The notes under the pieces were generated by a model. That model had not been told where the DNA came from. It did not search any database and saw nothing but the letters and a program-made list of their open reading frames with translations. From NCBI GenBank assembly GCA_037479115.1, contig JBBFLK010000002.1:62001-126000 (forward strand): 64,000 nt of DNA. Direction: 5' to 3'. The DNA comes from Anaerohalosphaeraceae bacterium. GTDB lineage: Bacteria > Planctomycetota > Phycisphaerae > Sedimentisphaerales > Anaerohalosphaeraceae. The translations under genes were made by a program, and so were the position numbers. How positions within the stretch are numbered: the first letter of the stretch is position 1; each line of letters opens with the position of its first letter. Shown one piece after another: positions 1 through 64,000 of this stretch.

Positions 1-3000
1 GGTAAGCGTCATACGGGTCGTACTGGTAATAGCGATAGAAGTCCTTCCAGCTCTTGTACTTATTGGTATCCAGCTCAAACCACTTGGCGAATATCTCCCA
101 ATCATACATCTCCAGGTAGGTGAGCGGGAAATCATACTTATGACCGTTCGTCCAGCCGTCCCAGCCGCGGTCAATCAGCCAGCCGATTTCGACCTGGTCG
201 GAATAATTCCACCCGCCGCCCAGACCGCCGTAGCCGGGATTCGGAGGCGCTTTTCCGGCACCGCCGTTGCCGCCGTTGCCGCCCAGGACAAAGTTGTTGC
301 GGAACGTACAATTCTCAAACACTGCATCGCTGCTGAACTGGCAGGAAACCGCGCCGCCGTAGGCCCAGCCCGGCCAGCCGCCGTCGCCGCCGTCCGGATG
401 CGCATCGCAGCCGGCATTACCGTTGGTGCCGTTTCCGCCCGTCATCGAGTTGCCCTCGAACAGACAGCCGATAAAGCGGACGGAACTTTCTCGCATATCA
501 ATCGCTCCGCCTTCCGCAATACCGCCGTTCACACCGTCTTGAGCGCACCCCTGCGGAGTCACACCTGTTCCGCCGTTCCAGTTGCAGCTGACAAAACGGC
601 AGTTTCGAATCGTTGCGGAAGAACGCTGAATAATCAAATTGCTTTGACGGAAGGTAAGTCCTTCAATCAGCGAACCTTCCTTCAGACCAATCAGATAGAG
701 ACCTTGCCTATCGAAAATGGTATTTTCCACCGTCTCCGGGTCATCCGGATTGGAACTGCGGATTGTCAGTCTCTTTCCGGCGAAGCTCGCAAAGGTCTCC
801 AAATCCAAATTGGTATTGCTGGTCGTCTGATAAAGACCCGGATTGACAACGATTATGTCTCCGTCCTTGGCGTCATTCATGGCCTGAGACAGTGAATTGT
901 AGGCGGCAGAACCACCCACATACAGCGTCTTCTGCGGACGGACCTTGACCAGCACAACCTTATTGCCGTCAATAACCGCTCGATTGGCCGTATCGGTACT
1001 GCTGTCATGAATTGTACCAGACCAGCCGGTAATCACATACCCTGTGTTCACCTGAGCAGTCAGTTCGACAATTTGTCCCTTGTAATAGAAGGGCTGAGCA
1101 GGTACTACGGTCACCGTACCGAGCCCGCCTTCCACATAGGCATTCAGCGTATACGTCGGCAGACCGGAGGCAAACGGATAGTGATAACCCAAATCCGCCA
1201 TTCCCGTATCCGCCGCGAGATCCGCCGGGTCTGTCGTAAACTGGTGCAGGCCGATCGAAGATGCCGTCACAAGACCGGCGTTGACGGCCGGGCTGAGCGT
1301 CTGATTCAGATAGCACTTGCCCAACGGTCCAGCTTCAAACCGCGGGTCCGCCCGCAGGGTATCTGCCGGCAGGGAAGCAGTGTAATCCGCTCCGATATGC
1401 CCGTAGAACAGACACCGCTGGAACTGGGAGTCCGCCGGGGCATCTTCGGCCACGGCCGTACCGTTGCTGCCGGCCACAATCGTGTGGCTGAAAACAGCCG
1501 CACCGTTCGGGCCGATGTAAACAGCGCCGCCGTTTCCGGACGCCCCCACCAGATTGCCCGAGAAGGTGCAGAACTCAATCACCGGACTGGAACCAACCTT
1601 GGCGGCAACCGCTCCGCCGGACTGTTGAGCCCAGTTATCCGTGAACAAACAGTTGCTCAGTCGGTGAGACAGAAGGACATCGCCGTTTGTAAAGTTCACA
1701 GCACCGCCCTGACCGGTCTGTCCCTCCGCCCGGTTCTCCGCAAACCGGCTGTTCCAGATGTCGGCCTTGGCGTTCATACAGGCGATAGCACCGCCCTGAC
1801 CTTCCCCGCTGGCCGTCTGGTAATACCGCTTGATGCCGGTCGCCGTGTTGAGCGTAAAGATGCTGTTGCCGATGTTCATCTCACCTTCGGTCACGTAAAT
1901 GCCGCCGCCGCTGCGGGCTTCATTGCGGACAAATGTTCCGTTCTCGACAGCCAGGTTCACCTTGCGGCCGAACACGGCGCCGCCCAGCAGGAAGGCATCA
2001 TTGTCAGCAAAGGAACAGCCTGTTATCTGCAGCATAAGCGTCCTGGCCGACTGCGTCGGTGTCGGATTGAAATACATCTCCACGGCACCGCCGCGGCTGG
2101 CTGTATTGCCGCCGAACACACAGTCCGTCAGGGTCAAAGAACTGTCAGAACGAATGGCACCCCCGCTGCCCAGCGTATAATTGCCAAAGAAGCGGCTGTT
2201 CGTCACCACCGCGCTGGGCGAGTGTTTCCCGAGGGTAATCGCGCCGGCCTCTCCGAGGGATTCCATCATATCGGACAGCAGCGACTCATCCACAGAACGA
2301 AGGAATGCCAGTTCATACTCTGTATAGAAATCGATCCCCGGGACTTTCTCATAGGTACCGTTGTTGGAAAACTCACAGTTCTCCACTTCCAGCGTGGTGT
2401 AGTCATCACACCAGACAGCCCCGCCCATGTTTTCTTTGAAGAGGCAGTCCTGCAGCAGCAGCCTGCTGGAAGTGCCGACAGCCACAGCGCCTCCGTTTGT
2501 GTACATCCGCCATGTCACGGGAACCAGATTGTCCAGCCAGTTCTCGAAAGTATCTTCGAAGGCATAGTTTCCAATGAAGGTGCAACCAATAATATTTGCT
2601 TCGGCGTCATTCCCCAAACGAACTGCACCGCCGTCCAGCGGCTGATTCGGATAGACATTTACCGTCCCATCCGCTCCCGGATAAAAGACGTTATAGGGCT
2701 GCTGATAAGCCTGACCGGTGCCCGCCGAGCCGCCGGTACCCGGAATACCATGCTGGGCAATATTGTTCTCAAAAATGCAGTTCCGAATCGTCGGCTGACA
2801 TCCTGTATCGGCGTAAATAGCACCGCCGACACCGTTTCCGTAGGCATCGCCGCCGTTGCCGCCCCAGCTGCCTTTGCCGCCGGTCTCACCGTTGCTGCCG
2901 TTGCCGCCGTTGCCGCCGCAGCCGCCCATGGCTTTGTTATTGCGGAAAACGCAGGCTTCAATTATCGGTGAACTGTTGCCGACGCAGGCAATCGCTCCGC

Positions 3001-6000
3001 CGTAACCCATTCCATAGCCGCTTCCGCCGTGACCGCCGGACTGGCCGTCATTGTCCGGGGCTTGTGCATTTTCAATCGCAGGCCGTCCATTGTTGCCGTC
3101 TCCGCCGTAACCGCCCGTTACAGTGCAGTTTTCAAACACACACTTGCGAATCGTCGGCGAACTGCCGTTTGTGCACAAAATCGCACCGCCGTAGCCGTCG
3201 CCGAACGCATCCATTCCGCTGTTGGCCCGCGGAGGCGGCAAAGGCGTCTGTTCAATCGGCGGATACGGACCATTCACAATCGCTCCGCTTAAGCCCAGAG
3301 CACCAACCATAAAGCCGTTGCGTATCGTCAGGCCCTGAATGACCGTCGAAGGCCCTTCGCCGCTGCGGAAAACAAATCCGCGGCTGGGCTGATAGCGTGT
3401 TCCGCCGCAGTCGATAACCGTGGAGGCCACAATCAGCGGGTCATCCGGATTTTCCGACGTAATCACGATGCTCTTGCCCTGCAGGTCCAGCCCTTCGCCG
3501 ATGCCGTCAAAATCCGTATCCACAAACTCAATCGTGTAGGGAATGCCCGGACGCGGGGCCAGAACAATCGTATCTCCGTCGCGAGCCAGCGCTATCGCTT
3601 CCGACAGCGTAGCCACCTGAGAGGGAACGGGAATAAACTTGGGAATCCCGACTTCAAACTCCACAGTCGCGGTTCGGTCCATCCCCACCACGACAAAGTT
3701 GACTGCTGCAACAGAAGCATCATTGTTTGTCCCCCGCCACTGCCTGACTCGATAGAGAGACGGGTCATCCGGAACAGCCTCCAGACGAACCACTGTTCCC
3801 TGGGTCACCGTAATCGGCGGCAGAACCACCGCCGGTCCGACTTCGTTGAGCACATCATTGGCCGTCCAGGACGCCTTCAGTTTCCCCATCGGATTCACAT
3901 CCGCCACGAAAACAGAGGCGTTCAGGGTATATGTTTTCACCAGAGTCGGATCGGCATTGTAATGATATCCTATATCCACCCGGCCGCTGTCAGGCTCATG
4001 GTCGGTGCGGGTCGTTACCGGGTATCCCAACCGGGAAGCCAGCCAGGCCGCATCGCCCCAGCCGGCATTGATGCAGGGACTGTCAGCCAGCTGCCCCGCT
4101 GCAAGATGGCTCAGATAGGCCGTTCGAGCCAGCGGCATTTGTGCAGAGCCGAAATCCACCAGAAGCGGATCCGTCTGAAGATTGTTCGGTCCGTACCACA
4201 GCCACGGCTGGATGCCGGGGGCAACATACGTGCCCCGCAGTCCGCCCTGGACAATGCTGTAATCCAGCAGAACCGTCGTAAACGGAATATCCCACGTATC
4301 AAAAGGATCTCCAACAGAAATCTGTGAACCCAGAACGGCCTTGTTGTTCCAGAAAATCGAATTGGTCACATCCACAAAGCTGTCATAGGCACTCAGAGCA
4401 CCGCCCGCACCATATTGCATGTTCGTGGCGGTATTGTCCACAAACGTACAGTTCACCAGACTTACATCGCTGGACCAGGCGGCCTGAACGGCACCGCCGC
4501 CGCTGAGAGCCGTATTCTGGAAGAACAGGTTGTTAATCACCTCCTGCGGGCGGTCCCAGTTCAAAGGCGGCCCAATCAATGCCAGGGCCCCGGCATAACC
4601 ATCCGACTCATTCTCGACAAACCGATTGGACGTGAGCAGGACATCCGAATCAGAAACATAAAGACCCGCCGCACAAATCAGCGAGGAGAAGCTGCTGCTG
4701 TCCAGCTGACGCCGCGGCGCAATGTAAACACCGCTGTTGCCGGAGAAAACATTCTCGCTGGCCGTCAGATTGCAGCCGTACACAAAACCGCTGGCCCCCA
4801 GATGTCCGGTGTTGCCGGTAAATTGAGTCCTCCGAATCTCCAGCTGGGAGGCATCTGCATAAAAACCGCCGCCGCTGGGCGAAATGTGATTCTCAAAAAG
4901 ACCATCGGTAATCGAAACTGTATAGCGGGGCGATTGTTCCCCGGCCAGAATTCGGTCAAGGTCCGTACGGTTATCCCACAGCTCCGTTTGGACAATATAA
5001 TAGAAGTTGACTCGACCGTGATTGATGTATTCGGAAGTAACAAACGTGTCAATCTCTCGCTGCCGATCTCCCGGAGAGTCGCCCTGCGGGAAGAAATTGT
5101 TGAAATAAGACTCTTCATAGGGAGTGAGCGAATTGCCCGCATACAAACCGCCGGCAGAAGATTGGACAAAGTGGTAGTCCGCCGCATTTCCGCTGAACGT
5201 ACAGTTCGTCAGCTGAAGGACCCCCGCTTTGTCCTCGGTGGAAGGCGCAAAATTGCAGTACAGAGCCCCGCCGCTGAAGGCATCGCTGCTGCGGAACACA
5301 CAGTTTGTAAAGACCATGCTTTCGGGCTGGTCGGCAAAGATTCCGCCTCCAAAGCCCTCATACCGATAATCCGTCGGATTGCTGACATCGGCATATACGC
5401 TGTTGCCTTCGAACACGCAGTTTTCAAACACGGCACGGCTGCCTTTGTCGTACAATTCCGCCCCGCCGTGATTGGCAAAAGCCCGACAGTTGGAAATCGT
5501 GGTGTTCTTCATTGTCACCACGCTGCCGGCCCCATAGAAGTTTGCACCCGCGCAGGCCCCGGCATTGGGCTTATCCGGGTCTGTCGCCGACAACTGCCTC
5601 ATGAAAACCGTTTCACTTGAAATCGGTTGATTCGCCCGAGACCAATACCACGTGGCCGGGTCATCCGCATTATTCGGGTCTGACGTCTCGAGCGTTACTT
5701 CATACTCTTCCGTTGTTAAAAGGAAACCATAGAATGGATAATACGGACTGTAGAAGATAATCGGATTCCTGACAATCAGGATATCCGTGTACCCCTCTTC
5801 AAACTCAATCGGGAACGGAGGATAATTATTCTTAACATCCCACTCAAACCAGGTCCCCCTCAGATAATCCTCAAGGTCTTCCGTATGGGTGTAAGAATTA
5901 TCGATATTGCCGGTATCCTCCCAATAATAGGCCATATAGTAGAGGTTAGACGGCCAGATGCCGGTGTGGCCGGAGAAACTGCGTCCGTTCACTGACCCAC

Positions 6001-9000
6001 CGCCCCCAAACCGGAACCCGCCGGCCCCGCCGGGGTTGCCGTTGCCGCCGGTCCCGCCATTGGCCCGCACACCTTCCTGAAGAAGATTCCCAAGAGCATC
6101 CCTGACTGTCCCCAGCTCATACAGCTTATCCGGAACAAAATAGGCCGGACCGCCGTTGCCGCCGGGACCATTCGGGGCATTTCCTCCCGGACCGCCGTTG
6201 CCGCCGTTGCCGCCGGAATAATCACCCCGAAGTTCCACAATGACCCGGCAGTTGTCAAACGTGCAGCCGTCCATGAGGACTTCTGTATTTTCACCAAAGA
6301 AAATTGCACCGCCGGCGGAATAGGGCTCTCTTAAGTCACCGCCAACTCCACCAGGACCGCCGCGGCCGCCCGGTCCATCTTTTCCCGCCCCGCCGTTGCC
6401 GCCGTTGCCGCCCCGACCGGCTTCTCCAACCTGAACATAACAGTTGGAAATAGAAACATTGTAGAGTTCCGGCTTGCAGTCCGGCTCAAAATAGATCGCG
6501 CCGCCCCAGGCACAGCCGCCCTTGCCGGCGTCACCCCCGCTGCCGCCGTCATAACCGGGGCTTCTTTCAACACTATCAGGTACTTCACCTCCGTCGCTGC
6601 CGTTGCCGCCGTTGCCGGCATTTCCGCCGACAGCCGCACAATCGGTAAACCGGCATCCATAAATCAAAGGCGAAGAACCCTGAACGGCAAAAATGGCTCC
6701 GCCGTAGGCATTCCCGCCATAACCGCCGCGGGCGCCGGGCAAACCGTGCCTGCCCGGACCGACTGCCGGTGCATTTCCGCCATGGGAGCCAGCCTGCCCG
6801 ATAGCTGTACATCTTTCAAAAATACAGTTGCGAATGGTCGGACTGGCCGGATTAATTTCCCGAAACTCTTTCGGATAGGCGGAAAACTCATCGCGGCTGT
6901 TTGTCGGAGCAGGGATTTTTTGCCCGATATAAATGGCACCGCCGTAGGCATCCCGACCGTCCCGGCCTCGAGCATAAATCACTTCACCATTTTCCGAGAA
7001 GCTTTCCCAGACAGACGAGTTTGCATACAAATCCGGGTCATCAAACGCCGTAGCATTCCGGATTGTCAGACCGGCAAGAACCGTGTTTCGTCCCACATTG
7101 CGGAAGATAAAGGCTCGGCGTTCTTCCCCGGCCCAGAAGTTCCAAATATCTTCACAGTCAATGATGGTCTGACTGACCACATCCGGATTATCCGGATTTA
7201 GGCTGCGGATGGTGATGGCCTTGCCGTCCACCAAAATATTGGTTTCACGGTACAAACCCGGATGAATCACGACCCGGTCCCCGGACCGCGAGGCATTGAC
7301 AGCAATCTGGATGGTTGGATAAGCTGCCGACGGAACATGACGAGTCACGGGCACAGTCGTATAACCGACCGAAATCGGCTCTGAATCAGCGGTAATGGCC
7401 TCCGGAAGTCCGCCGCTGCCTCCGCCTGCCTGGCGAACCCGAAGCACAAACCGGAATTCCTTTCCGGCAACCCCGCCGGGAATAACCGGTGTAAAGTAAT
7501 ACGGCACCGTCAGCCAGCCGCTGTCGTAATCATCCGGATTGCCTTCGGAGGCCTCGACACAATCGAAGAAGTATTCCACTCCGTTTTCATCGTACGCCGT
7601 TACAGCCTCCATGCCGAGCCGCAGATTGCCCAACGCACGCGGAACCGCTTTCCACCGCGGCGGATTCGGAGCCGGCGGCAGATTGTCCACCTCGACGGCC
7701 GTGGTGGTCTGCTTGGCTTCAGACCAGGCCGTTTCATTATAGCGAGTCGATTTATCCCGAACCTTGCAGCGGAACGTGTAGGTGGTTCCCGGCTGCAGAA
7801 GAGCTCTTTCGTCAGGCGTATCGCCTAAAATATACAGGGGTTCATCCTGCCAGCCGCTGCTTAAATTGGGATTCTCCAGGCATTCAAAATAATACTGTAC
7901 TCCGGAAGGATCCGTCGCCGTCTGCGCCTGCATAACGATATGACGCAGACCCGTTGCCGTCGGGACAATATCCCACTGAGCCGGATTCGGAAACGGAGGA
8001 ATTGTATCTTCAATCTGGACGGAAGACAGGGCTTTGTACAAATTCAAACGCCCTCCTGTTACACAAAATCCGTTCAGAGACGGCAGCGGGTCAACCGAGC
8101 CCATCAGAATTTGTTTGACCTCGGCCGCCGTTAATGTCGAAGAAAGCGACCAAAGCAGCGCCGCGGCTCCGGCCACATGCGGACTGGCCATCGAGGTGCC
8201 GCTGTAAAACGCGTATCCATCCGGCGTACCGTCTGTATCCAGCGACAAGGGAACAGTACTGAGAATATCCTGGCCCGGTGCAGCCAAATCGACCGTGGTT
8301 CGGCCCCAGTTGGAGAAATAAGCCCTTTGGTCATTGCGGTTTGTCGCCATGACGGATACAATCAAATCCAAATCATACCCGGCAGGATAGAAGGGCACGG
8401 CATCATTGTTGCTGGCATCGTTTCCGGCCGCCGCTACAAACAAATGTCCGGCACGCTGAGCCGCCATAAGGGCGTCATACATCGCCGGGTTAAAACTCCC
8501 TCCGCCATAGGAATTATTGCTCACCTTGACACCTCTCTGAACTGCATAATTCAGAGCCGCAATCAGCGACGAATCATAAAAGACGCTGTGTTCGACATTG
8601 TCTATTACAATCTTTGTGCTGGCTTTCAACGCCATCACACGAACATTCCAGTTGACGCCGACAACCCCCCGGCTGTTATTTCCGACAGCTCCGATGGTTC
8701 CGGCAACATGAGTCCCGTGACCGTCCTCATCCATCGGGTCAGAATCCCAATCGCCGAAATCATACCCGTAAATGTCGTCAACAAGGCCGTTTCCGTCATC
8801 ATCCACACCGGGGCTGCCGTTCAGTTCCGCCGTATTGACCCACAGGTTCGCCTGCAAATCCGGATGTGTATAATCAATTCCGGTATCGATAACAGCCACG
8901 ACAATATTTTGATTGCCGACAGACAGGTTCCACGCTTCGGGCGCATCAATATCCGCATCAAAGGTGCCGCCGGACTGACCGACATTATGAAGCCCCCACA

Positions 9001-9382
9001 GCTGACCGAAATACGTATCATTCGGGACCAGAGCCTTGGTTCGGATATAATCAGGGCTGGCATACTGCACTCCCGGCGTCGCCTGGAAAGCGATTCGAGC
9101 CTTTTGGACATCAACCCCGGCAGGCAATTTCACCAAAGCCAAACCAGGCACGAGGTCCCCCATCATCCGAACAATCGTCCCGCCGCCGGCCTGCTGCACA
9201 ACCGCCGTCCTTATGGCCGCTGCAGTGGAACTGGTGCCTGTTTCATAAAAGCGCACCAGCAAATACCCGTCCCGATACAAAGGAAGATGGGAAGGGTTGG
9301 AAGGATTTTGGAAGAAACCTGCTATGCCGAGAGAAGAAAGGACAAAAAGAACGAGAACAGCCCAAGAAACCTTGCGTGCCAT
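1..9382 (-). CDS. Giant exported subtilisin-like protease with three beta-helix modules (3' end outside window)
   Basis: One uninterrupted minus-strand frame runs from an ATG at 9382, preceded by GGAGGG four bases upstream, to base 1, giving more than 3,120 residues with the C-terminus outside the window. Residues 1-25 look like a signal peptide. A family S8 catalytic domain follows, with Asp in a DTG motif near residue 166, His in GHGTHVAG near 220 and Ser in GTSMASPHVAG near 395. Two fibronectin-III-like segments span roughly 440-690. Three large modules follow, each opening with a DGD-IV-PG-Y start block, continuing with NC-F-N-A--GGA coils typical of right-handed parallel beta-helices, and ending in D-G--D-GYHY. 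The second and third modules are preceded by an InlB-B-like repeat. Gly/Asn-rich GGNGGNG loops are inserted between coils. It is probably a secreted or surface protease or adhesin. The substrate is unknown, and any anchor would lie beyond the window. Confidence 0.9.
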   Translation of the reverse strand, partial: MARKVSWAVLVLFVLSSLGIAGFFQNPSNPSHLPLYRDGYLLVRFYETGTSSTAAAIRTAVVQQAGGGTIVRMMGDLVPGLALVKLPAGVDVQKARIAFQATPGVQYASPDYIRTKALVPNDTYFGQLWGLHNVGQSGGTFDADIDAPEAWNLSVGNQNIVVAVIDTGIDYTHPDLQANLWVNTAELNGSPGVDDDGNGLVDDIYGYDFGDWDSDPMDEDGHGTHVAGTIGAVGNNSRGVVGVNWNVRVMALKASTKIVIDNVEHSVFYDSSLIAALNYAVQRGVKVSNNSYGGGSFNPAMYDALMAAQRAGHLFVAAAGNDASNNDAVPFYPAGYDLDLIVSVMATNRNDQRAYFSNWGRTTVDLAAPGQDILSTVPLSLDTDGTPDGYAFYSGTSMASPHVAGAAALLWSLSSTLTAAEVKQILMGSVDPLPSLNGFCVTGGRLNLYKALSSVQIEDTIPPFPNPAQWDIVPTATGLRHIVMQAQTATDPSGVQYYFECLENPNLSSGWQDEPLYILGDTPDERALLQPGTTYTFRCKVRDKSTRYNETAWSEAKQTTTAVEVDNLPPAPNPPRWKAVPRALGNLRLGMEAVTAYDENGVEYFFDCVEASEGNPDDYDSGWLTVPYYFTPVIPGGVAGKEFRFVLRVRQAGGGSGGLPEAITADSEPISVGYTTVPVTRHVPSAAYPTIQIAVNASRSGDRVVIHPGLYRETNILVDGKAITIRSLNPDNPDVVSQTIIDCEDIWNFWAGEERRAFIFRNVGRNTVLAGLTIRNATAFDDPDLYANSSVWESFSENGEVIYARGRDGRDAYGGAIYIGQKIPAPTNSRDEFSAYPKEFREINPASPTIRNCIFERCTAIGQAGSHGGNAPAVGPGRHGLPGARGGYGGNAYGGAIFAVQGSSPLIYGCRFTDCAAVGGNAGNGGNGSDGGEVPDSVERSPGYDGGSGGDAGKGGCAWGGAIYFEPDCKPELYNVSISNCYVQVGEAGRGGNGGNGGAGKDGPGGRGGPGGVGGDLREPYSAGGAIFFGENTEVLMDGCTFDNCRVIVELRGDYSGGNGGNGGPGGNAPNGPGGNGGPAYFVPDKLYELGTVRDALGNLLQEGVRANGGTGGNGNPGGAGGFRFGGGGSVNGRSFSGHTGIWPSNLYYMAYYWEDTGNIDNSYTHTEDLEDYLRGTWFEWDVKNNYPPFPIEFEEGYTDILIVRNPIIFYSPYYPFYGFLLTTEEYEVTLETSDPNNADDPATWYWSRANQPISSETVFMRQLSATDPDKPNAGACAGANFYGAGSVVTMKNTTISNCRAFANHGGAELYDKGSRAVFENCVFEGNSVYADVSNPTDYRYEGFGGGIFADQPESMVFTNCVFRSSDAFSGGALYCNFAPSTEDKAGVLQLTNCTFSGNAADYHFVQSSAGGLYAGNSLTPYEESYFNNFFPQGDSPGDRQREIDTFVTSEYINHGRVNFYYIVQTELWDNRTDLDRILAGEQSPRYTVSITDGLFENHISPSGGGFYADASQLEIRRTQFTGNTGHLGASGFVYGCNLTASENVFSGNSGVYIAPRRQLDSSSFSSLICAAGLYVSDSDVLLTSNRFVENESDGYAGALALIGPPLNWDRPQEVINNLFFQNTALSGGGAVQAAWSSDVSLVNCTFVDNTATNMQYGAGGALSAYDSFVDVTNSIFWNNKAVLGSQISVGDPFDTWDIPFTTVLLDYSIVQGGLRGTYVAPGIQPWLWYGPNNLQTDPLLVDFGSAQMPLARTAYLSHLAAGQLADSPCINAGWGDAAWLASRLGYPVTTRTDHEPDSGRVDIGYHYNADPTLVKTYTLNASVFVADVNPMGKLKASWTANDVLNEVGPAVVLPPITVTQGTVVRLEAVPDDPSLYRVRQWRGTNNDASVAAVNFVVVGMDRTATVEFEVGIPKFIPVPSQVATLSEAIALARDGDTIVLAPRPGIPYTIEFVDTDFDGIGEGLDLQGKSIVITSENPDDPLIVASTVIDCGGTRYQPSRGFVFRSGEGPSTVIQGLTIRNGFMVGALGLSGAIVNGPYPPIEQTPLPPPRANSGMDAFGDGYGGAILCTNGSSPTIRKCVFENCTVTGGYGGDGNNGRPAIENAQAPDNDGQSGGHGGSGYGMGYGGAIACVGNSSPIIEACVFRNNKAMGGCGGNGGNGSNGETGGKGSWGGNGGDAYGNGVGGAIYADTGCQPTIRNCIFENNIAQHGIPGTGGSAGTGQAYQQPYNVFYPGADGTVNVYPNQPLDGGAVRLGNDAEANIIGCTFIGNYAFEDTFENWLDNLVPVTWRMYTNGGAVAVGTSSRLLLQDCLFKENMGGAVWCDDYTTLEVENCEFSNNGTYEKVPGIDFYTEYELAFLRSVDESLLSDMMESLGEAGAITLGKHSPSAVVTNSRFFGNYTLGSGGAIRSDSSLTLTDCVFGGNTASRGGAVEMYFNPTPTQSARTLMLQITGCSFADNDAFLLGGAVFGRKVNLAVENGTFVRNEARSGGGIYVTEGEMNIGNSIFTLNTATGIKRYYQTASGEGQGGAIACMNAKADIWNSRFAENRAEGQTGQGGAVNFTNGDVLLSHRLSNCLFTDNWAQQSGGAVAAKVGSSPVIEFCTFSGNLVGASGNGGAVYIGPNGAAVFSHTIVAGSNGTAVAEDAPADSQFQRCLFYGHIGADYTASLPADTLRADPRFEAGPLGKCYLNQTLSPAVNAGLVTASSIGLHQFTTDPADLAADTGMADLGYHYPFASGLPTYTLNAYVEGGLGTVTVVPAQPFYYKGQIVELTAQVNTGYVITGWSGTIHDSSTDTANRAVIDGNKVVLVKVRPQKTLYVGGSAAYNSLSQAMNDAKDGDIIVVNPGLYQTTSNTNLDLETFASFAGKRLTIRSSNPDDPETVENTIFDRQGLYLIGLKEGSLIEGLTFRQSNLIIQRSSATIRNCRFVSCNWNGGTGVTPQGCAQDGVNGGIAEGGAIDMRESSVRFIGCLFEGNSMTGGNGTNGNAGCDAHPDGGDGGWPGWAYGGAVSCQFSSDAVFENCTFRNNFVLGGNGGNGGAGKAPPNPGYGGLGGGWNYSDQVEIGWLIDRGWDGWTNGHKYDFPLTYLEMYDWEIFAKWFELDTNKYKSWKDFYRYYQYDPYDAY
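2889..2928. repeat. Nine-base iterations encoding GGN/GGNG loops in the protease gene
   Basis: The plus strand shows near-perfect iterations of a nine-base unit of the form TTGCCGCCG. On the coding strand they encode Gly-Gly-Asn loops between beta-helix coils. Further copies lie near 261-283, 6192-6214, 6391-6412 and 6597-6618. They keep the reading frame, so gain or loss of a unit would change loop length without breaking the protein. Confidence 0.7.
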
Positions 9383-9819
9383 GGCACCCTCCGTAAAGGA
9401 CCCTTTATTTCCCATTTTGACGGCTTTCCAAAATATTGTTCGTGTATCGTTTTACTCGACTTCGTGAACATCCTCATGATGTACCGTGAGTCCAGACAAC
9501 ACCTTTACCGTATCGGAAAACGTAAAAGGCGAGTTTATCCTACCTTACCAAAATGCCCATTTTTAGTCAAGAAGCTTTGAAAATACACAAACTGAACAAC
9601 CTGGAGAAAGATGATTTTATAGGACTAAAAAAACCCCCAATCGAATAAGAACAATTTTTGTCCCTATAATCGCAAAATGACCTATAAAAAATGAATTATA
9701 AAACCAGAAAATAAATGATGTTTTATCATAGCAATTTTTCTTTTCTTTTTCCAGTTTTTTTTGTATTTTTCCATCATTTCTAAAGTGGAACCACAGATAG
9801 CGACCTAATATATCTTTTT
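9383..9819. other. Divergent intergenic region, AT-rich towards aroA
   Basis: These 437 bases separate the giant protease gene (-) from aroA (+). No coding frame, tRNA or strong terminator was found. The part from about 9600 to 9819 is very A/T-rich with homopolymer runs. A TAATAT sequence at 9806-9811 could be a -10 element for aroA, but no convincing -35 is visible. No clear promoter was identified for the protease. Confidence 0.5.
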
Positions 9820-11103
9820 ATGAAGCTTTTGGTACAAAAATCAGAACTATGCGGGACTGCGGCAATTCCCGGCTCCAAGTCCCATACCATTCGTGCCGTC
9901 GCGATTGCTTCTCTGGCCGACGGACAAAGCCGCATCCGCTGCCCTCTTGTCTCCGGCGATACCTTAAGCGCTGTCCACTGCTATCGAACGCTGGGGGCCC
10001 AAATTGATACCTCCAGCAACTCAGAATGGCTTGTTCATGGCACCCGCGGAAAAATCTCAAACGAACACTGTCGGATTGATGTCGGAAACTCCGGCACAAC
10101 CCTGCGGCTGGCTATGGGGTCGGCATCGCTGGCATCCAAAAACTCATCAATCATTCTGGACGGGGATGAGCAAACTCGCACTCGACTCGTGGGAGCCCTC
10201 CTGCAGTCCTTAAAAGACCTCGGAGCCGACGGCAAATGCCTGAAAAATAATGGATATGCTCCGATAGAAATCCGTGGTACACTCCAAGGCGGGCAAACTT
10301 CGATTGAATGTTTTACCAGTCAATTTTTATCTTCCCTGCTTTTGGCCTGTCCTTTGGCGGAAGGCGATTCACTCATTCGCGTTCCCCTGCTGAACGAGCC
10401 GGATTATGCCAAAATGACACTCGACTGGCTGGATCGTCAGGGGATTTGTTACAAAAAGACCGAAATGAAAGAATTTTTCATCCCCGGCGGGCAGAAATAC
10501 TCTGCCTTTGATGCTCCGATTCCCGCCGATTTCTCCAGTGCTACATTTTTTTTATGCGCGGGGGCCTTAATCGGCAAAGAAATCACCCTGACCGGACTGG
10601 ATTTTACCGACAGCCAGCCCGATAAGGCCGTGGTCGATTACCTCACCCGAATGGGGGCCCGCATTGAACATTCCTCCGAAGGAATCACTATATTCAAGTC
10701 GGCCCTGAGAGGTATCGATATTGATATGAACCGAACCCCGGATGCCCTTCCTGCTATGGCCGTCACGGCTGCCTTCGCAGAAGGTACAACCCGATTTTTG
10801 AATGTTCCGCAGGCCCGCAAAAAAGAGACGGACCGTATCGCCTGCATGGCCGCAGAATTGAAAAAACTCGGGGCCGACGTCGAGGAACTCCCGGATGGAC
10901 TGATTGTCCACGGAGGCAGGCCCCTCCGCTCTACTCACCTGAACGGACACGGTGACCACCGCATTGTGATGGCTCTCAGTCTGGCGGGGATGATGCTGGA
11001 CGGCCAAACGGTCATCGATACGGCGGAAGCGGTGAATATCACGTTTCCAACCTATGCTTCTTTGATGCAGTCACTCGGCGGACATTTGACTCTTCTGCCC
11101 TGA
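9820..11103 (+). CDS. aroA: 3-phosphoshikimate 1-carboxyvinyltransferase (EPSP synthase)
   Basis: At 427 residues this is the usual EPSP synthase length. The enzyme transfers the enolpyruvyl group of PEP to shikimate-3-phosphate in the cytoplasm, the sixth shikimate-pathway step. Visible family signatures are the N-terminal PGSKSHTIR segment, GNSGTTLRL around residues 91-99, a DGDEQTRTR segment, the central PADFSSATF region, a K-ET-R segment near residue 340 and a GDHRIVMA motif near 390. The ATG has no Shine-Dalgarno sequence and lies only eight bases after a TAATAT that could be a -10 box, so the mRNA may be nearly leaderless. The other shikimate genes in the window (aroDE and aroF) are far away, so the pathway is not in one operon here. 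Confidence 0.95.
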   Translation: MKLLVQKSELCGTAAIPGSKSHTIRAVAIASLADGQSRIRCPLVSGDTLSAVHCYRTLGAQIDTSSNSEWLVHGTRGKISNEHCRIDVGNSGTTLRLAMGSASLASKNSSIILDGDEQTRTRLVGALLQSLKDLGADGKCLKNNGYAPIEIRGTLQGGQTSIECFTSQFLSSLLLACPLAEGDSLIRVPLLNEPDYAKMTLDWLDRQGICYKKTEMKEFFIPGGQKYSAFDAPIPADFSSATFFLCAGALIGKEITLTGLDFTDSQPDKAVVDYLTRMGARIEHSSEGITIFKSALRGIDIDMNRTPDALPAMAVTAAFAEGTTRFLNVPQARKKETDRIACMAAELKKLGADVEELPDGLIVHGGRPLRSTHLNGHGDHRIVMALSLAGMMLDGQTVIDTAEAVNITFPTYASLMQSLGGHLTLLP

Positions 11104-11177
11104 ATCATCGAACAAATATTGATTTTTTCTGTAAATCCTCTAAAGTAATATATTTGGTTTGAACAGAAAGGGAGCCA

Positions 11178-13079
11178 ATGAAAACAATAGATTATCGGAA
11201 AGACTGGCAGAAAACCAGCCTTCCGGAGCACATTAAACAGATTTTGGGCAGTTGCCGTTCCTTGTGTTTTCCGCTCAATCGAAACGAAATCCTGGATATG
11301 GCTACGGGAGGCCAAAAGAGCGGAACCTTTGAAGTGGCTTACGATGTGCCCGGCAAAGGCCGTGTGGTCGAGGCAACCGTGGTACGCTGCAAAAACGGCC
11401 TTTCCATCAATTATACGGAACCCTACATGCGGAGAAGAGACCCGGACTGCATGGTGATTGCGGATAAGCGCGAAACAGACAAAGTCCGTTTTGAAGACCG
11501 GTTTCAGAGGCCTTTTGAGCCCCTTCGCGAGGAAACCTTTGCGTGGCTGAGCACACAAGACCTGTCTGTGACTTTCTTTACCATCGGGGCGTTCGAAGTA
11601 GAAAGCGGACAGGGAGCTATGCTCATCGCCCCCAAAAACGCCGGATTCTTCATCGGCGGGCTGGCCGACCTGCAGGGACTTGTGCCGCCGGATAAAATTC
11701 CGGATAACTTCCGAATCAGAAGCGTCATTTACCTGGCGCCGCCTTTCCGCCATACTCACTTCAGCGGAAAGCAGGTGGTTGTCCACAACCGGCTGCCCGG
11801 CCTTCACGAAATCTTCTCCTTCAATCTCTATCCGGGGCCCAGCGCCAAAAAAGGCATCTATGGGGTCCTCCTGTCAATTGGAGAAGAAGAAGACTGGCCG
11901 ACCCTGCACGGCTCCACCGTTCAGGTTGTCACGCCGTATGACAACGTAACAACTATTATGCATGAAGGGGCCAGCGGCGGCGGAAAAAGCGAGATGCTCG
12001 AATATGTCCATCGGCAAAAAGACGGACGCCTTCTGCTCGGAACCAACATCATCACCGGCGAGCAGCGTCTGCTGGTCCTGAATCAGGGATGCCAGCTTCG
12101 CCCGGTTACCGATGATATGGCGATGTGCATGCCCAACACCATCAAGTCCAACGGATATCTGCTGGCCAAAGATGCGGAACAGGCCTGGTTCGTTCGTCTG
12201 AATCATATTATGCATTACGGCACAGACCCCCATCTGGAAAGCATTACGATTCACCCCGCAGAACCTCTGATTTTCCTGAGTCTGCAGGGGGTGGAAAACG
12301 CCACGTGTCTTATTTGGGAACATACCGAGGATGCTCCCGGCGTCCGCTGTCCAAACCCTCGGGTCATCCTGCCCAGACGTCTGGTACCCGGCGTAGTGGA
12401 CGGTTCTGTGGAAGTGTCCATTCGCAGTTTCGGCATCCGAACGCCTCCGTGCACAAAAGAGCATCCGACATACGGAATCATCGGATACATGCATGTTTTG
12501 CCGGCGGCTTTGGCCTGGCTGTGGCGGCTGGTCGCCCCGCGCGGACATTCCAACCCGAGCATCACGGATACCGTCGGCATGACCAGCGAAGGGGTCGGTT
12601 CGTACTGGCCCTTTGCCGCCGGTCGAATTGTGGACCACGCCAACCTCCTGCTGCGGCAAATCCGTGCTACGCCCAAAGTGCGTTACGTCCTGATGCCCAA
12701 CCAGCACGTCGGGGCCTGGGAAACCAGCTTTATGCCGCAGTGGATTGGCCGTGAATATCTGGCGCGAAGAGGGCTCGCTCGTTTTCAGCCTCACCAGCTG
12801 ACTCCCTCGCGATGCCCCCTGCTCGGATACGCGTTTACCTCCATGCAGGTGGAAGGAACACCGATCCCAAACATTTTCCTGCAAACCGACAGACAGCCTG
12901 AAGTCGGAGAAGAGGGGTACGACAAAGGAGCGGAAATCCTTCGGCAGTTCTTTGTCAAGGAACTCCAGAAATTCCGTCATCCGGATTTGGATCCGCTCGG
13001 CAAGGATATTATCAACTGCTGTCTGGACGGCGGAACGGTTCAGGACTACGAATCGCTGCTGTATGATGTTTTTTCCTGA
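11178..13079 (+). CDS. DUF4914 family protein with HPr-kinase/PEPCK-like P-loop
   Basis: This 633-residue cytosolic protein has the character of the DUF4914 family, whose function is not established. A nucleotide-binding loop GASGGGKSE lies at residues 264-272. It resembles the P-loops of HPr kinase and PEP carboxykinase more than the ATPase type. The next segment contains acidic and Asn-rich stretches (TDDMAM, LNHIMHYGTDPH) that could form a metal and substrate site. The ATG follows a GGGAG Shine-Dalgarno sequence. It lies 74 bases after aroA and ends before a strong terminator at 13117-13148. I infer a nucleotide-dependent kinase- or carboxykinase-like enzyme, but the substrate cannot be read from the sequence. 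Confidence 0.75.
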   Translation: MKTIDYRKDWQKTSLPEHIKQILGSCRSLCFPLNRNEILDMATGGQKSGTFEVAYDVPGKGRVVEATVVRCKNGLSINYTEPYMRRRDPDCMVIADKRETDKVRFEDRFQRPFEPLREETFAWLSTQDLSVTFFTIGAFEVESGQGAMLIAPKNAGFFIGGLADLQGLVPPDKIPDNFRIRSVIYLAPPFRHTHFSGKQVVVHNRLPGLHEIFSFNLYPGPSAKKGIYGVLLSIGEEEDWPTLHGSTVQVVTPYDNVTTIMHEGASGGGKSEMLEYVHRQKDGRLLLGTNIITGEQRLLVLNQGCQLRPVTDDMAMCMPNTIKSNGYLLAKDAEQAWFVRLNHIMHYGTDPHLESITIHPAEPLIFLSLQGVENATCLIWEHTEDAPGVRCPNPRVILPRRLVPGVVDGSVEVSIRSFGIRTPPCTKEHPTYGIIGYMHVLPAALAWLWRLVAPRGHSNPSITDTVGMTSEGVGSYWPFAAGRIVDHANLLLRQIRATPKVRYVLMPNQHVGAWETSFMPQWIGREYLARRGLARFQPHQLTPSRCPLLGYAFTSMQVEGTPIPNIFLQTDRQPEVGEEGYDKGAEILRQFFVKELQKFRHPDLDPLGKDIINCCLDGGTVQDYESLLYDVFS

Positions 13080-13116
13080 CAGACAGAATTGTAAATTTTC
13101 CGAGCTGCCTAAAAAC

Positions 13117-13148
13117 AAAAAAGGTCTGTACACGACAGACCTTTTTTT
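13117..13148. terminator. Bidirectional intrinsic terminator
   Basis: Arms AGGTCTGT (13122-13129) and ACAGACCT (13135-13142) form a perfect stem with a five-base loop. It is flanked by an A-run on the left and a T-run (13142-13148) on the right. It would end the DUF4914 transcript on the plus strand and the 6S-like RNA on the minus strand. Confidence 0.9.
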
Positions 13149-13349
13149 GATGTAGGTACCTCCGCAGATGCCGTGCGGAATCGATTGAAAGCAACCCTGT
13201 ATGTTTAGGTGGGCGGCCGTTGCGGAAGTCCGGAACGTCCTGTCAGGCAGGCTTGTCCGATCCTTGCCGACCTGGCCTCCCCGATAGGGTGCATCGGTTC
13301 TTTCAAATTAGCGTTTCCGTCACGCACACCGCAGGGGCCAACCTGCATC
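13149..13349 (-). ncRNA. ssrS: Structured small RNA, candidate 6S RNA
   Basis: About 200 nt with no coding frame on the transcribed strand. The two ends pair: GATGCAGGT at 13349-13341 with ACCTACATC at 13157-13149, with one mismatch. The RNA then folds back as a long imperfect rod through CCCC/GAGG, GTGCG/CGCAC, TTGAAAG-like/CTTTCAA and AACC/GGTT helices separated by internal loops. Size, single rod shape with bulges, a sigma70-type promoter at exactly the right distance and an intrinsic terminator at its 3' end all fit 6S RNA, which binds RNA polymerase holoenzyme. The 3' portion contains CGGCATCT, similar to the E. coli 6S 3' region. It lacks the SRP GGAAGCA loop and tmRNA or RNase P hallmarks. 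Identity is inferred from architecture only. Confidence 0.6.
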
Positions 13350-13353
13350 TTCA

Positions 13354-13382
13354 ACTATAGCAAAGTATCGGTCAAAAAGCAA
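13354..13382 (-). promoter_or_regulatory. Sigma70-type promoter of the 6S-like RNA
   Basis: On the minus strand TTGCTT (13382-13377) and TATAGT (13359-13354) are separated by 17 bases. The predicted start, 5-7 bases downstream, coincides with the 5' end of the closing stem of the RNA. Confidence 0.75.
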
Positions 13383-13557
13383 GTTTTCAATCAGTCAAAA
13401 ACCGGAAATGAACACAACCTCTTTGCGGCTGAGGGCTTATTTTTGAAGAGCAGAAAACTCTGGAACCAGCATACCCGCCTAATGGAATCCTGCCCGCTGA
13501 CGTTTTTTGGAAATGGTGAGGACCGAGGCTGACCTTGGATTCGATTTTTTTTCAAAA
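13383..13557. other. Intergenic spacer with no recognised feature
   Basis: The 175 bases between the 6S promoter and tRNA-Glu show no credible gene. Only antisense or short open frames without family resemblance occur here. Confidence 0.5.
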
Positions 13558-13630
13558 TACCCCCAAGGGGACTCGAACCCCTGTTACCGGGATGAGAACC
13601 CGGCGTCCTAGGCCGCTAGACGATGGGGGC
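13558..13630 (-). tRNA. tRNA-Glu (CUC)
   Basis: Minus-strand cloverleaf of 73 nt. The anticodon stem CCGGG/CCCGG encloses loop TTCTCAT with anticodon CTC, and the T-arm is AGGGG-TTCGAGT-CCCCT. The acceptor stem GCCCCCA/TGGGGGT has a terminal G-T pair. The CCA end is not encoded. Confidence 0.95.
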
Positions 13631-13637
13631 AAAAAAA

Positions 13638-13710
13638 TGGCGGCGAGTGGATTTGAACCACTGACCCAGGGCTTATGAATCCCTTGCTCTGCCAGCTGAG
13701 CTACGCCGCC
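13638..13710 (-). tRNA. tRNA-Met (CAU), elongator-like
   Basis: Minus-strand cloverleaf of 73 nt with acceptor GGCGGCG/CGCCGCC, D-arm GCTC/GAGC, anticodon loop TTCATAA with anticodon CAT, and T-arm GTGG-TTCAAAT-CCAC. The CCA end is not encoded. It lies seven bases from tRNA-Glu, so the two are probably co-transcribed. CAT tRNAs can also be Ile2, but the body resembles elongator Met. Confidence 0.88.
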
Positions 13711-13782
13711 TCCAAACAGACCTGTAATATAATCAATCTTGTCCGTTTGGCAAGAAAAAACTTACAACCCCGCCCCGACAAT

Positions 13783-15216
13783 TCAAAATCCTGTCGGCTC
13801 CTCCAACCCTTCATATTGGACATCTTCCATCTGATTTTCATCTGCCTCCTCACCGGGCGGTGCTTCCGTATCGGAATCGTTCGATTCGTCCTCCAGAAGA
13901 GACTCCCCCTCATTCGGGAGAGTCTGCGGCTCTTTTGAAGCGGTTGACGCATGGGGTTCAGATTCCTGCGGATCTGCCGCGGGCTGATTGGGCTCCAGGA
14001 CCACAATCTCTATCGTCGGCTCCGGAGCCGAAACAACACCGCCAAGCCGCTGTTCAATCTGCTCAATAGCCAAAAGAAACGGATCGTCCTCTGTAGGAGA
14101 CGACGACCATCTTCGGGAGGCCTTTTCAAGCGGACCGATAGCGGTTGCATCTCCAAAACGCCCCAAAAAGACGGAAGCCGCCACCTGAGCCGGATAAGGT
14201 CCGGACTGAAGAATTCGCAACAGTTCGGGAACATCCCCCGCAGAACCGGCGGCAAAAACCTGATTGAGAATCTCCCGTAAATCGTCAGCCGTTTCCTTTT
14301 TGACCTCTTTCATTGGTGCCGAGCCGCGGCCGGAAACAACCGTTTTCGGCAAAATCACCTCAGACTCCATAGGCTCCGGAGCAGACCTTACAAAATAATA
14401 AACAACACCCGCAAGCCCCAGCATCAGCACGGCCGCAACCGGCCAAAACCGATGCAGCTGTGACGAAACGCGCTCGGAACGATGGCCCAATCGCCTCCTG
14501 TCCGCCTCTTCCAACAATCTGTCCTCTATCATTTTACGCGTTTCAGACGGCAGCGTAAGAAACGGAGAAATCGTGCGAAAAATCTTCTCCAGATTCTTTT
14601 CAAACACGTCCAGTCGCAGTTCTCCGGACATCTCTGTTAAAGACGGCTGCAGTTTCCGAACCCAGGCAGACAAAAACCGCCGGAAGTAATACCGTGCCTC
14701 CGACAAATCCTTCTCAGAATCTTCCGCAGTCAATGCAGGGGTTACTAACAGCGGCTCCTCCCCATCGATTCGATAATAACGGGACAGCAAAATCCGTCTG
14801 TGCGTTTCGTCCATCTCCGACAGCACCGCCTGAATCAAATGAACCGTGAGGGGATTCTCCAGATGCTCCTGCGGAAAATCGCTGTTTCCCAGCCGACTGA
14901 GCGAAAACAAAACCTCTTGGGCTTTTGGGATTGCCCGCAACCCCTCGAGGGAAACTGACGGCAAAAAAGATGCAGCCGCCTGCTCCAGCAGCCATCCATA
15001 CATCGAACACACAGAGGGGTTATACTGCTCAATTCCTGAATAAACTGACTGAAACAGATGGGCTATTTTTTCCTGTGCATCCGAAACGGACAAGCCGGCA
15101 TGCCGTACAAGCCACGTATAGAGAGAATCCGCGTATGCATAAAACCACCTGCGGAGCGTCCGAACATCTCCGTTTCGCAGCTGCCTGCATTCCGTTTTGG
15201 TCCAGCTCTTCCTCAA
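13783..15216 (-). CDS. ECF-sigma-like N-terminus fused to membrane segment and HEAT-like tail
   Basis: 477 residues. Residues 1-200 resemble an extracytoplasmic-function sigma factor: a region-2-like helix bundle (LRRWFYAYADSLYTWLV, then EKIAHLFQSVY) and a weaker region-4-like stretch near residues 130-190. One transmembrane helix follows around residues 263-283. After it come about 100 residues with a HEAT-like repeat (LLRILQSGPYPAQVAASVFLG) and a very acidic, Pro-rich C-terminus. The start is a TTG preceded by AGGA, with no in-frame ATG nearby. Membrane-tethered ECF-like proteins with C-terminal extensions are known in Planctomycetota. I infer an envelope-linked regulator, and the sigma activity itself is unproven. 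No anti-sigma gene is adjacent. Confidence 0.6.
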   Translation of the reverse strand: MRKSWTKTECRQLRNGDVRTLRRWFYAYADSLYTWLVRHAGLSVSDAQEKIAHLFQSVYSGIEQYNPSVCSMYGWLLEQAAASFLPSVSLEGLRAIPKAQEVLFSLSRLGNSDFPQEHLENPLTVHLIQAVLSEMDETHRRILLSRYYRIDGEEPLLVTPALTAEDSEKDLSEARYYFRRFLSAWVRKLQPSLTEMSGELRLDVFEKNLEKIFRTISPFLTLPSETRKMIEDRLLEEADRRRLGHRSERVSSQLHRFWPVAAVLMLGLAGVVYYFVRSAPEPMESEVILPKTVVSGRGSAPMKEVKKETADDLREILNQVFAAGSAGDVPELLRILQSGPYPAQVAASVFLGRFGDATAIGPLEKASRRWSSSPTEDDPFLLAIEQIEQRLGGVVSAPEPTIEIVVLEPNQPAADPQESEPHASTASKEPQTLPNEGESLLEDESNDSDTEAPPGEEADENQMEDVQYEGLEEPTGF

Positions 15217-15285
15217 TCTGTCATTCCTTTTTTCTATGAATCGTCCAGATTAAGGAGAAAACGTAAATTTTTTATCCGGTTTATG

Positions 15286-15327
15286 TCAAAAAAAGAAAGG
15301 GCATCCTACAGTAAGATGTCCTTTCTT
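15286..15327 (-). terminator. Intrinsic terminator of the small exported protein gene
   Basis: On the minus strand AAGAAAGGACATC and GATGCCCTTTCTT pair around a short loop with one A-C mismatch, and a T-run follows (A-run at 15287-15293 on the plus strand). It lies just downstream of the stop codon at 15338. Confidence 0.8.
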
Positions 15328-15337
15328 GAGATTTTTG

Positions 15338-15862
15338 TCAATTCCCGGGCGCCGGCTGTTGCTGGCTCGGTTCTGCCGTCTGTTGGGTCTGATTGGAGGT
15401 CCCTTCAGCAGACCGGCTGCTTTCCCGTTCCCGAATCCGCTGTTCCGCCCGTCTTTGGATTTCCGCCCGCCGCTGCTGAATCAGTTCCAGATTCCGCTTA
15501 TACTCCGCATTGTGCTTATCAATCAATTTCTGAACGGCCTCGGCTGTTTTCAAAGCATTTTCTTCCTGTGCCAATTTCAAAACGGCCGTCAGCTCCGCAA
15601 TCAGTTCCTGATGACGGGCCTCGATCGCTGCCAGAGGAGCGGCATCCGCCTGGACTCTCTCCCGAATAGTCGGACGAGGAATAGGCGCATTCGGGTCACT
15701 CATACTCACACGAGGTCGAGGCTGAATCGGCTCCCGCAAACGAATCGGACGGGCCGGCCGCTGCCCTTCAGAAGATGACGGCGTCTCCGTTTCCGCCGCT
15801 AATGCCCAAATCCCCAATCCAAAAAGCAGGATCGATAGTCCCCAAAACCATCTCTTTTTCAT
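15338..15862 (-). CDS. Small exported coiled-coil protein, function unknown
   Basis: 174 residues that I do not recognise. The N-terminus is a signal peptide (MKKR, then a hydrophobic run ending ALAAE near residue 23). A Pro/Arg-rich linker follows, then a long charged helix at about 75-150 with heptad character (repeats of EAVQKLI, IQQRRAEIQRRAEQRIRERE), and a Gln/Pro-rich tail. A GAGGAG Shine-Dalgarno sequence precedes the ATG. It probably acts in the periplasm. It lies 59 bases downstream of the thioesterase gene on the same strand. Confidence 0.75.
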   Translation of the reverse strand: MKKRWFWGLSILLFGLGIWALAAETETPSSSEGQRPARPIRLREPIQPRPRVSMSDPNAPIPRPTIRERVQADAAPLAAIEARHQELIAELTAVLKLAQEENALKTAEAVQKLIDKHNAEYKRNLELIQQRRAEIQRRAEQRIRERESSRSAEGTSNQTQQTAEPSQQQPAPGN

Positions 15863-15921
15863 AGGTTAGTCTCCTCAAAGAAACAATCAATTCCTTCCTG
15901 GACCGGAATAGAACGAAGTCC

Positions 15922-16314
15922 TCAGGTATTCCGAAACTTCCGATAGACAAGACCTTCAAAAACCGCCGTAGTTTGGCCTTCTTCATCCGTCACCGTAATC
16001 AGATAACTGCCGATTCGGCCCTCCCGATTCCGCTCTTGGGCCTGCGCATAAAGCACCCCTCCGCTGACAGCCTTCAGGTAGGAAATGTTGATATTGACGG
16101 CCACCGCAACATGGTCATAGGAGTTGGCGGCGGCGGCAAAAACCGCATCTGCCAGCGTGAAAATCGCCGCGCCGTGAACGATTCCGACGGCATTCATGTG
16201 CTCCGGCCGAATCACCAGCCGAGCTCGAGCCGTTCCTTCTCCGGCTTCCAGCAGTTCAACTCCGCACAGGCGGGCAAATGCATCCTTCTGAAAAACCTCC
16301 CTGCCTTTTTCCAT
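15922..16314 (-). CDS. Hotdog-fold thioesterase, PaaI family
   Basis: About 130 residues. The core motif HMNAVGIVHGAAIFTLADAVFA is the PaaI/YdiI-type hotdog signature, in which the HGG-like segment and the Asp at the start of the central helix form the acyl-CoA thioesterase site. The ATG at 16314 with an AAAGGCGGG upstream is preferred over a TTG five codons earlier. The gene begins 30 bases after the clpC stop codon and is probably co-transcribed with it. The acyl-CoA substrate cannot be deduced. Confidence 0.85.
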   Translation of the reverse strand: MEKGREVFQKDAFARLCGVELLEAGEGTARARLVIRPEHMNAVGIVHGAAIFTLADAVFAAAANSYDHVAVAVNINISYLKAVSGGVLYAQAQERNREGRIGSYLITVTDEEGQTTAVFEGLVYRKFRNT

Positions 16315-16344
16315 ACGCCCGCCTTTCAACTCTGCGGATATCGT

Positions 16345-18894
16345 TTACTGCCCGGCTGCCGGGCCCGGCGTCTCCGAATGCACAACCGCCGTTTCTTCCG
16401 CCGGCTTCTCTTGCTCGTCTATGCCTTCGAACCGCAGATGCTCCTCATCCTGCACGCTGATGCGGATAACCTTTTTGCCTTTGAATTTCCCGCGCAGCAG
16501 GTCTTCCGAAATCGGGTCTTCGATGTAGCGCTCAATCGCCCGACGCAGCGGACGAGCCCCGAACTCCGGATTATACCCCTTGTTAATCAGGAACTCCTTG
16601 GCGGCTTCATCCAGCTCCAGACGCAGGCCGTGCTCAATAAGCCGCTTGAAGACCTTGCGGAGCTCATATTCCACAATCGTCTGCAGATTTTCCCGCGTCA
16701 GCGGCCTAAAGACAATCACCGCATCCAGCCGGTTCAGGAATTCCGGACGGAAGTGCCGCTCGATTTCCTTATCCAGCAGCTCCTTCATCTTTTCATAGTT
16801 CGCCTGCTCCGTCCGCTTGCCGAAGCCGAACCCGGACTGGTTCTTAATCAGCTCAGCGCCGATATTGCTGGTCATAATCAGGATGACGTTCTTGAAATCG
16901 ACGTGACGTCCGAAGGAGTCCGTCAGACGGCCTTCCTCCATAATCTGCAGAAGCATGTTATACACATCGGAGTGGGCCTTCTCGATTTCATCCAGCAGCA
17001 GCACGGCATACGGCCGTCGGCGGATTCGCTCGGTCAGCTGACCGCCCTCTTCATAGCCGACATACCCGGGCGGTGCCCCCACCAGCCGGCTGACGTTGTG
17101 CTTTTCCATATACTCGCTCATATCAATCTGAATGAGCGCATCGGCATCGCCGAACATAAACTCGGCCAATGCGCGGGCCAGAAGCGTCTTGCCCACGCCG
17201 CTGGGGCCGATGAAGATAAAGCTGCCCATCGGACGGTTCGGGTCCTTCAGACCGCTGCGGCTTCGGCGCACGGCCTTGGCCACAGCACTGATGGCCTCAT
17301 CCTGAGAGACCACCGTTTTATGCAGCTCCGCTTCCAGTTCGAGCAGCTTTTCGGCTTCTTCCTTCTCCAGACGCGTCAGCGGAACCCCGGTCATTTTGCT
17401 GACCACTTCGGCGACGACATCCACATCCACAACGCCGACCTTGTCGTTGTTCTGCTCCTGCCATTGCCGCTGGACTTCCGCTTTCTCATCCAGAATCCGC
17501 TGGATATCATCCCGCAAAGCCGCCGCCCGCTCATAATCAGCATTTCGAACGGCTTCATCCTTCTCGGCCTGAAGTTTTTCAATCTTGGCCTCAAATTCCG
17601 CCAAATCCGGCGGCGGCGTCATATTCTTCAGACGTACACGAGCCCCCGCCTCGTCAATCACGTCAATGGCCTTATCCGGCAGACAGCGCCCGGAAATATA
17701 CCGGCTGGACAGCTCTACTGCCTGATAGAGGGCCTCATCTGTAAACCGGACGCGGTGATGCTGTTCGTACCGATCCCGCAGACCGCGGAGAATCTGCAGC
17801 GTCTCCTCCTTGCTCGGAGGTTCTACAATAATCGTCTGGAAGCGACGCTCCAGTGCCGCATCCTTTTCCACATACTTGCGGTATTCATCAAAAGTCGTCG
17901 CACCGATGCACTGCACCTCGCCGCGTGCCAGAGCGGGTTTTAGAACGTTGGAAGCATCGATGGCCCCTTCCGCCCCGCCGGCCCCTACCAGCGTATGAAG
18001 CTCATCAATGAACAGAATGACGTTGCCGGCCCGGCGCACTTCATTAATTACGGCCTTGATGCGCTCCTCAAACTGGCCGCGGTATTTTGTGCCGGCCACC
18101 ATCATCGCCAGGTCCAGAACAACCAGACGCTTATCCCGCAGAATCTCCGGCACTTCGTGCGAAACAATCCGCTGTGCCAGCCCTTCTACAATCGCCGTCT
18201 TTCCGACGCCGGCTTCCCCCAGCAGGACCGGATTGTTTTTCGTACGACGACAGAGAATCTGCACCAGGCGTTCGATTTCCGTTTGACGACCGATCACAGG
18301 GTCCAGTTCATCTTTGGCCGCCAGCTCCGTCAAATCCCGACCGAAGCTGTCCAGCGCCGGTGTTTTGCTTTTGGCCTTGACCGACTGAGCGGACGAAGGC
18401 GGTATCGATGGATTCATTTTCATCCCCATGGCCGGATAGCTGCTGTTATCCTCGACTCCGGCTCCCAGCAGATTCAGCACTTCCTGTCGAACATCTTCCA
18501 GTTTCAACCCCAGATTCATCAGGACCTGAGCTGCTATGCCCTCCGTCTCGCGAAGAAGACCCAGGAGGATATGCTCCGTTCCCACGTAATTGTGATTTAA
18601 TGCGCGGGCTTCTTCTATCGCATACTCGATGACCTTTTTGGCTCTCGGAGTCTGCGGCAGTTTGCCCATCGTGACCATATCGGGACCGCTCTTGACCAGC
18701 TTTTCAATCCCAAGCCGCAGCTTCTTGAGGTCCACATCCATGTTTTTCAAAACATTGGCGGCAACCCCGCTGCCTTCCTTGACCAACCCCAAGAGAATAT
18801 GTTCCGTCCCGATATATTCATGATTAAAACGCTGAGCTTCCTGGTTGGCCAAGGCCATCACCTTTCGGGCTCTGTCCGTAAAACGCTCAAACAT
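16345..18894 (-). CDS. clpC: ATP-dependent Clp protease ATP-binding subunit ClpC
   Basis: 849 residues, the normal ClpC length. Two Clp_N repeats (residues 1-145, each with [11 protein letters not shown] or [11 protein letters not shown]) are followed by AAA+ module 1 with Walker [10 protein letters not shown] near 225, a UVR coiled segment near 425-460 ([11 protein letters not shown]), AAA+ module 2 with Walker A GPSGVGKT near 550, and the Clp D2 small domain. The UVR segment distinguishes ClpC from ClpA. It unfolds substrates for ClpP in the cytoplasm. The ATG follows AGAGGG. A TTGACT-N17-ATAATA promoter lies 50-75 bases upstream. No clpP is in the window. Confidence 0.97.
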
Positions 18895-18941
18895 ATTTAT
18901 CCCTCTTGTCTATCGTGTATGTCCGGTTATTGAACAAGTTC

Positions 18942-18970
18942 TATTATGCACATTTTTCAACGAAAGTCAA
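18942..18970 (-). promoter_or_regulatory. Sigma70-type promoter of clpC
   Basis: On the minus strand TTGACT (18970-18965) and ATAATA (18947-18942) are 17 bases apart, giving a leader of about 40 nt. The rest of the spacer between clpC and the next gene (to 19192) is A/T-rich. It holds a second TATAAT-like sequence near 19070 but no other recognised element. Confidence 0.7.
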
Positions 18971-19192
18971 AATGGCTTATACGCCATTCGGCAGCAACCC
19001 CCTTTCTTAGTATATATAATCTCCATTTTGCGGCTTGTTCAATCAACAAAAAAGACAATTTCAAACTTATTATACACCTTTTCTATCGACTTCTATCGAC
19101 AAAAAACTTTGCCTACTTTCGTGAAAAGAGAAAAAGGGTGGAAAAGCAAAAGAAATGGAAAAGAATGGAAAAGAAAAAGATAGCCGACAGAA

Positions 19193-19492
19193 CTACTCTT
19201 GTTTCTCTTCGAGCAGTTTCTTCAGATAGGCATTTTCCCGACGAGTTGCCTCCAGATCAAAAATCAGATACTTGACACTGATGCGGAGGTAATCGAGAGA
19301 ATCCTGGAGGGCACAAAGACTGTTTTTCAGCTTTTTCTGGTTATCCTTATGCTGATTGGCGATTTCGAGGAGCTTTTGGTGAGTGGAATCCGGCAAGGCA
19401 CCCAGCTCACGAACCAATTCCTCGAGTTTTTCTTCAAAAAACTCTTGGTCCATCACGTCCTCATCTCCGAAGCCGTTCTGCATGTTTACCAT
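19193..19492 (-). CDS. Small conserved protein, paralogue of the 40745-41002 product
   Basis: 99 residues, highly charged and helical. The C-terminal third contains SLDYLR, two variable residues, then V/I and KYLIFDLEATRREN, followed by a Leu/Lys/Glu-rich coiled-coil tail. The same block recurs in the 85-residue protein at 40745-41002. No signal peptide or known domain was recognised. The DLEATRREN segment followed by a coiled coil suggests a protein-protein or nucleic-acid adaptor, but this is only a guess. No Shine-Dalgarno sequence is visible, and a second ATG lies three codons in. Confidence 0.75.
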   Translation of the reverse strand: MVNMQNGFGDEDVMDQEFFEEKLEELVRELGALPDSTHQKLLEIANQHKDNQKKLKNSLCALQDSLDYLRISVKYLIFDLEATRRENAYLKKLLEEKQE

Positions 19493-19622
19493 TTTAACAT
19501 AACATGCTGGCCTTCATAATACCCTTTTTTACAGGACGAATCAAGACACCCGTCTGTAAAACGCCCGGAAACACAAACTTTTTCCAAACAGAAGTCGGTC
19601 TATAGCGTTTATAGGTCTTTTC

Positions 19623-21464
19623 TCATTGAAAGGGGTGCGCCGTCTTGTCCGTTTTGGAATGAATGCCGAACCGATCCTGGATATACCCAATTTGTCTTCG
19701 GAGCTGCTCGAGCCCTTTTTCTTTGAGAAACGGCTCGAGGATTTTTCGGTTTGCCTTATCGTAATACTGCAGCAAAGCAAACTGGAGTTTCTTTTCCCGA
19801 AGCCCTTTGGGAATATGAATCGGCTTGCCCTGCGGTGAACAGCCGCTGACAAACATCGCCGTGGAAAGGGTCAGCGGAATCGGCACAAAATCCTGAACCT
19901 GCCTGGGTTTCCAGTTTCGCCGAATCAGATATTCTGTCAGCCGAACGGCCTCTTCCGGACTGCACCCCGGATGGCCGCTGATAAAATAGGGAACCAGATA
20001 TTGCTTTTTGCCTGCCTTCCTGGATATCTCCGAAAACTTTTTTTCGAACTGCTCAAATACCTCAAAAGGCGGCTTATTCATCAAAGCCAAGACATCCGAG
20101 CAAAAATGCTCCGGAGCCACTTTTAGATGCCCACCCACAAACTGGCGCACGAGCAATTCAAGATATCGATTATCCCTTAAGGCCAAATCGTGTCGAATCC
20201 CGGAGCCCACAACCATTCGAATCGGTCGTTTCTGGCTTTTTGCCCAGTCTTGCAGTGCCTCCAGGAGGCGAATCAGCCGCCTGTGGTCTGCCTGTAAGTG
20301 TGGGCACACCTCCGGACAAATACAGCTGCTCCGACCGCAGGACCCGCCCTTCCTGCCGCACCGCATCCCGTACATATTCGCGGTCGGCCCTCCGATATCC
20401 TGAATCGTGCCCTTAAAGTCCGGATGGGAGGCAATGGCAGCCGCTTCCTGCAAAATTGAATCTTCCGAGCGGCTGGAAATGAGCTTGCCTTGATGAAAAT
20501 AAATCGAACAAAAACTGCATCCCCCAAAGCATCCTCGATGGGTGGCAATGCTGAATCGAACCGGCTCGAGGGCCGCAATGCCCCCCTGCTTGTCATACTT
20601 CGGATGCCAGCAACGGGTAAACGGAAGGGCATAAACGGCATCCATTTCTTCTTCAGAAAGGGGGTAGGCGGGCGGATTGACGGCCACTGTTTCCTGCCCC
20701 TGACTTTGAACCACAGGCCGCCCCATCGGATGGGCTTCTTTTTGATAAATCAGATGGGCTTTCATAAAAAGGCCGCTGTCTGCCCGAAGGTCCTCCCAGC
20801 CCGGCAGTTCGACCGCTTCCGCCGGCCGCGGGAGCCCCCCTATCAGCCGATAGGCAAGCCCAGGAATGTCTGTTAAGTCCGCCAACGATTGTCCGGCGTC
20901 GAGTCGGCGGGCAATCTCAAGAATCTGCCGCTCCGCCATCCCGAAAACCAGCAAATCCGCCTTGGCCTCAATCAAAATCGAGCGTTTCAGCTGGTCTTCC
21001 ACATAGTCGTAATGAACCAGCCGCCTCAAACTGGCTTCCAGCCCGCCTAAAACAATCGGAATCCCCTTAAAGGCCTCCCGACAGCGGGCCGTATAAGCCG
21101 CCAGCGGTTTGTCCGGACGCAAATCGGTCCGTCCGCCCGGGCTGTAGTCGTCTTTCTTCCGCCGATGCCCCATCGAGGCATACATAGCCAAGCGGGAATC
21201 AATGCAGCCGGAGGTAATCCCCCAAAACAGCCGCGGCGGTCCAAATTGCCGAAACGGCTCGACCTGGCGCCAGTCCGGCTGGTCCAGGATTGCAACCCGA
21301 AATCCATGCTTTTGAAGCCATCGGCCTATCAGAGACACCCCGAAAGCCGGATGGTCCACATAGGCATCTCCTGTAACCAGGATGATGTCCGGGCGTTCCC
21401 ATCCGAGGGCTCGCATCTCCTGCGGAGAAGCAGGCAAAAAACGATTGTCTTTTTTAGAACCCAT
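19623..21464 (-). CDS. YgiQ family radical SAM protein
   Basis: 613 residues from ATG 21464. The N-terminal UPF0313/YgiQ domain opens with FLPASPQEMRALGWERPD and contains VTGDAYVDHPAFG. The radical SAM cluster motif is CFGGCSFC (C-x3-C-x2-C) near residue 310. A further Cys-rich stretch follows (CGRKGGSCGRSSCICPEVC). The family is widespread, and the reaction is not established. Although the frame stays open upstream, the sequence before 21464 is only the reverse complement of the tRNA at 21537-21608, so it is excluded. An alternative ATG lies five codons upstream at 21479. Confidence 0.93.
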   Translation of the reverse strand: MGSKKDNRFLPASPQEMRALGWERPDIILVTGDAYVDHPAFGVSLIGRWLQKHGFRVAILDQPDWRQVEPFRQFGPPRLFWGITSGCIDSRLAMYASMGHRRKKDDYSPGGRTDLRPDKPLAAYTARCREAFKGIPIVLGGLEASLRRLVHYDYVEDQLKRSILIEAKADLLVFGMAERQILEIARRLDAGQSLADLTDIPGLAYRLIGGLPRPAEAVELPGWEDLRADSGLFMKAHLIYQKEAHPMGRPVVQSQGQETVAVNPPAYPLSEEEMDAVYALPFTRCWHPKYDKQGGIAALEPVRFSIATHRGCFGGCSFCSIYFHQGKLISSRSEDSILQEAAAIASHPDFKGTIQDIGGPTANMYGMRCGRKGGSCGRSSCICPEVCPHLQADHRRLIRLLEALQDWAKSQKRPIRMVVGSGIRHDLALRDNRYLELLVRQFVGGHLKVAPEHFCSDVLALMNKPPFEVFEQFEKKFSEISRKAGKKQYLVPYFISGHPGCSPEEAVRLTEYLIRRNWKPRQVQDFVPIPLTLSTAMFVSGCSPQGKPIHIPKGLREKKLQFALLQYYDKANRKILEPFLKEKGLEQLRRQIGYIQDRFGIHSKTDKTAHPFQ

Positions 21465-21536
21465 TTTCTCGACACTCATTGACGACAAGGCCAGTTTACT
21501 ATACCATATCTCCCTCGTCGAGTTCGCTCTTTTTTC

Positions 21537-21608
21537 GGGCCCGTAGCTCAGCGGTAGAGCAGGGGACTCATAATCCCTTGGTCCAAGGTTCGAATCCTTG
21601 CGGGCCCA
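21537..21608 (+). tRNA. tRNA with CAU anticodon, probably tRNA-Ile2 or Met
   Basis: Cloverleaf of 72 nt with acceptor GGGCCCG/CGGGCCC, D-arm GCTC/GAGC, anticodon loop CTCATAA in stem GGGGA/TCCCT, and T-arm CAAGG-TTCGAAT-CCTTG. The GACTCATAATC core resembles lysidine-modified tRNA-Ile2, which reads AUA. Elongator Met cannot be excluded. The CCA end is not encoded. Confidence 0.9.
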
Positions 21609-21685
21609 TTTTTCGAGAGAAATCAGCGGGAAAAGCAATTTCTGCTTGAAACAAAAACCGCTTCAAGATAGGATATGGCCAGTCC

Positions 21686-21759
21686 GGCGGCGTACCCAAG
21701 CGGCTCAAGGGGACGGTTTGCAAAACCGTTATTCGTCGGTTCGAATCCGACCGCCGCCT
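21686..21759 (+). tRNA. tRNA-Cys (GCA)
   Basis: Cloverleaf of 74 nt with acceptor GGCGGCG/CGCCGCC, anticodon stem ACGGT/ACCGT enclosing TTGCAAA with anticodon GCA, T-arm TCGG-TTCGAAT-CCGA and discriminator T. It lies 77 bases after the CAU tRNA and is followed by a T-run. The CCA end is not encoded. Confidence 0.92.
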
Positions 21760-21768
21760 TTTTAAAAT

Positions 21769-21816
21769 CTATCTGTAAAAATCTCTCCTTTTAGAGATTT
21801 CCTTGCCTGCAGATAG
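21769..21816 (+). other. Nested hairpins after the tRNA pair
   Basis: Outer arms CTATCTG (21769-21775) and CAGATAG (21810-21816) enclose an inner perfect stem AAATCTCT/AGAGATTT (21779-21786 and 21793-21800). The position between tRNA-Cys and the acyl-chain operon suggests a processing or termination structure, but no long T-run follows. Confidence 0.45.
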
Positions 21817-21915
21817 GAGTTTCCCGGCCTTAGCAGATGCTGAAGGTCTTGTTTTTTTGGAATTTGCGTCAAAAAATGCTGGAAAACCGTTCGAATCTTA
21901 CTACAATTTCTGGGC

Positions 21916-22389
21916 ATGAAATTTGTTCTGATTGATAAAATTACGGCTCTGAAACCGCGGGAATCTCTGTCGGCCGTGAAAAGTGTTTCGTTGGCCGAGG
22001 AGTATCTGGCGGACCATTTTCCGATATTCCCGGTCCTGCCCGGCGTTTTGCTGCTGGAAGGTCTGATTGAATCGGCTTCCTGGCTGGTTCGTCAGGCCGA
22101 GGACTTTGCGCACAGTATGATTCTGCTCGAATCGGCCCGCAATGTCCGGTACAAGAGTTTTGCGGCACCCGGAATGCAGATTCAATACCGTGTAGAGGCT
22201 CATTCCATTGAGCCGAATGCCAGCAGCTTCAGCGGTGAAGGAATCTGCGGGGACGAGTCTATCGTCGAGGCCAAATTCACGCTGCGTCATTTTAATCTCA
22301 GCGATGAAAATCCAAAAATGGCCCGTCTGGACGGACAAATCATAGAACAGATGAAACAACGCTGGAAACTGTTATACTCGGAAACATAA
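21916..22389 (+). CDS. FabZ-like hotdog dehydratase 1 of the acyl-chain operon
   Basis: 157 residues with the FabA/FabZ hotdog core. The motif DHFPIFPVLPGVLLLEGLIE keeps the catalytic His and, fourteen residues later, the catalytic Glu of (3R)-hydroxyacyl-ACP dehydratases, although the usual GH after HFP is IF here. The FabZ fold probably starts near residue 5. The ATG has no clear Shine-Dalgarno sequence. It is the first gene of a five-gene set with an ACP, a second FabZ-like protein and two ketosynthases. The presence of dedicated copies suggests a specialised acyl or polyene product rather than housekeeping fatty acids. Confidence 0.85.
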   Translation: MKFVLIDKITALKPRESLSAVKSVSLAEEYLADHFPIFPVLPGVLLLEGLIESASWLVRQAEDFAHSMILLESARNVRYKSFAAPGMQIQYRVEAHSIEPNASSFSGEGICGDESIVEAKFTLRHFNLSDENPKMARLDGQIIEQMKQRWKLLYSET

Positions 22390-22456
22390 AGTCAGCCCCG
22401 GGCCGGCGGCTTTGGGCAGCAAAATCAGGGATTGAAATCTACGGAGAAATCGAATT

Positions 22457-22849
22457 ATGGCAATCAGCCGCGAGGAAATCTTCAAGAAAGTTCAGGATGT
22501 TTTGGTGGATGCACTCGGTTTGGATGAAGAGGATGTGACCGAAGAGGCCACCCTGATGGGCGATTTGGGGGCGGAAAGCATCGACTTTCTCGACATTGTG
22601 TTCCGTCTGGAAAAAACCTTCAACATCAAAGTCCCGCGTGAAGAGCTCTTCCCCGCCGAAAGTGTGCTGAACAATCCGGAATTTGTCAGCGGCGGAAAGC
22701 TGACCGCCAAAGGGCTGGCGGAACTGAAGGCCCGGATGCCTCACACCGACCTGAGCGATTTTGCCAAAGACCCCGACGTCAACAAAATCGCCGACCTCTT
22801 TACCGTTGGTGCGATTGTCAACTTCTTAGAGGCAAAACTGAACGGCTGA
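22457..22849 (+). CDS. Acyl carrier protein with C-terminal extension
   Basis: 130 residues. The phosphopantetheine attachment motif DLGAESIDFLDIVFRLE puts the modified Ser near residue 39. The four-helix ACP fold covers roughly residues 1-60 and 100-128. An insert of about 40 residues between the usual helices II and III (SGGKLTAKGLAELKARM) makes it longer than the 75-80 residue housekeeping ACP. An ACGGAG Shine-Dalgarno sequence precedes the ATG. It would carry the growing chain for the flanking dehydratases and ketosynthases. Confidence 0.9.
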   Translation: MAISREEIFKKVQDVLVDALGLDEEDVTEEATLMGDLGAESIDFLDIVFRLEKTFNIKVPREELFPAESVLNNPEFVSGGKLTAKGLAELKARMPHTDLSDFAKDPDVNKIADLFTVGAIVNFLEAKLNG

Positions 22850-22923
22850 TTCCGCAGCTTTGAAGAACCTTTTGGGCGGCGGGCTGTGTGTTGGGTCCGG
22901 CCGCCTTTGTTCCCGATAAAAAA

Positions 22924-23412
22924 ATGCGCTGGATTTGGATTGACAAGTTTCTTGAGTTCGAAAGCGGCAAACGAGCTGTGGCACTCAAAAATGTCACGCT
23001 CGCCGAAGAGCACCTGCACGACCATTTTCCGGGCTTTCCGGTGATGCCGGAATGTCTGATGATTGAAGCGATGGCTCAGACGGCCGGCATTTTGGTCGGA
23101 CAGGCCCGCAATTTTCAGGAAAAAGTCATCCTGGCCAAAATCAAAAAGGCGGTCTTTTACCATTATGTCCGGCCCGGTGATACGATTACCCTGCACGCCC
23201 AGATTGAAAGCATCTCCCCGGAAGCCGCCAGCACCGAAGGGGAAATTCGCCGCGGACAGGACCTGATTGCACGCATCAGTCTGATGTTCAGCCATATTGA
23301 CAAAAACCTGTCGGGAAAACGCTTCCCGGAGGAAAATTTCGTCTTCACCGATACCTTCTGTTCCCTGCTCGACGGATTTGTGCAGCAGGATTCTTCGGAG
23401 GGCCGCTCCTGA
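22924..23412 (+). CDS. FabZ-like hotdog dehydratase 2 of the acyl-chain operon
   Basis: 162 residues from ATG 22924. The motif DHFPGFPVMPECLMIEAMAQ retains the catalytic His and Glu at FabZ spacing, with EC replacing the usual GV. It is more FabZ-like than the first copy. The frame is open for another 12 codons upstream to a TTG, but the ATG start matches the family. The stop codon TGA overlaps the next gene's ATG by one base (TGATG), so translation is coupled to the KS-beta-like gene. Confidence 0.87.
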   Translation: MRWIWIDKFLEFESGKRAVALKNVTLAEEHLHDHFPGFPVMPECLMIEAMAQTAGILVGQARNFQEKVILAKIKKAVFYHYVRPGDTITLHAQIESISPEAASTEGEIRRGQDLIARISLMFSHIDKNLSGKRFPEENFVFTDTFCSLLDGFVQQDSSEGRS

Positions 23413-24734
23413 TGGCAGGACGCCGCGTGGTCATTACAGCCGTCGGAGCCGTCAGCCCCCTCGGATTAACCAGCCGTCAGATGTGGGAGGGCCTTCTGCA
23501 GGGCCGCTGCGGAATCGGGCGGATTCGTGCCTTTGACCCCGTGAAAATGCCCTGTCAGATTGCCGGCGAAGTCCCGGAGTACAACATCCGCGACTATGTC
23601 CCCAAAGCCTATCGAAAAGCCGCCAAACTGATGTGCCGCGACATCGAATTGTCGGTGATGGCGGCCGATGAAGCCGTCCGGGCATCGGGGCTGGTTACCA
23701 AGGCCATAGACCCGGAGCACCCGACCCTTCCTTCGGAAAGGACCGGCATTGATTTTGCCTCCGGAATCATCAGCTGTGAACTGCCGGAAATTGCTCCTTC
23801 TGTGGCGGTTTCAGCGGAAAACGGGCGGTTTGATATGAAAAAATGGGGTCGGGAAGGCATCCCGACGGTCACCCCCCTCTGGCTGCTCAAATACCTGCCG
23901 AATATGCTGGCCTGCCACATCGGAATCATTCACGACATTCAGGGGCCCAGCAACACCATCACCTGCGGCGAGGTGAGTTCGCATATTGCCGTCAGCGAAG
24001 GGGCGGAAATGATTCAGCGCGGACACGCCGACATTGTCCTGGCCGGCGGCGGGGAAGCCAAAGTCAACCCGCTTCTGATGGTGCGTCAATGTCTGCTGAA
24101 ACGCTCCACCTTTTCGGGAAATCATAACCCGCAGGCGGCCTGCCGGCCTTTTGACGCCAAAGCCGACGGTTCCGTCTTTGGCGAAGGGGCCGGTGTGCTG
24201 ATCCTCGAAGACCTCGATTTTGCCCAAAAACGCGGGGCCGCCATTCTGGCTGAATATGCCGGCGGGGCCTCCAGTGCTTCCGACACCGATGATTACATCC
24301 ACCTGAAGAACGGAGAGGGACTGGAAATCGCCATCCGGCAGGCCCTCGAAGAAGCCCGCGTCCGCCCGGAAGAACTGGATTTGATTATCCCGCACGGAAC
24401 GGCTATTCCCTCCGATGACCGAATCGAAGCGGCCGTTTTGGAAAAAATTCTCGGCAGTGCCGTCAGCCGCGTGCCTGTCTGGCCCCTGAAAGGGCAGCTG
24501 AGCCATGCCGGCTCGGCTGCCGGTGCACTGGATATGGCGGCCGCCGTACTGGCCATCCGGAACCAAACCATCGGGGCTGCTTTTAATCTGGAAACTCCGC
24601 TGAACGGCTGCCGGCTGGTTTTCCCGAAGAAAGCCGCCGCACATTCTGTTCACACCGTTCTTTGCTGCGGATACAGTTTTGGAGGGCAGACCGCCGCCGT
24701 CGTCCTGAAGCGATACGAGGAGAAAACAGAATGA
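23412..24734 (+). CDS. Beta-ketoacyl synthase-like protein lacking the catalytic Cys (KS-beta / chain-length-factor-like)
   Basis: 440 residues with the FabF thiolase fold throughout. The two active-site His are present: His328 in PHGTA and His365 in LSHAGSAAG. The nucleophile is not. Gapless alignment with the next gene's product, whose Cys185 sits in TACAAS, puts Glu187 of the segment ITCGEVSS at the catalytic position, and the 26 residues down to the AGG motif have identical spacing in both proteins. A Cys lies two positions before it. Loss of the Cys is typical of chain-length factors or priming decarboxylases (KSQ) in type II systems, where Gln is usual. Here it is Glu. It is coupled on both sides (TGATG upstream, ATGA downstream). 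I infer a heterodimer with the following KS. Confidence 0.88.
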   Translation: MAGRRVVITAVGAVSPLGLTSRQMWEGLLQGRCGIGRIRAFDPVKMPCQIAGEVPEYNIRDYVPKAYRKAAKLMCRDIELSVMAADEAVRASGLVTKAIDPEHPTLPSERTGIDFASGIISCELPEIAPSVAVSAENGRFDMKKWGREGIPTVTPLWLLKYLPNMLACHIGIIHDIQGPSNTITCGEVSSHIAVSEGAEMIQRGHADIVLAGGGEAKVNPLLMVRQCLLKRSTFSGNHNPQAACRPFDAKADGSVFGEGAGVLILEDLDFAQKRGAAILAEYAGGASSASDTDDYIHLKNGEGLEIAIRQALEEARVRPEELDLIIPHGTAIPSDDRIEAAVLEKILGSAVSRVPVWPLKGQLSHAGSAAGALDMAAAVLAIRNQTIGAAFNLETPLNGCRLVFPKKAAAHSVHTVLCCGYSFGGQTAAVVLKRYEEKTE

Positions 24735-26038
24735 AGGAACGGGTGGTCATTACCGGAATGGGACTGGTTTGTCCGTTAGGCAACGATGTCGCCTCCACGT
24801 GGGAAGGGCTGATGACTGGCCGGAACGGAATGAACTACACCACGCTCTTTGATGCCTCCACGTATCCGACAACCTTTGATGCAGAAGTCAAAAACTTTGA
24901 CCTGAAGAAGGTTCTAAAACATCCGCAGCGTCATCAGCACTGCAACCGCGGCAGCTCGTTTGCTCTGGGCGCTGCACAGGAAGCCTGCCGGCAGGCCGGC
25001 ATTGAAACCGAAACAGACACCCCCGCCGACGGAATTGACCGCCGGCGTATGGGCATCTATCTGGGGGCCGGCGAAGGGGCCATGGACAGCGACGCCTTCT
25101 TCACCGCCATTGTCAAGGCCTGGAACAGCCAAACCCAGCAGATGGATTGGGCTGTCTGGACGGATACCAGCTTTGCAATGATGTCGGCGGAACATGAGCT
25201 GGAGCAGGAAACGAATATGCCCGCCGCTCATTTGGCCGTCCTGACCGGCGCACGCGGAATCATCCGCAGCTGCCTGACGGCCTGTGCCGCCAGTACGCAG
25301 GCCGTGGGAGAAGCCGCCATGCTGATTCGGCAGGGCAAAGCGGATATTATGATTGCCGGCGGGGCCCATTCGATGATTCACCCGCTCGGCGTGATGGGTT
25401 TTAATCGTCTGACCGCTCTGTCCACTCGAAACGACAGCCCGTGGACTGCGTCCCGTCCCTTCACGGCGAGCCGAGACGGTTTTGTCCTCGGTGAGGGCGC
25501 AGCCATTGTAATTCTCGAATCCCTCGCCTCCGCCCAAAAACGCGGGGCGAAAATCCTGGCGGAAGTCATCGGCTTCGGCAGCAGCAGCGACGCTTTTCGA
25601 GTCACGGATATGCACGAAGAAGCTCGCGGGGCTGTGCAGGCCATGCAGGCCGCCATGAAGGATGCAGGCATCAGCATTGAAGACATTGACTACATCAGTA
25701 CGCATGGCACCAGCACCGCTGAAAATGACTCCATCGAAACGATGGCCATTAAGAAGGTCTTCGGGCCGCGTGCCTATCAAATCCCCTGCAGCAGCCCCAA
25801 AAGCCAGTTCGGTCATCTCATCGGCGCCACCGGCTGTGCGGAACTGATTACCTGCGTGATGGCCATCCAGACCCAGACCCTGCCGCCCACGATGAATCTT
25901 CACGACCCGGACCCGGCTCTGGACCTGGACTATGTGCCCAATCAGCCGCGAAAAGCCAGAGTGGAGACAGTGTTGAAAGAATCGTTCGGCTTCGGCGGGC
26001 AGAACAATGTGCTTGTCGTCCGCCGTTTCCGACCGTAA
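24731..26038 (+). CDS. Beta-ketoacyl-ACP synthase II-like (KS-alpha)
   Basis: 435 residues from ATG 24731, overlapping the previous stop by four bases. The complete Cys-His-His triad of condensing enzymes is present: Cys185 in LTACAAS, His325 in STHGTST and His362 in QFGHLIGATG. It is the catalytic partner predicted for the Cys-less synthase. It performs Claisen condensation of malonyl-ACP with an acyl primer. It is followed 36 bases later by serS, which may be read by the same transcript. I assign no gene symbol because this is not clearly the housekeeping fabF. Confidence 0.92.
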   Translation: MKERVVITGMGLVCPLGNDVASTWEGLMTGRNGMNYTTLFDASTYPTTFDAEVKNFDLKKVLKHPQRHQHCNRGSSFALGAAQEACRQAGIETETDTPADGIDRRRMGIYLGAGEGAMDSDAFFTAIVKAWNSQTQQMDWAVWTDTSFAMMSAEHELEQETNMPAAHLAVLTGARGIIRSCLTACAASTQAVGEAAMLIRQGKADIMIAGGAHSMIHPLGVMGFNRLTALSTRNDSPWTASRPFTASRDGFVLGEGAAIVILESLASAQKRGAKILAEVIGFGSSSDAFRVTDMHEEARGAVQAMQAAMKDAGISIEDIDYISTHGTSTAENDSIETMAIKKVFGPRAYQIPCSSPKSQFGHLIGATGCAELITCVMAIQTQTLPPTMNLHDPDPALDLDYVPNQPRKARVETVLKESFGFGGQNNVLVVRRFRP

Positions 26039-26074
26039 ACTGGTTTGGCGGAAGCTTGTTCCCGGAGAAAAACA

Positions 26075-27349
26075 ATGATCGATATCAAACTGATTCGCCA
26101 AAACCCGCAGCTGTTTAAGGACGGAGCCAAGGCCAAAAAGTTTGATGTAGATATCGATGAACTGCTGGCCATCGACGCAACCCTTCTGGACGTCAAAAAG
26201 AAACTGCAGGAGATTGCCACGGAAAAAAACCGCATCGGCAAGGAAATCCCGCGGCTGGACGGTGAGAAAAAACAGGCCTGCCTGAAAACCCTCAGCGAGC
26301 TGAAAACACTCGAAGCCGAATTGGAACAAAAGGTCAAGGAACTTCAGCCCCAGTTCGATGCTTTGATGCTGCAGGTGCCGCAGCCGCCTGCTCCGGAAGT
26401 CCCTTACGGCGAGGACGACACGCAAAATGTTGAGATTCGCCGCTGGGGCACCATCCGACAGTTCGACTTTGAACCCAAGGACCACATCCAGCTCGGGCAG
26501 ATGCTGGACATTATTGATGTCGAACGAGGCGTCAAACTGGCGGGTACTCGCAACTATTTTCTCAAAGGGGACGGAGCACTCCTTCACCATGCTGTTCTTC
26601 GTTTTGCCATGGATTTTATGGTGCAGCGGGGCTACAAACCGATGGTCGTTCCGCTGCTGATGCGGGATGAAGCCATGCGGGGCACGGGATACTATCCGGG
26701 AGCGGAGGAACAGACCTATCGAATGGAGCGGGATGAGCTGAATCTGGCCGGAACAGCTGAAGTGCCCCTGACGGCGTATTACATGGGCGAGCTGCTTTCG
26801 GAAGATATGCTTCCCGTCAAATTTGTCGCCTTAAGCAGCTGTTTTCGCCGAGAAGCCGGAGCCGCCGGCAAGGACACCTACGGGCTCTACCGCATCCACC
26901 AGTTCGACAAGGTCGAACAGGTCATTATCGGGGAAAATGACGAAGCCAAGAGCATCGCCTATCATCAGGAAATCCTCGCCAACTCCGAGGCGGTTCTGCA
27001 GGCGCTTAACCTGCCCTATAGGGTTGTGAACGTCTGTACCGGCGACCTCGGACGAGGACAGGTTCAGAAGTTCGACATCGAGACATGGATGCCTTCTCGA
27101 AACAGTTTCGGCGAGACCCATTCCGCCAGCCGCTTTTATGAATTTCAGGCCCGGCGGATGAATCTTCGCTATCGAACCGCCAAAAAGCAGAATCTGTACT
27201 GCCATACGCTCAACAACACGGTTATCGCATCCCCACGCGTGCTGATTCCGATTCTGGAGCTGTACCAGAATGCCGACGGCAGCGTCACAATTCCGGAAGT
27301 GCTTCGACCCTATATGGGCAATCGGGAACGGATTGAACCGAAATCATAA
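26075..27349 (+). CDS. serS: Seryl-tRNA synthetase
   Basis: 424 residues from ATG 26075 with GGAG upstream. The N-terminal long coiled-coil arm covers roughly residues 30-100 and binds the tRNA-Ser variable arm. The class II core carries motif 2 (FRREAGAAGKDTYGLYRIHQF) and motif 3 (SPRVLIPILELYQ). It charges tRNA-Ser in the cytoplasm. It starts 36 bases after the ketosynthase stop codon and precedes comEC. Confidence 0.96.
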   Translation: MIDIKLIRQNPQLFKDGAKAKKFDVDIDELLAIDATLLDVKKKLQEIATEKNRIGKEIPRLDGEKKQACLKTLSELKTLEAELEQKVKELQPQFDALMLQVPQPPAPEVPYGEDDTQNVEIRRWGTIRQFDFEPKDHIQLGQMLDIIDVERGVKLAGTRNYFLKGDGALLHHAVLRFAMDFMVQRGYKPMVVPLLMRDEAMRGTGYYPGAEEQTYRMERDELNLAGTAEVPLTAYYMGELLSEDMLPVKFVALSSCFRREAGAAGKDTYGLYRIHQFDKVEQVIIGENDEAKSIAYHQEILANSEAVLQALNLPYRVVNVCTGDLGRGQVQKFDIETWMPSRNSFGETHSASRFYEFQARRMNLRYRTAKKQNLYCHTLNNTVIASPRVLIPILELYQNADGSVTIPEVLRPYMGNRERIEPKS

Positions 27350-27397
27350 TCCTGTGTTCTGAAAAGGAAGGAGAAACCGAAGGAGGACAAAAGGGCT

Positions 27398-29959
27398 GTG
27401 AAAAACCATCGGCCTCAGGCCGACCCGATACGCCTTGAAATTGAGGCCCTACAGAACCAGCTGAAAGAAAAACGCCCTTTTGCAGAGCAAATCCTCCAGT
27501 CTTGTCCGCTCCTTCCGGCTGCCGGCGGATTTATGACAGGACTGATTCTCCAGAATTATACAAATCCCCCTTTATTCGTATGGTTTTTCGTCCTGATTTT
27601 CTCTGCGGCAGTTTCTGCTTTTACCGGGAAAATCCGCCGGCCAATCCACCGTCTCCAAGTCGTGCTTTTGACAGGCAGCACGGCCGCTTTGGCAGCAGGA
27701 GGGATTCGCCTGAAACTTTTCCAGACACCCTCTCCGCTGGACATCTGCCGCAGAACAGCATCCGTTCCCTCGCTGGCGACATTGGGAGGTCGGATTCTGT
27801 CTGAGCCGCAGATTGAAGACCGCCGGCAATGGGTTTTTGCCAAATACCAGTGGACTTCGCCGTCCACATCATTCCTTCTGGCTGTTGAAGAAACCCTCAC
27901 TACGGACGGCTGGCAGCGGGCGTGCGGCACCCTTGCTGTTTCTATCAATCAGTCAGTCCGCACACTCTCGGCCGGTCAGCGGATTCGATTTCACTGCACG
28001 CTTCAGAAGCCGCCGCCGCCAGATAATCCCGGGATGTTTGATTTTGCAGATTCCATGGCCGCCCGGGGGATTTTCCTGACGGCCGTCATTCCCGGCATCG
28101 AAGCCGTCGAAATCCTGCCGTGGGACAGGAAGGGACGCCGGCTTTCCGCCATTCAGCACTTCCGCAGCCGAGTCGCTGAATTTCTTCGCGCCTGGGGTGG
28201 GGAATATGAGGAGTTTTCCACTCTGCCCGATGTCCTGCTGCTCGGGAAACGCTCCGGACTTGATACCAAAATTCAGGCGGCCTTTCGCAAAACCGGTCTG
28301 GCCCATTTTATCAGTCTGTCGGGAATGCACGTAGGGATTCTGGCCGGTATTTTCTGGCAGGCGGGACGGCTCTTCGGAATCAGCAAACGCTTCCGTGCTG
28401 CGCTGTGTATGCTCCTGCTGCTGGCTTATGCCCTGCTGGTGCCGGCGCGGGCTCCGACGCTTCGGGCGGTTGTTTTTGCTCAGTTTTTCCTTTTGTCCGT
28501 GCTGCTCGGTCAGCATCCGCGTCCGCTGAACACCCTGTCTTTAACCGCTCTGCTTCTGCTGCTGTTCCGACCGATGGACCTTTTTACCGCGGGCTGGCAG
28601 CTCTCCTATGCTTCCGTGGCCGGCATTCTCTTTTTCTATGAACCGATTTTCCTCAATCTGTTTCGGCTGTTTCTGAACGCCCCCTTTTATCCCGTCCTCT
28701 CGGAGTCCCTCGTGGGTTCGTTTGTCTGCACGCTGTTTGAATCTATCCTGAAACTTCTGTCTGTCGGCTATGCCGCCTGGCTGGGAGGCGCCGGCATTCT
28801 GCTTTATCATTTCGGCTCATTGACGCCTCTTTCGGCCCTTTGGACGGTTCTGCTGTTTCCGCTGGTCTTTCTGATTCTGCTGACCGGCTTTCTGAAGATT
28901 CTCCTTCTGCCGCTGCTGCCGACAGCGGCGGCCGTTTGCAGTATCCTGCTGGACAGAGTGAGCGACGCCTTTTGCAGTCTGACCGTAAAAATCGCCCAGG
29001 CAAATCTTTTGTCTTTCCAGACAGGGCGCGTCGGGCTCGGACTGATTCTGCTTTTCTATTTGTGGCTTATCCTGACCCGAGGGCTTCCCGCCGGAACCAA
29101 AGGGAAATCCGCCCTTCTCTGGACCGGCACAGCCCTGCTCCTGCTGCTGCCTGCTGCGGTTCGCTTCAGCCGGCACCTTTCCACCGATTTGAAACTGACC
29201 TGTTTGTCAGTCGGTCATGGTCTGGCCGTCGTCGGACAGCTGCCCGGCGGCAAAACGTTTTTGTTTGATGCCGGTTCCATCACACGCAAAAATCCCGGCG
29301 AACGGATTGTCCTGCCCTACCTGCTCTCTGAGGGAATCGAATCGATTGATACCGCCGTCATCAGCCACGGGGATTTGGATCACTACAACGGCCTGCCGGA
29401 AATACTCTCCTCTGTGCCGACCCGGGCGGTCTATGTCAATCCCGGACTGCTTGAGCGGGCGGAGCGGTCGCGCGCCGCGGCCCAAATGAAAACCATTCTC
29501 CGGCAGGAAGGTCTTCTGCGTTCTTCGTTGGAGCTGCCGTCCTCTTTAGGAGCCGTCCGGCTGCACCGCCTTTGGCCGACTCCCTCTGTCCTTGAAGACC
29601 CCTCCATATCTGACAACAACAAATCCGAAGTGCTTCTGCTCGAATATGCCGGACGGAAGGTTTTGCTTTGCGGCGACATTGAGGAATTTGCCCAGCGGCA
29701 GCTCGGTCAGCTGGTTCCGGACTTGAAAGTCGATGTTCTGCTTCTGCCGCATCACGGGTCCGGACGAAACAATCTGCCCGGGTGGATTCGTCAGCTTCAG
29801 CCGTCCGTACGTCTGGTCAGCTGTGCACCGAACCGCCTGACTTCGGTACAGACACCGGACGACGGGGCCGCTGACTTTTATACCCCGATACACGGGGCTG
29901 TCAGTCTAAGAATAAAAGCCGACGGCACTCTGAGCACCGTCGGCTTTCTCAGTCCGTAA
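27398..29959 (+). CDS. comEC: ComEC/Rec2-family DNA uptake channel with metallo-beta-lactamase domain
   Basis: 853 residues starting at a GTG with AGGAGG upstream. The N-terminal part is DUF4131-like with two or three membrane helices. The central competence domain starts with LAHFISLSGMHVGIL near residue 305 and contains many membrane helices to about 590. The C-terminal metallo-beta-lactamase-like domain carries SHGDLDHYNGL and a later LLLPHHGSG, the expected metal-binding positions. The protein forms the inner-membrane channel for single-stranded DNA uptake in transformation. The last codons encode an intrinsic terminator stem at 29911-29948. No other com genes are adjacent, but a prepilin peptidase lies just downstream on the other strand. 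Confidence 0.92.
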   Translation: MKNHRPQADPIRLEIEALQNQLKEKRPFAEQILQSCPLLPAAGGFMTGLILQNYTNPPLFVWFFVLIFSAAVSAFTGKIRRPIHRLQVVLLTGSTAALAAGGIRLKLFQTPSPLDICRRTASVPSLATLGGRILSEPQIEDRRQWVFAKYQWTSPSTSFLLAVEETLTTDGWQRACGTLAVSINQSVRTLSAGQRIRFHCTLQKPPPPDNPGMFDFADSMAARGIFLTAVIPGIEAVEILPWDRKGRRLSAIQHFRSRVAEFLRAWGGEYEEFSTLPDVLLLGKRSGLDTKIQAAFRKTGLAHFISLSGMHVGILAGIFWQAGRLFGISKRFRAALCMLLLLAYALLVPARAPTLRAVVFAQFFLLSVLLGQHPRPLNTLSLTALLLLLFRPMDLFTAGWQLSYASVAGILFFYEPIFLNLFRLFLNAPFYPVLSESLVGSFVCTLFESILKLLSVGYAAWLGGAGILLYHFGSLTPLSALWTVLLFPLVFLILLTGFLKILLLPLLPTAAAVCSILLDRVSDAFCSLTVKIAQANLLSFQTGRVGLGLILLFYLWLILTRGLPAGTKGKSALLWTGTALLLLLPAAVRFSRHLSTDLKLTCLSVGHGLAVVGQLPGGKTFLFDAGSITRKNPGERIVLPYLLSEGIESIDTAVISHGDLDHYNGLPEILSSVPTRAVYVNPGLLERAERSRAAAQMKTILRQEGLLRSSLELPSSLGAVRLHRLWPTPSVLEDPSISDNNKSEVLLLEYAGRKVLLCGDIEEFAQRQLGQLVPDLKVDVLLLPHHGSGRNNLPGWIRQLQPSVRLVSCAPNRLTSVQTPDDGAADFYTPIHGAVSLRIKADGTLSTVGFLSP
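29911..29948. terminator. Intrinsic terminator inside the last codons of comEC, probably bidirectional
   Basis: AAAGCCGACGG (29915-29925) and CCGTCGGCTTT (29937-29947) form an 11-bp perfect stem. The minus-strand read-out ends in TTTTATT, so it fits the convergent OmpA-like gene ending at 29975. On the plus strand it lies before the comEC stop codon at 29957-29959. Confidence 0.8.
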
Positions 29960-29974
29960 AACAGATTGCCGGCT

Positions 29975-30655
29975 CTACCGCATATGAACGACAATCTCGA
30001 CTCGGCGGTTCTTGGCCTTGCCTGCCGCCGTGGCATTGGACGCCACCGGTCGGCTTTCGCCGCAGGCCACCGCCCGAATCTGACGCGGCGGAATGCCCTT
30101 GTTGACCAGATAACGCAGTACCGTCAAAGCACGGCCGGCCGACAGGTCCCAGTTGTCCTCCCATAGATTTTTCGTCTTGCGAATCGGGTCGGAATCGGTA
30201 TGACCGACGACATCAATCTGCCGCCCGGCATAACGCTCTCGAATCACCCGATAAATATGGTCCAGTTCTGCACTGGTTGTAGATTTCAGCTTGGCGCTGC
30301 CCGGTGCGAAAAGAATGGTATTTTCCAGTGTTACTGTAATCGTTCCGGCCTTTTCATCCACCGTCACTTCACCCACCTGGAAGCCCGTGGCAGAGGCCGG
30401 AGTCGCTTTTTTCTGGGCAATCTGCTTCTGCAGCTCTTCAATGGTCATCTGGCTCTGACTGAGCTGCTGGCTTAATTCGGCCTGCTTGGCGGACGTGCTG
30501 TCCAGAGAGGCAACACAGTTTTCATAGAGCCCTTTGAGATTCTGGTGCTCGACTTCCAGCGCTTTGTACTTTTTTTCCCAGTTCGTACAGCCGCTCAGAA
30601 AAGCAACCGCCGTCGTTATCAAAACCGCTCTCAACAACACTGTTTTCTTTGCCAT
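29975..30655 (-). CDS. OmpA/MotB-domain lipoprotein (Pal-like)
   Basis: 226 residues. A signal peptide with lipobox LSGC (Cys near residue 22) is followed by a coiled-coil segment at about 30-85 and a C-terminal OmpA-like peptidoglycan-binding domain (residues 105-225) with VVGHTDSDPI, NWDLSAGRALTVLRYLV and NRRVEIVV. It would tether the outer membrane to peptidoglycan. A GGAAAG Shine-Dalgarno sequence precedes the ATG. It converges on comEC, with the shared terminator inside comEC. Confidence 0.93.
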   Translation of the reverse strand: MAKKTVLLRAVLITTAVAFLSGCTNWEKKYKALEVEHQNLKGLYENCVASLDSTSAKQAELSQQLSQSQMTIEELQKQIAQKKATPASATGFQVGEVTVDEKAGTITVTLENTILFAPGSAKLKSTTSAELDHIYRVIRERYAGRQIDVVGHTDSDPIRKTKNLWEDNWDLSAGRALTVLRYLVNKGIPPRQIRAVACGESRPVASNATAAGKAKNRRVEIVVHMR

Positions 30656-30689
30656 ACTCGACTTTCCTTTCGCTTCCTATGCGACACTC

Positions 30690-31859
30690 TTATTCCAACC
30701 CGTAGAACCGATTCAGGTAAACCAAAATCCAATCGTGGAGAAGTATAACCAGCAAAACAGCACCTGACAAGAAAGGACCATAAGGAATTTGTCGGCTTTT
30801 TCTCGACAGCCATTGATAAAAAGCCCACAGCAAGCCGAAAAACGGAGCAACAAAAAAAGCCAGAACGACCCAGCCGGGTCCGATGACAGCACCCGCCGCA
30901 CCCATTAGGTGAACATCCCCTAAGCCCATCGCTTCCCGTCCGAAAACCAGCGTTCCGATAATGCGGGTAGCCCAAACGATTCCACCGCCGGCCAAATAGC
31001 CGGACAACGCTCCCATAAATCCATTGAAAAGCGGAATTTGCAGCAATTTTTCCCACCCTTCCGCCGCCGGAGAAAACCGCAGAAGCCCCCAGGCCGAAAG
31101 ACCGCCGATAAAAACCGGCGTCAAAAAGACAATCTCCTTAAGAATCTCACGGCGGTCGTCATAATCCGGGTCTTTCCTGTCCAGATTTTGGTCTTGCCGC
31201 TGTTCTTCGGCATAACTTGCCGGAATCCATCCTTTCTTCAGGGCCAGCAGAGAACATAACAAACCCGCTGCCGCCCCAAAGGAAATCCCTGCCCAATTTG
31301 GAGAAACAGAAGGGAAAAGTCCCGTATGGATCCCCTCCGGATTGACCTGAATAATCCAGCCGGCGGCCGCCGAACTGAGCAGCCCGACTGCTGTAACCAC
31401 CCAGCAAAGTGAAAGCGGAATCAGCCACAATTCCAAATCAATCGCCGAGGCCGCCAAGAAAGCAGCCGTCAGCACCATCACATTCACATAAAAAAGCCAG
31501 CCGCCGGAGAAAAAAAAACGCTCCAGCGGTCCATCCCCCGCCAGCCCTGTTTCCCGATACTCCCAGACAAAAAACCACAAATAAACCCCGGCAAACAAAA
31601 CGGCGGTCAACAGCTCAATAATCGGATAGCGGATCGAAATCGGTGCCCGGCATCCGCGGCAGCGGCCGCGCAGCAGAAGCCAGGAAAGCACAGGGATATT
31701 GTCATAAAAAGCGATTCGCAACCCGCAGGAAGGACATGATGACGGCGGGCTTACAATTGATTTATCCAGCGGAAGCCGGTAAATCACCACATTCAGGAAA
31801 CTGCCCACACAGGCCCCGAATGCAAAGACAAAAAGAAGCCAAATCCCTTCCGGCGTCAT
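30690..31859 (-). CDS. Prepilin peptidase (A24 family, PilD/TcpJ type)
   Basis: 389 residues and about eight membrane helices. The N-terminal methyltransferase half carries FGACVGSFLNVVIYRLP, the zinc-like CPSC-x20-CRGC cysteine pairs and YDNIPVLSWL. The aspartic peptidase residues are seen in SAIDLELWLIP and, in the C-terminal half, GLGDVHLMGAAGAVIG. A cytoplasmic insert of about 70 residues (SYAEEQRQDQNLDRKDPDYDDR) makes it longer than PilD. It processes type IV pilin and pseudopilin leaders. It fits the pseudopilin-like tail of the protein at 33219-35447 and ComEC nearby. Confidence 0.92.
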   Translation of the reverse strand: MTPEGIWLLFVFAFGACVGSFLNVVIYRLPLDKSIVSPPSSCPSCGLRIAFYDNIPVLSWLLLRGRCRGCRAPISIRYPIIELLTAVLFAGVYLWFFVWEYRETGLAGDGPLERFFFSGGWLFYVNVMVLTAAFLAASAIDLELWLIPLSLCWVVTAVGLLSSAAAGWIIQVNPEGIHTGLFPSVSPNWAGISFGAAAGLLCSLLALKKGWIPASYAEEQRQDQNLDRKDPDYDDRREILKEIVFLTPVFIGGLSAWGLLRFSPAAEGWEKLLQIPLFNGFMGALSGYLAGGGIVWATRIIGTLVFGREAMGLGDVHLMGAAGAVIGPGWVVLAFFVAPFFGLLWAFYQWLSRKSRQIPYGPFLSGAVLLVILLHDWILVYLNRFYGLE

Positions 31860-31886
31860 CCGTTATCCTTCCCTGAGGAGGTCTTC

Positions 31887-33140
31887 TTACCGCCCGCCTT
31901 TGGATTTTTTGGTCGGTTTTTCGGCATCCTGACGGCGAACCAGAGCGGCAACCTTCATCGGCAGTCCGAACAGACGGATAAAGCCGGTCGCATCCGTCGG
32001 GTTGTATTCATCACCCATCGTGAAACTGGCCAGCTTCGGGTTATACAGACTCTTCGGACTTTTCACACCCGCCAGCGTCGCCTGTCCCTTGAAGAGTTTC
32101 AGCCGCACTGTGCCCGTCACTGTTTCCTGCGTGACATTCACAAACGCATCCAGCGCCTCCCGCAGCGGCGAATACCACTGCCCGTAATAGACCAGCTCAG
32201 CATACCGCAGGGCCACCTGCTGCTTGTAATGCATCGTTTCCCGCTCGAGCGTGAGCATCTCCAGAGCCCGATGCGCCGTGGACAGAATCGTCCCGCCCGG
32301 TGTTTCATAGACTCCGCGGGATTTCATTCCGACCAGCCGGTTTTCCACAAGGTCCGCCTGCCCGATGCCGTGAAGTCCGCCGATTTCATTGAGCATCTCA
32401 ATCATCCGCACGCCGCCGACCGCCCGGCCGTTCAGTTTTACCGGAATCCCTTTTTCGAAATCAATCTGGACATAATCCGGCCGATTGGGCGTTTTGGATA
32501 CCGGACGCGTCAGGACAAACAAATGCTCCTGCGGCTCATTCCACGGGTCTTCCAAGTCCGCCCCCTCATGGCTGATATGCCAGAGATTGCGGTCTCGCGA
32601 ATAAATCTTTTTCTTGCTCTGCTGAATCGGGATGTTGTGCTTTCGGGCATATTCTACCGCCGCTTCCCGGCTGGTAAGCGTAAAATTCGGGTCTTTCCAG
32701 GGTGCAATAATCTTCAGTGTCGGGTCCAGCGCCATATAGGTCAGTTCAAACCGCACCTGGTCATTGCCCTTGCCGGTCGCCCCGTGCGCCACCGCCGTTG
32801 CACCGGTTTTGTGCGCCACATCGACCTGATGCTTGGCAATCAGCGGCCGGGCGATACTCGTTCCCAAAAGATATCCGTTCTCATAAACCGCACCGGCCTT
32901 GAGCATCGGCCACAGAAAATCCTCCACAAACTCCTTCCGCAAATCGCGAACGATGCACTGCACCGCTCCCGTCGCCAGGGCCTTTTTCTGAATCCCCTTC
33001 AGCTCATCTCCCTGCCCCAGCTCGGCGGCAAATGCCACAACGTCATAGCCGTAAGTTTCCTTCAGCCACGGCAGAATTACACTCGTATCCAGCCCCCCGC
33101 TGTATGCCAGTACAACCTTTTCCGCTTTTTTCTGAGCCAT
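31887..33140 (-). CDS. argG: Argininosuccinate synthase
   Basis: 417 residues, normal length. The ATP pyrophosphatase loop [10 protein letters not shown] lies near residue 12, and the citrulline/aspartate-binding segments GTSIARP and [12 protein letters not shown] follow. It condenses citrulline and aspartate in arginine biosynthesis. The start is ATG 33140, preceded by AGGAAA. A basic Lys/Arg-rich tail ends the protein. No other arginine gene is adjacent. Confidence 0.96.
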
Positions 33141-33218
33141 TCTCGTTTCCTTTTCCTGACAATTCCTTCCTCTTGTTTGAAAAGAAATATTGTACTGCTG
33201 GACATCCGCCGGAACAAG

Positions 33219-35447
33219 TCATTTTTCCGCATCGGAATCCGGCGGAACCGAATCCAGCCCCAGACAGGCCGCTTCTTCCGACGGAATCGGACGCTTCAGG
33301 TTCTCATAGGTCTCGCGAACTTCTTTTTGCAGTCGGGCCAAATCAATTGCCTCAACACGACCATCCGCATACAGTACATTTACGCGGCTTTGACCAAATT
33401 GAGGATTTTCATAGGCGAGGACATTTCCGGGCGGACAAGAACGATTCTGGCCGGCAATATAAACATAATCCGGCCCCGAGAAGGAATCCGGCTTTGGATA
33501 GGGATTCTGGAGCACTTTCGGATTGAGATCCGCCTCCCGAACAAGCGTCTGAAGGTCCGGCGGATACGGCCCGTTGTGCTTGGTTGCATAAACCTGAAGT
33601 GCCAGCCAGATGTTTCTTAGGTTTGTCCCGGACACCACCCGTTGAGCGGTCTGCCGACTCTTGTTTACAGCCGGCATTAAAATTGCTGTTCCTGCTGCAA
33701 CCCCTGCAACAGAGGCCGCTCCGACATCCAGCCCCGGACCGATATAGCGGCTTTGCAGCCCGCGCGAATCCTGAACCATATACCCAACCGAAGGCGGAAA
33801 CTGACTGATATACGGTTCCAGATTGGGCAGCATCATCGGCAGCAGGAATCCTTCCTGAGCGGCCGCCATGGCCAGCATCGGCCAGACCTGCTGAAGCTGC
33901 ATCAGCCCCTGGCGAACCTGAAGCGCTGTATCCGCATACGACAGAAAGACTGCTGAAGCAGGATAGACACTCCGGACGGAGGAAAACTTCTCACGGCGGC
34001 AAAGTCCGCCCGCCGCCGAGGAATCCTGCAGACGAAGCAGCGTCTCTTTGGCCAGAACCGGATGGGTCGCCACAATCAGTTTGGAATTGCAAATCGCCCA
34101 AGAGGGCATCACCTGAGCCAATGCAAGCATCGGATGAACCCAAACGCAAACACTCCCCCCTTCCGGCAAAGTCTGAGTCTGTATCTGGAACTGGTCCGGG
34201 GCTTCTTTCTGAACAAAAGCGCCGAGCTGATTCAAAACTTTCTCCATCGTATCGGCCGACTTGATATCCGCCATGAAAACGGTTCCCCCTTGAGGCACCT
34301 GAGAAACGGTATAAGCCGGCATTAGATACCCCAGCACCGGACCGGTCAAGTTGTCCAAAAGGTCCCGGCGTATGGAAAAACCGGTCTGTTCTTCCGCCCC
34401 ACTCAGCGATTCGCAGAACTCCTGATAATCCTCCTCAGAGAGCACACTTTTGAGGAAATTGTGCATCCCGTCATACAGCCCTGCCCAGGAAAGAGAAAAG
34501 GCAAACGCCTCAAAGGCCCGCTCATCCGCCGCACACAAAACATCCGTTTTGACCGTCCCCAGATTCGACAGAAGCCCGCCGGAGCCGCCGTCTATCATCA
34601 GTCGTGATTCACTGCCGAAATTCTTCCCTTCGAAACCGGCGCACATCACGAACCGCCGCACTCTGTCCAGACCGGTCTGAGAAAGAATTTTCGCAAAGGT
34701 TTCCGCGTCTTCTCCGCTTCTCTCTGTCTGAAGACGGGCTCGGACTTTCGAAAAGAACAGGGCAAAATCACCATAGAGCACCAAGGCCTCTGTCCGTTCT
34801 GAAAAGCCCGACAAAGGATTCCGGTCAGACAAAGTCTGCCCCTTGCCGAATGTTTTGAGCAGCCGTCCCTGCGGGTCATTGAACGCCGCTGCCAAAACGG
34901 TATCCAGCCACGTCCAGTAAAAGAACTTCTCATAGGACTCCGCAATCGTCCAGACCCCGGTTCCTTCCAGCGGAACGGCAAAAGGGGTAAAGTGCAGTTC
35001 GCGGAATGCCTCCGTCAGAGCAGCTTCAAATTTCGCCTTATCCGCTCCGGCCTGCAAAACAAAAAACACGGAGACCTCCGCCGGGTCCTCTGAGCCGCTG
35101 CAGACACCGATGGCAAGCGGTTTTCGCAGACTCAGCTGGACCAGATTCAGCAGGCAATCCGTGCGACGGATGGCGTTCGGATCCTCCGAAGCGGCCCGAT
35201 TCCTGATTGCATGAAGAATCGCCTGATAAAAGGCCTGAACCTGCGGATCCTTCCAGATTTGCCCCAGATAACTTTGCTCAAAGGCCGGTGTCAGCGACTC
35301 GGTTCCGCTCCAGGCCGCCGCAAAAAGCGTGTCGGCAGGCAGCTTGCCCATCCACTCCGCCGCCGCTCCGGCGGAAACCTCCCTGACGGACAAGGAAAAA
35401 ACAACGACAGACAGCAAGACCGTCCCAAAACACTCCTTCGCCCTCAT
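33219..35447 (-). CDS. Large exported protein with pseudopilin-like C-terminal domain
   Basis: 742 residues from ATG 35447, which has a perfect AGGAGG Shine-Dalgarno sequence (an upstream GTG is less likely). The N-terminus is a signal peptide ending near SAGAAAE. The long central part is not a family I can name. It alternates alpha/beta segments such as DTLFAAAWSG and SVFFVLQAGADKAKF. Residues from about 600 resemble a GspG/DUF1559-type pseudopilin domain without its own leader: NLRNIWLALQVYATKHNGPYPP, then NPYPKPD and NVLYADGRVEAI. This arrangement is common in Planctomycetota exported proteins. Function is unknown, probably in the periplasm or at the surface. Confidence 0.8.
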   Translation of the reverse strand: MRAKECFGTVLLSVVVFSLSVREVSAGAAAEWMGKLPADTLFAAAWSGTESLTPAFEQSYLGQIWKDPQVQAFYQAILHAIRNRAASEDPNAIRRTDCLLNLVQLSLRKPLAIGVCSGSEDPAEVSVFFVLQAGADKAKFEAALTEAFRELHFTPFAVPLEGTGVWTIAESYEKFFYWTWLDTVLAAAFNDPQGRLLKTFGKGQTLSDRNPLSGFSERTEALVLYGDFALFFSKVRARLQTERSGEDAETFAKILSQTGLDRVRRFVMCAGFEGKNFGSESRLMIDGGSGGLLSNLGTVKTDVLCAADERAFEAFAFSLSWAGLYDGMHNFLKSVLSEEDYQEFCESLSGAEEQTGFSIRRDLLDNLTGPVLGYLMPAYTVSQVPQGGTVFMADIKSADTMEKVLNQLGAFVQKEAPDQFQIQTQTLPEGGSVCVWVHPMLALAQVMPSWAICNSKLIVATHPVLAKETLLRLQDSSAAGGLCRREKFSSVRSVYPASAVFLSYADTALQVRQGLMQLQQVWPMLAMAAAQEGFLLPMMLPNLEPYISQFPPSVGYMVQDSRGLQSRYIGPGLDVGAASVAGVAAGTAILMPAVNKSRQTAQRVVSGTNLRNIWLALQVYATKHNGPYPPDLQTLVREADLNPKVLQNPYPKPDSFSGPDYVYIAGQNRSCPPGNVLAYENPQFGQSRVNVLYADGRVEAIDLARLQKEVRETYENLKRPIPSEEAACLGLDSVPPDSDAEK

Positions 35448-35499
35448 AATATCCTCCTGACTCACCTTGTTTTTTTAAAACTGTTCTCCAACGCTGCGG

Positions 35500-37068
35500 C
35501 TATCTTACCCTCCCGGCGGGATGGAGGCAATCCAAAACAATCTGCCGAATCCGTTCAGAATCCGGCTCCACGCCCGTCAGGTGCCGATACTGCACAACGG
35601 CCTGTCGGATAAACATTTCCGCCCCGTTGACCACCCGTGCGCCGGCGGCCTTGGCCTCCCGCAGAAACCGGGTTTCCAGCGGCACATACACCGTATCAAA
35701 CGCCACTGTATCCGGTCCGAACACCTCCGCCGGCACCGGCGTGGAATCTGTGTTGGGGGCCATTCCCAAACTGGTGCAGTTGACGAAAATTCTGGCCCGG
35801 CTGTTGCGAATCTCCTCCAGCGGCGCCGCCCGACAGCCGAACTCCTCCGCCAAGGCGTGGGCCTTTTCCAGCGTTCGGTTATACACCGTCACCCGGCATC
35901 CGGCATCCATCAGCCCGACAATGACCGCCCGGGCCGCTCCGCCGGCTCCGATAACGGCCGCTTCCTGATTCCGCAGCTGTCTTTTTTCAATTCCGAGCGT
36001 TTCCATCAGGGCGTCCAAGGCCCCTGCACAATCTGTGTTATAAGCACTCAACAGACCGTTATGGCCGATTTTGACCGTGTTGGCCGCTCCTATCCGCTCC
36101 GCCAGCGGCTCCAGATATCCCCCTTCCCGATGCACAAACTCCATCGCCGCGCTCTTATGCGGCAGTGTGACCCCAACCCCACGAAAATCCAGCCAGGGAC
36201 GCTGAAGTATTGACTGAAGAAAAAGACTGAATTCCGCCTGTCCCCCTCCCACCTCCAGCGGCAGATGCAGGGCGTTGCGGCCCTGGGCTTCAAAACAGCC
36301 GTTATACACCGCCGGGCTCAGCGAATGCCCAATCGGATTTCCGATGATTCCATACAGTTCAGTTTGCTGATTGAGGGCATCCCACCGATACAGCGTCTTC
36401 ATTTTGCGAACTGGAATCTGTCCGGGTGCCGCCGACGTTCCCTCCTCCGGGCAGGCAAAGGTCAGAAAGCCGCCGAGTTTCTTCGCCAAAATCCGCGTAA
36501 TCATCCCCGCCTGGCCCATAGCAAAAACAACCAAATCCTCCTTCTCCTGATACAGCAGGTCCATCGCCTCAAAGCAATCGTTGATATGGCGGGCCGTATA
36601 AACCAATTTCACAACTGCTTCCGGACACAGGGTGCGCATGGCTTCATAACGAGCCGTTAAATCCTCAAAAGGACCGTGAAAATCGTGAGCGGAAAGAATC
36701 AGACGGCACGCCCGGAAACGGCGCAAAGCCGCCGTGAGCATCTCCTGAACACCGGGCTGAAGATACTGAGCAAATTCCCAATCAATAAAATCCGCTCCCG
36801 CCTCCATCGCCGCTGTCAGCACCTTCAGACGGTTCTCCGTCGGCCAGTCCGCCGAACCGCCTTCTGAAATATGCCGGCATGTCGCAATTACGGGCAGCCC
36901 TTTTTGCTTTACAAAACGCACCAAATCGGCGGCTGCCGCCTCGGTCTGATTTTTCAAAAAGTCCAGACGCAGTTCAATCGCTTCCGCCCCCTGACAGACC
37001 GACCGGTCAATCTGCTCCCGGGCTTCTGCTGCATTGTTTGCCGAAATAGAAACCGCCAGTATTGTCAT
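35500..37068 (-). CDS. aroDE: Bifunctional 3-dehydroquinate dehydratase (type I) / shikimate dehydrogenase
   Basis: 522 residues from ATG 37068 (a TTG ten codons upstream is possible). The N-terminal half is a type I dehydroquinase with ELRLDFL, the active-site His in LSAHDFHG and the Schiff-base Lys in VVKLVYTA. The C-terminal half is shikimate dehydrogenase with GNPIGHSLSPAVYN, GVTLPHK, GAANTV, YNTDCAGA and the NADP-binding GAGGAARAV. It carries out steps three and four of the shikimate pathway. The fusion is known from plants, chlamydiae and planctomycetes. It lies in a minus-strand run with an exported redoxin upstream. Confidence 0.95.
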   Translation of the reverse strand: MTILAVSISANNAAEAREQIDRSVCQGAEAIELRLDFLKNQTEAAAADLVRFVKQKGLPVIATCRHISEGGSADWPTENRLKVLTAAMEAGADFIDWEFAQYLQPGVQEMLTAALRRFRACRLILSAHDFHGPFEDLTARYEAMRTLCPEAVVKLVYTARHINDCFEAMDLLYQEKEDLVVFAMGQAGMITRILAKKLGGFLTFACPEEGTSAAPGQIPVRKMKTLYRWDALNQQTELYGIIGNPIGHSLSPAVYNGCFEAQGRNALHLPLEVGGGQAEFSLFLQSILQRPWLDFRGVGVTLPHKSAAMEFVHREGGYLEPLAERIGAANTVKIGHNGLLSAYNTDCAGALDALMETLGIEKRQLRNQEAAVIGAGGAARAVIVGLMDAGCRVTVYNRTLEKAHALAEEFGCRAAPLEEIRNSRARIFVNCTSLGMAPNTDSTPVPAEVFGPDTVAFDTVYVPLETRFLREAKAAGARVVNGAEMFIRQAVVQYRHLTGVEPDSERIRQIVLDCLHPAGRVR

Positions 37069-37140
37069 ACACAATGACAATAACCGGCGGTTGTGCAAAA
37101 TTCAAGACAAAACAGAGCCGATAAGCCCCCGCCTGTTTGT

Positions 37141-37818
37141 TTACTGCTGCGGCGGATATTTTACCGTGCAGCCGTATGCCTTGGTTTCTTTTACAGGCGG
37201 TTCTTTTCCGGCCAGCAGAGCATCCAGGGCCTGCTCTACATAATTGACGTACTTTTCATTGTCGGGGACCTTGCCCAAAGGAGCATTGTCAATCGCCCCC
37301 TGATAGGCAATATGCCCTTTCAAATCGATGATGTACATATGCGGCGTATGCGTTGCCTTATACAGTCGCCCTACATGACCGGTCGGATCCGCCAGAATCG
37401 GATGCTTCAGCTGGTGCTCTTTGGCCCAGGCCTTGTGGTCTTCCGGCTTGGCATAATGCGTGCTGTTGATTGTCAGCCACACTACCTTTTTCTCCGGTTC
37501 GCCTTCTTTGGCGTTTACATATTTGTCAATCAGCTTGGCGAATGTCTTATTCTGGTAATGCGGCTTGACAAACGGACAGTCCCAGTTGGCCCATTCGAGC
37601 ACGACAATCTTTTTGCCCACAAAATCTGACAGCTTAACATCTTTGCCGTCCAAATCTTTCAAAACAAAATCGGGAGCGGCACCCGGGCACTTTTCTGACC
37701 CGCACTGATGGCCTTCCGCTGCTTTCTGAGGATCATCCCCAGCCCAAACCCCCTGAACGGCCCAGAACGCCAGAGCAGCGGCGGCCGCTGTCGCCAAAAT
37801 GTTCTTATAGGTCACCAT
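37141..37818 (-). CDS. Exported thioredoxin-fold redoxin (AhpC/TSA-like)
   Basis: 225 residues. A signal peptide ends near VWAGD. The redoxin fold includes APDFVLKDLDGKDVKLSDF, the redox Cys in WANWDCPFVKPHY (single Cys where CxxC would be), a NSTHY segment and HTPHMYIIDLKG with the cis-Pro loop. Extra Cys lie in HQCGSEKCPG and near the C-terminus (YGCTVKYP). AAGGAG precedes the ATG. It is probably a periplasmic thiol peroxidase or reductase-like protein. Confidence 0.85.
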   Translation of the reverse strand: MVTYKNILATAAAAALAFWAVQGVWAGDDPQKAAEGHQCGSEKCPGAAPDFVLKDLDGKDVKLSDFVGKKIVVLEWANWDCPFVKPHYQNKTFAKLIDKYVNAKEGEPEKKVVWLTINSTHYAKPEDHKAWAKEHQLKHPILADPTGHVGRLYKATHTPHMYIIDLKGHIAYQGAIDNAPLGKVPDNEKYVNYVEQALDALLAGKEPPVKETKAYGCTVKYPPQQ

Positions 37819-37943
37819 GATATGCTCCTTTCCAAAATTTCCTCTTTGACAAAAAAACTGTACTTCATTACGGTAATCAAAAAAATATACGTCGAAAACG
37901 GATGGAAAGATTAGTTTTCTTAGATTTACCCCTGAAATTTCCT

Positions 37944-38717
37944 ATGAAACCGATGAAAAAGAAACAATGCAGCGTCCTTGTGTTCAGCCTGATTTTTATC
38001 TCCATATTTCCCATATTAACATCCGGCTGTCAACCCTGGCCGGACCGTTACGCCCCGCAAATTGTCACACCGGTTACGATAACCCCCTATTCCATCGGTA
38101 CTTCCGTTGAAGGGAGGCCTATCGAATGCTATCAGTTCGGCAGTACAGGCCCGACAATTCTCGTGCTCGGGGCTATTCATGGTAATGAACCCGCCAGCCG
38201 GGTCCTGGCCGATGCACTCAAAGATTATTTAATCCGAAACCGGTATTTGTACGCCCGCCAAAGAATTCTTCTGATTCCGGTCGCCAATCCGGACGGTTTG
38301 GCCGCAGGGACACGCGATAACGCCCGCCAAATCGATTTGAACCGAAATTTCCCCGCCGACAACCGGCTGAACAACGAACGCTTCGGCCAGCAGCCTCTTT
38401 CCGAACCCGAATCGCAGGCCCTCTACAACCTGATTGAAACGGAAAAACCCGTTCGAATCCTCAGCATTCATCAGCCCTACGGCTGCATCGATTATGACGG
38501 TCCCGGAAAATATTTGGCTCAACGAATGGCCCTTTGGTGTCCGCTGCCTGTGCAGCGCATCGGGGCATTGCCCGGCTCTCTCGGTTCCTGGGCCGGAGAA
38601 AGTAAGGGAATCCCCACCATCACCTTTGAAATGAAGGCTGAAGACACCCTCCTGACCCAACAGCAGCTTTGGGACAAATACGGAAGGGCCGTGGTGGATT
38701 TCCTGATTGCCCCCTGA
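37944..38717 (+). CDS. Lipoprotein zinc carboxypeptidase (M14 family, MpaA-like)
   Basis: About 257 residues. A lipobox LTSGC follows the hydrophobic leader. The M14 zinc site is seen as HGNE near residue 82 and a later His in SIHQPYG. DLNRNFP supplies the substrate-binding Arg/Asn, and the catalytic Glu is in TITFEMK. It resembles murein tripeptide amidase MpaA, which cleaves gamma-D-Glu-meso-DAP, but here it would be anchored outside the cytoplasm. The start could be ATG 37944 or 37953, and no clear Shine-Dalgarno sequence is visible. It converges on the NUDIX gene with a six-base gap. Confidence 0.87.
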   Translation: MKPMKKKQCSVLVFSLIFISIFPILTSGCQPWPDRYAPQIVTPVTITPYSIGTSVEGRPIECYQFGSTGPTILVLGAIHGNEPASRVLADALKDYLIRNRYLYARQRILLIPVANPDGLAAGTRDNARQIDLNRNFPADNRLNNERFGQQPLSEPESQALYNLIETEKPVRILSIHQPYGCIDYDGPGKYLAQRMALWCPLPVQRIGALPGSLGSWAGESKGIPTITFEMKAEDTLLTQQQLWDKYGRAVVDFLIAP

Positions 38718-38723
38718 TAAAAC

Positions 38724-39344
38724 TTAATCGAAATCCGCGGGAATCGACGGGTCCCGATACATCCGGAAAAACTGTTTGATTTCGTGAGGCAGCGTGCGGC
38801 CTTTCGACAGCGGAGGAATTTCATCCTCGCCAAAAAAAGCCACTTCCGTCGTCTCATGACTGGTTTTGGGCTCGCCGCCGACAATCTCACACAAAAAAAA
38901 GATTTTGTAGATGTTAAACGGATACGGCGGCGTGTGCCCCTGACGGTCCCGGTCATAGACCGCTAACAGCCGGACAACCCGGGCCTCAAAACCCGACTCC
39001 TCCCGGATTTCCCGCACGCAGTTTTCGCTGGCTGTCAGCCCCACATCACACCAGCCGCCCGGCAGCGTCCATCCCCCATCGGCCGACTCACGGACCAGTA
39101 AAATCTTGTTGTCGCGAAAGCAAACCCCTCGGCAATCCACCTTCGGGGTCGGATAGCCCGTATCTTCCTGAAGCTGATAGAGTATCTTTTCCGGCTCCAG
39201 CCCGGTATAGCCCGCCAGAATCTCCGCACAAATCTGCTCAATCTCTTCGTGACGCGCCCGCTCGTACTCGTTTTGAGCAAACGCCCGACCGGCCTGAGCA
39301 ATCGCCTTCAGCCGTCTGACAATATCAAACCAATCCAGAGCCAT
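38724..39344 (-). CDS. NUDIX hydrolase, ADP-ribose pyrophosphatase-like
   Basis: 206 residues. An N-terminal helical region of about 60 residues (the Nudix_N2-type extension) precedes the NUDIX domain. The Nudix box GWCDVGLTASENCVREIREESGF matches Gx5Ex7REUxEExGU with metal-binding glutamates. GGAGA precedes the ATG. It probably cleaves a nucleoside diphosphate-linked substrate, and the substrate is not evident. Confidence 0.9.
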   Translation of the reverse strand: MALDWFDIVRRLKAIAQAGRAFAQNEYERARHEEIEQICAEILAGYTGLEPEKILYQLQEDTGYPTPKVDCRGVCFRDNKILLVRESADGGWTLPGGWCDVGLTASENCVREIREESGFEARVVRLLAVYDRDRQGHTPPYPFNIYKIFFLCEIVGGEPKTSHETTEVAFFGEDEIPPLSKGRTLPHEIKQFFRMYRDPSIPADFD

Positions 39345-39419
39345 TGTCTCTCCATTTCTTAACCAAAACGCAAGCGAGATTAAAATAACCTTCGTCCAAA
39401 GTCAATCCCCCATAACGGC

Positions 39420-39467
39420 AAAAGAGCAGGGAAAATCTCCATTTTGTCCAGTCGGACCTGCTCTTTT
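39420..39467. other. Compact three-way-junction inverted repeat
   Basis: Outer arms AAAAGAGCAG (39420-39429) and CTGCTCTTTT (39458-39467) enclose two perfect small hairpins, AAAAT-CTCC-ATTTT (39432-39445) and GTCC-AGTC-GGAC (39446-39457). It sits between divergently transcribed genes. Of the surrounding spacer (39345-39575) nothing else is recognised. It may be a terminator, a leader element of the downstream gene or a small RNA. Confidence 0.55.
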
Positions 39468-39575
39468 ATAAACCCTTCTTCTCAACGGGCTTTCTGTTGC
39501 TTCGTTTCGCCGGCGGTGCTATATTTGGAAAACCGTTTGAAACCCTGTCGGCAAAATCGATTCGAAAAGCAAAAA

Positions 39576-40463
39576 ATGATACACAATTTCTCCTTCAGAC
39601 AAACACGGAACCACCTTCTTTCGTCTGCATTGGCCCTGCTGCTTTTCGCAGGGGTCTGGACAGGCAGTCTGTTTTCGTCTGCCGCTTTTTGCGCTGCTCA
39701 GCCCATCCCAAAATCTTCAAAAGTCAGTACAGAACACCTTTCGAGCATCCGCTATGACTTTTACCTGCTTGAGCAGCCCCGGCCTGTGCGTATCCACGTC
39801 TTGACGATTGACCTTTCGGAAGGCAAAGTTGAACCGATTGCCGTGATTGCCCCCCAAGCCGACGAGCAGTCCTGCAGCGCCGTTCGAACCGACCCCCGCC
39901 TCCTGGCAGCGCACCCCTCTCTGCAGGCCTTTGTCAATGCCAATCCCTGGAGTCCGTGGGGGCCGACCTATCCAATCAATGTCCGCATTCTCGGATTGGC
40001 CGCCACAGAGGGAAAAATCCGCTGTTTTCATCAGGGTGTCTCCGTCTGGACCGATCGGAGCAGACGCGTCTTCATCGGAGAACCGAACAATATCCAGGAC
40101 ATCCGGGAAGGAGTGGGCGGCTTCGAACAGATTCTCAAGGCATCGGAAGTCCTCCCCGGCCCCGGAGGCGCCCTCCACCCCCGTACTGCTGTCGGTGTGA
40201 ATCGGGACGGCACTCATTTGTATCTGGCAGCGGCCGACGGCAGACAGCCCGGATTCAGCGAAGGAATGACCCTCGAGGAACTGGCACGGTTTATGAAACA
40301 ACTCGGCTGCTGGGACGCCGCAAACATGGACGGCGGAGGCAGCACCATCCTGGGCATCATCAATCCTCAGGGACAGATCCAAATCCTCAACAATCCATCC
40401 GGTCCCGTGCGGGCCCTGCCGGTGATTCTGACGATTCGCCTCAAACCCCAATCAAACCCTTAA
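39576..40463 (+). CDS. Exported phosphodiester glycosidase (NAGPA/DUF2233 family)
   Basis: 295 residues from ATG 39576. A signal peptide ends near AAFCAAQ. Family signatures are the early FVNANPW segment, TAVGVNRDGTHLYLAAADGRQ near residue 205 and CWDAANMDGGGSTIL near 250, matching phosphodiester alpha-GlcNAcase-like domains in which the DGGGST loop forms the active site. It probably removes a sugar phosphodiester from an exported polysaccharide. An upstream in-frame ATG at 39444 is judged too early because it precedes the signal peptide. Confidence 0.88.
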   Translation: MIHNFSFRQTRNHLLSSALALLLFAGVWTGSLFSSAAFCAAQPIPKSSKVSTEHLSSIRYDFYLLEQPRPVRIHVLTIDLSEGKVEPIAVIAPQADEQSCSAVRTDPRLLAAHPSLQAFVNANPWSPWGPTYPINVRILGLAATEGKIRCFHQGVSVWTDRSRRVFIGEPNNIQDIREGVGGFEQILKASEVLPGPGGALHPRTAVGVNRDGTHLYLAAADGRQPGFSEGMTLEELARFMKQLGCWDAANMDGGGSTILGIINPQGQIQILNNPSGPVRALPVILTIRLKPQSNP

Positions 40464-40515
40464 CTTATTAATAATTAACCACTTAAAGAATTTTCGTCCT
40501 TCGGTCTCTCCCGTC

Positions 40516-40540
40516 CTGTCCCAAAAAATTTTTGGGGCAG
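40516..40540. other. Perfect inverted repeat near the end of the glycosidase gene
   Basis: Arms CTGTCCCAAAAA and TTTTTGGGGCAG, one base apart, form a 12-bp palindrome with a single T-G pair. It lies in a 281-base spacer (40464-40744) that has no other recognised feature. It may act as a terminator-like structure or an operator. Confidence 0.45.
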
Positions 40541-40744
40541 TTCCTATAAAATGACCGTTCGCAGATAAACAGCCCGCTCGGACGGCCCAAAACGGCCGGA
40601 AACGAGGCGGAAGAAGTCTGCGAAACGGCTTTTTTGCTATAATACGATTGATGGCTTCGGGCCAAGAATGCAAAAAAGATTAGCCCGCTGCAAGCCAAAC
40701 CGCTGGCTTCGGGGAAACAACAAGGACTGTTTTGGGGGTGAACG

Positions 40745-41002
40745 ATGTTCGAAACTAATTTTGAAAAGAAGTTCCAGGAATTGCTCAACGAGGTCGACCT
40801 GCCGCAGCCGCAAAAGGACAAACTGTTCCTGCTGGCTCGCCGAAACCGGGAGAATCATCAGAAACTTCAGGCCCAGTTCAGCAATCTTCAGCAGTCGCTG
40901 GACTACCTGCGGCTGGGGATTAAGTACCTGATATTTGATCTGGAGGCGACGCGGCGGGAAAATCAGGCGCTTCGGGAAAAACTCAATCAGGAAATGCAAT
41001 AA
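40745..41002 (+). CDS. Small conserved protein, paralogue of the 19193-19492 product
   Basis: 85 residues, helical and charged, unknown family. Residues 53-76 read SLDYLRLGIKYLIFDLEATRREN, nearly the same as in the 99-residue protein at 19193-19492. A coiled-coil tail follows. The ATG has a GGGGGTG upstream. The gene is followed by the 49-residue protein gene and then a strong terminator. The conservation of this block between two loci 21 kb apart suggests a defined binding function. Confidence 0.8.
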   Translation: MFETNFEKKFQELLNEVDLPQPQKDKLFLLARRNRENHQKLQAQFSNLQQSLDYLRLGIKYLIFDLEATRRENQALREKLNQEMQ

Positions 41003-41054
41003 CGGTTTTCAGACGGGTTTGGTACAGTCCTCACACACCGTTTAGGAACAAACC

Positions 41055-41204
41055 ATGATGAAAAAAGCACTGGGCTGGATTCTTCTGGGGCTGGTCAACA
41101 GCCTGGCTGTCGGCATCCCGTCTTCGGTGCCGGCAGTTCCGTCGGCGGCGACGATGCTGATGCTGAGCACAGGAGCCGTCTTGCTCGGTCTGCTGAAAAA
41201 ATAG
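41055..41204 (+). CDS. 49-residue protein with signal-like N-terminus and PEP-CTERM-like tail
   Basis: The ATG at 41055 has AGGA ten bases upstream and the frame ends at TAG 41202-41204. The protein has a hydrophobic leader (KKALGWILLGLVNSLAVGI), a short VPAVPSA segment and a second hydrophobic run ending in two Lys. The VP-P-ATMLML-G-GLL-KK pattern resembles exosortase-type PEP-CTERM sorting signals, without the standard PEP. It may be a minimal sorted peptide or a two-helix membrane protein. It is followed by a strong terminator, so the unit 40745-41277 looks like a complete operon. Confidence 0.55.
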   Translation: MMKKALGWILLGLVNSLAVGIPSSVPAVPSAATMLMLSTGAVLLGLLKK

Positions 41205-41242
41205 TCCTCTTCCTCTCTCCACCTTGATTGGATGGAAAGCGC

Positions 41243-41277
41243 GGCGGGGAGCTGCAACAGCTCCCTGCCTTCTTTTT
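41243..41277 (+). terminator. Intrinsic terminator of the small-protein operon
   Basis: GGCGGGGAGCTG (41243-41254) and CAGCTCCCTGCC (41258-41269) form a 12-bp stem with a CAA loop, followed by a T-rich run 41270-41277. Confidence 0.9.
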
Positions 41278-41286
41278 AAAAAATAA

Positions 41287-41322
41287 AAGGGACGTTCTGA
41301 CGGACGGTCAGAGCATCCCTTA
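41287..41322 (-). terminator. Intrinsic terminator of the hydrogenase operon
   Basis: On the minus strand AAGGGATGCTCTGAC and GTCAGAACGTCCCTT pair over 14 of 15 positions with a five-base loop, followed by TTTTATTTTTT. It lies 37 bases downstream of the stop codon of the CheY-like gene. Confidence 0.85.
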
Positions 41323-41358
41323 GGAGGAGGTGTTCTGCGGCAAGATGCGGTTCCTTTT

Positions 41359-41742
41359 TTATTGAATATGATCAGCTACGGCCTTCAGTAAGGTTTCCGG
41401 CTTAATCGGTTTTTCCAGCACCTGCTTGACAGGCAGCCAGGTCTGATCGGGTTCAAAACCGAACGGCAGATTCATTTCCCGCCGCACTCCCGTCACCATC
41501 ACAACCGGCGTCCCCTTGACCCCTTCCAGTTCATTCAGCTGACGGGCGACATTAAACCCCTCATCTTTGGTCGTCATCATCACATCGAGGATAATCAGGT
41601 TGGGCTTTTCCTTTTTGGCGGCCTCTACGCCCTCTTTTCCATTGGAAGCGGAAACCACCTCATATCCGCGGGCTTCCAGCAGATTCTCAATGCTTTCCAC
41701 AAAATCCGCATCATCATCGATAATCAGTACTTTTTTCGCCAT
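41359..41742 (-). CDS. Single-domain response regulator receiver (CheY-like)
   Basis: 127 residues, one REC domain only. The acidic pocket DDD lies at residues 9-11, the phosphorylatable Asp in ILDVMM near residue 53, and the conserved Lys in EKP near 111. It has no output domain. AGGGAG precedes the ATG. It is the last gene of the rex-histidine kinase-hydrogenase run, 27 bases after hndA, so its partner is likely the kinase at 46267-48096. Confidence 0.93.
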   Translation of the reverse strand: MAKKVLIIDDDADFVESIENLLEARGYEVVSASNGKEGVEAAKKEKPNLIILDVMMTTKDEGFNVARQLNELEGVKGTPVVMVTGVRREMNLPFGFEPDQTWLPVKQVLEKPIKPETLLKAVADHIQ

Positions 41743-41769
41743 GTGCAGTCTCCCTTTTCAACGGTTTCT

Positions 41770-42306
41770 TCAAGGTTTCCCACGTCGAGCTTCCGCCCCG
41801 ACAGCCGATTTTTCCTCTGCGGCGGCCTTGCGATACTGGTTAATTATATCAATTGTTTTTTTACTATCCAGTTGTCCGTAAATCTTTTCGCCAATCATCA
41901 TCACCGGGGCAATCCCGCAGGCCCCCAGACAGCGGGCTTCCTGAAGGGTAAACAGACCATCGGCCGTCGTCTTGCCGACTTCAACGCCCAATTCTTTTTT
42001 GAGGGTTTCCAGGACGCCGGCGGCGCCTTTGACATAACAGGCCGTTCCCATGCAGACACTCACCACATACCGTCCGATGGGCTCCAGATTAAAGTAGTGA
42101 TAAAAGGTCGCCACCCCCCAGATATGGGCGGTCGGAATCTCGAGTGTCTGGGCAACTTCGTCCATCATCTCACGAGGCAGATAGCCGAAAATCTCCTGAA
42201 CCTTATGCAGAATCCCGATCAGATGCGATTCCGGATGAGCATCGTTTCGGGCCGCCTGCATGGCCTCCCGAAGGGCCTGAAGTTTTTCCGTTTGAACCTG
42301 AGTCAT
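41770..42306 (-). CDS. hndA: NADH-linked [FeFe]-hydrogenase [2Fe-2S] subunit (HndA/NuoE-like)
   Basis: 178 residues. The NuoE-type thioredoxin-like [2Fe-2S] domain has Cys in CMGTAC and, 36 residues later, CLGAC, with the helical N-terminus LIGILHKVQEIFGYLP. It overlaps the hydD/hndD stop by four bases (ATGA). It passes electrons within the trimeric or tetrameric electron-bifurcating hydrogenase. The C-terminal tail is longer than usual (EEKSAVGAEARRGKP). Confidence 0.93.
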   Translation of the reverse strand: MTQVQTEKLQALREAMQAARNDAHPESHLIGILHKVQEIFGYLPREMMDEVAQTLEIPTAHIWGVATFYHYFNLEPIGRYVVSVCMGTACYVKGAAGVLETLKKELGVEVGKTTADGLFTLQEARCLGACGIAPVMMIGEKIYGQLDSKKTIDIINQYRKAAAEEKSAVGAEARRGKP

Positions 42307-44093
42307 TTTGAATCTCCCGACATGGTGCGTTCTTTTCTCGGAATAATCCCCACCGGCGTTTTGGCCTTATAATGGGTATGCAGGTACTGATGAGACACCG
42401 GACTGAGCGGGCTCTGGAGAAACTCCTTATACAGTTTCTGCACATCCGGATTGTCATGGCTTCGCCGGATGGTTTTGGCTTTGTCCAAATCATAAAGGGC
42501 CTGCGCCCGCTTCCGCAGATTGTCATCATCAAGCGGAATGGAATTAATCTGGGCATACGGCTGACCGCCGCCGCCGACGCATCCGCCCGGACAGCCCATA
42601 ATCTCAATGAAGTGATACCGAGAAGGGTCTTGGCGGACTCGTTCCAGAAGCCGGCAGGCATTGCCCAGACCGTGGGCGACGGCCACCCGGATTTCCTTGC
42701 CGTCCATGACGATGCTGCCCTCTTTGATGCCCTTGAGCCCCCGAACGGCCTCCACCTCGATATCCACGAGGGTCTCACCGGTATAAAGCTCATACGCCGT
42801 TCGAATGGCGGCTTCCATCACTCCGCCTGTGGCCCCGAAAATCGCACCGGCACCGCTGGAAATCCCGAGCGGATGGTCCGGCTCTTCGGGCTGAATATGA
42901 ACCAAATCAATCCCGGCGGATTTGATCATCCAGGCGGCTTCACGGGTCGTGACAACAATATCCACTCCCCGCATCCCGTCAAACATCAGCTCGGGCCGTG
43001 CGGCTTCATATTTCTTGGCCGTACAGCACATCACGGCAACACTGAGGATTTTGCGGGGGTCAATCTTTTTCTTCCGGGCAAAATACGTCTTGGTCACCGC
43101 TCCCTGCATCGACATCGGCGACTTGCAGGTGGAGACATTCGGAATCAGGTCCGGATAAAACTGTTCCAGACATTTCATCCAGGCACTGGAGCAGGACGTA
43201 ATCATCGGCAGCACGCCGCCGCTTTGAAGCCGTTCGAGAAATTCGCTGGCTTCTTCCATAATCGTCAAATCCGCCGCAAACTGCGTATCGAACACATAAT
43301 CAAAACCCAGTTTGCGAAGCGAGGCAACCAGCTGTCCTTCCATATTCAGACCGGGCTCCAGCCCAAAGGCCTCTCCGATAGCCGCCCGCACAGACGGTGC
43401 AAACTGAACAACCTTCACCAGATTCGGGTCGTTGAGCTTTTCGAAAAGTTCCTGCGTATAATTCTTTTCCAGGAACGCCGCCGTCGGACAGACATTGATG
43501 CACTGGCCGCAGGCGGTGCAGACGCTTTCCCCCATCGGCATATTGTAGGCGGGCATCACGACGGTATGAAACCCGCGATGGGCCTGGGTCAGATTGTGGA
43601 CCTGCTGAATCTCCGAACACATTCGCACGCAGCGCCCGCACAAAATGCACTTTTCAGGGTCTCGGATAACGGCGTCGCTGGACAGGTCTTTTTCATACCG
43701 CTTGCGTTCGCCCTCAAAATGCCGGGCCCGAATGCCCATGGACGCCGCCAACCGCTGGAGTTCACAGTTGCCGTCACGTTCGCAGGTGTGGCAATCCTGC
43801 GGATGGTTATCCAGAATCAGCTCAATAATGTCCCGGCGGGCCGTCCGCAGGGCCTGCGTATTTGTGCGAATCTTCATTCCATCACTGACGGGGAAGGCAC
43901 AGGAAGCCACATAATTCTTCATTCCTTCCACTTCCACAATACAAACCCGGCAGGCCCCTTCAATCGACAGTTTGGGGTGATAGCAAAGCCGGGGGATATG
44001 AAACCCGAGCTTGTCGGCCGCCTGCATGATCGTCTGGTTCGGCTCGACCTGATAGGGTTTATCGTTAATGGTAATGGTAATCAATCGGCTCAT
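42303..44093 (-). CDS. hndD: Catalytic subunit of NAD(H)/ferredoxin-dependent [FeFe]-hydrogenase with altered H-cluster motifs
   Basis: 596 residues from ATG 44093 (GAGGGA upstream). The N-terminus has a [2Fe-2S] ferredoxin domain, a His-Cys3 cluster segment (DCHTCERDGNCELQ) and two [4Fe-4S] motifs (CILCGRCVRMC, CTACGQCINVC). The H-cluster domain follows. L1 is TSCSSAW (Cys301, Ser302, Ser303) instead of TSCCPxW, so the second Cys, which normally binds the H-cluster [4Fe-4S], is Ser. L2 is MCCTAKK with an extra Cys356 at the usual Pro, plus the normal Cys357. L3 is MGCPGGCVGGGG with Cys501 and Cys505. The CKSP and GGVMEAA segments are normal. It is the H2-forming subunit of a bifurcating HndABCD/HydABC complex. 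Activity with these changes is uncertain. Confidence 0.92.
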   Translation of the reverse strand: MSRLITITINDKPYQVEPNQTIMQAADKLGFHIPRLCYHPKLSIEGACRVCIVEVEGMKNYVASCAFPVSDGMKIRTNTQALRTARRDIIELILDNHPQDCHTCERDGNCELQRLAASMGIRARHFEGERKRYEKDLSSDAVIRDPEKCILCGRCVRMCSEIQQVHNLTQAHRGFHTVVMPAYNMPMGESVCTACGQCINVCPTAAFLEKNYTQELFEKLNDPNLVKVVQFAPSVRAAIGEAFGLEPGLNMEGQLVASLRKLGFDYVFDTQFAADLTIMEEASEFLERLQSGGVLPMITSCSSAWMKCLEQFYPDLIPNVSTCKSPMSMQGAVTKTYFARKKKIDPRKILSVAVMCCTAKKYEAARPELMFDGMRGVDIVVTTREAAWMIKSAGIDLVHIQPEEPDHPLGISSGAGAIFGATGGVMEAAIRTAYELYTGETLVDIEVEAVRGLKGIKEGSIVMDGKEIRVAVAHGLGNACRLLERVRQDPSRYHFIEIMGCPGGCVGGGGQPYAQINSIPLDDDNLRKRAQALYDLDKAKTIRRSHDNPDVQKLYKEFLQSPLSPVSHQYLHTHYKAKTPVGIIPRKERTMSGDSK

Positions 44094-44101
44094 GGAATCC
44101 C

Positions 44102-45895
44102 TCACACTTTCGCAATCGCATTAAACTTGCAGGCATCATAGCATTGTCCGCATTTGATGCACAGTTTCGGATCAATTGTATGTTTTTCTTTTCGATTTCC
44201 GGACACCGCATTGACCGGGCAGACCCGCTTGCAGGCCCCGCAGCCCACGCAGTTGTCCTGAACCACATAAGTCAGAAGGGCCGTACACTCATGCGCCCGG
44301 CATTTCTTCTGATGAATATGCTCTTCATACTCTTCCCGGAAATTCCGAATGGTGCTCAGCACCGGGTTGGGGGCGGACTGCCCCAGTCCGCACAGCGAAG
44401 CCTTCTGAATCATTGTGCCCAGCCGCTCAAGTTTTTCGATGTCTCCGGGGCGGCCCTGACCGCGGGTAATCCGAGTCAGGATTTCGAGCATCCGTTTGGT
44501 TCCTTCCCGGCACGGTGTGCATTTGCCGCAGGACTCATCCTGGGTAAACTCGATAAAGAATCGAGCCATTCGCACCATGCACGAATCCTCGTCAATCACA
44601 ATCATCCCGCCGGAGCCCATAATCGAGCCGGCCTTGGCGAGCGATTCATAATCAATCTGGGTATCCAGATACTGTTCGGGGAGGCACCCTCCGCTGGGCC
44701 CGCCAGTCTGAACAGCTTTGAACTTCTTGCCGTTGGGGATTCCGCCGCCGATGCCGAACACGATGTCCCGCAGCGTGGTGCCCATCGGCACTTCCACCAG
44801 ACCGGTATTGCGTACCTTGCCGGCCAGCGCAAAGACCTTGGTTCCTTTGCTGGTCGCCGTGCCGATGCTGCTGAACCAGTCAGCTCCGTCAATAATAATC
44901 ACCGGAATATTGGCCCACGTCTCAACGTTGTTAATCAGCGTCGGCTTGCCGAACAGACCGCTGACGGACGGATACGGGGGACGCGGACGGGGCATCCCGC
45001 GCGAGCCCTCTATGGAGTGAATCAATGCTGTCTCCTCTCCGCAGACAAAAGCCCCGGCTCCCAGGCAAATCCGAATGTCGAAGGAAAAATCCGTCCCGAG
45101 GATTCGCTCGCCGAGAAATCCCTCTCGCCGGGCGTCTTCAATCGCCTTTTTCAGCCGCTGGACCGCCAGCGGATACTCCGCTCGGATATAAATGATGCCC
45201 TGACGGGACCCGATGGCATACCCGCCGATAATCATTCCTTCCAGAACGGTATGCGGGTCCCCTTCAATCGCACTGCGGTCCATAAACGCCCCGGGGTCTC
45301 CTTCGTCGGCGTTGCAGATAACATATTTCTCCGGGTCGGTCTGTTTGGCGGTGTATTCCCACTTTAATCCGGTGGGAAACCCTGCACCGCCGCGGCCGCG
45401 CAGACCGCTTTTCTTGACCTCTTCAATCACCTGCTGCGGCGTCATCTCCGTAAGCACTTTGGCCAGGGCCTCGTATCCCCGCATCGCCAGATAATCATCA
45501 ATCTTTTCCGGGTCAATCACACCGCAGTTGCGAAGAGCAATCCGCATCTGCCGGCCGAAAAACTCCGAATCCCCGAAGATCCGGAAAAACCGGTTATACA
45601 AATGGTCCTCCTGAATTATCAGACGGGAAACCGGCCGTCCGTTTATCAGATGCTCCTGAACGATTTCTGACGCATCCTCCGTGCGGAGGTGACCGTACAT
45701 AATATAGCCCGGGTTGACAATCAGAATCGGGCCTTTGCCGCACATGCCCAGACAGCCGCTCAGATGAATCTGAACATTCTGCTGGAGCTGCTGCCGCTGG
45801 AGTTCTTCTTCAAAAACTTGACGAAACTCCCTCGCCTGATTCTTCAGGCATCCGGAGCCGTCGCAAAACGTCAATTTATACTGCTTGTCCGACAC
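44102..45895 (-). CDS. hndC: NADH-binding subunit of the electron-bifurcating hydrogenase (HndC/HydB/NuoF-like)
   Basis: 597 residues. The N-terminal thioredoxin-like [2Fe-2S] domain has C-x4-C (CDGSGC) and CLGMC. The NuoF core carries FMN/NADH signatures (GRGGAGFPTGLKW, NADEGDPGAFMDR), then an SLBB domain, the NuoF [4Fe-4S] motif SCGKCTPCREG and CGLG. A C-terminal two-cluster ferredoxin (CVGCGACKRVCP, CIKCGQCYDAC) is typical of HydB/HndC. It oxidises NADH or reduces NAD. It lies between hndB (15 bases upstream) and hndD (8 bases downstream). Confidence 0.95.
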   Translation of the reverse strand: MSDKQYKLTFCDGSGCLKNQAREFRQVFEEELQRQQLQQNVQIHLSGCLGMCGKGPILIVNPGYIMYGHLRTEDASEIVQEHLINGRPVSRLIIQEDHLYNRFFRIFGDSEFFGRQMRIALRNCGVIDPEKIDDYLAMRGYEALAKVLTEMTPQQVIEEVKKSGLRGRGGAGFPTGLKWEYTAKQTDPEKYVICNADEGDPGAFMDRSAIEGDPHTVLEGMIIGGYAIGSRQGIIYIRAEYPLAVQRLKKAIEDARREGFLGERILGTDFSFDIRICLGAGAFVCGEETALIHSIEGSRGMPRPRPPYPSVSGLFGKPTLINNVETWANIPVIIIDGADWFSSIGTATSKGTKVFALAGKVRNTGLVEVPMGTTLRDIVFGIGGGIPNGKKFKAVQTGGPSGGCLPEQYLDTQIDYESLAKAGSIMGSGGMIVIDEDSCMVRMARFFIEFTQDESCGKCTPCREGTKRMLEILTRITRGQGRPGDIEKLERLGTMIQKASLCGLGQSAPNPVLSTIRNFREEYEEHIHQKKCRAHECTALLTYVVQDNCVGCGACKRVCPVNAVSGNRKEKHTIDPKLCIKCGQCYDACKFNAIAKV

Positions 45896-45910
45896 AACAG
45901 GTCCCTTTCC

Positions 45911-46264
45911 CTAAATCACCCATTCCTGGATTACTTCACCTTTTTTCAGATGCCGTTCAATGATTTCACGGGCTCGCTCGGGCGTCACCAGACCGTATTT
46001 GACGGGGACTTTGCCTTCTTCGACCACCTCCACCGTCGGCTCCAGATTGCAGCGGCCGGCACAGCCCTTCTGGCTCAGATACACATCGGTCAATCCTTTT
46101 GCAATGGCATCCTGAAAAACCGCCATTACGTCCTTGGAGCCGGCGGCGATTTCACAGGTCGCCATCCCCACATAAACACGTTTGGTAGACAGATACCCTT
46201 TGCTGATAATGCGGTTCACCGCTTCCGCACGCTTTTTTCGGATTAAATCCATCGGCGTAACCAC
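45911..46264 (-). CDS. hndB: Thioredoxin-like [2Fe-2S] ferredoxin subunit (HndB-like)
   Basis: 117 residues. The [2Fe-2S] thioredoxin-like fold has Cys in MATCEIAAGS near residue 36 and in KGCAGRCNLEP near residues 68-72. It resembles HndB of NADP-reducing hydrogenases and HydC-type subunits. The predicted start is GTG 46264, two bases after the kinase stop codon, and an internal ATG at 46252 is also possible. It is the first structural gene of the hydrogenase set. Confidence 0.9.
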   Translation of the reverse strand: MVTPMDLIRKKRAEAVNRIISKGYLSTKRVYVGMATCEIAAGSKDVMAVFQDAIAKGLTDVYLSQKGCAGRCNLEPTVEVVEEGKVPVKYGLVTPERAREIIERHLKKGEVIQEWVI

Positions 46265-46266
46265 GT

Positions 46267-48096
46267 TTAAGCCCTTTCAATATCAAAAATGAATGCGTTT
46301 CCTCCGGCCCTCGGCTCCACTCGAATCTGTCCGCCGTGGGCCTCTATGATCTGTTTGGTGATATACAGTCCCAGACCGGTTCCCTTGACCTTTTTCTTGT
46401 CCGGATTGTCCAGCCGGGAGAATTTCCTGAACAGCATCGGCAATTCGTGCGGTTCAATCGGACGCCCGTCATTATAGACTTCTATCTCCACCCGCCCGTC
46501 CAGCACCCGGGCCGACAATTCAACGCGCCCCCCTTCGGCGCCGTATTTGGCGGCATTGTTAATCAGATTATTGGCCACAATCTGGAGCAGGTCCGGATCG
46601 GCATTGACCCGCAGAGCCGGATCAATCCGATTGACGATGGACATCTGCTTGTCTTCGAACATTTTGGAAAACGTCTGCACGGAAACATCCACAATATCCT
46701 TCCGCAGACAAACCGGCTGCTTGTTGATTTCAAGCTTTTCCCGTTCAATCCGGCTTAAGTTCAGAAACTTCTTGACCGTGGCATCCAAATAATCCAGATT
46801 TCGGCAAATCGAATCAATCGCCCGCTTCTGTTTGAAATTCAGCATTCCCAGCAGACCGTCCCGCAGCGAATACGCATTGATGACGGCAGAGGCCAGCATC
46901 CCTTTTAATTCATGAGCCACAAAACCGATCAAATCCAGATAACTTTTATTCAGTTCGGCCAGCTTCTCGTTGCTGATTTTCAAAGACAGTTCCCGCTGAC
47001 GCAGCTGCACACTCATCTCATTGAACGACTTGGCCAGCTGGTCCAGCTCCTCGACAGAGGTCTCTGCGGGGACTTCGTGCCCCCATTCCCCCTTGGCGAG
47101 TTTTCGCGTCGCCTCCAGCAGCAGCGTAATCGGGCGGAGAATGGACCCCGTCAGGACAAATGCCACAATGCCCGCCAGCAGCAAGGCGGCCGAAACCGCC
47201 AGCAAAAACAGCAGCAGAATCCTGGCAACAATATCGGTCAGCTGCTCCTCCAGAATCCCGACATACAAAATTCCAATGATGTTTCCATCCAGGTCGCGAA
47301 TCGGTTCATAAGCGGAACGGTACCAGTTGCCCACGACCTCCGCCCGGTCATGCCAGCGTTTTCCCTGCCGAATCACACTGTCATAAACAGCTTGGGAAAC
47401 ATAAGTCCCCACAGCCCGCCGGCCCTTTTTGTCCAGAACATTCGTGGCAATCCGAATGCCGTCCTGAAAAATGGTTACCGTCCCGACTGGTTTGCCGTGA
47501 TACTGCTCATCCCCGAAAACAAGAAGCCGAAGTTTATCCACAAACGTATAATCCTGATTCACCAGCCGTCCGCCGTAAATCACAAACGCGATTTGTCCAT
47601 CCGGCCCACAAAGGGGCAGGGCGTATTCCTTGACAATTCCGCCTTCTGTAAAAAGAGCTCCCTGAGAAGGATTTTTAATCGGAATCCGAGCCCTTTCCTG
47701 AACCTCCTGAGGCATTCGCGCCATTTCTCCCGGGCTGACCAGACGGGTTCCCCCCACTGGGAAACCACTTTCAAGGACTTTCTGAACAATACGGCTCTCG
47801 GACTTCTTTGCTTCCTCCGTCGGCAGCCGGAACAGATAATCAATATCGAGTCTCTTTCGCAGAGAGTCCAGGTCCTGTTCATAGGAAACCAATTTCATCC
47901 GGATGCCGATGTTTTCTATTTCGCTGTTATAAAACAGCCGTGCACTGTCCAAATAGCGGTTCACCTGTTTTTGGGTCCGCTCAAAAAGCTGCTGCTGGAT
48001 CACCCAATACCCCAGACAGAAGACACTGACTGCCAGGGTGATGTTCACCGTCAGGAACGAAAACAGCAGACGAGTTTTGAGCGTTTTAATTTTCAT
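46267..48096 (-). CDS. Membrane histidine kinase with sCache-like sensor, HAMP, HisKA and HATPase
   Basis: 609 residues. TM1 lies near residues 10-30. A periplasmic sensor of about 260 residues follows, with sCache-type features (KPVGTVTIFQDGIRIATNVL, GTYVSQAVYDSV, GNWYRSAYEPI). TM2 is near 293-315, then HAMP. The H-box FVAHELKGM puts the phospho-His near residue 393. The ATPase N, G1 and G2 boxes (NNLINNAAKYG, KGTGLGLYI) follow. Its ATG overlaps the rex stop by four bases, so the two are translationally coupled, and hydrogenase genes follow at once. I infer that it senses an extracytoplasmic small molecule related to hydrogen or redox metabolism. Confidence 0.93.
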   Translation of the reverse strand: MKIKTLKTRLLFSFLTVNITLAVSVFCLGYWVIQQQLFERTQKQVNRYLDSARLFYNSEIENIGIRMKLVSYEQDLDSLRKRLDIDYLFRLPTEEAKKSESRIVQKVLESGFPVGGTRLVSPGEMARMPQEVQERARIPIKNPSQGALFTEGGIVKEYALPLCGPDGQIAFVIYGGRLVNQDYTFVDKLRLLVFGDEQYHGKPVGTVTIFQDGIRIATNVLDKKGRRAVGTYVSQAVYDSVIRQGKRWHDRAEVVGNWYRSAYEPIRDLDGNIIGILYVGILEEQLTDIVARILLLFLLAVSAALLLAGIVAFVLTGSILRPITLLLEATRKLAKGEWGHEVPAETSVEELDQLAKSFNEMSVQLRQRELSLKISNEKLAELNKSYLDLIGFVAHELKGMLASAVINAYSLRDGLLGMLNFKQKRAIDSICRNLDYLDATVKKFLNLSRIEREKLEINKQPVCLRKDIVDVSVQTFSKMFEDKQMSIVNRIDPALRVNADPDLLQIVANNLINNAAKYGAEGGRVELSARVLDGRVEIEVYNDGRPIEPHELPMLFRKFSRLDNPDKKKVKGTGLGLYITKQIIEAHGGQIRVEPRAGGNAFIFDIERA

Positions 48097-48725
48097 TCAA
48101 TTTGTCCGGTTTTCTGCATCGCATTGACAAAATAAATCAGATTTTCCAGTTCCACCTCAAGATTAATGTTATTGATGATGACCCGTTCGGCCCCTCGCAG
48201 CTGAATCGGGGCAAAGTTGAGAATCCCCATGATTCCCGAGCGAATCATCAATTCGGAGACATGATGAGCAGCAACATCCGGTACAGACAGAATTCCGACC
48301 CGAATGGAGTTTTGCTTGACAAAATCGGCAAACTCCTCCAGCGGAAGAACCGGCGGGTCCGACTGCCGATGGATTTTTTCCGGGTCGATGTCAAAGGCCG
48401 CGACGATTTTAATTCCGCCCGATTCAAAGCCTTTGTACCGCATCAGGGCGGTTCCAATATTGCCGGCCCCCACTAAAACCACCCGCTGGAGCTCATTTTT
48501 TCCGAGGATTTCGAGGATTTTGGCAATCAGTTCATCGACACTGTAGCCCCCTCTTCGATTGCCCGTAATTCCAAAGAGGGAAAAGTCCTTGCGAACCTGA
48601 GAGGAAGTCACGCCAGCCGCATCAGCCAGATTGCCCGAAAAAACCTTCACGAAACCGAGGGCTTTCAGACGCTGAAGAGCGCTTTTATAACGCGACAATC
48701 GAATTATGCATTTCCTGTTCACCAT
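48093..48725 (-). CDS. rex: Redox-sensing transcriptional repressor Rex
   Basis: 210 residues, normal length. The N-terminal winged helix has RLSRYKSALQRL and VTSSQVRKDFSLFG, the Rossmann NAD(H) site is VGAGNIGTALMRY near residue 90, and the C-terminal domain-swapped helix is VELENLIYFVNAM. It senses the NADH/NAD+ ratio. It starts the operon that encodes the kinase and the NADH-linked hydrogenase, which fits control of H2 formation by NADH. AAGGGGA precedes the ATG. Confidence 0.96.
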   Translation of the reverse strand: MVNRKCIIRLSRYKSALQRLKALGFVKVFSGNLADAAGVTSSQVRKDFSLFGITGNRRGGYSVDELIAKILEILGKNELQRVVLVGAGNIGTALMRYKGFESGGIKIVAAFDIDPEKIHRQSDPPVLPLEEFADFVKQNSIRVGILSVPDVAAHHVSELMIRSGIMGILNFAPIQLRGAERVIINNINLEVELENLIYFVNAMQKTGQIE

Positions 48726-48798
48726 GAACTTCCCCTTCTTTTCGTTTAGTTCTCCAAAAATAACATTTATGTTTCCGTACTTCTCATTACTTTATATA

Positions 48799-48826
48799 AA
48801 TATAAAATGATTAAAAAAGAAGTCAA
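48799..48826 (-). promoter_or_regulatory. Sigma70-type promoter of the rex-hydrogenase operon
   Basis: On the minus strand TTGACT (48826-48821) and TATATT (48804-48799) are 16 bases apart. The leader to rex is about 70 nt. This is the only good promoter in the spacer between zwf and rex. Confidence 0.65.
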
Positions 48827-48843
48827 GAATATTTGATATTTTT

Positions 48844-48871
48844 TTCACAATAAATTTTGACCTTTTCACAA
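48844..48871 (-). promoter_or_regulatory. Tandem TTGTGAA half-sites upstream of the rex promoter, possible Rex operator
   Basis: On the minus strand TTGTGAA occurs at 48871-48865 and 48850-48844, 21 bases apart, which is two helical turns. TTGTGAA is one arm of the Rex consensus TTGTGAANNNNTTCACAA. The matching second arm is degenerate at both sites. They lie upstream of the -35. Confidence 0.5.
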
Positions 48872-48895
48872 ATAAAAGATAATCGTATCTTTTAT
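48872..48895 (-). terminator. AT-rich hairpin downstream of zwf, weak terminator
   Basis: ATAAAAGATA (48872-48881) and TATCTTTTAT (48886-48895) form a 10-bp perfect stem. On the minus strand it is followed by TTTGTG, so only a short T-run is present. It separates zwf from the rex control region. Confidence 0.45.
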
Positions 48896-48908
48896 AAGGA
48901 CTTATCAG

Positions 48909-50450
48909 TTATAAATGATTCCAGGAGTGCCCTGTTTTTTGAATGAGCTGTTCGGCAGGCAAGATTGTGGATGTTCCGGATTTGTAAACAAATATATCTT
49001 CTTTTTGTGACTCCCAGCTCTTTAAAACAGGTTCAAGAAGCTGCCATGCCAAAAAAATACTGTCTTGACGTGTAAAAAGCGTTTGGTCGCCAACCAAACA
49101 ATCCAGAAGCAAGTGCTGATAGGCCTCCGGCATTTGAAACCCAAAGATTCCTTGGTAATCAACCGCCATTTCAAGCATCGCAAGGTCCAGTTTTGAACCC
49201 GGTCTTTTGGCCTGAAACTGCAGAAAGATACCTTCCTGCGGCTGAATCTGAAATCTGAGTATATTCGAGGGGTTGGTTGTCGAACCCGCTTGCCGAAAGA
49301 GAAGGTGAGGAACAGGCCGGAAATAAACGACAATCTCGGTCAGCTTTCGCGGAAGACGTTTGCCCGTTCGCAAATAAAAGGGGACTCCGTTCCAACGCCA
49401 ATTCTCAATCAGGATTCGAGCCGCCACAAACGTCTCCGTCATGGAGTCCGGCCGGATGCCTTTCTCCTCCCTGTACCCGCAAACAGCTTTGCCGTTAATC
49501 TCTCCGGGACCGTATTGTGCACGGACCACAGAAGGATTCAGAGGTTCCGCAGACAAAGGAGCAATCGACCGCAGCACTTTGGCCTTTTCATCCCGAACGG
49601 CCTCAGCACTCAGCGAACTGGGGGGCTCCATAGCAACCAGAGACAAAATCTGGAGCATGTGGTTTTGGAACATATCCCGCAGCGCCCCCGTCTGGTCATA
49701 ATAGCCCCCTCGATGCTCAACGCCGATAGACTCAGCGATGGTAATCTGGACATGGTCGATATAATTGCGGTTCCAGATGGGCTCAAACAGACTGTTGGCA
49801 AACCGAAAAACCAGTATGTTCTGAACCGTATCTTTACCGAGATAATGATCCAGCCGATAGATTTGCGATTCATGAAAACAGCGATGCAGAACCCGCTCCA
49901 GCTCTGCTGCAGAGGCCATATCTGTTCCGAACGGCTTCTCCAGAACCAGCCGTACCTGCTGAAACCGTCCTGAGGAGGCCGGACAAGCCAGTTTGGTTTC
50001 CGCCAGCCGTTCAACGATTGGTTTGACCACATTCGGCGGCACAGCCAGATAAAACAAACGCACCCCCTCGATATTGAAGCGGCTGTCCAGGTCTGTCATA
50101 CGTCGGTGAAGTGCCTCATAAAGGTCTTTGGACTGATAATCCCCCGCCGCATAAAAACACCGCTGCAGAAAAGCGGTCTTAGAAGAAACCTTGCCGGCCG
50201 TTTCCACTGGGAGATTTTTCTCAATGCCCGCCCGAAAGGACTCATCGGACATCGGGGTCCGTCCGCAGCCGAGCAGATAAAAGGACTGACTCATCAGGCC
50301 GGAGGAAAAAAGGGCGTACAGACTCGGATACAGTTTCCGATGGGCCAGGTCTCCGGAGGCCCCAAAGACAACAATGGAAGAAGGACCGGCGGCGGTTTCT
50401 ACGCAGAAAACAGGGCCGCTTTCCTGAAGTTTGGGAACAATTTTTTTCAT
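48909..50450 (-). CDS. zwf: Glucose-6-phosphate 1-dehydrogenase
   Basis: 513 residues from ATG 50450. NADP-binding GASGDLAHRKLYPSLY lies near residue 28, and the active-site signature RLDHYLGKD (catalytic His nearby) near 205. It oxidises glucose-6-phosphate and makes NADPH in the cytoplasm. The start follows the rubredoxin terminator by only about 25 bases, and no separate promoter is evident in that gap. A frame extension to 50495 exists but has no family support. It may share transcription with the redox genes upstream. Confidence 0.95.
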   Translation of the reverse strand: MKKIVPKLQESGPVFCVETAAGPSSIVVFGASGDLAHRKLYPSLYALFSSGLMSQSFYLLGCGRTPMSDESFRAGIEKNLPVETAGKVSSKTAFLQRCFYAAGDYQSKDLYEALHRRMTDLDSRFNIEGVRLFYLAVPPNVVKPIVERLAETKLACPASSGRFQQVRLVLEKPFGTDMASAAELERVLHRCFHESQIYRLDHYLGKDTVQNILVFRFANSLFEPIWNRNYIDHVQITIAESIGVEHRGGYYDQTGALRDMFQNHMLQILSLVAMEPPSSLSAEAVRDEKAKVLRSIAPLSAEPLNPSVVRAQYGPGEINGKAVCGYREEKGIRPDSMTETFVAARILIENWRWNGVPFYLRTGKRLPRKLTEIVVYFRPVPHLLFRQAGSTTNPSNILRFQIQPQEGIFLQFQAKRPGSKLDLAMLEMAVDYQGIFGFQMPEAYQHLLLDCLVGDQTLFTRQDSIFLAWQLLEPVLKSWESQKEDIFVYKSGTSTILPAEQLIQKTGHSWNHL

Positions 50451-50475
50451 TCGCCGCTTCCCCCGGCCGTTCCAA

Positions 50476-50509
50476 AGAAAAAGCCCCAAGAACACTTCTT
50501 AGGGCTTTT
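50476..50509 (-). terminator. Intrinsic terminator between rubredoxin and zwf
   Basis: AAAAGCCC-C-AAGAA (50479-50492) and TTCTT-A-GGGCTTTT (50496-50509) form a long stem with one mismatch and a CAC loop. On the minus strand TTTTTC follows. It ends the oxygen-defence/Nqr run, yet zwf starts 26 bases downstream. Confidence 0.8.
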
Positions 50510-50524
50510 CTCGACACCCCGTCA

Positions 50525-50686
50525 TCAGCGAACTTCTTCAAATTCCTCTTTGCCGGCGCCGCATTCCGGGCAGACCCAGTCCTCCGGCAGGTCTTCAAAA
50601 GCCGTACCGGGCTGGACACCGTTCTCCGGGTCTCCCTTTTTCGGGTCATAAATATACCCGCACATCAGACAGCGATACTTTTTCAT
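50525..50686 (-). CDS. Rubredoxin
   Basis: 53 residues. The two CxxCG iron-binding motifs CLMCGYIYD and [11 protein letters not shown] are at standard positions, with [15 protein letters not shown] between. It carries single electrons in the cytoplasm, here most likely to the flavodiiron protein and rubrerythrin encoded upstream on the same strand. AAAGGG precedes the ATG. Confidence 0.97.
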
Positions 50687-50716
50687 CGTAAACACCCTTT
50701 CGTATCAAAAACCCTA

Positions 50717-51172
50717 TTACTCAAAGAGAACCCGTACCAGGTCCTCCGGTTCCAAACGATAGGAAGCCCCCTTCCCTTCAAAAAACCCATGGGCCTCAAT
50801 CAGGTGGATATTCAAATCCGACCAGACAATCTGGCGTCCCGTATCGAGGCGGCGGCAGACAGTCAGCCGCTTGGGAAAACGGCCCGGATGCGGCCACGGG
50901 CAAATCAGCCCCCCCTTCCATTCTTCACAGCGGACTTCAAATTTATCCTCTAATTGAACGGGATTGCCCAACGCAGCAGACGCTTTTTCCGTCAGCATCC
51001 GCATCCGCTCGGCAATCTGAGCCGCTGTTTTGCCCAGCCGTTCCAGACAGGCGGCATCCTCCCGAATCACTTCCTCCGGCGTGCGAGGGTCATCCCCCAT
51101 AAACCCGCCGGCAGCGAGTTTGGAGCTTCGGAGCAGTTTCTCCAATTGAATGTCCGAAGGCGAACGTTTCAT
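50717..51172 (-). CDS. Conserved protein of unknown function in the nqr run
   Basis: 151 residues, not recognised. It is soluble, with an N-terminal basic/helical segment, FMGDDPRTPEEVIREDAACLERLG around residues 24-47, a helical centre, and a C-terminal domain with CEEWKGGLICPWPHPGRFPK and SDLNIHLIEAHGFFEGKG. Cys, Trp and His residues are frequent but do not form a clear metal motif. It starts nine bases after nqrF and 30 bases before rubredoxin, so it is probably co-expressed with Nqr. No function is inferred. Confidence 0.75.
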   Translation of the reverse strand: MKRSPSDIQLEKLLRSSKLAAGGFMGDDPRTPEEVIREDAACLERLGKTAAQIAERMRMLTEKASAALGNPVQLEDKFEVRCEEWKGGLICPWPHPGRFPKRLTVCRRLDTGRQIVWSDLNIHLIEAHGFFEGKGASYRLEPEDLVRVLFE

Positions 51173-51181
51173 ATCGTTTCT

Positions 51182-52285
51182 CTATGCGAATTTATCGTAA
51201 TAAATCTTTTCGTCGGGTATCCCCATCTGCCGAAGAACCCGAATCGCCGCCTCAATCATTCCAGGGCCGCCGCACAGATACCCCTCCCAGCCGTCCAGCC
51301 GTTCAAAACTGCGCTGCACCGCTTCGGTCACCAGCCCGGTCTGACCGGACCAGCGGCTTTCGGGAGCCGGCCTGGCCACGACCGGCACAAAACGAAAGTT
51401 CGGCAGGGCCTGCTCAAACGCCTTCATTTCATCCAGCAGACACAAATCCTCTGTGCGGTTTGCTCCGAAAAAGAAAACCGTCTGACGGCCGTCATCGGCA
51501 TGTTTCATCTGCCAGAGGATGGAAACAAACGGCGCAATGCCGCTGCCGCCGGCGATAAACAGTTTCGGCGTCTGCGTATCCCGAAGATAAAAATCGCCGA
51601 ACGGTCCGGTGAACGAAACAGGGTCTCCCTCGCGAAGATATTCAAAGCACCAGGTGGTGCAGATGCCTTTCGGAACGCGGCGGATAATCAAATCAATCCG
51701 TCGATTCTCGAGCGGATCGGAGGCGATGGAATACGCCCGCATCACTTCTTCCCGGCTGCCTTTATAAGGCGGACAGCGAAGCTGAACATACTGGCCGGCC
51801 GTAAATGGAATCGTATCCGGCTCTGTCAGTTCAAAGGTAAACCGCTTCATATCATAGGTCAGGTCTTCGATACGGCTGCATCGGGCCTGATACTGGCGCA
51901 CCCGAAAGAGCTCCTCCGGAATCTCAATCGCCAGCGGCCCGCGCACTTTGACCTGGCAAGACAGCCGGACGCCGGCCTGCTGCTCCTGTTTGGTTAAAAG
52001 AGGCGTTTCCGTAGGCAGGAGCGGCCCCCCTCCTTCGAGGACCTTCACTTTGCACACGCCGCAAGTGCCCCGGCCGCCGCAGGCGCTGGGAATAAAAATC
52101 TTCTTTTCCTGCAGCGACGATAAAAGCGATTTTCCGCCTTGAACCGTCTCTTTGCGGGAACCGTTAATCATCACTTCACAGGAACCGTAGTTTAAAATCA
52201 GCCCCTCACAAACAACCAGAATCAGCGTCAAGAATGCTGCCGTTGAGCTGACCGCCAGAACATCCCGGATAATCTCAAGCACCAT
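51182..52285 (-). CDS. nqrF: Na+-translocating NADH:quinone reductase subunit F
   Basis: 367 residues, about 40 shorter than typical NqrF. One N-terminal membrane helix (TAAFLTLILVVCEGLIL) is followed by a [2Fe-2S] domain with CGGRGTCGVC and LSCQV, and an FNR-like module with RAYSIAS for FAD and GGSGIAPFVSI for NADH. It is the NADH-oxidising entry subunit. It overlaps the nqrE stop by one base. No RnfB or RnfC features are present, so the complex is Nqr, not Rnf. Confidence 0.94.
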   Translation of the reverse strand: MVLEIIRDVLAVSSTAAFLTLILVVCEGLILNYGSCEVMINGSRKETVQGGKSLLSSLQEKKIFIPSACGGRGTCGVCKVKVLEGGGPLLPTETPLLTKQEQQAGVRLSCQVKVRGPLAIEIPEELFRVRQYQARCSRIEDLTYDMKRFTFELTEPDTIPFTAGQYVQLRCPPYKGSREEVMRAYSIASDPLENRRIDLIIRRVPKGICTTWCFEYLREGDPVSFTGPFGDFYLRDTQTPKLFIAGGSGIAPFVSILWQMKHADDGRQTVFFFGANRTEDLCLLDEMKAFEQALPNFRFVPVVARPAPESRWSGQTGLVTEAVQRSFERLDGWEGYLCGGPGMIEAAIRVLRQMGIPDEKIYYDKFA

Positions 52286-52884
52286 CAGGACAGCACCCCC
52301 GTAAAACCGATAAACGCCAGCGCCATCAGGCCGGCGATAATCAGAGTAATTCCAGGTCCCTGAAGCCCCGCCGGCACACGGGACTCATTAAACCGCTGGC
52401 GAATTCCCGCCATGGCCAAGATGGCCAGAAGCCAGCCCAACCCGCTGCCGAAACCGTATCCAATCGTCACAATCAGGGAATACTCGCGGATGACCATAAA
52501 AAGCGAGGCCCCCAGAATCGCACAGTTAACCGTAATCAGCGGCAGAAAAATGCCGAGATTCTGATAGAGCCGAGGCGAGAACCGGTCCAGAATCATCTCG
52601 ACCACCTGCACAAACGCCGCAATGATGATAATAAACAGGATGAACCGGAAAAACTCCAGTCCCAGCGGAACCAGAATCCAGTGATAGGCCATCCAGTTCA
52701 GCAGACAGGTAAACGTCATCACAAAAACCACCGCCCCGCCCAGCCCGGCGGCGGTTCGCACTTCGCGGGATACGGACGTAAACGGGCACATCCCCAAAAA
52801 CGTCGTCAGCAGGATGTTGTTGGTAAACACCGCCGCAAAGCAAACCACAACCGCCTGCCAGAGTTCCGCGCCAAGACCGTTCAT
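52285..52884 (-). CDS. nqrE: Na+-translocating NADH:quinone reductase subunit E
   Basis: 199 residues, six membrane helices. NqrE/RnfA-family features include AAVFTNNILLTTFLGMCPF and PLITVNCAILGASLFM, with conserved Cys on inverted half-helices that bind the intramembrane iron centre. The ATG overlaps the nqrD stop by four bases. Confidence 0.95.
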   Translation of the reverse strand: MNGLGAELWQAVVVCFAAVFTNNILLTTFLGMCPFTSVSREVRTAAGLGGAVVFVMTFTCLLNWMAYHWILVPLGLEFFRFILFIIIIAAFVQVVEMILDRFSPRLYQNLGIFLPLITVNCAILGASLFMVIREYSLIVTIGYGFGSGLGWLLAILAMAGIRQRFNESRVPAGLQGPGITLIIAGLMALAFIGFTGVLS

Positions 52885-53504
52885 TTTTTAACCTCCCTGG
52901 GCCGAATCGACCGGCAGGCCCAAATGACACAAGCCAGCACAAAAAACCCGCCCGGCGGCATCACCATAATAATCCACTTATCCCAATGCGTGGAAAAATA
53001 CGGCAGCGGCCAGCCGCAGAAGGTTCCCATCCCCAGCCCTTCCCGAATGACCGCAATCCCAAGCAAAACGGCGGAATACCCCAACCCGTTAAAGAACCCA
53101 TCCCAGAAGGCCGGACCCGGCGGATTCGAACCGGCAAAGGCCTCGCAGCGGCCCATCACGATGCAGTTGGTGATAATCAGCCCCACATATGGGCCCAGAC
53201 TGCGGCTCATATCCGGCCAATAGGCCTTCAGGACCACATCCACAATAATCACATAGAAGGCTATAATCAGCGTCTGCACCATCATTCGGATATTCCGGGG
53301 AGTCCAGCTGCGCAGCAGTGAAACCGTCCAGCAGCTTAAGGCCGTTACGAGCGTCAGAGCCGTACACATCACAAAGGTGTTCAGCACCAGATTGGTCACG
53401 GCCAGCGTACTGCAAATCCCCAGAATCTGGCGAAAGATAGGGTTATCCTTCCAGAGCCCATCGCGAATGATTTCCTGCATGGGTTTGACCGAAGCCGTTT
53501 TCAC
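52881..53504 (-). CDS. nqrD: Na+-translocating NADH:quinone reductase subunit D
   Basis: 207 residues, membrane protein of the NqrD/RnfE family. Visible are LWKDNPIFRQILGICSTLAVTN, VGLIITNCIVMGRCEAFAG and the conserved Cys in these half-helices. It pairs with NqrE. It is coupled to nqrC and nqrE by ATGA overlaps. Confidence 0.95.
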   Translation of the reverse strand: MKTASVKPMQEIIRDGLWKDNPIFRQILGICSTLAVTNLVLNTFVMCTALTLVTALSCWTVSLLRSWTPRNIRMMVQTLIIAFYVIIVDVVLKAYWPDMSRSLGPYVGLIITNCIVMGRCEAFAGSNPPGPAFWDGFFNGLGYSAVLLGIAVIREGLGMGTFCGWPLPYFSTHWDKWIIMVMPPGGFFVLACVIWACRSIRPREVKK

Positions 53505-54112
53505 AATCGCCCCTCCCTGCGCATCGCATCCAGCCAGTCTTTCAGCTGTTCATTCAAAATCGCCTCCAGACGCACACAGGTCTGTGTGGCTCCGCTGATG
53601 GCGTGCACCTGCCCTTCCGACAAAACCGTCCCCTCCGGCTTCAGCTCCAGCAGCAGCCCCTGCGAGCGAAGCCGCAGCCCCTCAAACTGACGGCGGAAAA
53701 ACGGCTCCACAATCCGGGCCCCCAAGCCCGGGGTTTCATTGACCTCATAAAAAGCCAGCCCCAACAGCTTTTGACCGTCCGGAGAAACGGCGGCAACTCC
53801 CTTGATGGGAGCCCAGAATCCTTTCCCTTCAAAAGGCAGAGCAAAACCGGCAAGGACACCGTCTTTTTTATAAACCCAGGCCTTCCCATATTCCGGGTTC
53901 TGAGCGAAATGCTCCTGAAACAGCCGGTTGACCTCGGCATCCGTTTTATAGGAGAAGTTTCCGAAAGCCGTCAAAACCGCCTTTTCAAAAGCCAAACGTT
54001 CATTGGCCAGAACGCGCGTCTGCGTTCCCCGGGCAAACCCGATAATCAGCGTGCTGAAAAACGCTGTAATCAGAAACATATAACCGACGGCATAGAAAGA
54101 GCGGGAATTCAT
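53501..54112 (-). CDS. nqrC: Na+-translocating NADH:quinone reductase subunit C
   Basis: 203 residues. One N-terminal membrane helix is followed by a periplasmic FMN-binding domain. The flavinylation motif is SGATQTC near residue 177, where FMN is attached to Thr. NETPGLGARI is also typical. It is shorter than Vibrio NqrC, lacking an insert. It is coupled to nqrB by an ATGA overlap. Confidence 0.94.
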   Translation of the reverse strand: MNSRSFYAVGYMFLITAFFSTLIIGFARGTQTRVLANERLAFEKAVLTAFGNFSYKTDAEVNRLFQEHFAQNPEYGKAWVYKKDGVLAGFALPFEGKGFWAPIKGVAAVSPDGQKLLGLAFYEVNETPGLGARIVEPFFRRQFEGLRLRSQGLLLELKPEGTVLSEGQVHAISGATQTCVRLEAILNEQLKDWLDAMRREGRL

Positions 54113-55170
54113 ACAGCCGCCTCCTGAACCGGTTTTCTTCGCTGCTGCCAGGCATTGACCGCCACATCCAGAATCGGAGCAAACATATTGCCCAGCAGAA
54201 TCGAAAACATCAGACCGCCGTTAAAAATGGAAAAGTTTCGAATCACCAGGGTACAGGTCCCAATGAGAATCCCATAGATAATTTTGGCCGGTTCCGTACG
54301 CGGCGAGGTGACAGGGTCTGTCGCCATAAAAAAGGCACCGAACAAAAAGCCCCCTCCGAGAACGGCCATCATCGCTCCAGGCACCGGCTGAACACCCAGT
54401 TGATACAGAATTTCATTTAGAACTGCGTAGGAGCCGACCGTTGAGAGGATGACGGTCCGGCTGGCTGTTTTGGTGACAAAGAGATACAGCCCCCCTATCA
54501 AAATCAGCAGGGCACTGGTTACCCCCGCCGAACCGCCGATTCGCCCGAAGAAAAGCCCTTTGAATATCGTCCATTTGGAGACGGTCACGGTTTGTTTTTC
54601 GTCGATGAGAAAAGGAATATCTCCAGCCGGCTCGGTCCAGGTCCCCAGCTGAATCCTGCCGGCTTTTTTATGAGCCATCGGAGTGGCACTCGTGACGGCC
54701 GATACGCCGTCCGGCCCGACGGCGGTTGTCCATTGCAGCAAGGCCCCAAGCGGCCCCTGTGCCGGCGGCGCCCAGATGCCGGTCATTGCCACAGGAAAAC
54801 AGACATAGACAAAACAGCGTCCGGCCATGGCGGGATTAAAAAAATTCCTGCCGAATCCGCCGAAAACCTCCTTGCTAAAAATGACCGCAAAGGCCATCCC
54901 GACCGCCAGCACATGCCAGCCCACAGTCGGCGGCATAATCAGAGTAAAAAGAACTGCGGTAACAAAGACCGCTTCGCTGACGGGCTCGTTTCGGCGGCGG
55001 CAGAAAAGCCATTCGAGGGAAAAACCCCATACGCAGCAGAAGGCCGCCATCGCGACAATTCGAAAACCGAAATAATACCAGCCGCCCAGCAGACAGGGCA
55101 CCAGCGCCAGCAGCACTTTTCGCATCGCCGGCTGCCTGCGGAGCCAAGACTGTCGGGCCTGCGGGGTCAT
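54109..55170 (-). CDS. nqrB: Na+-translocating NADH:quinone reductase subunit B
   Basis: 353 residues, multiple membrane helices. The FMN-attachment region is SAVTSATPM near residue 168, and GGFGRNFFNPAMAGRCFVY and GGGFLFGAFFMATDPVTSP are NqrB/RnfD signatures. It is the first nqr gene in this window. An nqrA gene, normally immediately upstream, is not present; the upstream neighbour is a ferritin-like gene 46 bases away. Confidence 0.95.
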   Translation of the reverse strand: MTPQARQSWLRRQPAMRKVLLALVPCLLGGWYYFGFRIVAMAAFCCVWGFSLEWLFCRRRNEPVSEAVFVTAVLFTLIMPPTVGWHVLAVGMAFAVIFSKEVFGGFGRNFFNPAMAGRCFVYVCFPVAMTGIWAPPAQGPLGALLQWTTAVGPDGVSAVTSATPMAHKKAGRIQLGTWTEPAGDIPFLIDEKQTVTVSKWTIFKGLFFGRIGGSAGVTSALLILIGGLYLFVTKTASRTVILSTVGSYAVLNEILYQLGVQPVPGAMMAVLGGGFLFGAFFMATDPVTSPRTEPAKIIYGILIGTCTLVIRNFSIFNGGLMFSILLGNMFAPILDVAVNAWQQRRKPVQEAAV

Positions 55171-55216
55171 CGGATGTCTCTTGCCTCCCTGCCGCTGCGG
55201 ATTTCAATCCGTTCTG

Positions 55217-55705
55217 CTACAAAGACTGGAGTTTGGCCCCCAGTGCCGTTACGTGGGACATCTCCTCAACAATAATTTTTTCAATTTTGTCTTTGCCGGA
55301 TTTTGTCGGCACGAGCCCCTTGATGCCGACATAGAATGCAATGGAATCTTTTTCGGCATTGATTGCAATCTTCAGCAGCTCCGCCATTGACTCTTTTCCG
55401 GTCAGTTTTTCCATCGGGCCGGCCTTGCCTTCTGTGCCGTGGAAATCCGCCATCGTCTTGAGGTATTGAGCCGCTTCGCCGTCCGGATCATAGACAGCCG
55501 TATCTTTTTCTGAAGGCGACAAGTCCTTCCGCATCAGCGCGAAGGTCTTCTCATGCCCCTCTTCCATGACCGCCAGGTCCAGCAGCATCTTTTTCAAATC
55601 CGGTTTGGCGGCCTTGCCGGCTGCTTCCCGATAAAACCGAGCCGCATTGCTCTCAATTCGCTCTGCAATTTCAAAAATCTCGTCCGCATTAAAAGTGATG
55701 GCCAT
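55217..55705 (-). CDS. Ferritin-like diiron protein without rubredoxin domain
   Basis: 162 residues from ATG 55705; GGGAG nine bases upstream lies inside the ftn end. Four-helix diiron features are EIAERIESNAARFYREAA, EEGHEKTF, AEKDSIAFY and EEMSHV, the rubrerythrin arrangement. No rubredoxin C-terminus is present. It is probably a peroxide- or O2-scavenging or iron-sequestering protein. It lies between ftn (4-base gap) and nqrB. Confidence 0.88.
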   Translation of the reverse strand: MAITFNADEIFEIAERIESNAARFYREAAGKAAKPDLKKMLLDLAVMEEGHEKTFALMRKDLSPSEKDTAVYDPDGEAAQYLKTMADFHGTEGKAGPMEKLTGKESMAELLKIAINAEKDSIAFYVGIKGLVPTKSGKDKIEKIIVEEMSHVTALGAKLQSL

Positions 55706-55709
55706 AAGT

Positions 55710-56207
55710 TTAGTCTCCCGCACCACGCTGTCCCATTTCCTTATCGAGCATATAAAGGCCGCCTTTGCTGTCCTGAACCATTCTGATTTTCGCCAAAATC
55801 AGTTCCGCAGCGGCTTCCTCTTCCACCTGTTCGCTGACAAACCACTGGAGAAACACGCCGGCGGCATAATCTTTCTCCTGGGCAGCCGTTTCGACCAGTT
55901 TATGAATCAAAGCGGTCACATGCCGTTCATGCTTGAGCACCTCTTCAAACATCTTTAGCAGAGATTCCCAGTCGGTCGGGGGAGCGGCAATGGCCCCCAG
56001 TTTGACCCGCCCGCCGCGCTCCACAATATGATGGTAAAACTTCATCGCATGGGTCATTTCTTCCTGGGCCTGGGCCCGCATCCAGTGAGCAAAACCGGGC
56101 AGCTGCATCTCCTCGAGGGCGGCTGACATCGACCAGTACAGGTAGGCTGAATAAGTTTCTGCGGCCAGCTGTTCATTAAAGGCCTTTTCGATTGCCTTGG
56201 AAATCAT
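55710..56207 (-). CDS. ftnA: Ferritin
   Basis: 165 residues from ATG 56207 with GGGGAGA upstream. The non-haem ferritin fold has AETYSAYLYWSM, HWMRAQAQEEMTHAMKFYHHI and EQVEEEAAAELIL supplying the ferroxidase ligands. It oxidises and stores iron, limiting Fenton chemistry. It has its own promoter-like sequence at 56264-56291. Confidence 0.95.
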   Translation of the reverse strand: MISKAIEKAFNEQLAAETYSAYLYWSMSAALEEMQLPGFAHWMRAQAQEEMTHAMKFYHHIVERGGRVKLGAIAAPPTDWESLLKMFEEVLKHERHVTALIHKLVETAAQEKDYAAGVFLQWFVSEQVEEEAAAELILAKIRMVQDSKGGLYMLDKEMGQRGAGD

Positions 56208-56263
56208 AACTATCTCCCCTTTTGCTTGTGTTCCGTTTCCACAGACCGCTTTTCTGTGCTGAT

Positions 56264-56291
56264 ATTGTACAGCCGTCTGTTTTTTTTGCAA
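56264..56291 (-). promoter_or_regulatory. Sigma70-like promoter upstream of ferritin
   Basis: On the minus strand TTGCAA (56291-56286) and TACAAT (56269-56264) are 16 bases apart, inside the 105-base gap between the flavodiiron gene and ftn. It could drive ftn through rubredoxin independently of perR. Confidence 0.6.
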
Positions 56292-56312
56292 TCTGTTGTT
56301 TTTCTTTTTGGT

Positions 56313-57494
56313 TTATTGGCAGAGTCCCGCCTGGCGGTGGCGGTTCAAAATGGTTTCCGCCAATTCATCCAAGGCCGTAAAGACGGCTTCGGTCGGATAC
56401 CCTTTGGCGATAACCGGCGGCAGCATTTCCGCTTTCAGCCCGCTCAGCAGCGAGGTCATCTGCTCCGGCATTTTGCCGGCCCAGCCGTACGAGCCGATTA
56501 ACCCGATAAAACGGGTTTTCGGCCGCAGGGCATTGACCAGCATCGCCGCATAGGCCGCATTGGGATGAGGCCCCGTCAGAACCGTCGGTGTAGCCAGAAC
56601 CACCGTGGCCGCATCCACCAGAGAAATCGCCAGCTTCCCGACATCTCCGCCGGTAATATTGAACACCTGCACGCGGATATTCCGGGATGCCAGGGCCTCC
56701 GTGAAATACTCGACCATCCGACGGGTGCTGTCGTGCATCGAGACAAAGGCAAGCACCACTTCATTCTTGACATCATCGCTGATCCAGTCGCGATAAGCAT
56801 CCATAATAAAGGACGGCTTGGGATAAACCGGTCCGTGACTGGGGGCAATCAGACGAATATCGAGGGTTTCAATCTTCTTCATATTGCCCCGAATGGCCGA
56901 ACGGAACGGCATCATAATCTCTGCATAATAGCGTTTGGCCGCCTCGTAAACCGTCGGTTCGTCCTCCACAAAAAGCCGGCTGGTCGCCTGATGCGAACCG
57001 AAAAAGTCGCAGCTGAACAAAATCCGGTCCTCCGGCAGCCAGGTGCACATCGTTTCCGGCCAATGCACCCACGGCGTGTAAATAAACCGAAGAGTCTTAT
57101 CCCCCAAAGACAGCTCCTGACCGTCTTCGACGGTTATGAACTGCTCTTCTTCCAGCCGCAGGTGGTCCATCAGCATCGTTTTGCATTTTGGATTGGTCAC
57201 CACCTTGGCTTCCGGATACATCAAAAGCACATCAGGAATACTGCCGGAATGGTCCTGCTCGGCATGATGACTGATGACGTAATCCAGTTTCTCAATGCCT
57301 GCCTGAACCAGATGGTCAATCAGTTCGGAGGTCTTGGCCGGGTCAACTGTATCCAGCAAAGCAGTTTTCTGGCTGCCCTTTATCAGGTAGGCATTATAGC
57401 TGGTTCCATCCGGAAGCGGAATCAATTCATCAAAAAGCCGTCGGTCCCAATGCTGGACTCCCACAGCATACACACGTTCAGCCAGGGTGTTCAT
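56313..57494 (-). CDS. fprA: Flavodiiron protein (A-type flavoprotein, O2 reductase)
   Basis: 393 residues. The metallo-beta-lactamase-like diiron domain has HHAEQDHSG near residue 82, WVHWPETM, FSCDFFGSH and SHGP. The flavodoxin domain starts near residue 250 and has the FMN loop SMHDSTRRM. It reduces O2 to water with electrons from rubredoxin. AGGAGA precedes the ATG. The rubredoxin gene lies at the end of the same run. Confidence 0.95.
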   Translation of the reverse strand: MNTLAERVYAVGVQHWDRRLFDELIPLPDGTSYNAYLIKGSQKTALLDTVDPAKTSELIDHLVQAGIEKLDYVISHHAEQDHSGSIPDVLLMYPEAKVVTNPKCKTMLMDHLRLEEEQFITVEDGQELSLGDKTLRFIYTPWVHWPETMCTWLPEDRILFSCDFFGSHQATSRLFVEDEPTVYEAAKRYYAEIMMPFRSAIRGNMKKIETLDIRLIAPSHGPVYPKPSFIMDAYRDWISDDVKNEVVLAFVSMHDSTRRMVEYFTEALASRNIRVQVFNITGGDVGKLAISLVDAATVVLATPTVLTGPHPNAAYAAMLVNALRPKTRFIGLIGSYGWAGKMPEQMTSLLSGLKAEMLPPVIAKGYPTEAVFTALDELAETILNRHRQAGLCQ

Positions 57495-57521
57495 CGGATT
57501 TCTCCTGAAAAGCGAAACATC

Positions 57522-58124
57522 TTATCGCATCATAGACAAAACATTCAGCACAGCATCATAATCCGGCTCAGTCGCCACTTCAGGCACCAGCTGGATATAG
57601 ACAACTTTGCCGTTTTTGTCGGCGATGATAACAGAACGAGCCAGCAGATGCAGTTCTTTGATCAGCAAACCAGTTGCCTTGGCAAAAGCCGCTTCTTTGT
57701 AATCGGAGGCCACCCGCACATGCTCTGCACCAGCGGCACCGCACCAGCGTTTCTGGGCAAACGGCAGGTCCATGCTCACCGTCAAAACAGCCGCTTTGCC
57801 GGCGAGTTTTTTGGCTTCCTCGTTGAACCGCCTCGTCTGCAGATCGCAGATGCCGGTATCCAGAGAAGGTACGGTAGAAAGAATCAGGGTCTGGCCGCGA
57901 AAATCAGACAGTTTGACATCCGACAAATCCGGTGCCGTCAGCACCACATCGGGAAGCGGGTCATTTACGTTCAATTCCCTGCCTACCAGCGTCAAAGGTG
58001 CCCCTTTAAATGTAATCAGCCCTTTTCGTTCCTGCATAATCTCATCCCTTTCCGTTCTGCAGCCGGATTTAAGCAGAACAAGCAAAATTAGCGCTGAAAT
58101 CGTTTTTTTCATCTTTTTTCCCAT
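57522..58124 (-). CDS. tpx: Thiol peroxidase (Tpx) with lipoprotein-type leader
   Basis: 200 residues. The Tpx core has GRELNVNDPLPD, the peroxidatic Cys in VPSLDTGICDLQTRRFNEEA and the resolving Cys in RWCGAAGAEHV. Unlike most Tpx it starts with a hydrophobic leader and lipobox LLKSGC, so it is probably a lipid-anchored exported enzyme. GGAGGG lies next to ATG 58124, and ATG 58112 is also possible. The spacer upstream, 58125-58213, carries repeated CCGAC/GTCGG segments that could form a hairpin. Confidence 0.9.
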   Translation of the reverse strand: MGKKMKKTISALILLVLLKSGCRTERDEIMQERKGLITFKGAPLTLVGRELNVNDPLPDVVLTAPDLSDVKLSDFRGQTLILSTVPSLDTGICDLQTRRFNEEAKKLAGKAAVLTVSMDLPFAQKRWCGAAGAEHVRVASDYKEAAFAKATGLLIKELHLLARSVIIADKNGKVVYIQLVPEVATEPDYDAVLNVLSMMR

Positions 58125-58213
58125 CCCTCCAGGAAGCCCGACCGACTGGGGGTCGGTCAGTCGGCCGGAACGTTCCTGAAAGGCAAACCGTCCCCTCCGG
58201 CTTGGTTATGTCA

Positions 58214-58786
58214 TTAGTAATTCACCGCTTCCAGCTCAAAGAACGCCTGCGGATGAGCACAGGCCGGACAGGTTCCCGGGGCCTCGAGCCCTTCGTGGAC
58301 ATATCCGCAGTTTCTGCAGACCCAGCGCTGCGGCTTGGAACGCTTGAAAACCTTTCCTTCCTTCACATTGGCCTGCAAAGCCAGATAACGATCACGATGT
58401 CTGGCTTCCGCCACCGCTATCTTGCGGAATACACCGGCAATTTCCTTAAATCCTTCCTCTTCCGCCGTTTTGGCAAATTCCGGATACATCACGGTTGTTT
58501 CGTAGTTTTCCCCATGGGCCGCATGGGCCAGATTCTGTTCGGTAGTCCCAATCACACCGGCCGGAAAAGCAGCACAAATTTCTACCTCACCGCCTTCCAG
58601 GAACTTGAACAGACGTTTGGCATGTTCTTTTTCCTGTTCGGCCGTTTCCATAAAGATGGCGGCTATCTGTTCATAGCCTTCCTTTTTGGCCTGACTGGCA
58701 AAATACGTGTACCGATTGCGGGCCTGAGATTCTCCGGCAAAAGCCGTCAGCAAGTTCTTTTCCGTCTTGGTTCCTTTCACTGACAT
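58214..58786 (-). CDS. rbr: Rubrerythrin
   Basis: 190 residues from ATG 58786 with GGGAG upstream. The diiron four-helix domain has [27 protein letters not shown] and [11 protein letters not shown], and the C-terminal rubredoxin-type site has CRNCGY and CPACAHP. It reduces H2O2 to water in the cytoplasm. Its start overlaps the end of perR by ten bases, which indicates coupled expression. Confidence 0.97.
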
Positions 58787-59265
58787 ACTGCACTTCTCCC
58801 TTCTTCTAACTGTTCTTTTTGTTCCAAACAACGTTTACAGATACCCTCAAAATAAACGCTTTTTCGCAAAACCGTACATTGGTCCGCCAAACAGGACGGA
58901 ACTTCAATTTTCTCGAATGGTTCATATTGAAAATCGATGATGGTGCCGCACCGCAGGCACCGGAAATGCTGGTGGTCTTCCAGCCCGCCGTCATAACGTT
59001 TCGGCTGGCCGGTCCCTTCCACCAGAAAAGCCGCCCCGATTTGGAGCAGAGTATTGAGTGTTCGGTTGACCGTATCCAGAGAAATGCTCGGCATCTCTTG
59101 TCGAACCTGCCGATAAACCTCTTCGGCCGTCGGGTGGTCTCTGGACTCGAGCAAAACCTTAAAGACCCCCAAACGCTGCGGGGTAATCTTTAACCCTTTG
59201 GACCGGCAGAGGGTTTCGAAGTCTTTCAGCCTTTCCTCAATTGTTTTTACAGTCTCTTTGGACAT
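58777..59265 (-). CDS. perR: Fur-family peroxide regulator (PerR-like)
   Basis: 162 residues. The N-terminal winged helix has [25 protein letters not shown], and the dimer domain has [13 protein letters not shown] and a C-terminal CKRC, the structural zinc site. The regulatory metal site lies around DHQHFR. It is the first gene of the run that continues with rubrerythrin, so PerR rather than Fur or Zur is the best reading. A direct repeat of TGTTCTTAT lies 30-55 bases upstream. Confidence 0.88.
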
Positions 59266-59294
59266 CGATTTTATTTTTTTAACTAATTAGTATA

Positions 59295-59320
59295 TGTTCT
59301 TATTTAGTTTTTGTTCTTAT
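59295..59320. repeat. Direct repeat TGTTCTTAT upstream of perR, possible operator
   Basis: Two identical nine-base copies at 59295-59303 and 59312-59320, spaced 17 bases, sit in the A/T-rich perR control region (59266-59363). Read on the minus strand they are ATAAGAACA. No inverted 7-1-7 Fur or PerR box is seen, so this is only a candidate autoregulatory site. Confidence 0.45.
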
Positions 59321-59363
59321 GCAAGTTAAATTTTTGTTAAAAAATGCAAAAAGAGCACATTCT

Positions 59364-60011
59364 CTAAAGAGACTGAAACTGAATATCAACGCAAGTCCCG
59401 TTTATCTCAGCGGTTGCGTAAAGCCCATTTTTAAAAGGGCCGGGATTTACAAGAATTGTTCTGCCGATTTTGTCTTTGGATACGGCTTCATGAATATGAC
59501 CCGAAACGGCAAGAATCGGCTCTGTCTCCATAATAAAAGTTCGTATGGCACGGCTACCTGTATGCTGACCTTGCGCAAATTTGTCCACAGATGTATTGAA
59601 TGCAGGCTGATGGGAAACAAATACAAAAGGCAAGCTCGGCTTCAAAGCAGATTTTATCTTTTGGAGAGTCTTTAGAAAAGGAGAATTTGGATATTCTCTG
59701 TCTTGGTTAAATACCGACGGTTCTGTTCCGCTTATCCCTGCGAAACAAAAATTCTGATGTTCCACCACGATTCCATCCAGCAACGCTCCCCTGTCCTTCA
59801 GAAGCTCTGCAACGCCGGAAGGGTCGCAATTTCCCGAAACACCCAAAACAACCGGACAATGCTCCTCCAGAACAGATAATATTTCGCGGACTTTCTCCAA
59901 TCCGCCGAAATTCGCAATGTCTCCGGCCAAAAGCACTGCGTCATGGCCTCCCGCGACAGCATCCAGGCCTTCGACTCTGTTATGCAAATCTGCCAACAGT
60001 AAAAGTCTCAC
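59364..60011 (-). CDS. Metallophosphoesterase (calcineurin-like)
   Basis: 215 residues from GTG 60011; a TTG 18 codons upstream is another possible start. The five calcineurin blocks are ADLHNR, LAGDIANFGG, GVSGNCD, FVSHQP and SGHIHE, giving a binuclear metal site. It is an YfcE/MJ0936-like small phosphodiesterase or phosphatase. The substrate is unknown. It is transcribed divergently from aroF. Confidence 0.88.
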   Translation of the reverse strand: MRLLLLADLHNRVEGLDAVAGGHDAVLLAGDIANFGGLEKVREILSVLEEHCPVVLGVSGNCDPSGVAELLKDRGALLDGIVVEHQNFCFAGISGTEPSVFNQDREYPNSPFLKTLQKIKSALKPSLPFVFVSHQPAFNTSVDKFAQGQHTGSRAIRTFIMETEPILAVSGHIHEAVSKDKIGRTILVNPGPFKNGLYATAEINGTCVDIQFQSL

Positions 60012-60159
60012 AGTAACCCCGTTTTTCGCCTTTGAAATTCTATCCCGTCCCGTCAGCAGGGTCAAAATCTTTCCGTTTTTTGTTTCCTTGAAAAAAAAGT
60101 CATCCGATGATAGGATTTTTTCTTTTCACGAAAACCATTAATTCCGGAAAGATACGAAT

Positions 60160-61179
60160 ATGATTGTCGTAATGAAACCGGGGGCGACGGAAGCCCAGAT
60201 TCAGCACGTCGTCAAATTGGTCCGAGAGTACGGGCTGAAAGAACATATTATTTACGGCACAGACCGCACCGTAATTGCCTGTTTAGGCGACAAACGGGCT
60301 GTGGACAAAGGAGCCATCGAAAATGCCCCGATGGTGGAAAAGATTGTGCCGATTCTGGCTCCCTACAAAATGGCTTCGCTGGAAGTCAAAAAAGAACGCA
60401 CGATTATCCCCATCGGTCCTCGGCAGTTTCCCATCGGCGGCACCAAAATCGGCGTCATCGCCGGTCCCTGCGCCGTCGAAAGCCGCGAGCAGGTCCTTCA
60501 GACCGCCCGCCAGGCGGCCGCGGCCGGATGCATCGGCTTTCGCGGCGGGGCCTTCAAGCCGCGAACAAGCCCGTACAGCCATCAGGGCCTGGGCAAAAAG
60601 GGCCTGGAACTGCTGGCGGAAGCCAGACAGGAAACCGGATTGGCCATCGTAACCGAAGTAGTGGGGCTGGAACAAATCGAAGAAGTGCTTCCGGTGGCCG
60701 ATGTTCTGCAAATCGGCGCCCGCAATATGCAGCATTATCCGCTGCTGGAAGCCGTCGGCCAAACGAAAAAGCCGGTTCTGCTGAAACGAGGGATGAGCGC
60801 CACGCTGGATGAGTTTCTTCTGGCCGCCGAGTACATTATCAACGCCGGCAACCCAAACGTAATTCTCTGCGAGCGGGGTATTCGAACATTTGAAACCTAT
60901 GTCCGCAACACGCTGCCGCTGGCCATTATTCCTGCCCTGCGGGAACGGACCCACCTGCCGGTTGTCGTCGACCCGTCTCACGGAACCGGCCACGCCTATA
61001 TGGTGCCTTCGATGAGTCTGGCTGCTGTGGCCGCCGGAGCCGACGGGCTGCTGATTGAGTGCCATCCTGACCCGGAACACGCCGTATCCGACGGAGCCCA
61101 GTCCATCACTCCGGAGACGCTGAATCGCCTGATAATGCAGCTTCGAAAAGTTGCTCAGGCCGTTGACCGGGATTTATAA
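60160..61179 (+). CDS. aroF: 3-deoxy-7-phosphoheptulonate synthase (DAHP synthase, Thermotoga type)
   Basis: 339 residues. An N-terminal ferredoxin-like regulatory domain (residues 1-70) is followed by the DAHPS barrel with [40 protein letters not shown] and [14 protein letters not shown], which bind metal, PEP and erythrose-4-phosphate. It is the first enzyme of the shikimate pathway. The N-terminal domain usually confers feedback inhibition by aromatic amino acids. The stop codon overlaps the convergent sigma54 regulator gene by six bases. Confidence 0.95.
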
Positions 61180-62622
61180 GTTGTATTCTTTGATTTTCCG
61201 GTAGAGGGTGCGCTCCCCGATTTTCAAAATCCGCGCCGCCTCTGCACGGTTGTGTCCGGTCTTCTCGAGCGTCCGCCGGATGTGTTCCCGTTCGACTTCC
61301 TCCAGCGATTTGCCGGACATTTCCTCAAAAAAGGAATCTCCTGCGGAAGCATTCGAGGCAAAGGCATTAAGAATCATCGGTTCTTCCGGCGGATTTTCTC
61401 CGGCCGGCAGCGGCGTCTCCGTGGGCGATTCCCGGACGGCTGGAGCCGGCGCCTCCAGCTGTTTCAAGCGGGAGATTTCCGGCGGCAAATCCTGCAAATC
61501 GAGAATGTCCTTCTCACACAGAACCACCATGGTTCGCACCACATTCCGCAGCTGGCGAATATTTCCCGGCCAGGAATAGGCCATCAGCGCCCGCATCGCC
61601 GGTTCGGTAATCAGATGAATATCCCGCCCCGTATCCTCGCAGGCTTCTTTGAGAAAGTAGCCGAACAATTCCGGGATATCCTGCGGGCGTTTGCGCAGCG
61701 GAGGCAGCGTGACCGCCGCTTCTTTGATGCGGAAATACAAATCCTGGCGAAATTTTTTCTGCTCGACCAGGGCCGCCAGGTCGTGATTGGTGGCACTGAT
61801 CACCCGAACATCCACGACAATCGAATGGCTGGACCCTACCGGACGAATGACTCCGTCTTCGAGAACGCGGAGCAGTTTAGCCTGCATCGGCAAGGGCATA
61901 TCGCCGATTTCATCCAGAAAAAGGGTGCCGCCGTCGGCTATCTGAAAAAGCCCTTTGCGGTCGCTGGTCGCCCCCGTAAAAGCCCCCTTGACATGGCCGA
62001 ACAGCTCGCTTTCCAAAAGCGTTTCCGCCAGACCGGCACAGTTAATCGGACAAAAAGGACCGTCCTTCCGCCGGGAATTTTCGTGCAGCGCTCGTGCCGT
62101 CAGCTCCTTGCCGGTGCCGGATTCCCCTTCAATCAGAACGCTCAAATCCGTAGGAGCCACACGACGAAGAATGCGATAGACACTCTGCATCAGAGGGCTT
62201 CGGCTGTGCACGCCGGGAAAGACAAAGTCATCAACCCAGCGAGCCTGCAGCGCATCCGGAACGGCCTGCTCCACCAGAGTACGCAGCTGCTCCGGGGCAA
62301 TGGGTTTTACCAGAAAGTCCCAGGCGCCTCTTCGTATGGCCTGCTTGCAGGCATCTATAGAAGCCGAAGAGGTCGTAATGACAACCGGTATCCCGGCGCG
62401 GCGGGCTTTGACGGCTTCCAGCAGGACAAAACCGTCCGTTCCTCCGTTCAGATTGAGGTCGCACAGCACCAGACAGATGCTCCCCTCGTTTTGAAGGGCA
62501 TCGAGGGCCTGCCGGGTCGTCTGGGCCCAGAGAACCCGCAGCATATCCGGAAACAGTTCCTCAAGCTGCTCTGCCTGCCGGCGCTCTTCATCTGCAACCA
62601 AAATAACCGGCTTTTTTCCCAT
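61174..62622 (-). CDS. Sigma54-dependent response regulator (NtrC type)
   Basis: 482 residues. The receiver domain (residues 1-120) has an ADEE acidic pair, the phosphorylation Asp in CDLNLNGG and a Lys in FLVKP. The AAA+ domain has Walker A GESGTGKE near residue 168 and the sigma54-contacting GAFTGA loop near 218. A Pro-rich linker of about 50 residues leads to a Fis-type HTH ([23 protein letters not shown]). No kinase is adjacent; the kinase at 46267 is distant. It follows the cold-shock gene by 15 bases. Confidence 0.95.
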
Positions 62623-62637
62623 TGTGCATTCGGAAAA

Positions 62638-62910
62638 CTACTTCTCTTCCTTTTCCTGCAATGACTTCGGAACGGCCTTTTCGGAAGCCGGCTTGTCTTT
62701 GCGGACCGGTTTGCCGATCACGCGTACGTTTCGCCCCTGAAAACCTTTGGGGGTCTGCACCAATTCATATTCAACGAGCTGGTCATGAACCAGACGCCGA
62801 TATCCTTCCTGCAGAATCGCGGTATAATGGACAAATACATCGTTCCCGTCCGGTCCGTAAATAAAACCGAAACCCTTGACAGGATCAAACCACTTCACCG
62901 TCCCTGTCAT
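62638..62910 (-). CDS. Cold-shock domain protein with basic C-terminal tail
   Basis: 90 residues from ATG 62910 with a strong GGAGGG. The cold-shock domain carries GTVKWFDPVKGFGFI (RNP1) and DVFVHYT (RNP2), then a diverged VEYELVQTPKGFQGRNVRVIG end. A Lys/Glu-rich tail of about 25 residues follows. It binds single-stranded RNA. It lies 120 bases downstream of pnp, another RNA-metabolism gene. Confidence 0.92.
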   Translation of the reverse strand: MTGTVKWFDPVKGFGFIYGPDGNDVFVHYTAILQEGYRRLVHDQLVEYELVQTPKGFQGRNVRVIGKPVRKDKPASEKAVPKSLQEKEEK

Positions 62911-63030
62911 TCTTGTCCCTCCTTCTGCGCACACAAAGAGGTCTTTGGTTGTTGAGCCCGAGTTTCTCTGCCGCCGCCCCCCAAAAAGCAACACCGCTGC
63001 TCTTTTCGAGACGGCAGACCTTCACCGAAT

Positions 63031-64000
63031 TTACTTTTTCTCGCTGATTCCTTTTTCCTGCAGGACGGCTTTCCGACTCAACTTAAAGCGCCCCTGCTCA
63101 TCAATCGAAATCAGTTTGACATCAATGGTATCTCCGACCTTGCAGACGTCCTGGACATTCTTGACATACCCATCCGACAATTCGCTGATATGACAGAGTC
63201 CTTCAACGCCGGGGGTAATCTCGACAAAGACGCCGAAATCCTTGGCCGCCACAACTTTGGCATTGCGGTAAATGCGTCCGACCTGCGGCGGGGTCGTCAT
63301 CGCCTCGATAATATCCCGTGCGACCAGATGTCCGTCGCCGCCGACACAGCTGATGGAAATCGTGCCGTCCTCTTCAATTTCAATCAGCGAACCGGTCTGC
63401 TCCTGAATGCTCTTGACCATCTTGCCGGACGGCCCGATGACCTTGCCGATGTATTCCGGATCAATCTTGATGGTAATAATCTTCGGAGCGTAAGGACTTA
63501 AGGCCGGGCGCGGTTTTTCAATTGTCTGCTTCATAATCTCCAGAATCTGCAGCCGTGCCTGACGGGCCCGCTCCATTGCCGCCACCATAATCTCATGCGG
63601 AAGTCCTTCGGCCTTGATATCCAGCTGGATGGCGGTAATTCCCGTATCCGTTCCGGCAATCTTGAAATCCATATCGCCGTAATGGTCTTCGTCCCCGATA
63701 ATATCGGTCAGAAGCTCATAGCGAGTCCCTTCCGTAACCAGTCCAATGGAAATACCGGCCACCGGCTTGAGAATCGGCACTCCCGCATCCATCAGGGCCA
63801 GCGTGCCGCCGCAGACAGAAGCCATCGAGCTGGAGCCGTTCGATTCGGTAATATCCGAGACGATTTTGATGGTATAGGGAAAATCTTCCTCTTTGGGCTT
63901 GACCTGCTCGAGAGCCTTCTCCGCCAGGGCGCCGTGTCCGATTTCCCGACGGCTGGGGCCGCGTACCGGACGCACTTCGCCCACACAAAACGGCGGGAAA
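63031..64000 (-). CDS. pnp: Polyribonucleotide nucleotidyltransferase, C-terminal part (5' end outside window)
   Basis: The minus-strand frame is open to the window end, so only the last 322 residues are visible. The fragment starts in the second RNase PH domain (FPPFCVGEVR, GPSRREIGHG), then a KH domain (KIDPEYIGKVIGPSGKMVKSIQ) and an S1 domain (AKDFGVFVEITPGVEGLCHISEL). PNPase degrades RNA 3' to 5' with phosphate. Confidence 0.96.
   Translation of the reverse strand, partial: FPPFCVGEVRPVRGPSRREIGHGALAEKALEQVKPKEEDFPYTIKIVSDITESNGSSSMASVCGGTLALMDAGVPILKPVAGISIGLVTEGTRYELLTDIIGDEDHYGDMDFKIAGTDTGITAIQLDIKAEGLPHEIMVAAMERARQARLQILEIMKQTIEKPRPALSPYAPKIITIKIDPEYIGKVIGPSGKMVKSIQEQTGSLIEIEEDGTISISCVGGDGHLVARDIIEAMTTPPQVGRIYRNAKVVAAKDFGVFVEITPGVEGLCHISELSDGYVKNVQDVCKVGDTIDVKLISIDEQGRFKLSRKAVLQEKGISEKK

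Follow-up and report, generated by a model that had tools for sequence, protein, structure and literature searches.

Architecture of the hydrogenase operon

In the window, the 64,000-nucleotide stretch of an Anaerohalosphaeraceae bacterium genome that was analysed as a whole, the minus strand, to which all coordinates below refer, carries an operon in the order Rex, histidine kinase, [2Fe-2S] protein, HydB, HydA, HydC and response regulator, the gene ends overlapping or nearly touching. The first gene (48093..48725) encodes Rex, an NADH/NAD+-sensing repressor that scores 228 bits against the NF003996 model (cut-off 138). It is followed by a sensor histidine kinase identified by its Cache and HAMP domains (46267..48096), a small thioredoxin-like [2Fe-2S] protein, HndB-like by position and weakly matching [2Fe-2S] ferredoxins (45911..46264), the NuoF-like subunit HydB (44102..45895), the [FeFe]-hydrogenase catalytic subunit HydA (42303..44093), the NuoE-like [2Fe-2S] subunit HydC (PF01257; 41770..42306), and a response regulator whose only domain is a receiver (41359..41742). 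The kinase, the thioredoxin-like protein and the regulator are conserved neighbours of the hydrogenase genes; across 41359-48725, the Cache kinase and the receiver-only regulator correspond to hydrogenase partners conserved in many loci of Planctomycetota and Omnitrophota. Upstream of rex lies a Rex-box-like site, TTGTGAAAAAAATATCAA (48833..48850), with two mismatches to the sequence that we take to be the Rex-box consensus, and it is the only match of this quality within the window. The site stands just upstream of a promoter-like TTGACT-16-TATATT element ahead of rex, and control of the operon by Rex according to the NADH/NAD+ ratio would fit this candidate arrangement, which is suggestive of such regulation.

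The HydA frame contains no internal stop codon and encodes 596 amino acids, with a GTG at 44105, 12 bases upstream, as an alternative start. Besides the Fe_hyd_lg_C and Fe_hyd_SSU domains, the protein scores 499 bits against TIGR02512, the model for group A [FeFe] hydrogenases (cut-off 406), and 843 bits against NF040763, the NADH-dependent [FeFe] hydrogenase group A6 model (curated cut-off 765). The AlphaFold2 model of HydA has a pLDDT of 86.8, exceeding 90 in the L1-L2 blocks, and superimposes over its full length on HydA of Thermoanaerobacter kivui, HydA of Acetobacterium woodii and the Clostridium pasteurianum hydrogenase CpI with TM scores of 0.89-0.91. CpI shares its fold, accessory clusters and proton path with HydA of the window, whereas it is monomeric, reads TSCCPGW and MPC in the cluster motifs and is 38% identical. 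The HydABC enzymes of T. kivui and Thermotoga maritima share the fold, the subunit plan and the bifurcating type, but their HydA has the canonical TSCCP and an L2 with MPC; the T. maritima query, a stretch that we presume to represent this HydA, matched the solved chain 7p5h_A along its whole length. Profile and alignment assign HydA of the window to group A6, as the catalytic subunit of a HydABC complex, and the family, operon and subunits of the complex can be read directly from the encoded proteins; Rex control, the direction of the reaction and H2 activity are presumed.

HydB, which has a [2Fe-2S] domain at its N terminus and two [4Fe-4S] domains at its C terminus, has its best match in A. 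woodii HydB (7q4v_B, 817 bits). Bifurcating beta subunits are marked by GGPSG, Ala/Met near the NADH site and a C-terminal pair of [4Fe-4S] clusters (PMC7311640). The window's HydB carries these marks of electron-bifurcating HydABC, with GGPSG, a GAFMDR segment identical to that of A. woodii and a C-terminal ferredoxin domain for the [4Fe-4S] pair. These features argue against an NADH-dependent complex without bifurcation, a decidedly unlikely reading that draws on the NCBIfam description of group A6 as "NADH-dependent", in which bifurcation is not claimed. Genes for the maturases HydF and HydG lie at other places in the same genome.

Several further elements were observed. Within the window, genes for an NqrF-like protein, an FMN-binding subunit and an NqrB/RnfD-like protein (51182-56312) suggest a sodium-pumping NADH dehydrogenase beside the hydrogenase region, an open frame of more than 3100 codons runs off the window start (1-9451), and a 6S RNA above the Rfam gathering score lies near tRNA-Glu and tRNA-Met (13155-13340). 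Contig 31 of the genome encodes two additional HydA-like proteins: L002, which is group B-like (SSCCPAY and GPC), and L003, which is of the sensory-like group C (SSACP), near a phosphatase-like frame.

Residues around the H-cluster

The L1 motif of HydA (residues 299-305, 43179..43199) reads TSCSSAW, encoded by ACG TCC TGC TCC AGT GCC TGG, and the L2 motif (residues 355-361, 43011..43031) reads MCCTAKK, encoded by ATG TGC TGT ACG GCC AAG AAA. In the alignment with CpI, Cys301 corresponds to Cys299, Ser302 (43188-43190) to Cys300, Ser303 to Pro301, Cys356 (43026-43028) to Pro354, and the adjacent Cys357 to the conserved ligand Cys355. Cys300 of CpI is a ligand of the [4Fe-4S] part of the H-cluster, as is its counterpart in the algal enzymes. 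In line with the original prediction, translation and codons bear out both altered motifs, and the numbering of Ser302 and Cys356 is correct. The altered L1 position was likewise correctly named as a cluster-binding one, the second L1 cysteine being listed among the four H-cluster ligands (PMC11011570). A single sequencing error is ruled out, as had been claimed, because the combination of TSCSSAW and MCCTAKK is shared by 28 of the 30 best HydA loci in the search for relatives (74-100% identity, the window's own copy included).

The published group A motifs TSCCPxW and MPCxxKxxE thus stand against TSCSSAW and MCCTAKKYE in the window, whereas the group A L3 pattern ExMxCxxGCxxG is present as EIMGCPGGCVGG, within the L3 motif EIMGCPGGCVGGGGQP (42558..42605) that supplies the ligands Cys501 and Cys505. 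The view that the remaining segments are intact holds for L3 in this sense, but it overlooked four further differences from CpI: Cys323 within STCKSP (43125..43127; Ala321 in CpI), Met327 (43113..43115; Gln325), Ala304 (Gly302) and Gly500 (Ala498). In the following, positions given as 300, 301, 321, 325, 354 and 498 are those of CpI.

The cysteine preceding the second L1 cysteine is the proton donor (PMC3485046), and this residue, Cys299 in CpI, is retained. A sensory function had been raised for the variant, and the conservation of the Cache kinase and the receiver-only regulator in the operons of many members would accord with a low-activity sensory or signalling hydrogenase paired with the adjacent kinase and regulator. 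HydA displays none of the three features of group C (HydS), namely a PAS domain, a replaced proton-transfer cysteine and altered Met353 or Met497: it has neither a PAS nor an output domain, and Cys299, Met353, Met497 and the proton path are kept. The full HydABC set of the bifurcating type is present, and the genome encodes the separate group C-like protein L003, in which, unlike in the window's HydA, the proton-transfer cysteine is replaced. A sensory role is therefore contradicted and is considered very improbable.

Distribution of the serine and cysteine variants

The frequency of the two substitutions was assessed in 268 HydA sequences, 267 from other loci plus the window's own, which were picked by similarity to the query and do not constitute a census. 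In this similarity-picked sample, position 300 is serine in 219 sequences and cysteine in 49. Serine is also found in the solved bifurcating enzyme of A. woodii (PDB 7q4v, 7q4w and 8a5e), whose HydA1 reads TSCSPGW...SSCKSPQ...MPCTAKK; this enzyme shares Ser300, Cys321 and three subunits with that of the window, and differs in having TSCSPGW, MPC and Gln325 instead of TSCSSAW, MCC and Met. The TSCSPGW motif had been remarked upon in a Melainabacteria genome paper (PMC3787301), the only comment on a serine in L1 found in the literature searched. Ser302 is, on this comparison, not unusual among the relatives of the window's HydA, and the published L1 motif, from which A. woodii HydA also departs, as do 219 of the 268 relatives, is too narrow for the group.

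From the A. woodii sequence and the first loci, Cys321 was raised as a universal substitute ligand, with Cys323 in CKSP serving this purpose in Ser300 enzymes generally. Cys321 is present in 188 of 219 Ser300 enzymes, compared with 26 of 49 Cys300 enzymes, and also in A. woodii HydA, which speaks for the proposal. It is absent from 31 Ser300 enzymes, and the contrasts on the phylogenetic tree described below are not significant (3.8 the same way and 1.7 the other way, of 10). At least one extra cysteine at 321, 354 or 498 occurs in 209 of the 219 Ser300 enzymes, so that some role for extra thiols may remain; the other ten, all among the 31, have none at these three positions, which weakens the idea of a universal substitute, and ligation by Cys323 is regarded as unlikely. 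Cysteine at 498, forming a CC doublet in L3, was observed in about 40 HydA, 39 of them with Ser300 and none with Cys354 (for example, L318, L317 and L253).

When 84,980 species genomes were searched for the pattern M-C-C-x-x-K-K-[YF]-E, at least 118 loci matched, the majority of which are HydA and some of which are chance open reading frames. Among the matches listed, HydA with Cys354 is assigned to Planctomycetota, Omnitrophota, Elusimicrobiota, Armatimonadota, Auribacterota, Sumerlaeota and others, labels that may err for metagenome-assembled genomes, and L1 reads TSCSSAW, TSCSAAW, TSCSSGW, TSCCPTW or, once, TSCSPGW. The same gene order recurs around other HydA with Cys354 over many phyla, the kinase and regulator being absent from the operons of some lineages. 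In the 268-sequence sample, all 118 Cys354 enzymes have methionine at 325, a position occupied by Gln, His or Met when residue 354 is proline; 105 of the 108 sequences with a non-proline residue at 301 carry Cys354, and Gly498 mostly accompanies it. Cys299, Lys358, Glu361, Ser319, Glu279, Glu282, Arg286, Met353 and Met497 (CpI numbering) are kept in the Cys354 subclade. Both Ser300/MPC and Cys354 enzymes are taken in by the single NF040763 model, in which the window's member, with its Cys354 set, scores lower than a Firmicutes member (843 versus 942 bits). The suggestion that the variant marks a subclass is thereby upheld, Cys354 being, as judged from these alignments, the mark of a conserved subclade that extends across several bacterial phyla.

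A test for evolutionary coupling of the two substitutions, and a proposed mechanism

Whether Ser300 and Cys354 belong together was examined both by counts and on a FastTree phylogeny that was built from 259 rows after masking of the motif columns. Ser300 occurs with Pro354 in 113 sequences and with Cys354 in 106, while Cys300 occurs with Pro354 in 37 and with Cys354 in 12, the last combination existing as TSCCPTW with MCC in 12 of the 49 Cys300 enzymes. At least 11 changes are required for Ser300 and at least 6 for Cys354 on the tree. In ten independent pairs differing at position 300, Cys354 changed the same way in 1.1, the opposite way in 0.4 and showed no difference in 8.5; the presence of any extra cysteine at 321, 354 or 498 is likewise not significantly associated with Ser300 on the tree. 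Cys354 changed the same way as non-proline 301 in 3.2 of five pairs (opposite in 0.1) and as Gly498 in 3.3 of five, numbers of pairs that cannot reach significance. Because the tree is unrooted, gain and loss of Cys354 are indistinguishable on it, and the five MPC sequences within the Cys354 clade (L027, L152, L033, L155 and L156) are apparent reversions.

The original prediction had proposed that the serine and the cysteine compensate each other, and this is not supported: on the tree, changes at 300 and 354 are not coupled, A. woodii HydA combines Ser300 with MPC, and in ten Ser300 enzymes none of the positions 321, 354 and 498 carries an extra cysteine. Mutual compensation of Ser302 and Cys356 was rejected on the counts and the ten tree contrasts. 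A related proposal is that Cys356 takes over the fourth [4Fe-4S] site left by Ser302, thereby altering the cubane potential. Ser300 does occur in 106 of the 118 Cys354 enzymes, and locus L084 combines Ser300 and Cys354 with Ala321. Such a relocation is nevertheless improbable in view of the 12 Cys354 sequences that keep Cys300, the 113 Ser300 sequences that have no Cys354, and the same want of coupling.

The reading that we prefer, with a probability of roughly 0.6, is that HydA is the H2-forming or H2-oxidising subunit of a bifurcating A6 HydABC that is under Rex control and linked to NAD(H) and ferredoxin, and in which Ser302 replaces the cysteine and Cys356 contributes to second-shell tuning. 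Electrons would enter through the flavin of HydB and pass along the iron-sulfur chain of HydA and HydC to an H-cluster for whose maturation the genome supplies HydF and HydG. Cys357, Cys501 and Cys505 would hold its [4Fe-4S] part, and at the fourth position Ser302 would stand in for cysteine, either as an oxygen ligand or beside a bound water, as may be the case in the A. woodii class. The Ser302 oxygen or water at this site is the simplest explanation, because ten Ser300 enzymes lack an extra cysteine at 321, 354 and 498 and the A. woodii enzyme bifurcates. Cys356 would represent a separate change, part of a second-shell remodelling, fixed in one subclade, that comprises Met325, Ser, Ala or Thr at 301-302, Cys354 and Gly498, and would probably tune the cubane's potential or packing, not replace a ligand. 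Since the proton path, Met353 and Met497 are intact, turnover is expected, and the protein is most likely an active enzyme in which the second shell of the H-cluster's [4Fe-4S] part has been remodelled.

In textbook motifs, four cysteines hold the [4Fe-4S] cluster, and one of these is serine in most of the sequences sampled from the group to which many HydABC enzymes belong. Genuine bifurcating hydrogenases would be lost by filters that demand TSCCP and MPC. The natural pairs of Ser or Cys at 300 and Pro or Cys at 354, including the apparent reversions, offer a test of how cubane ligation and the second shell affect potential, bias and oxygen sensitivity. It may be, as a tentative proposition, that the Cys354 subclade binds its [4Fe-4S] cluster in a non-standard manner, through the Ser302 oxygen or Cys356, with a shifted potential and bias, and that such enzymes are widespread in uncultured fermenters of multiple phyla.
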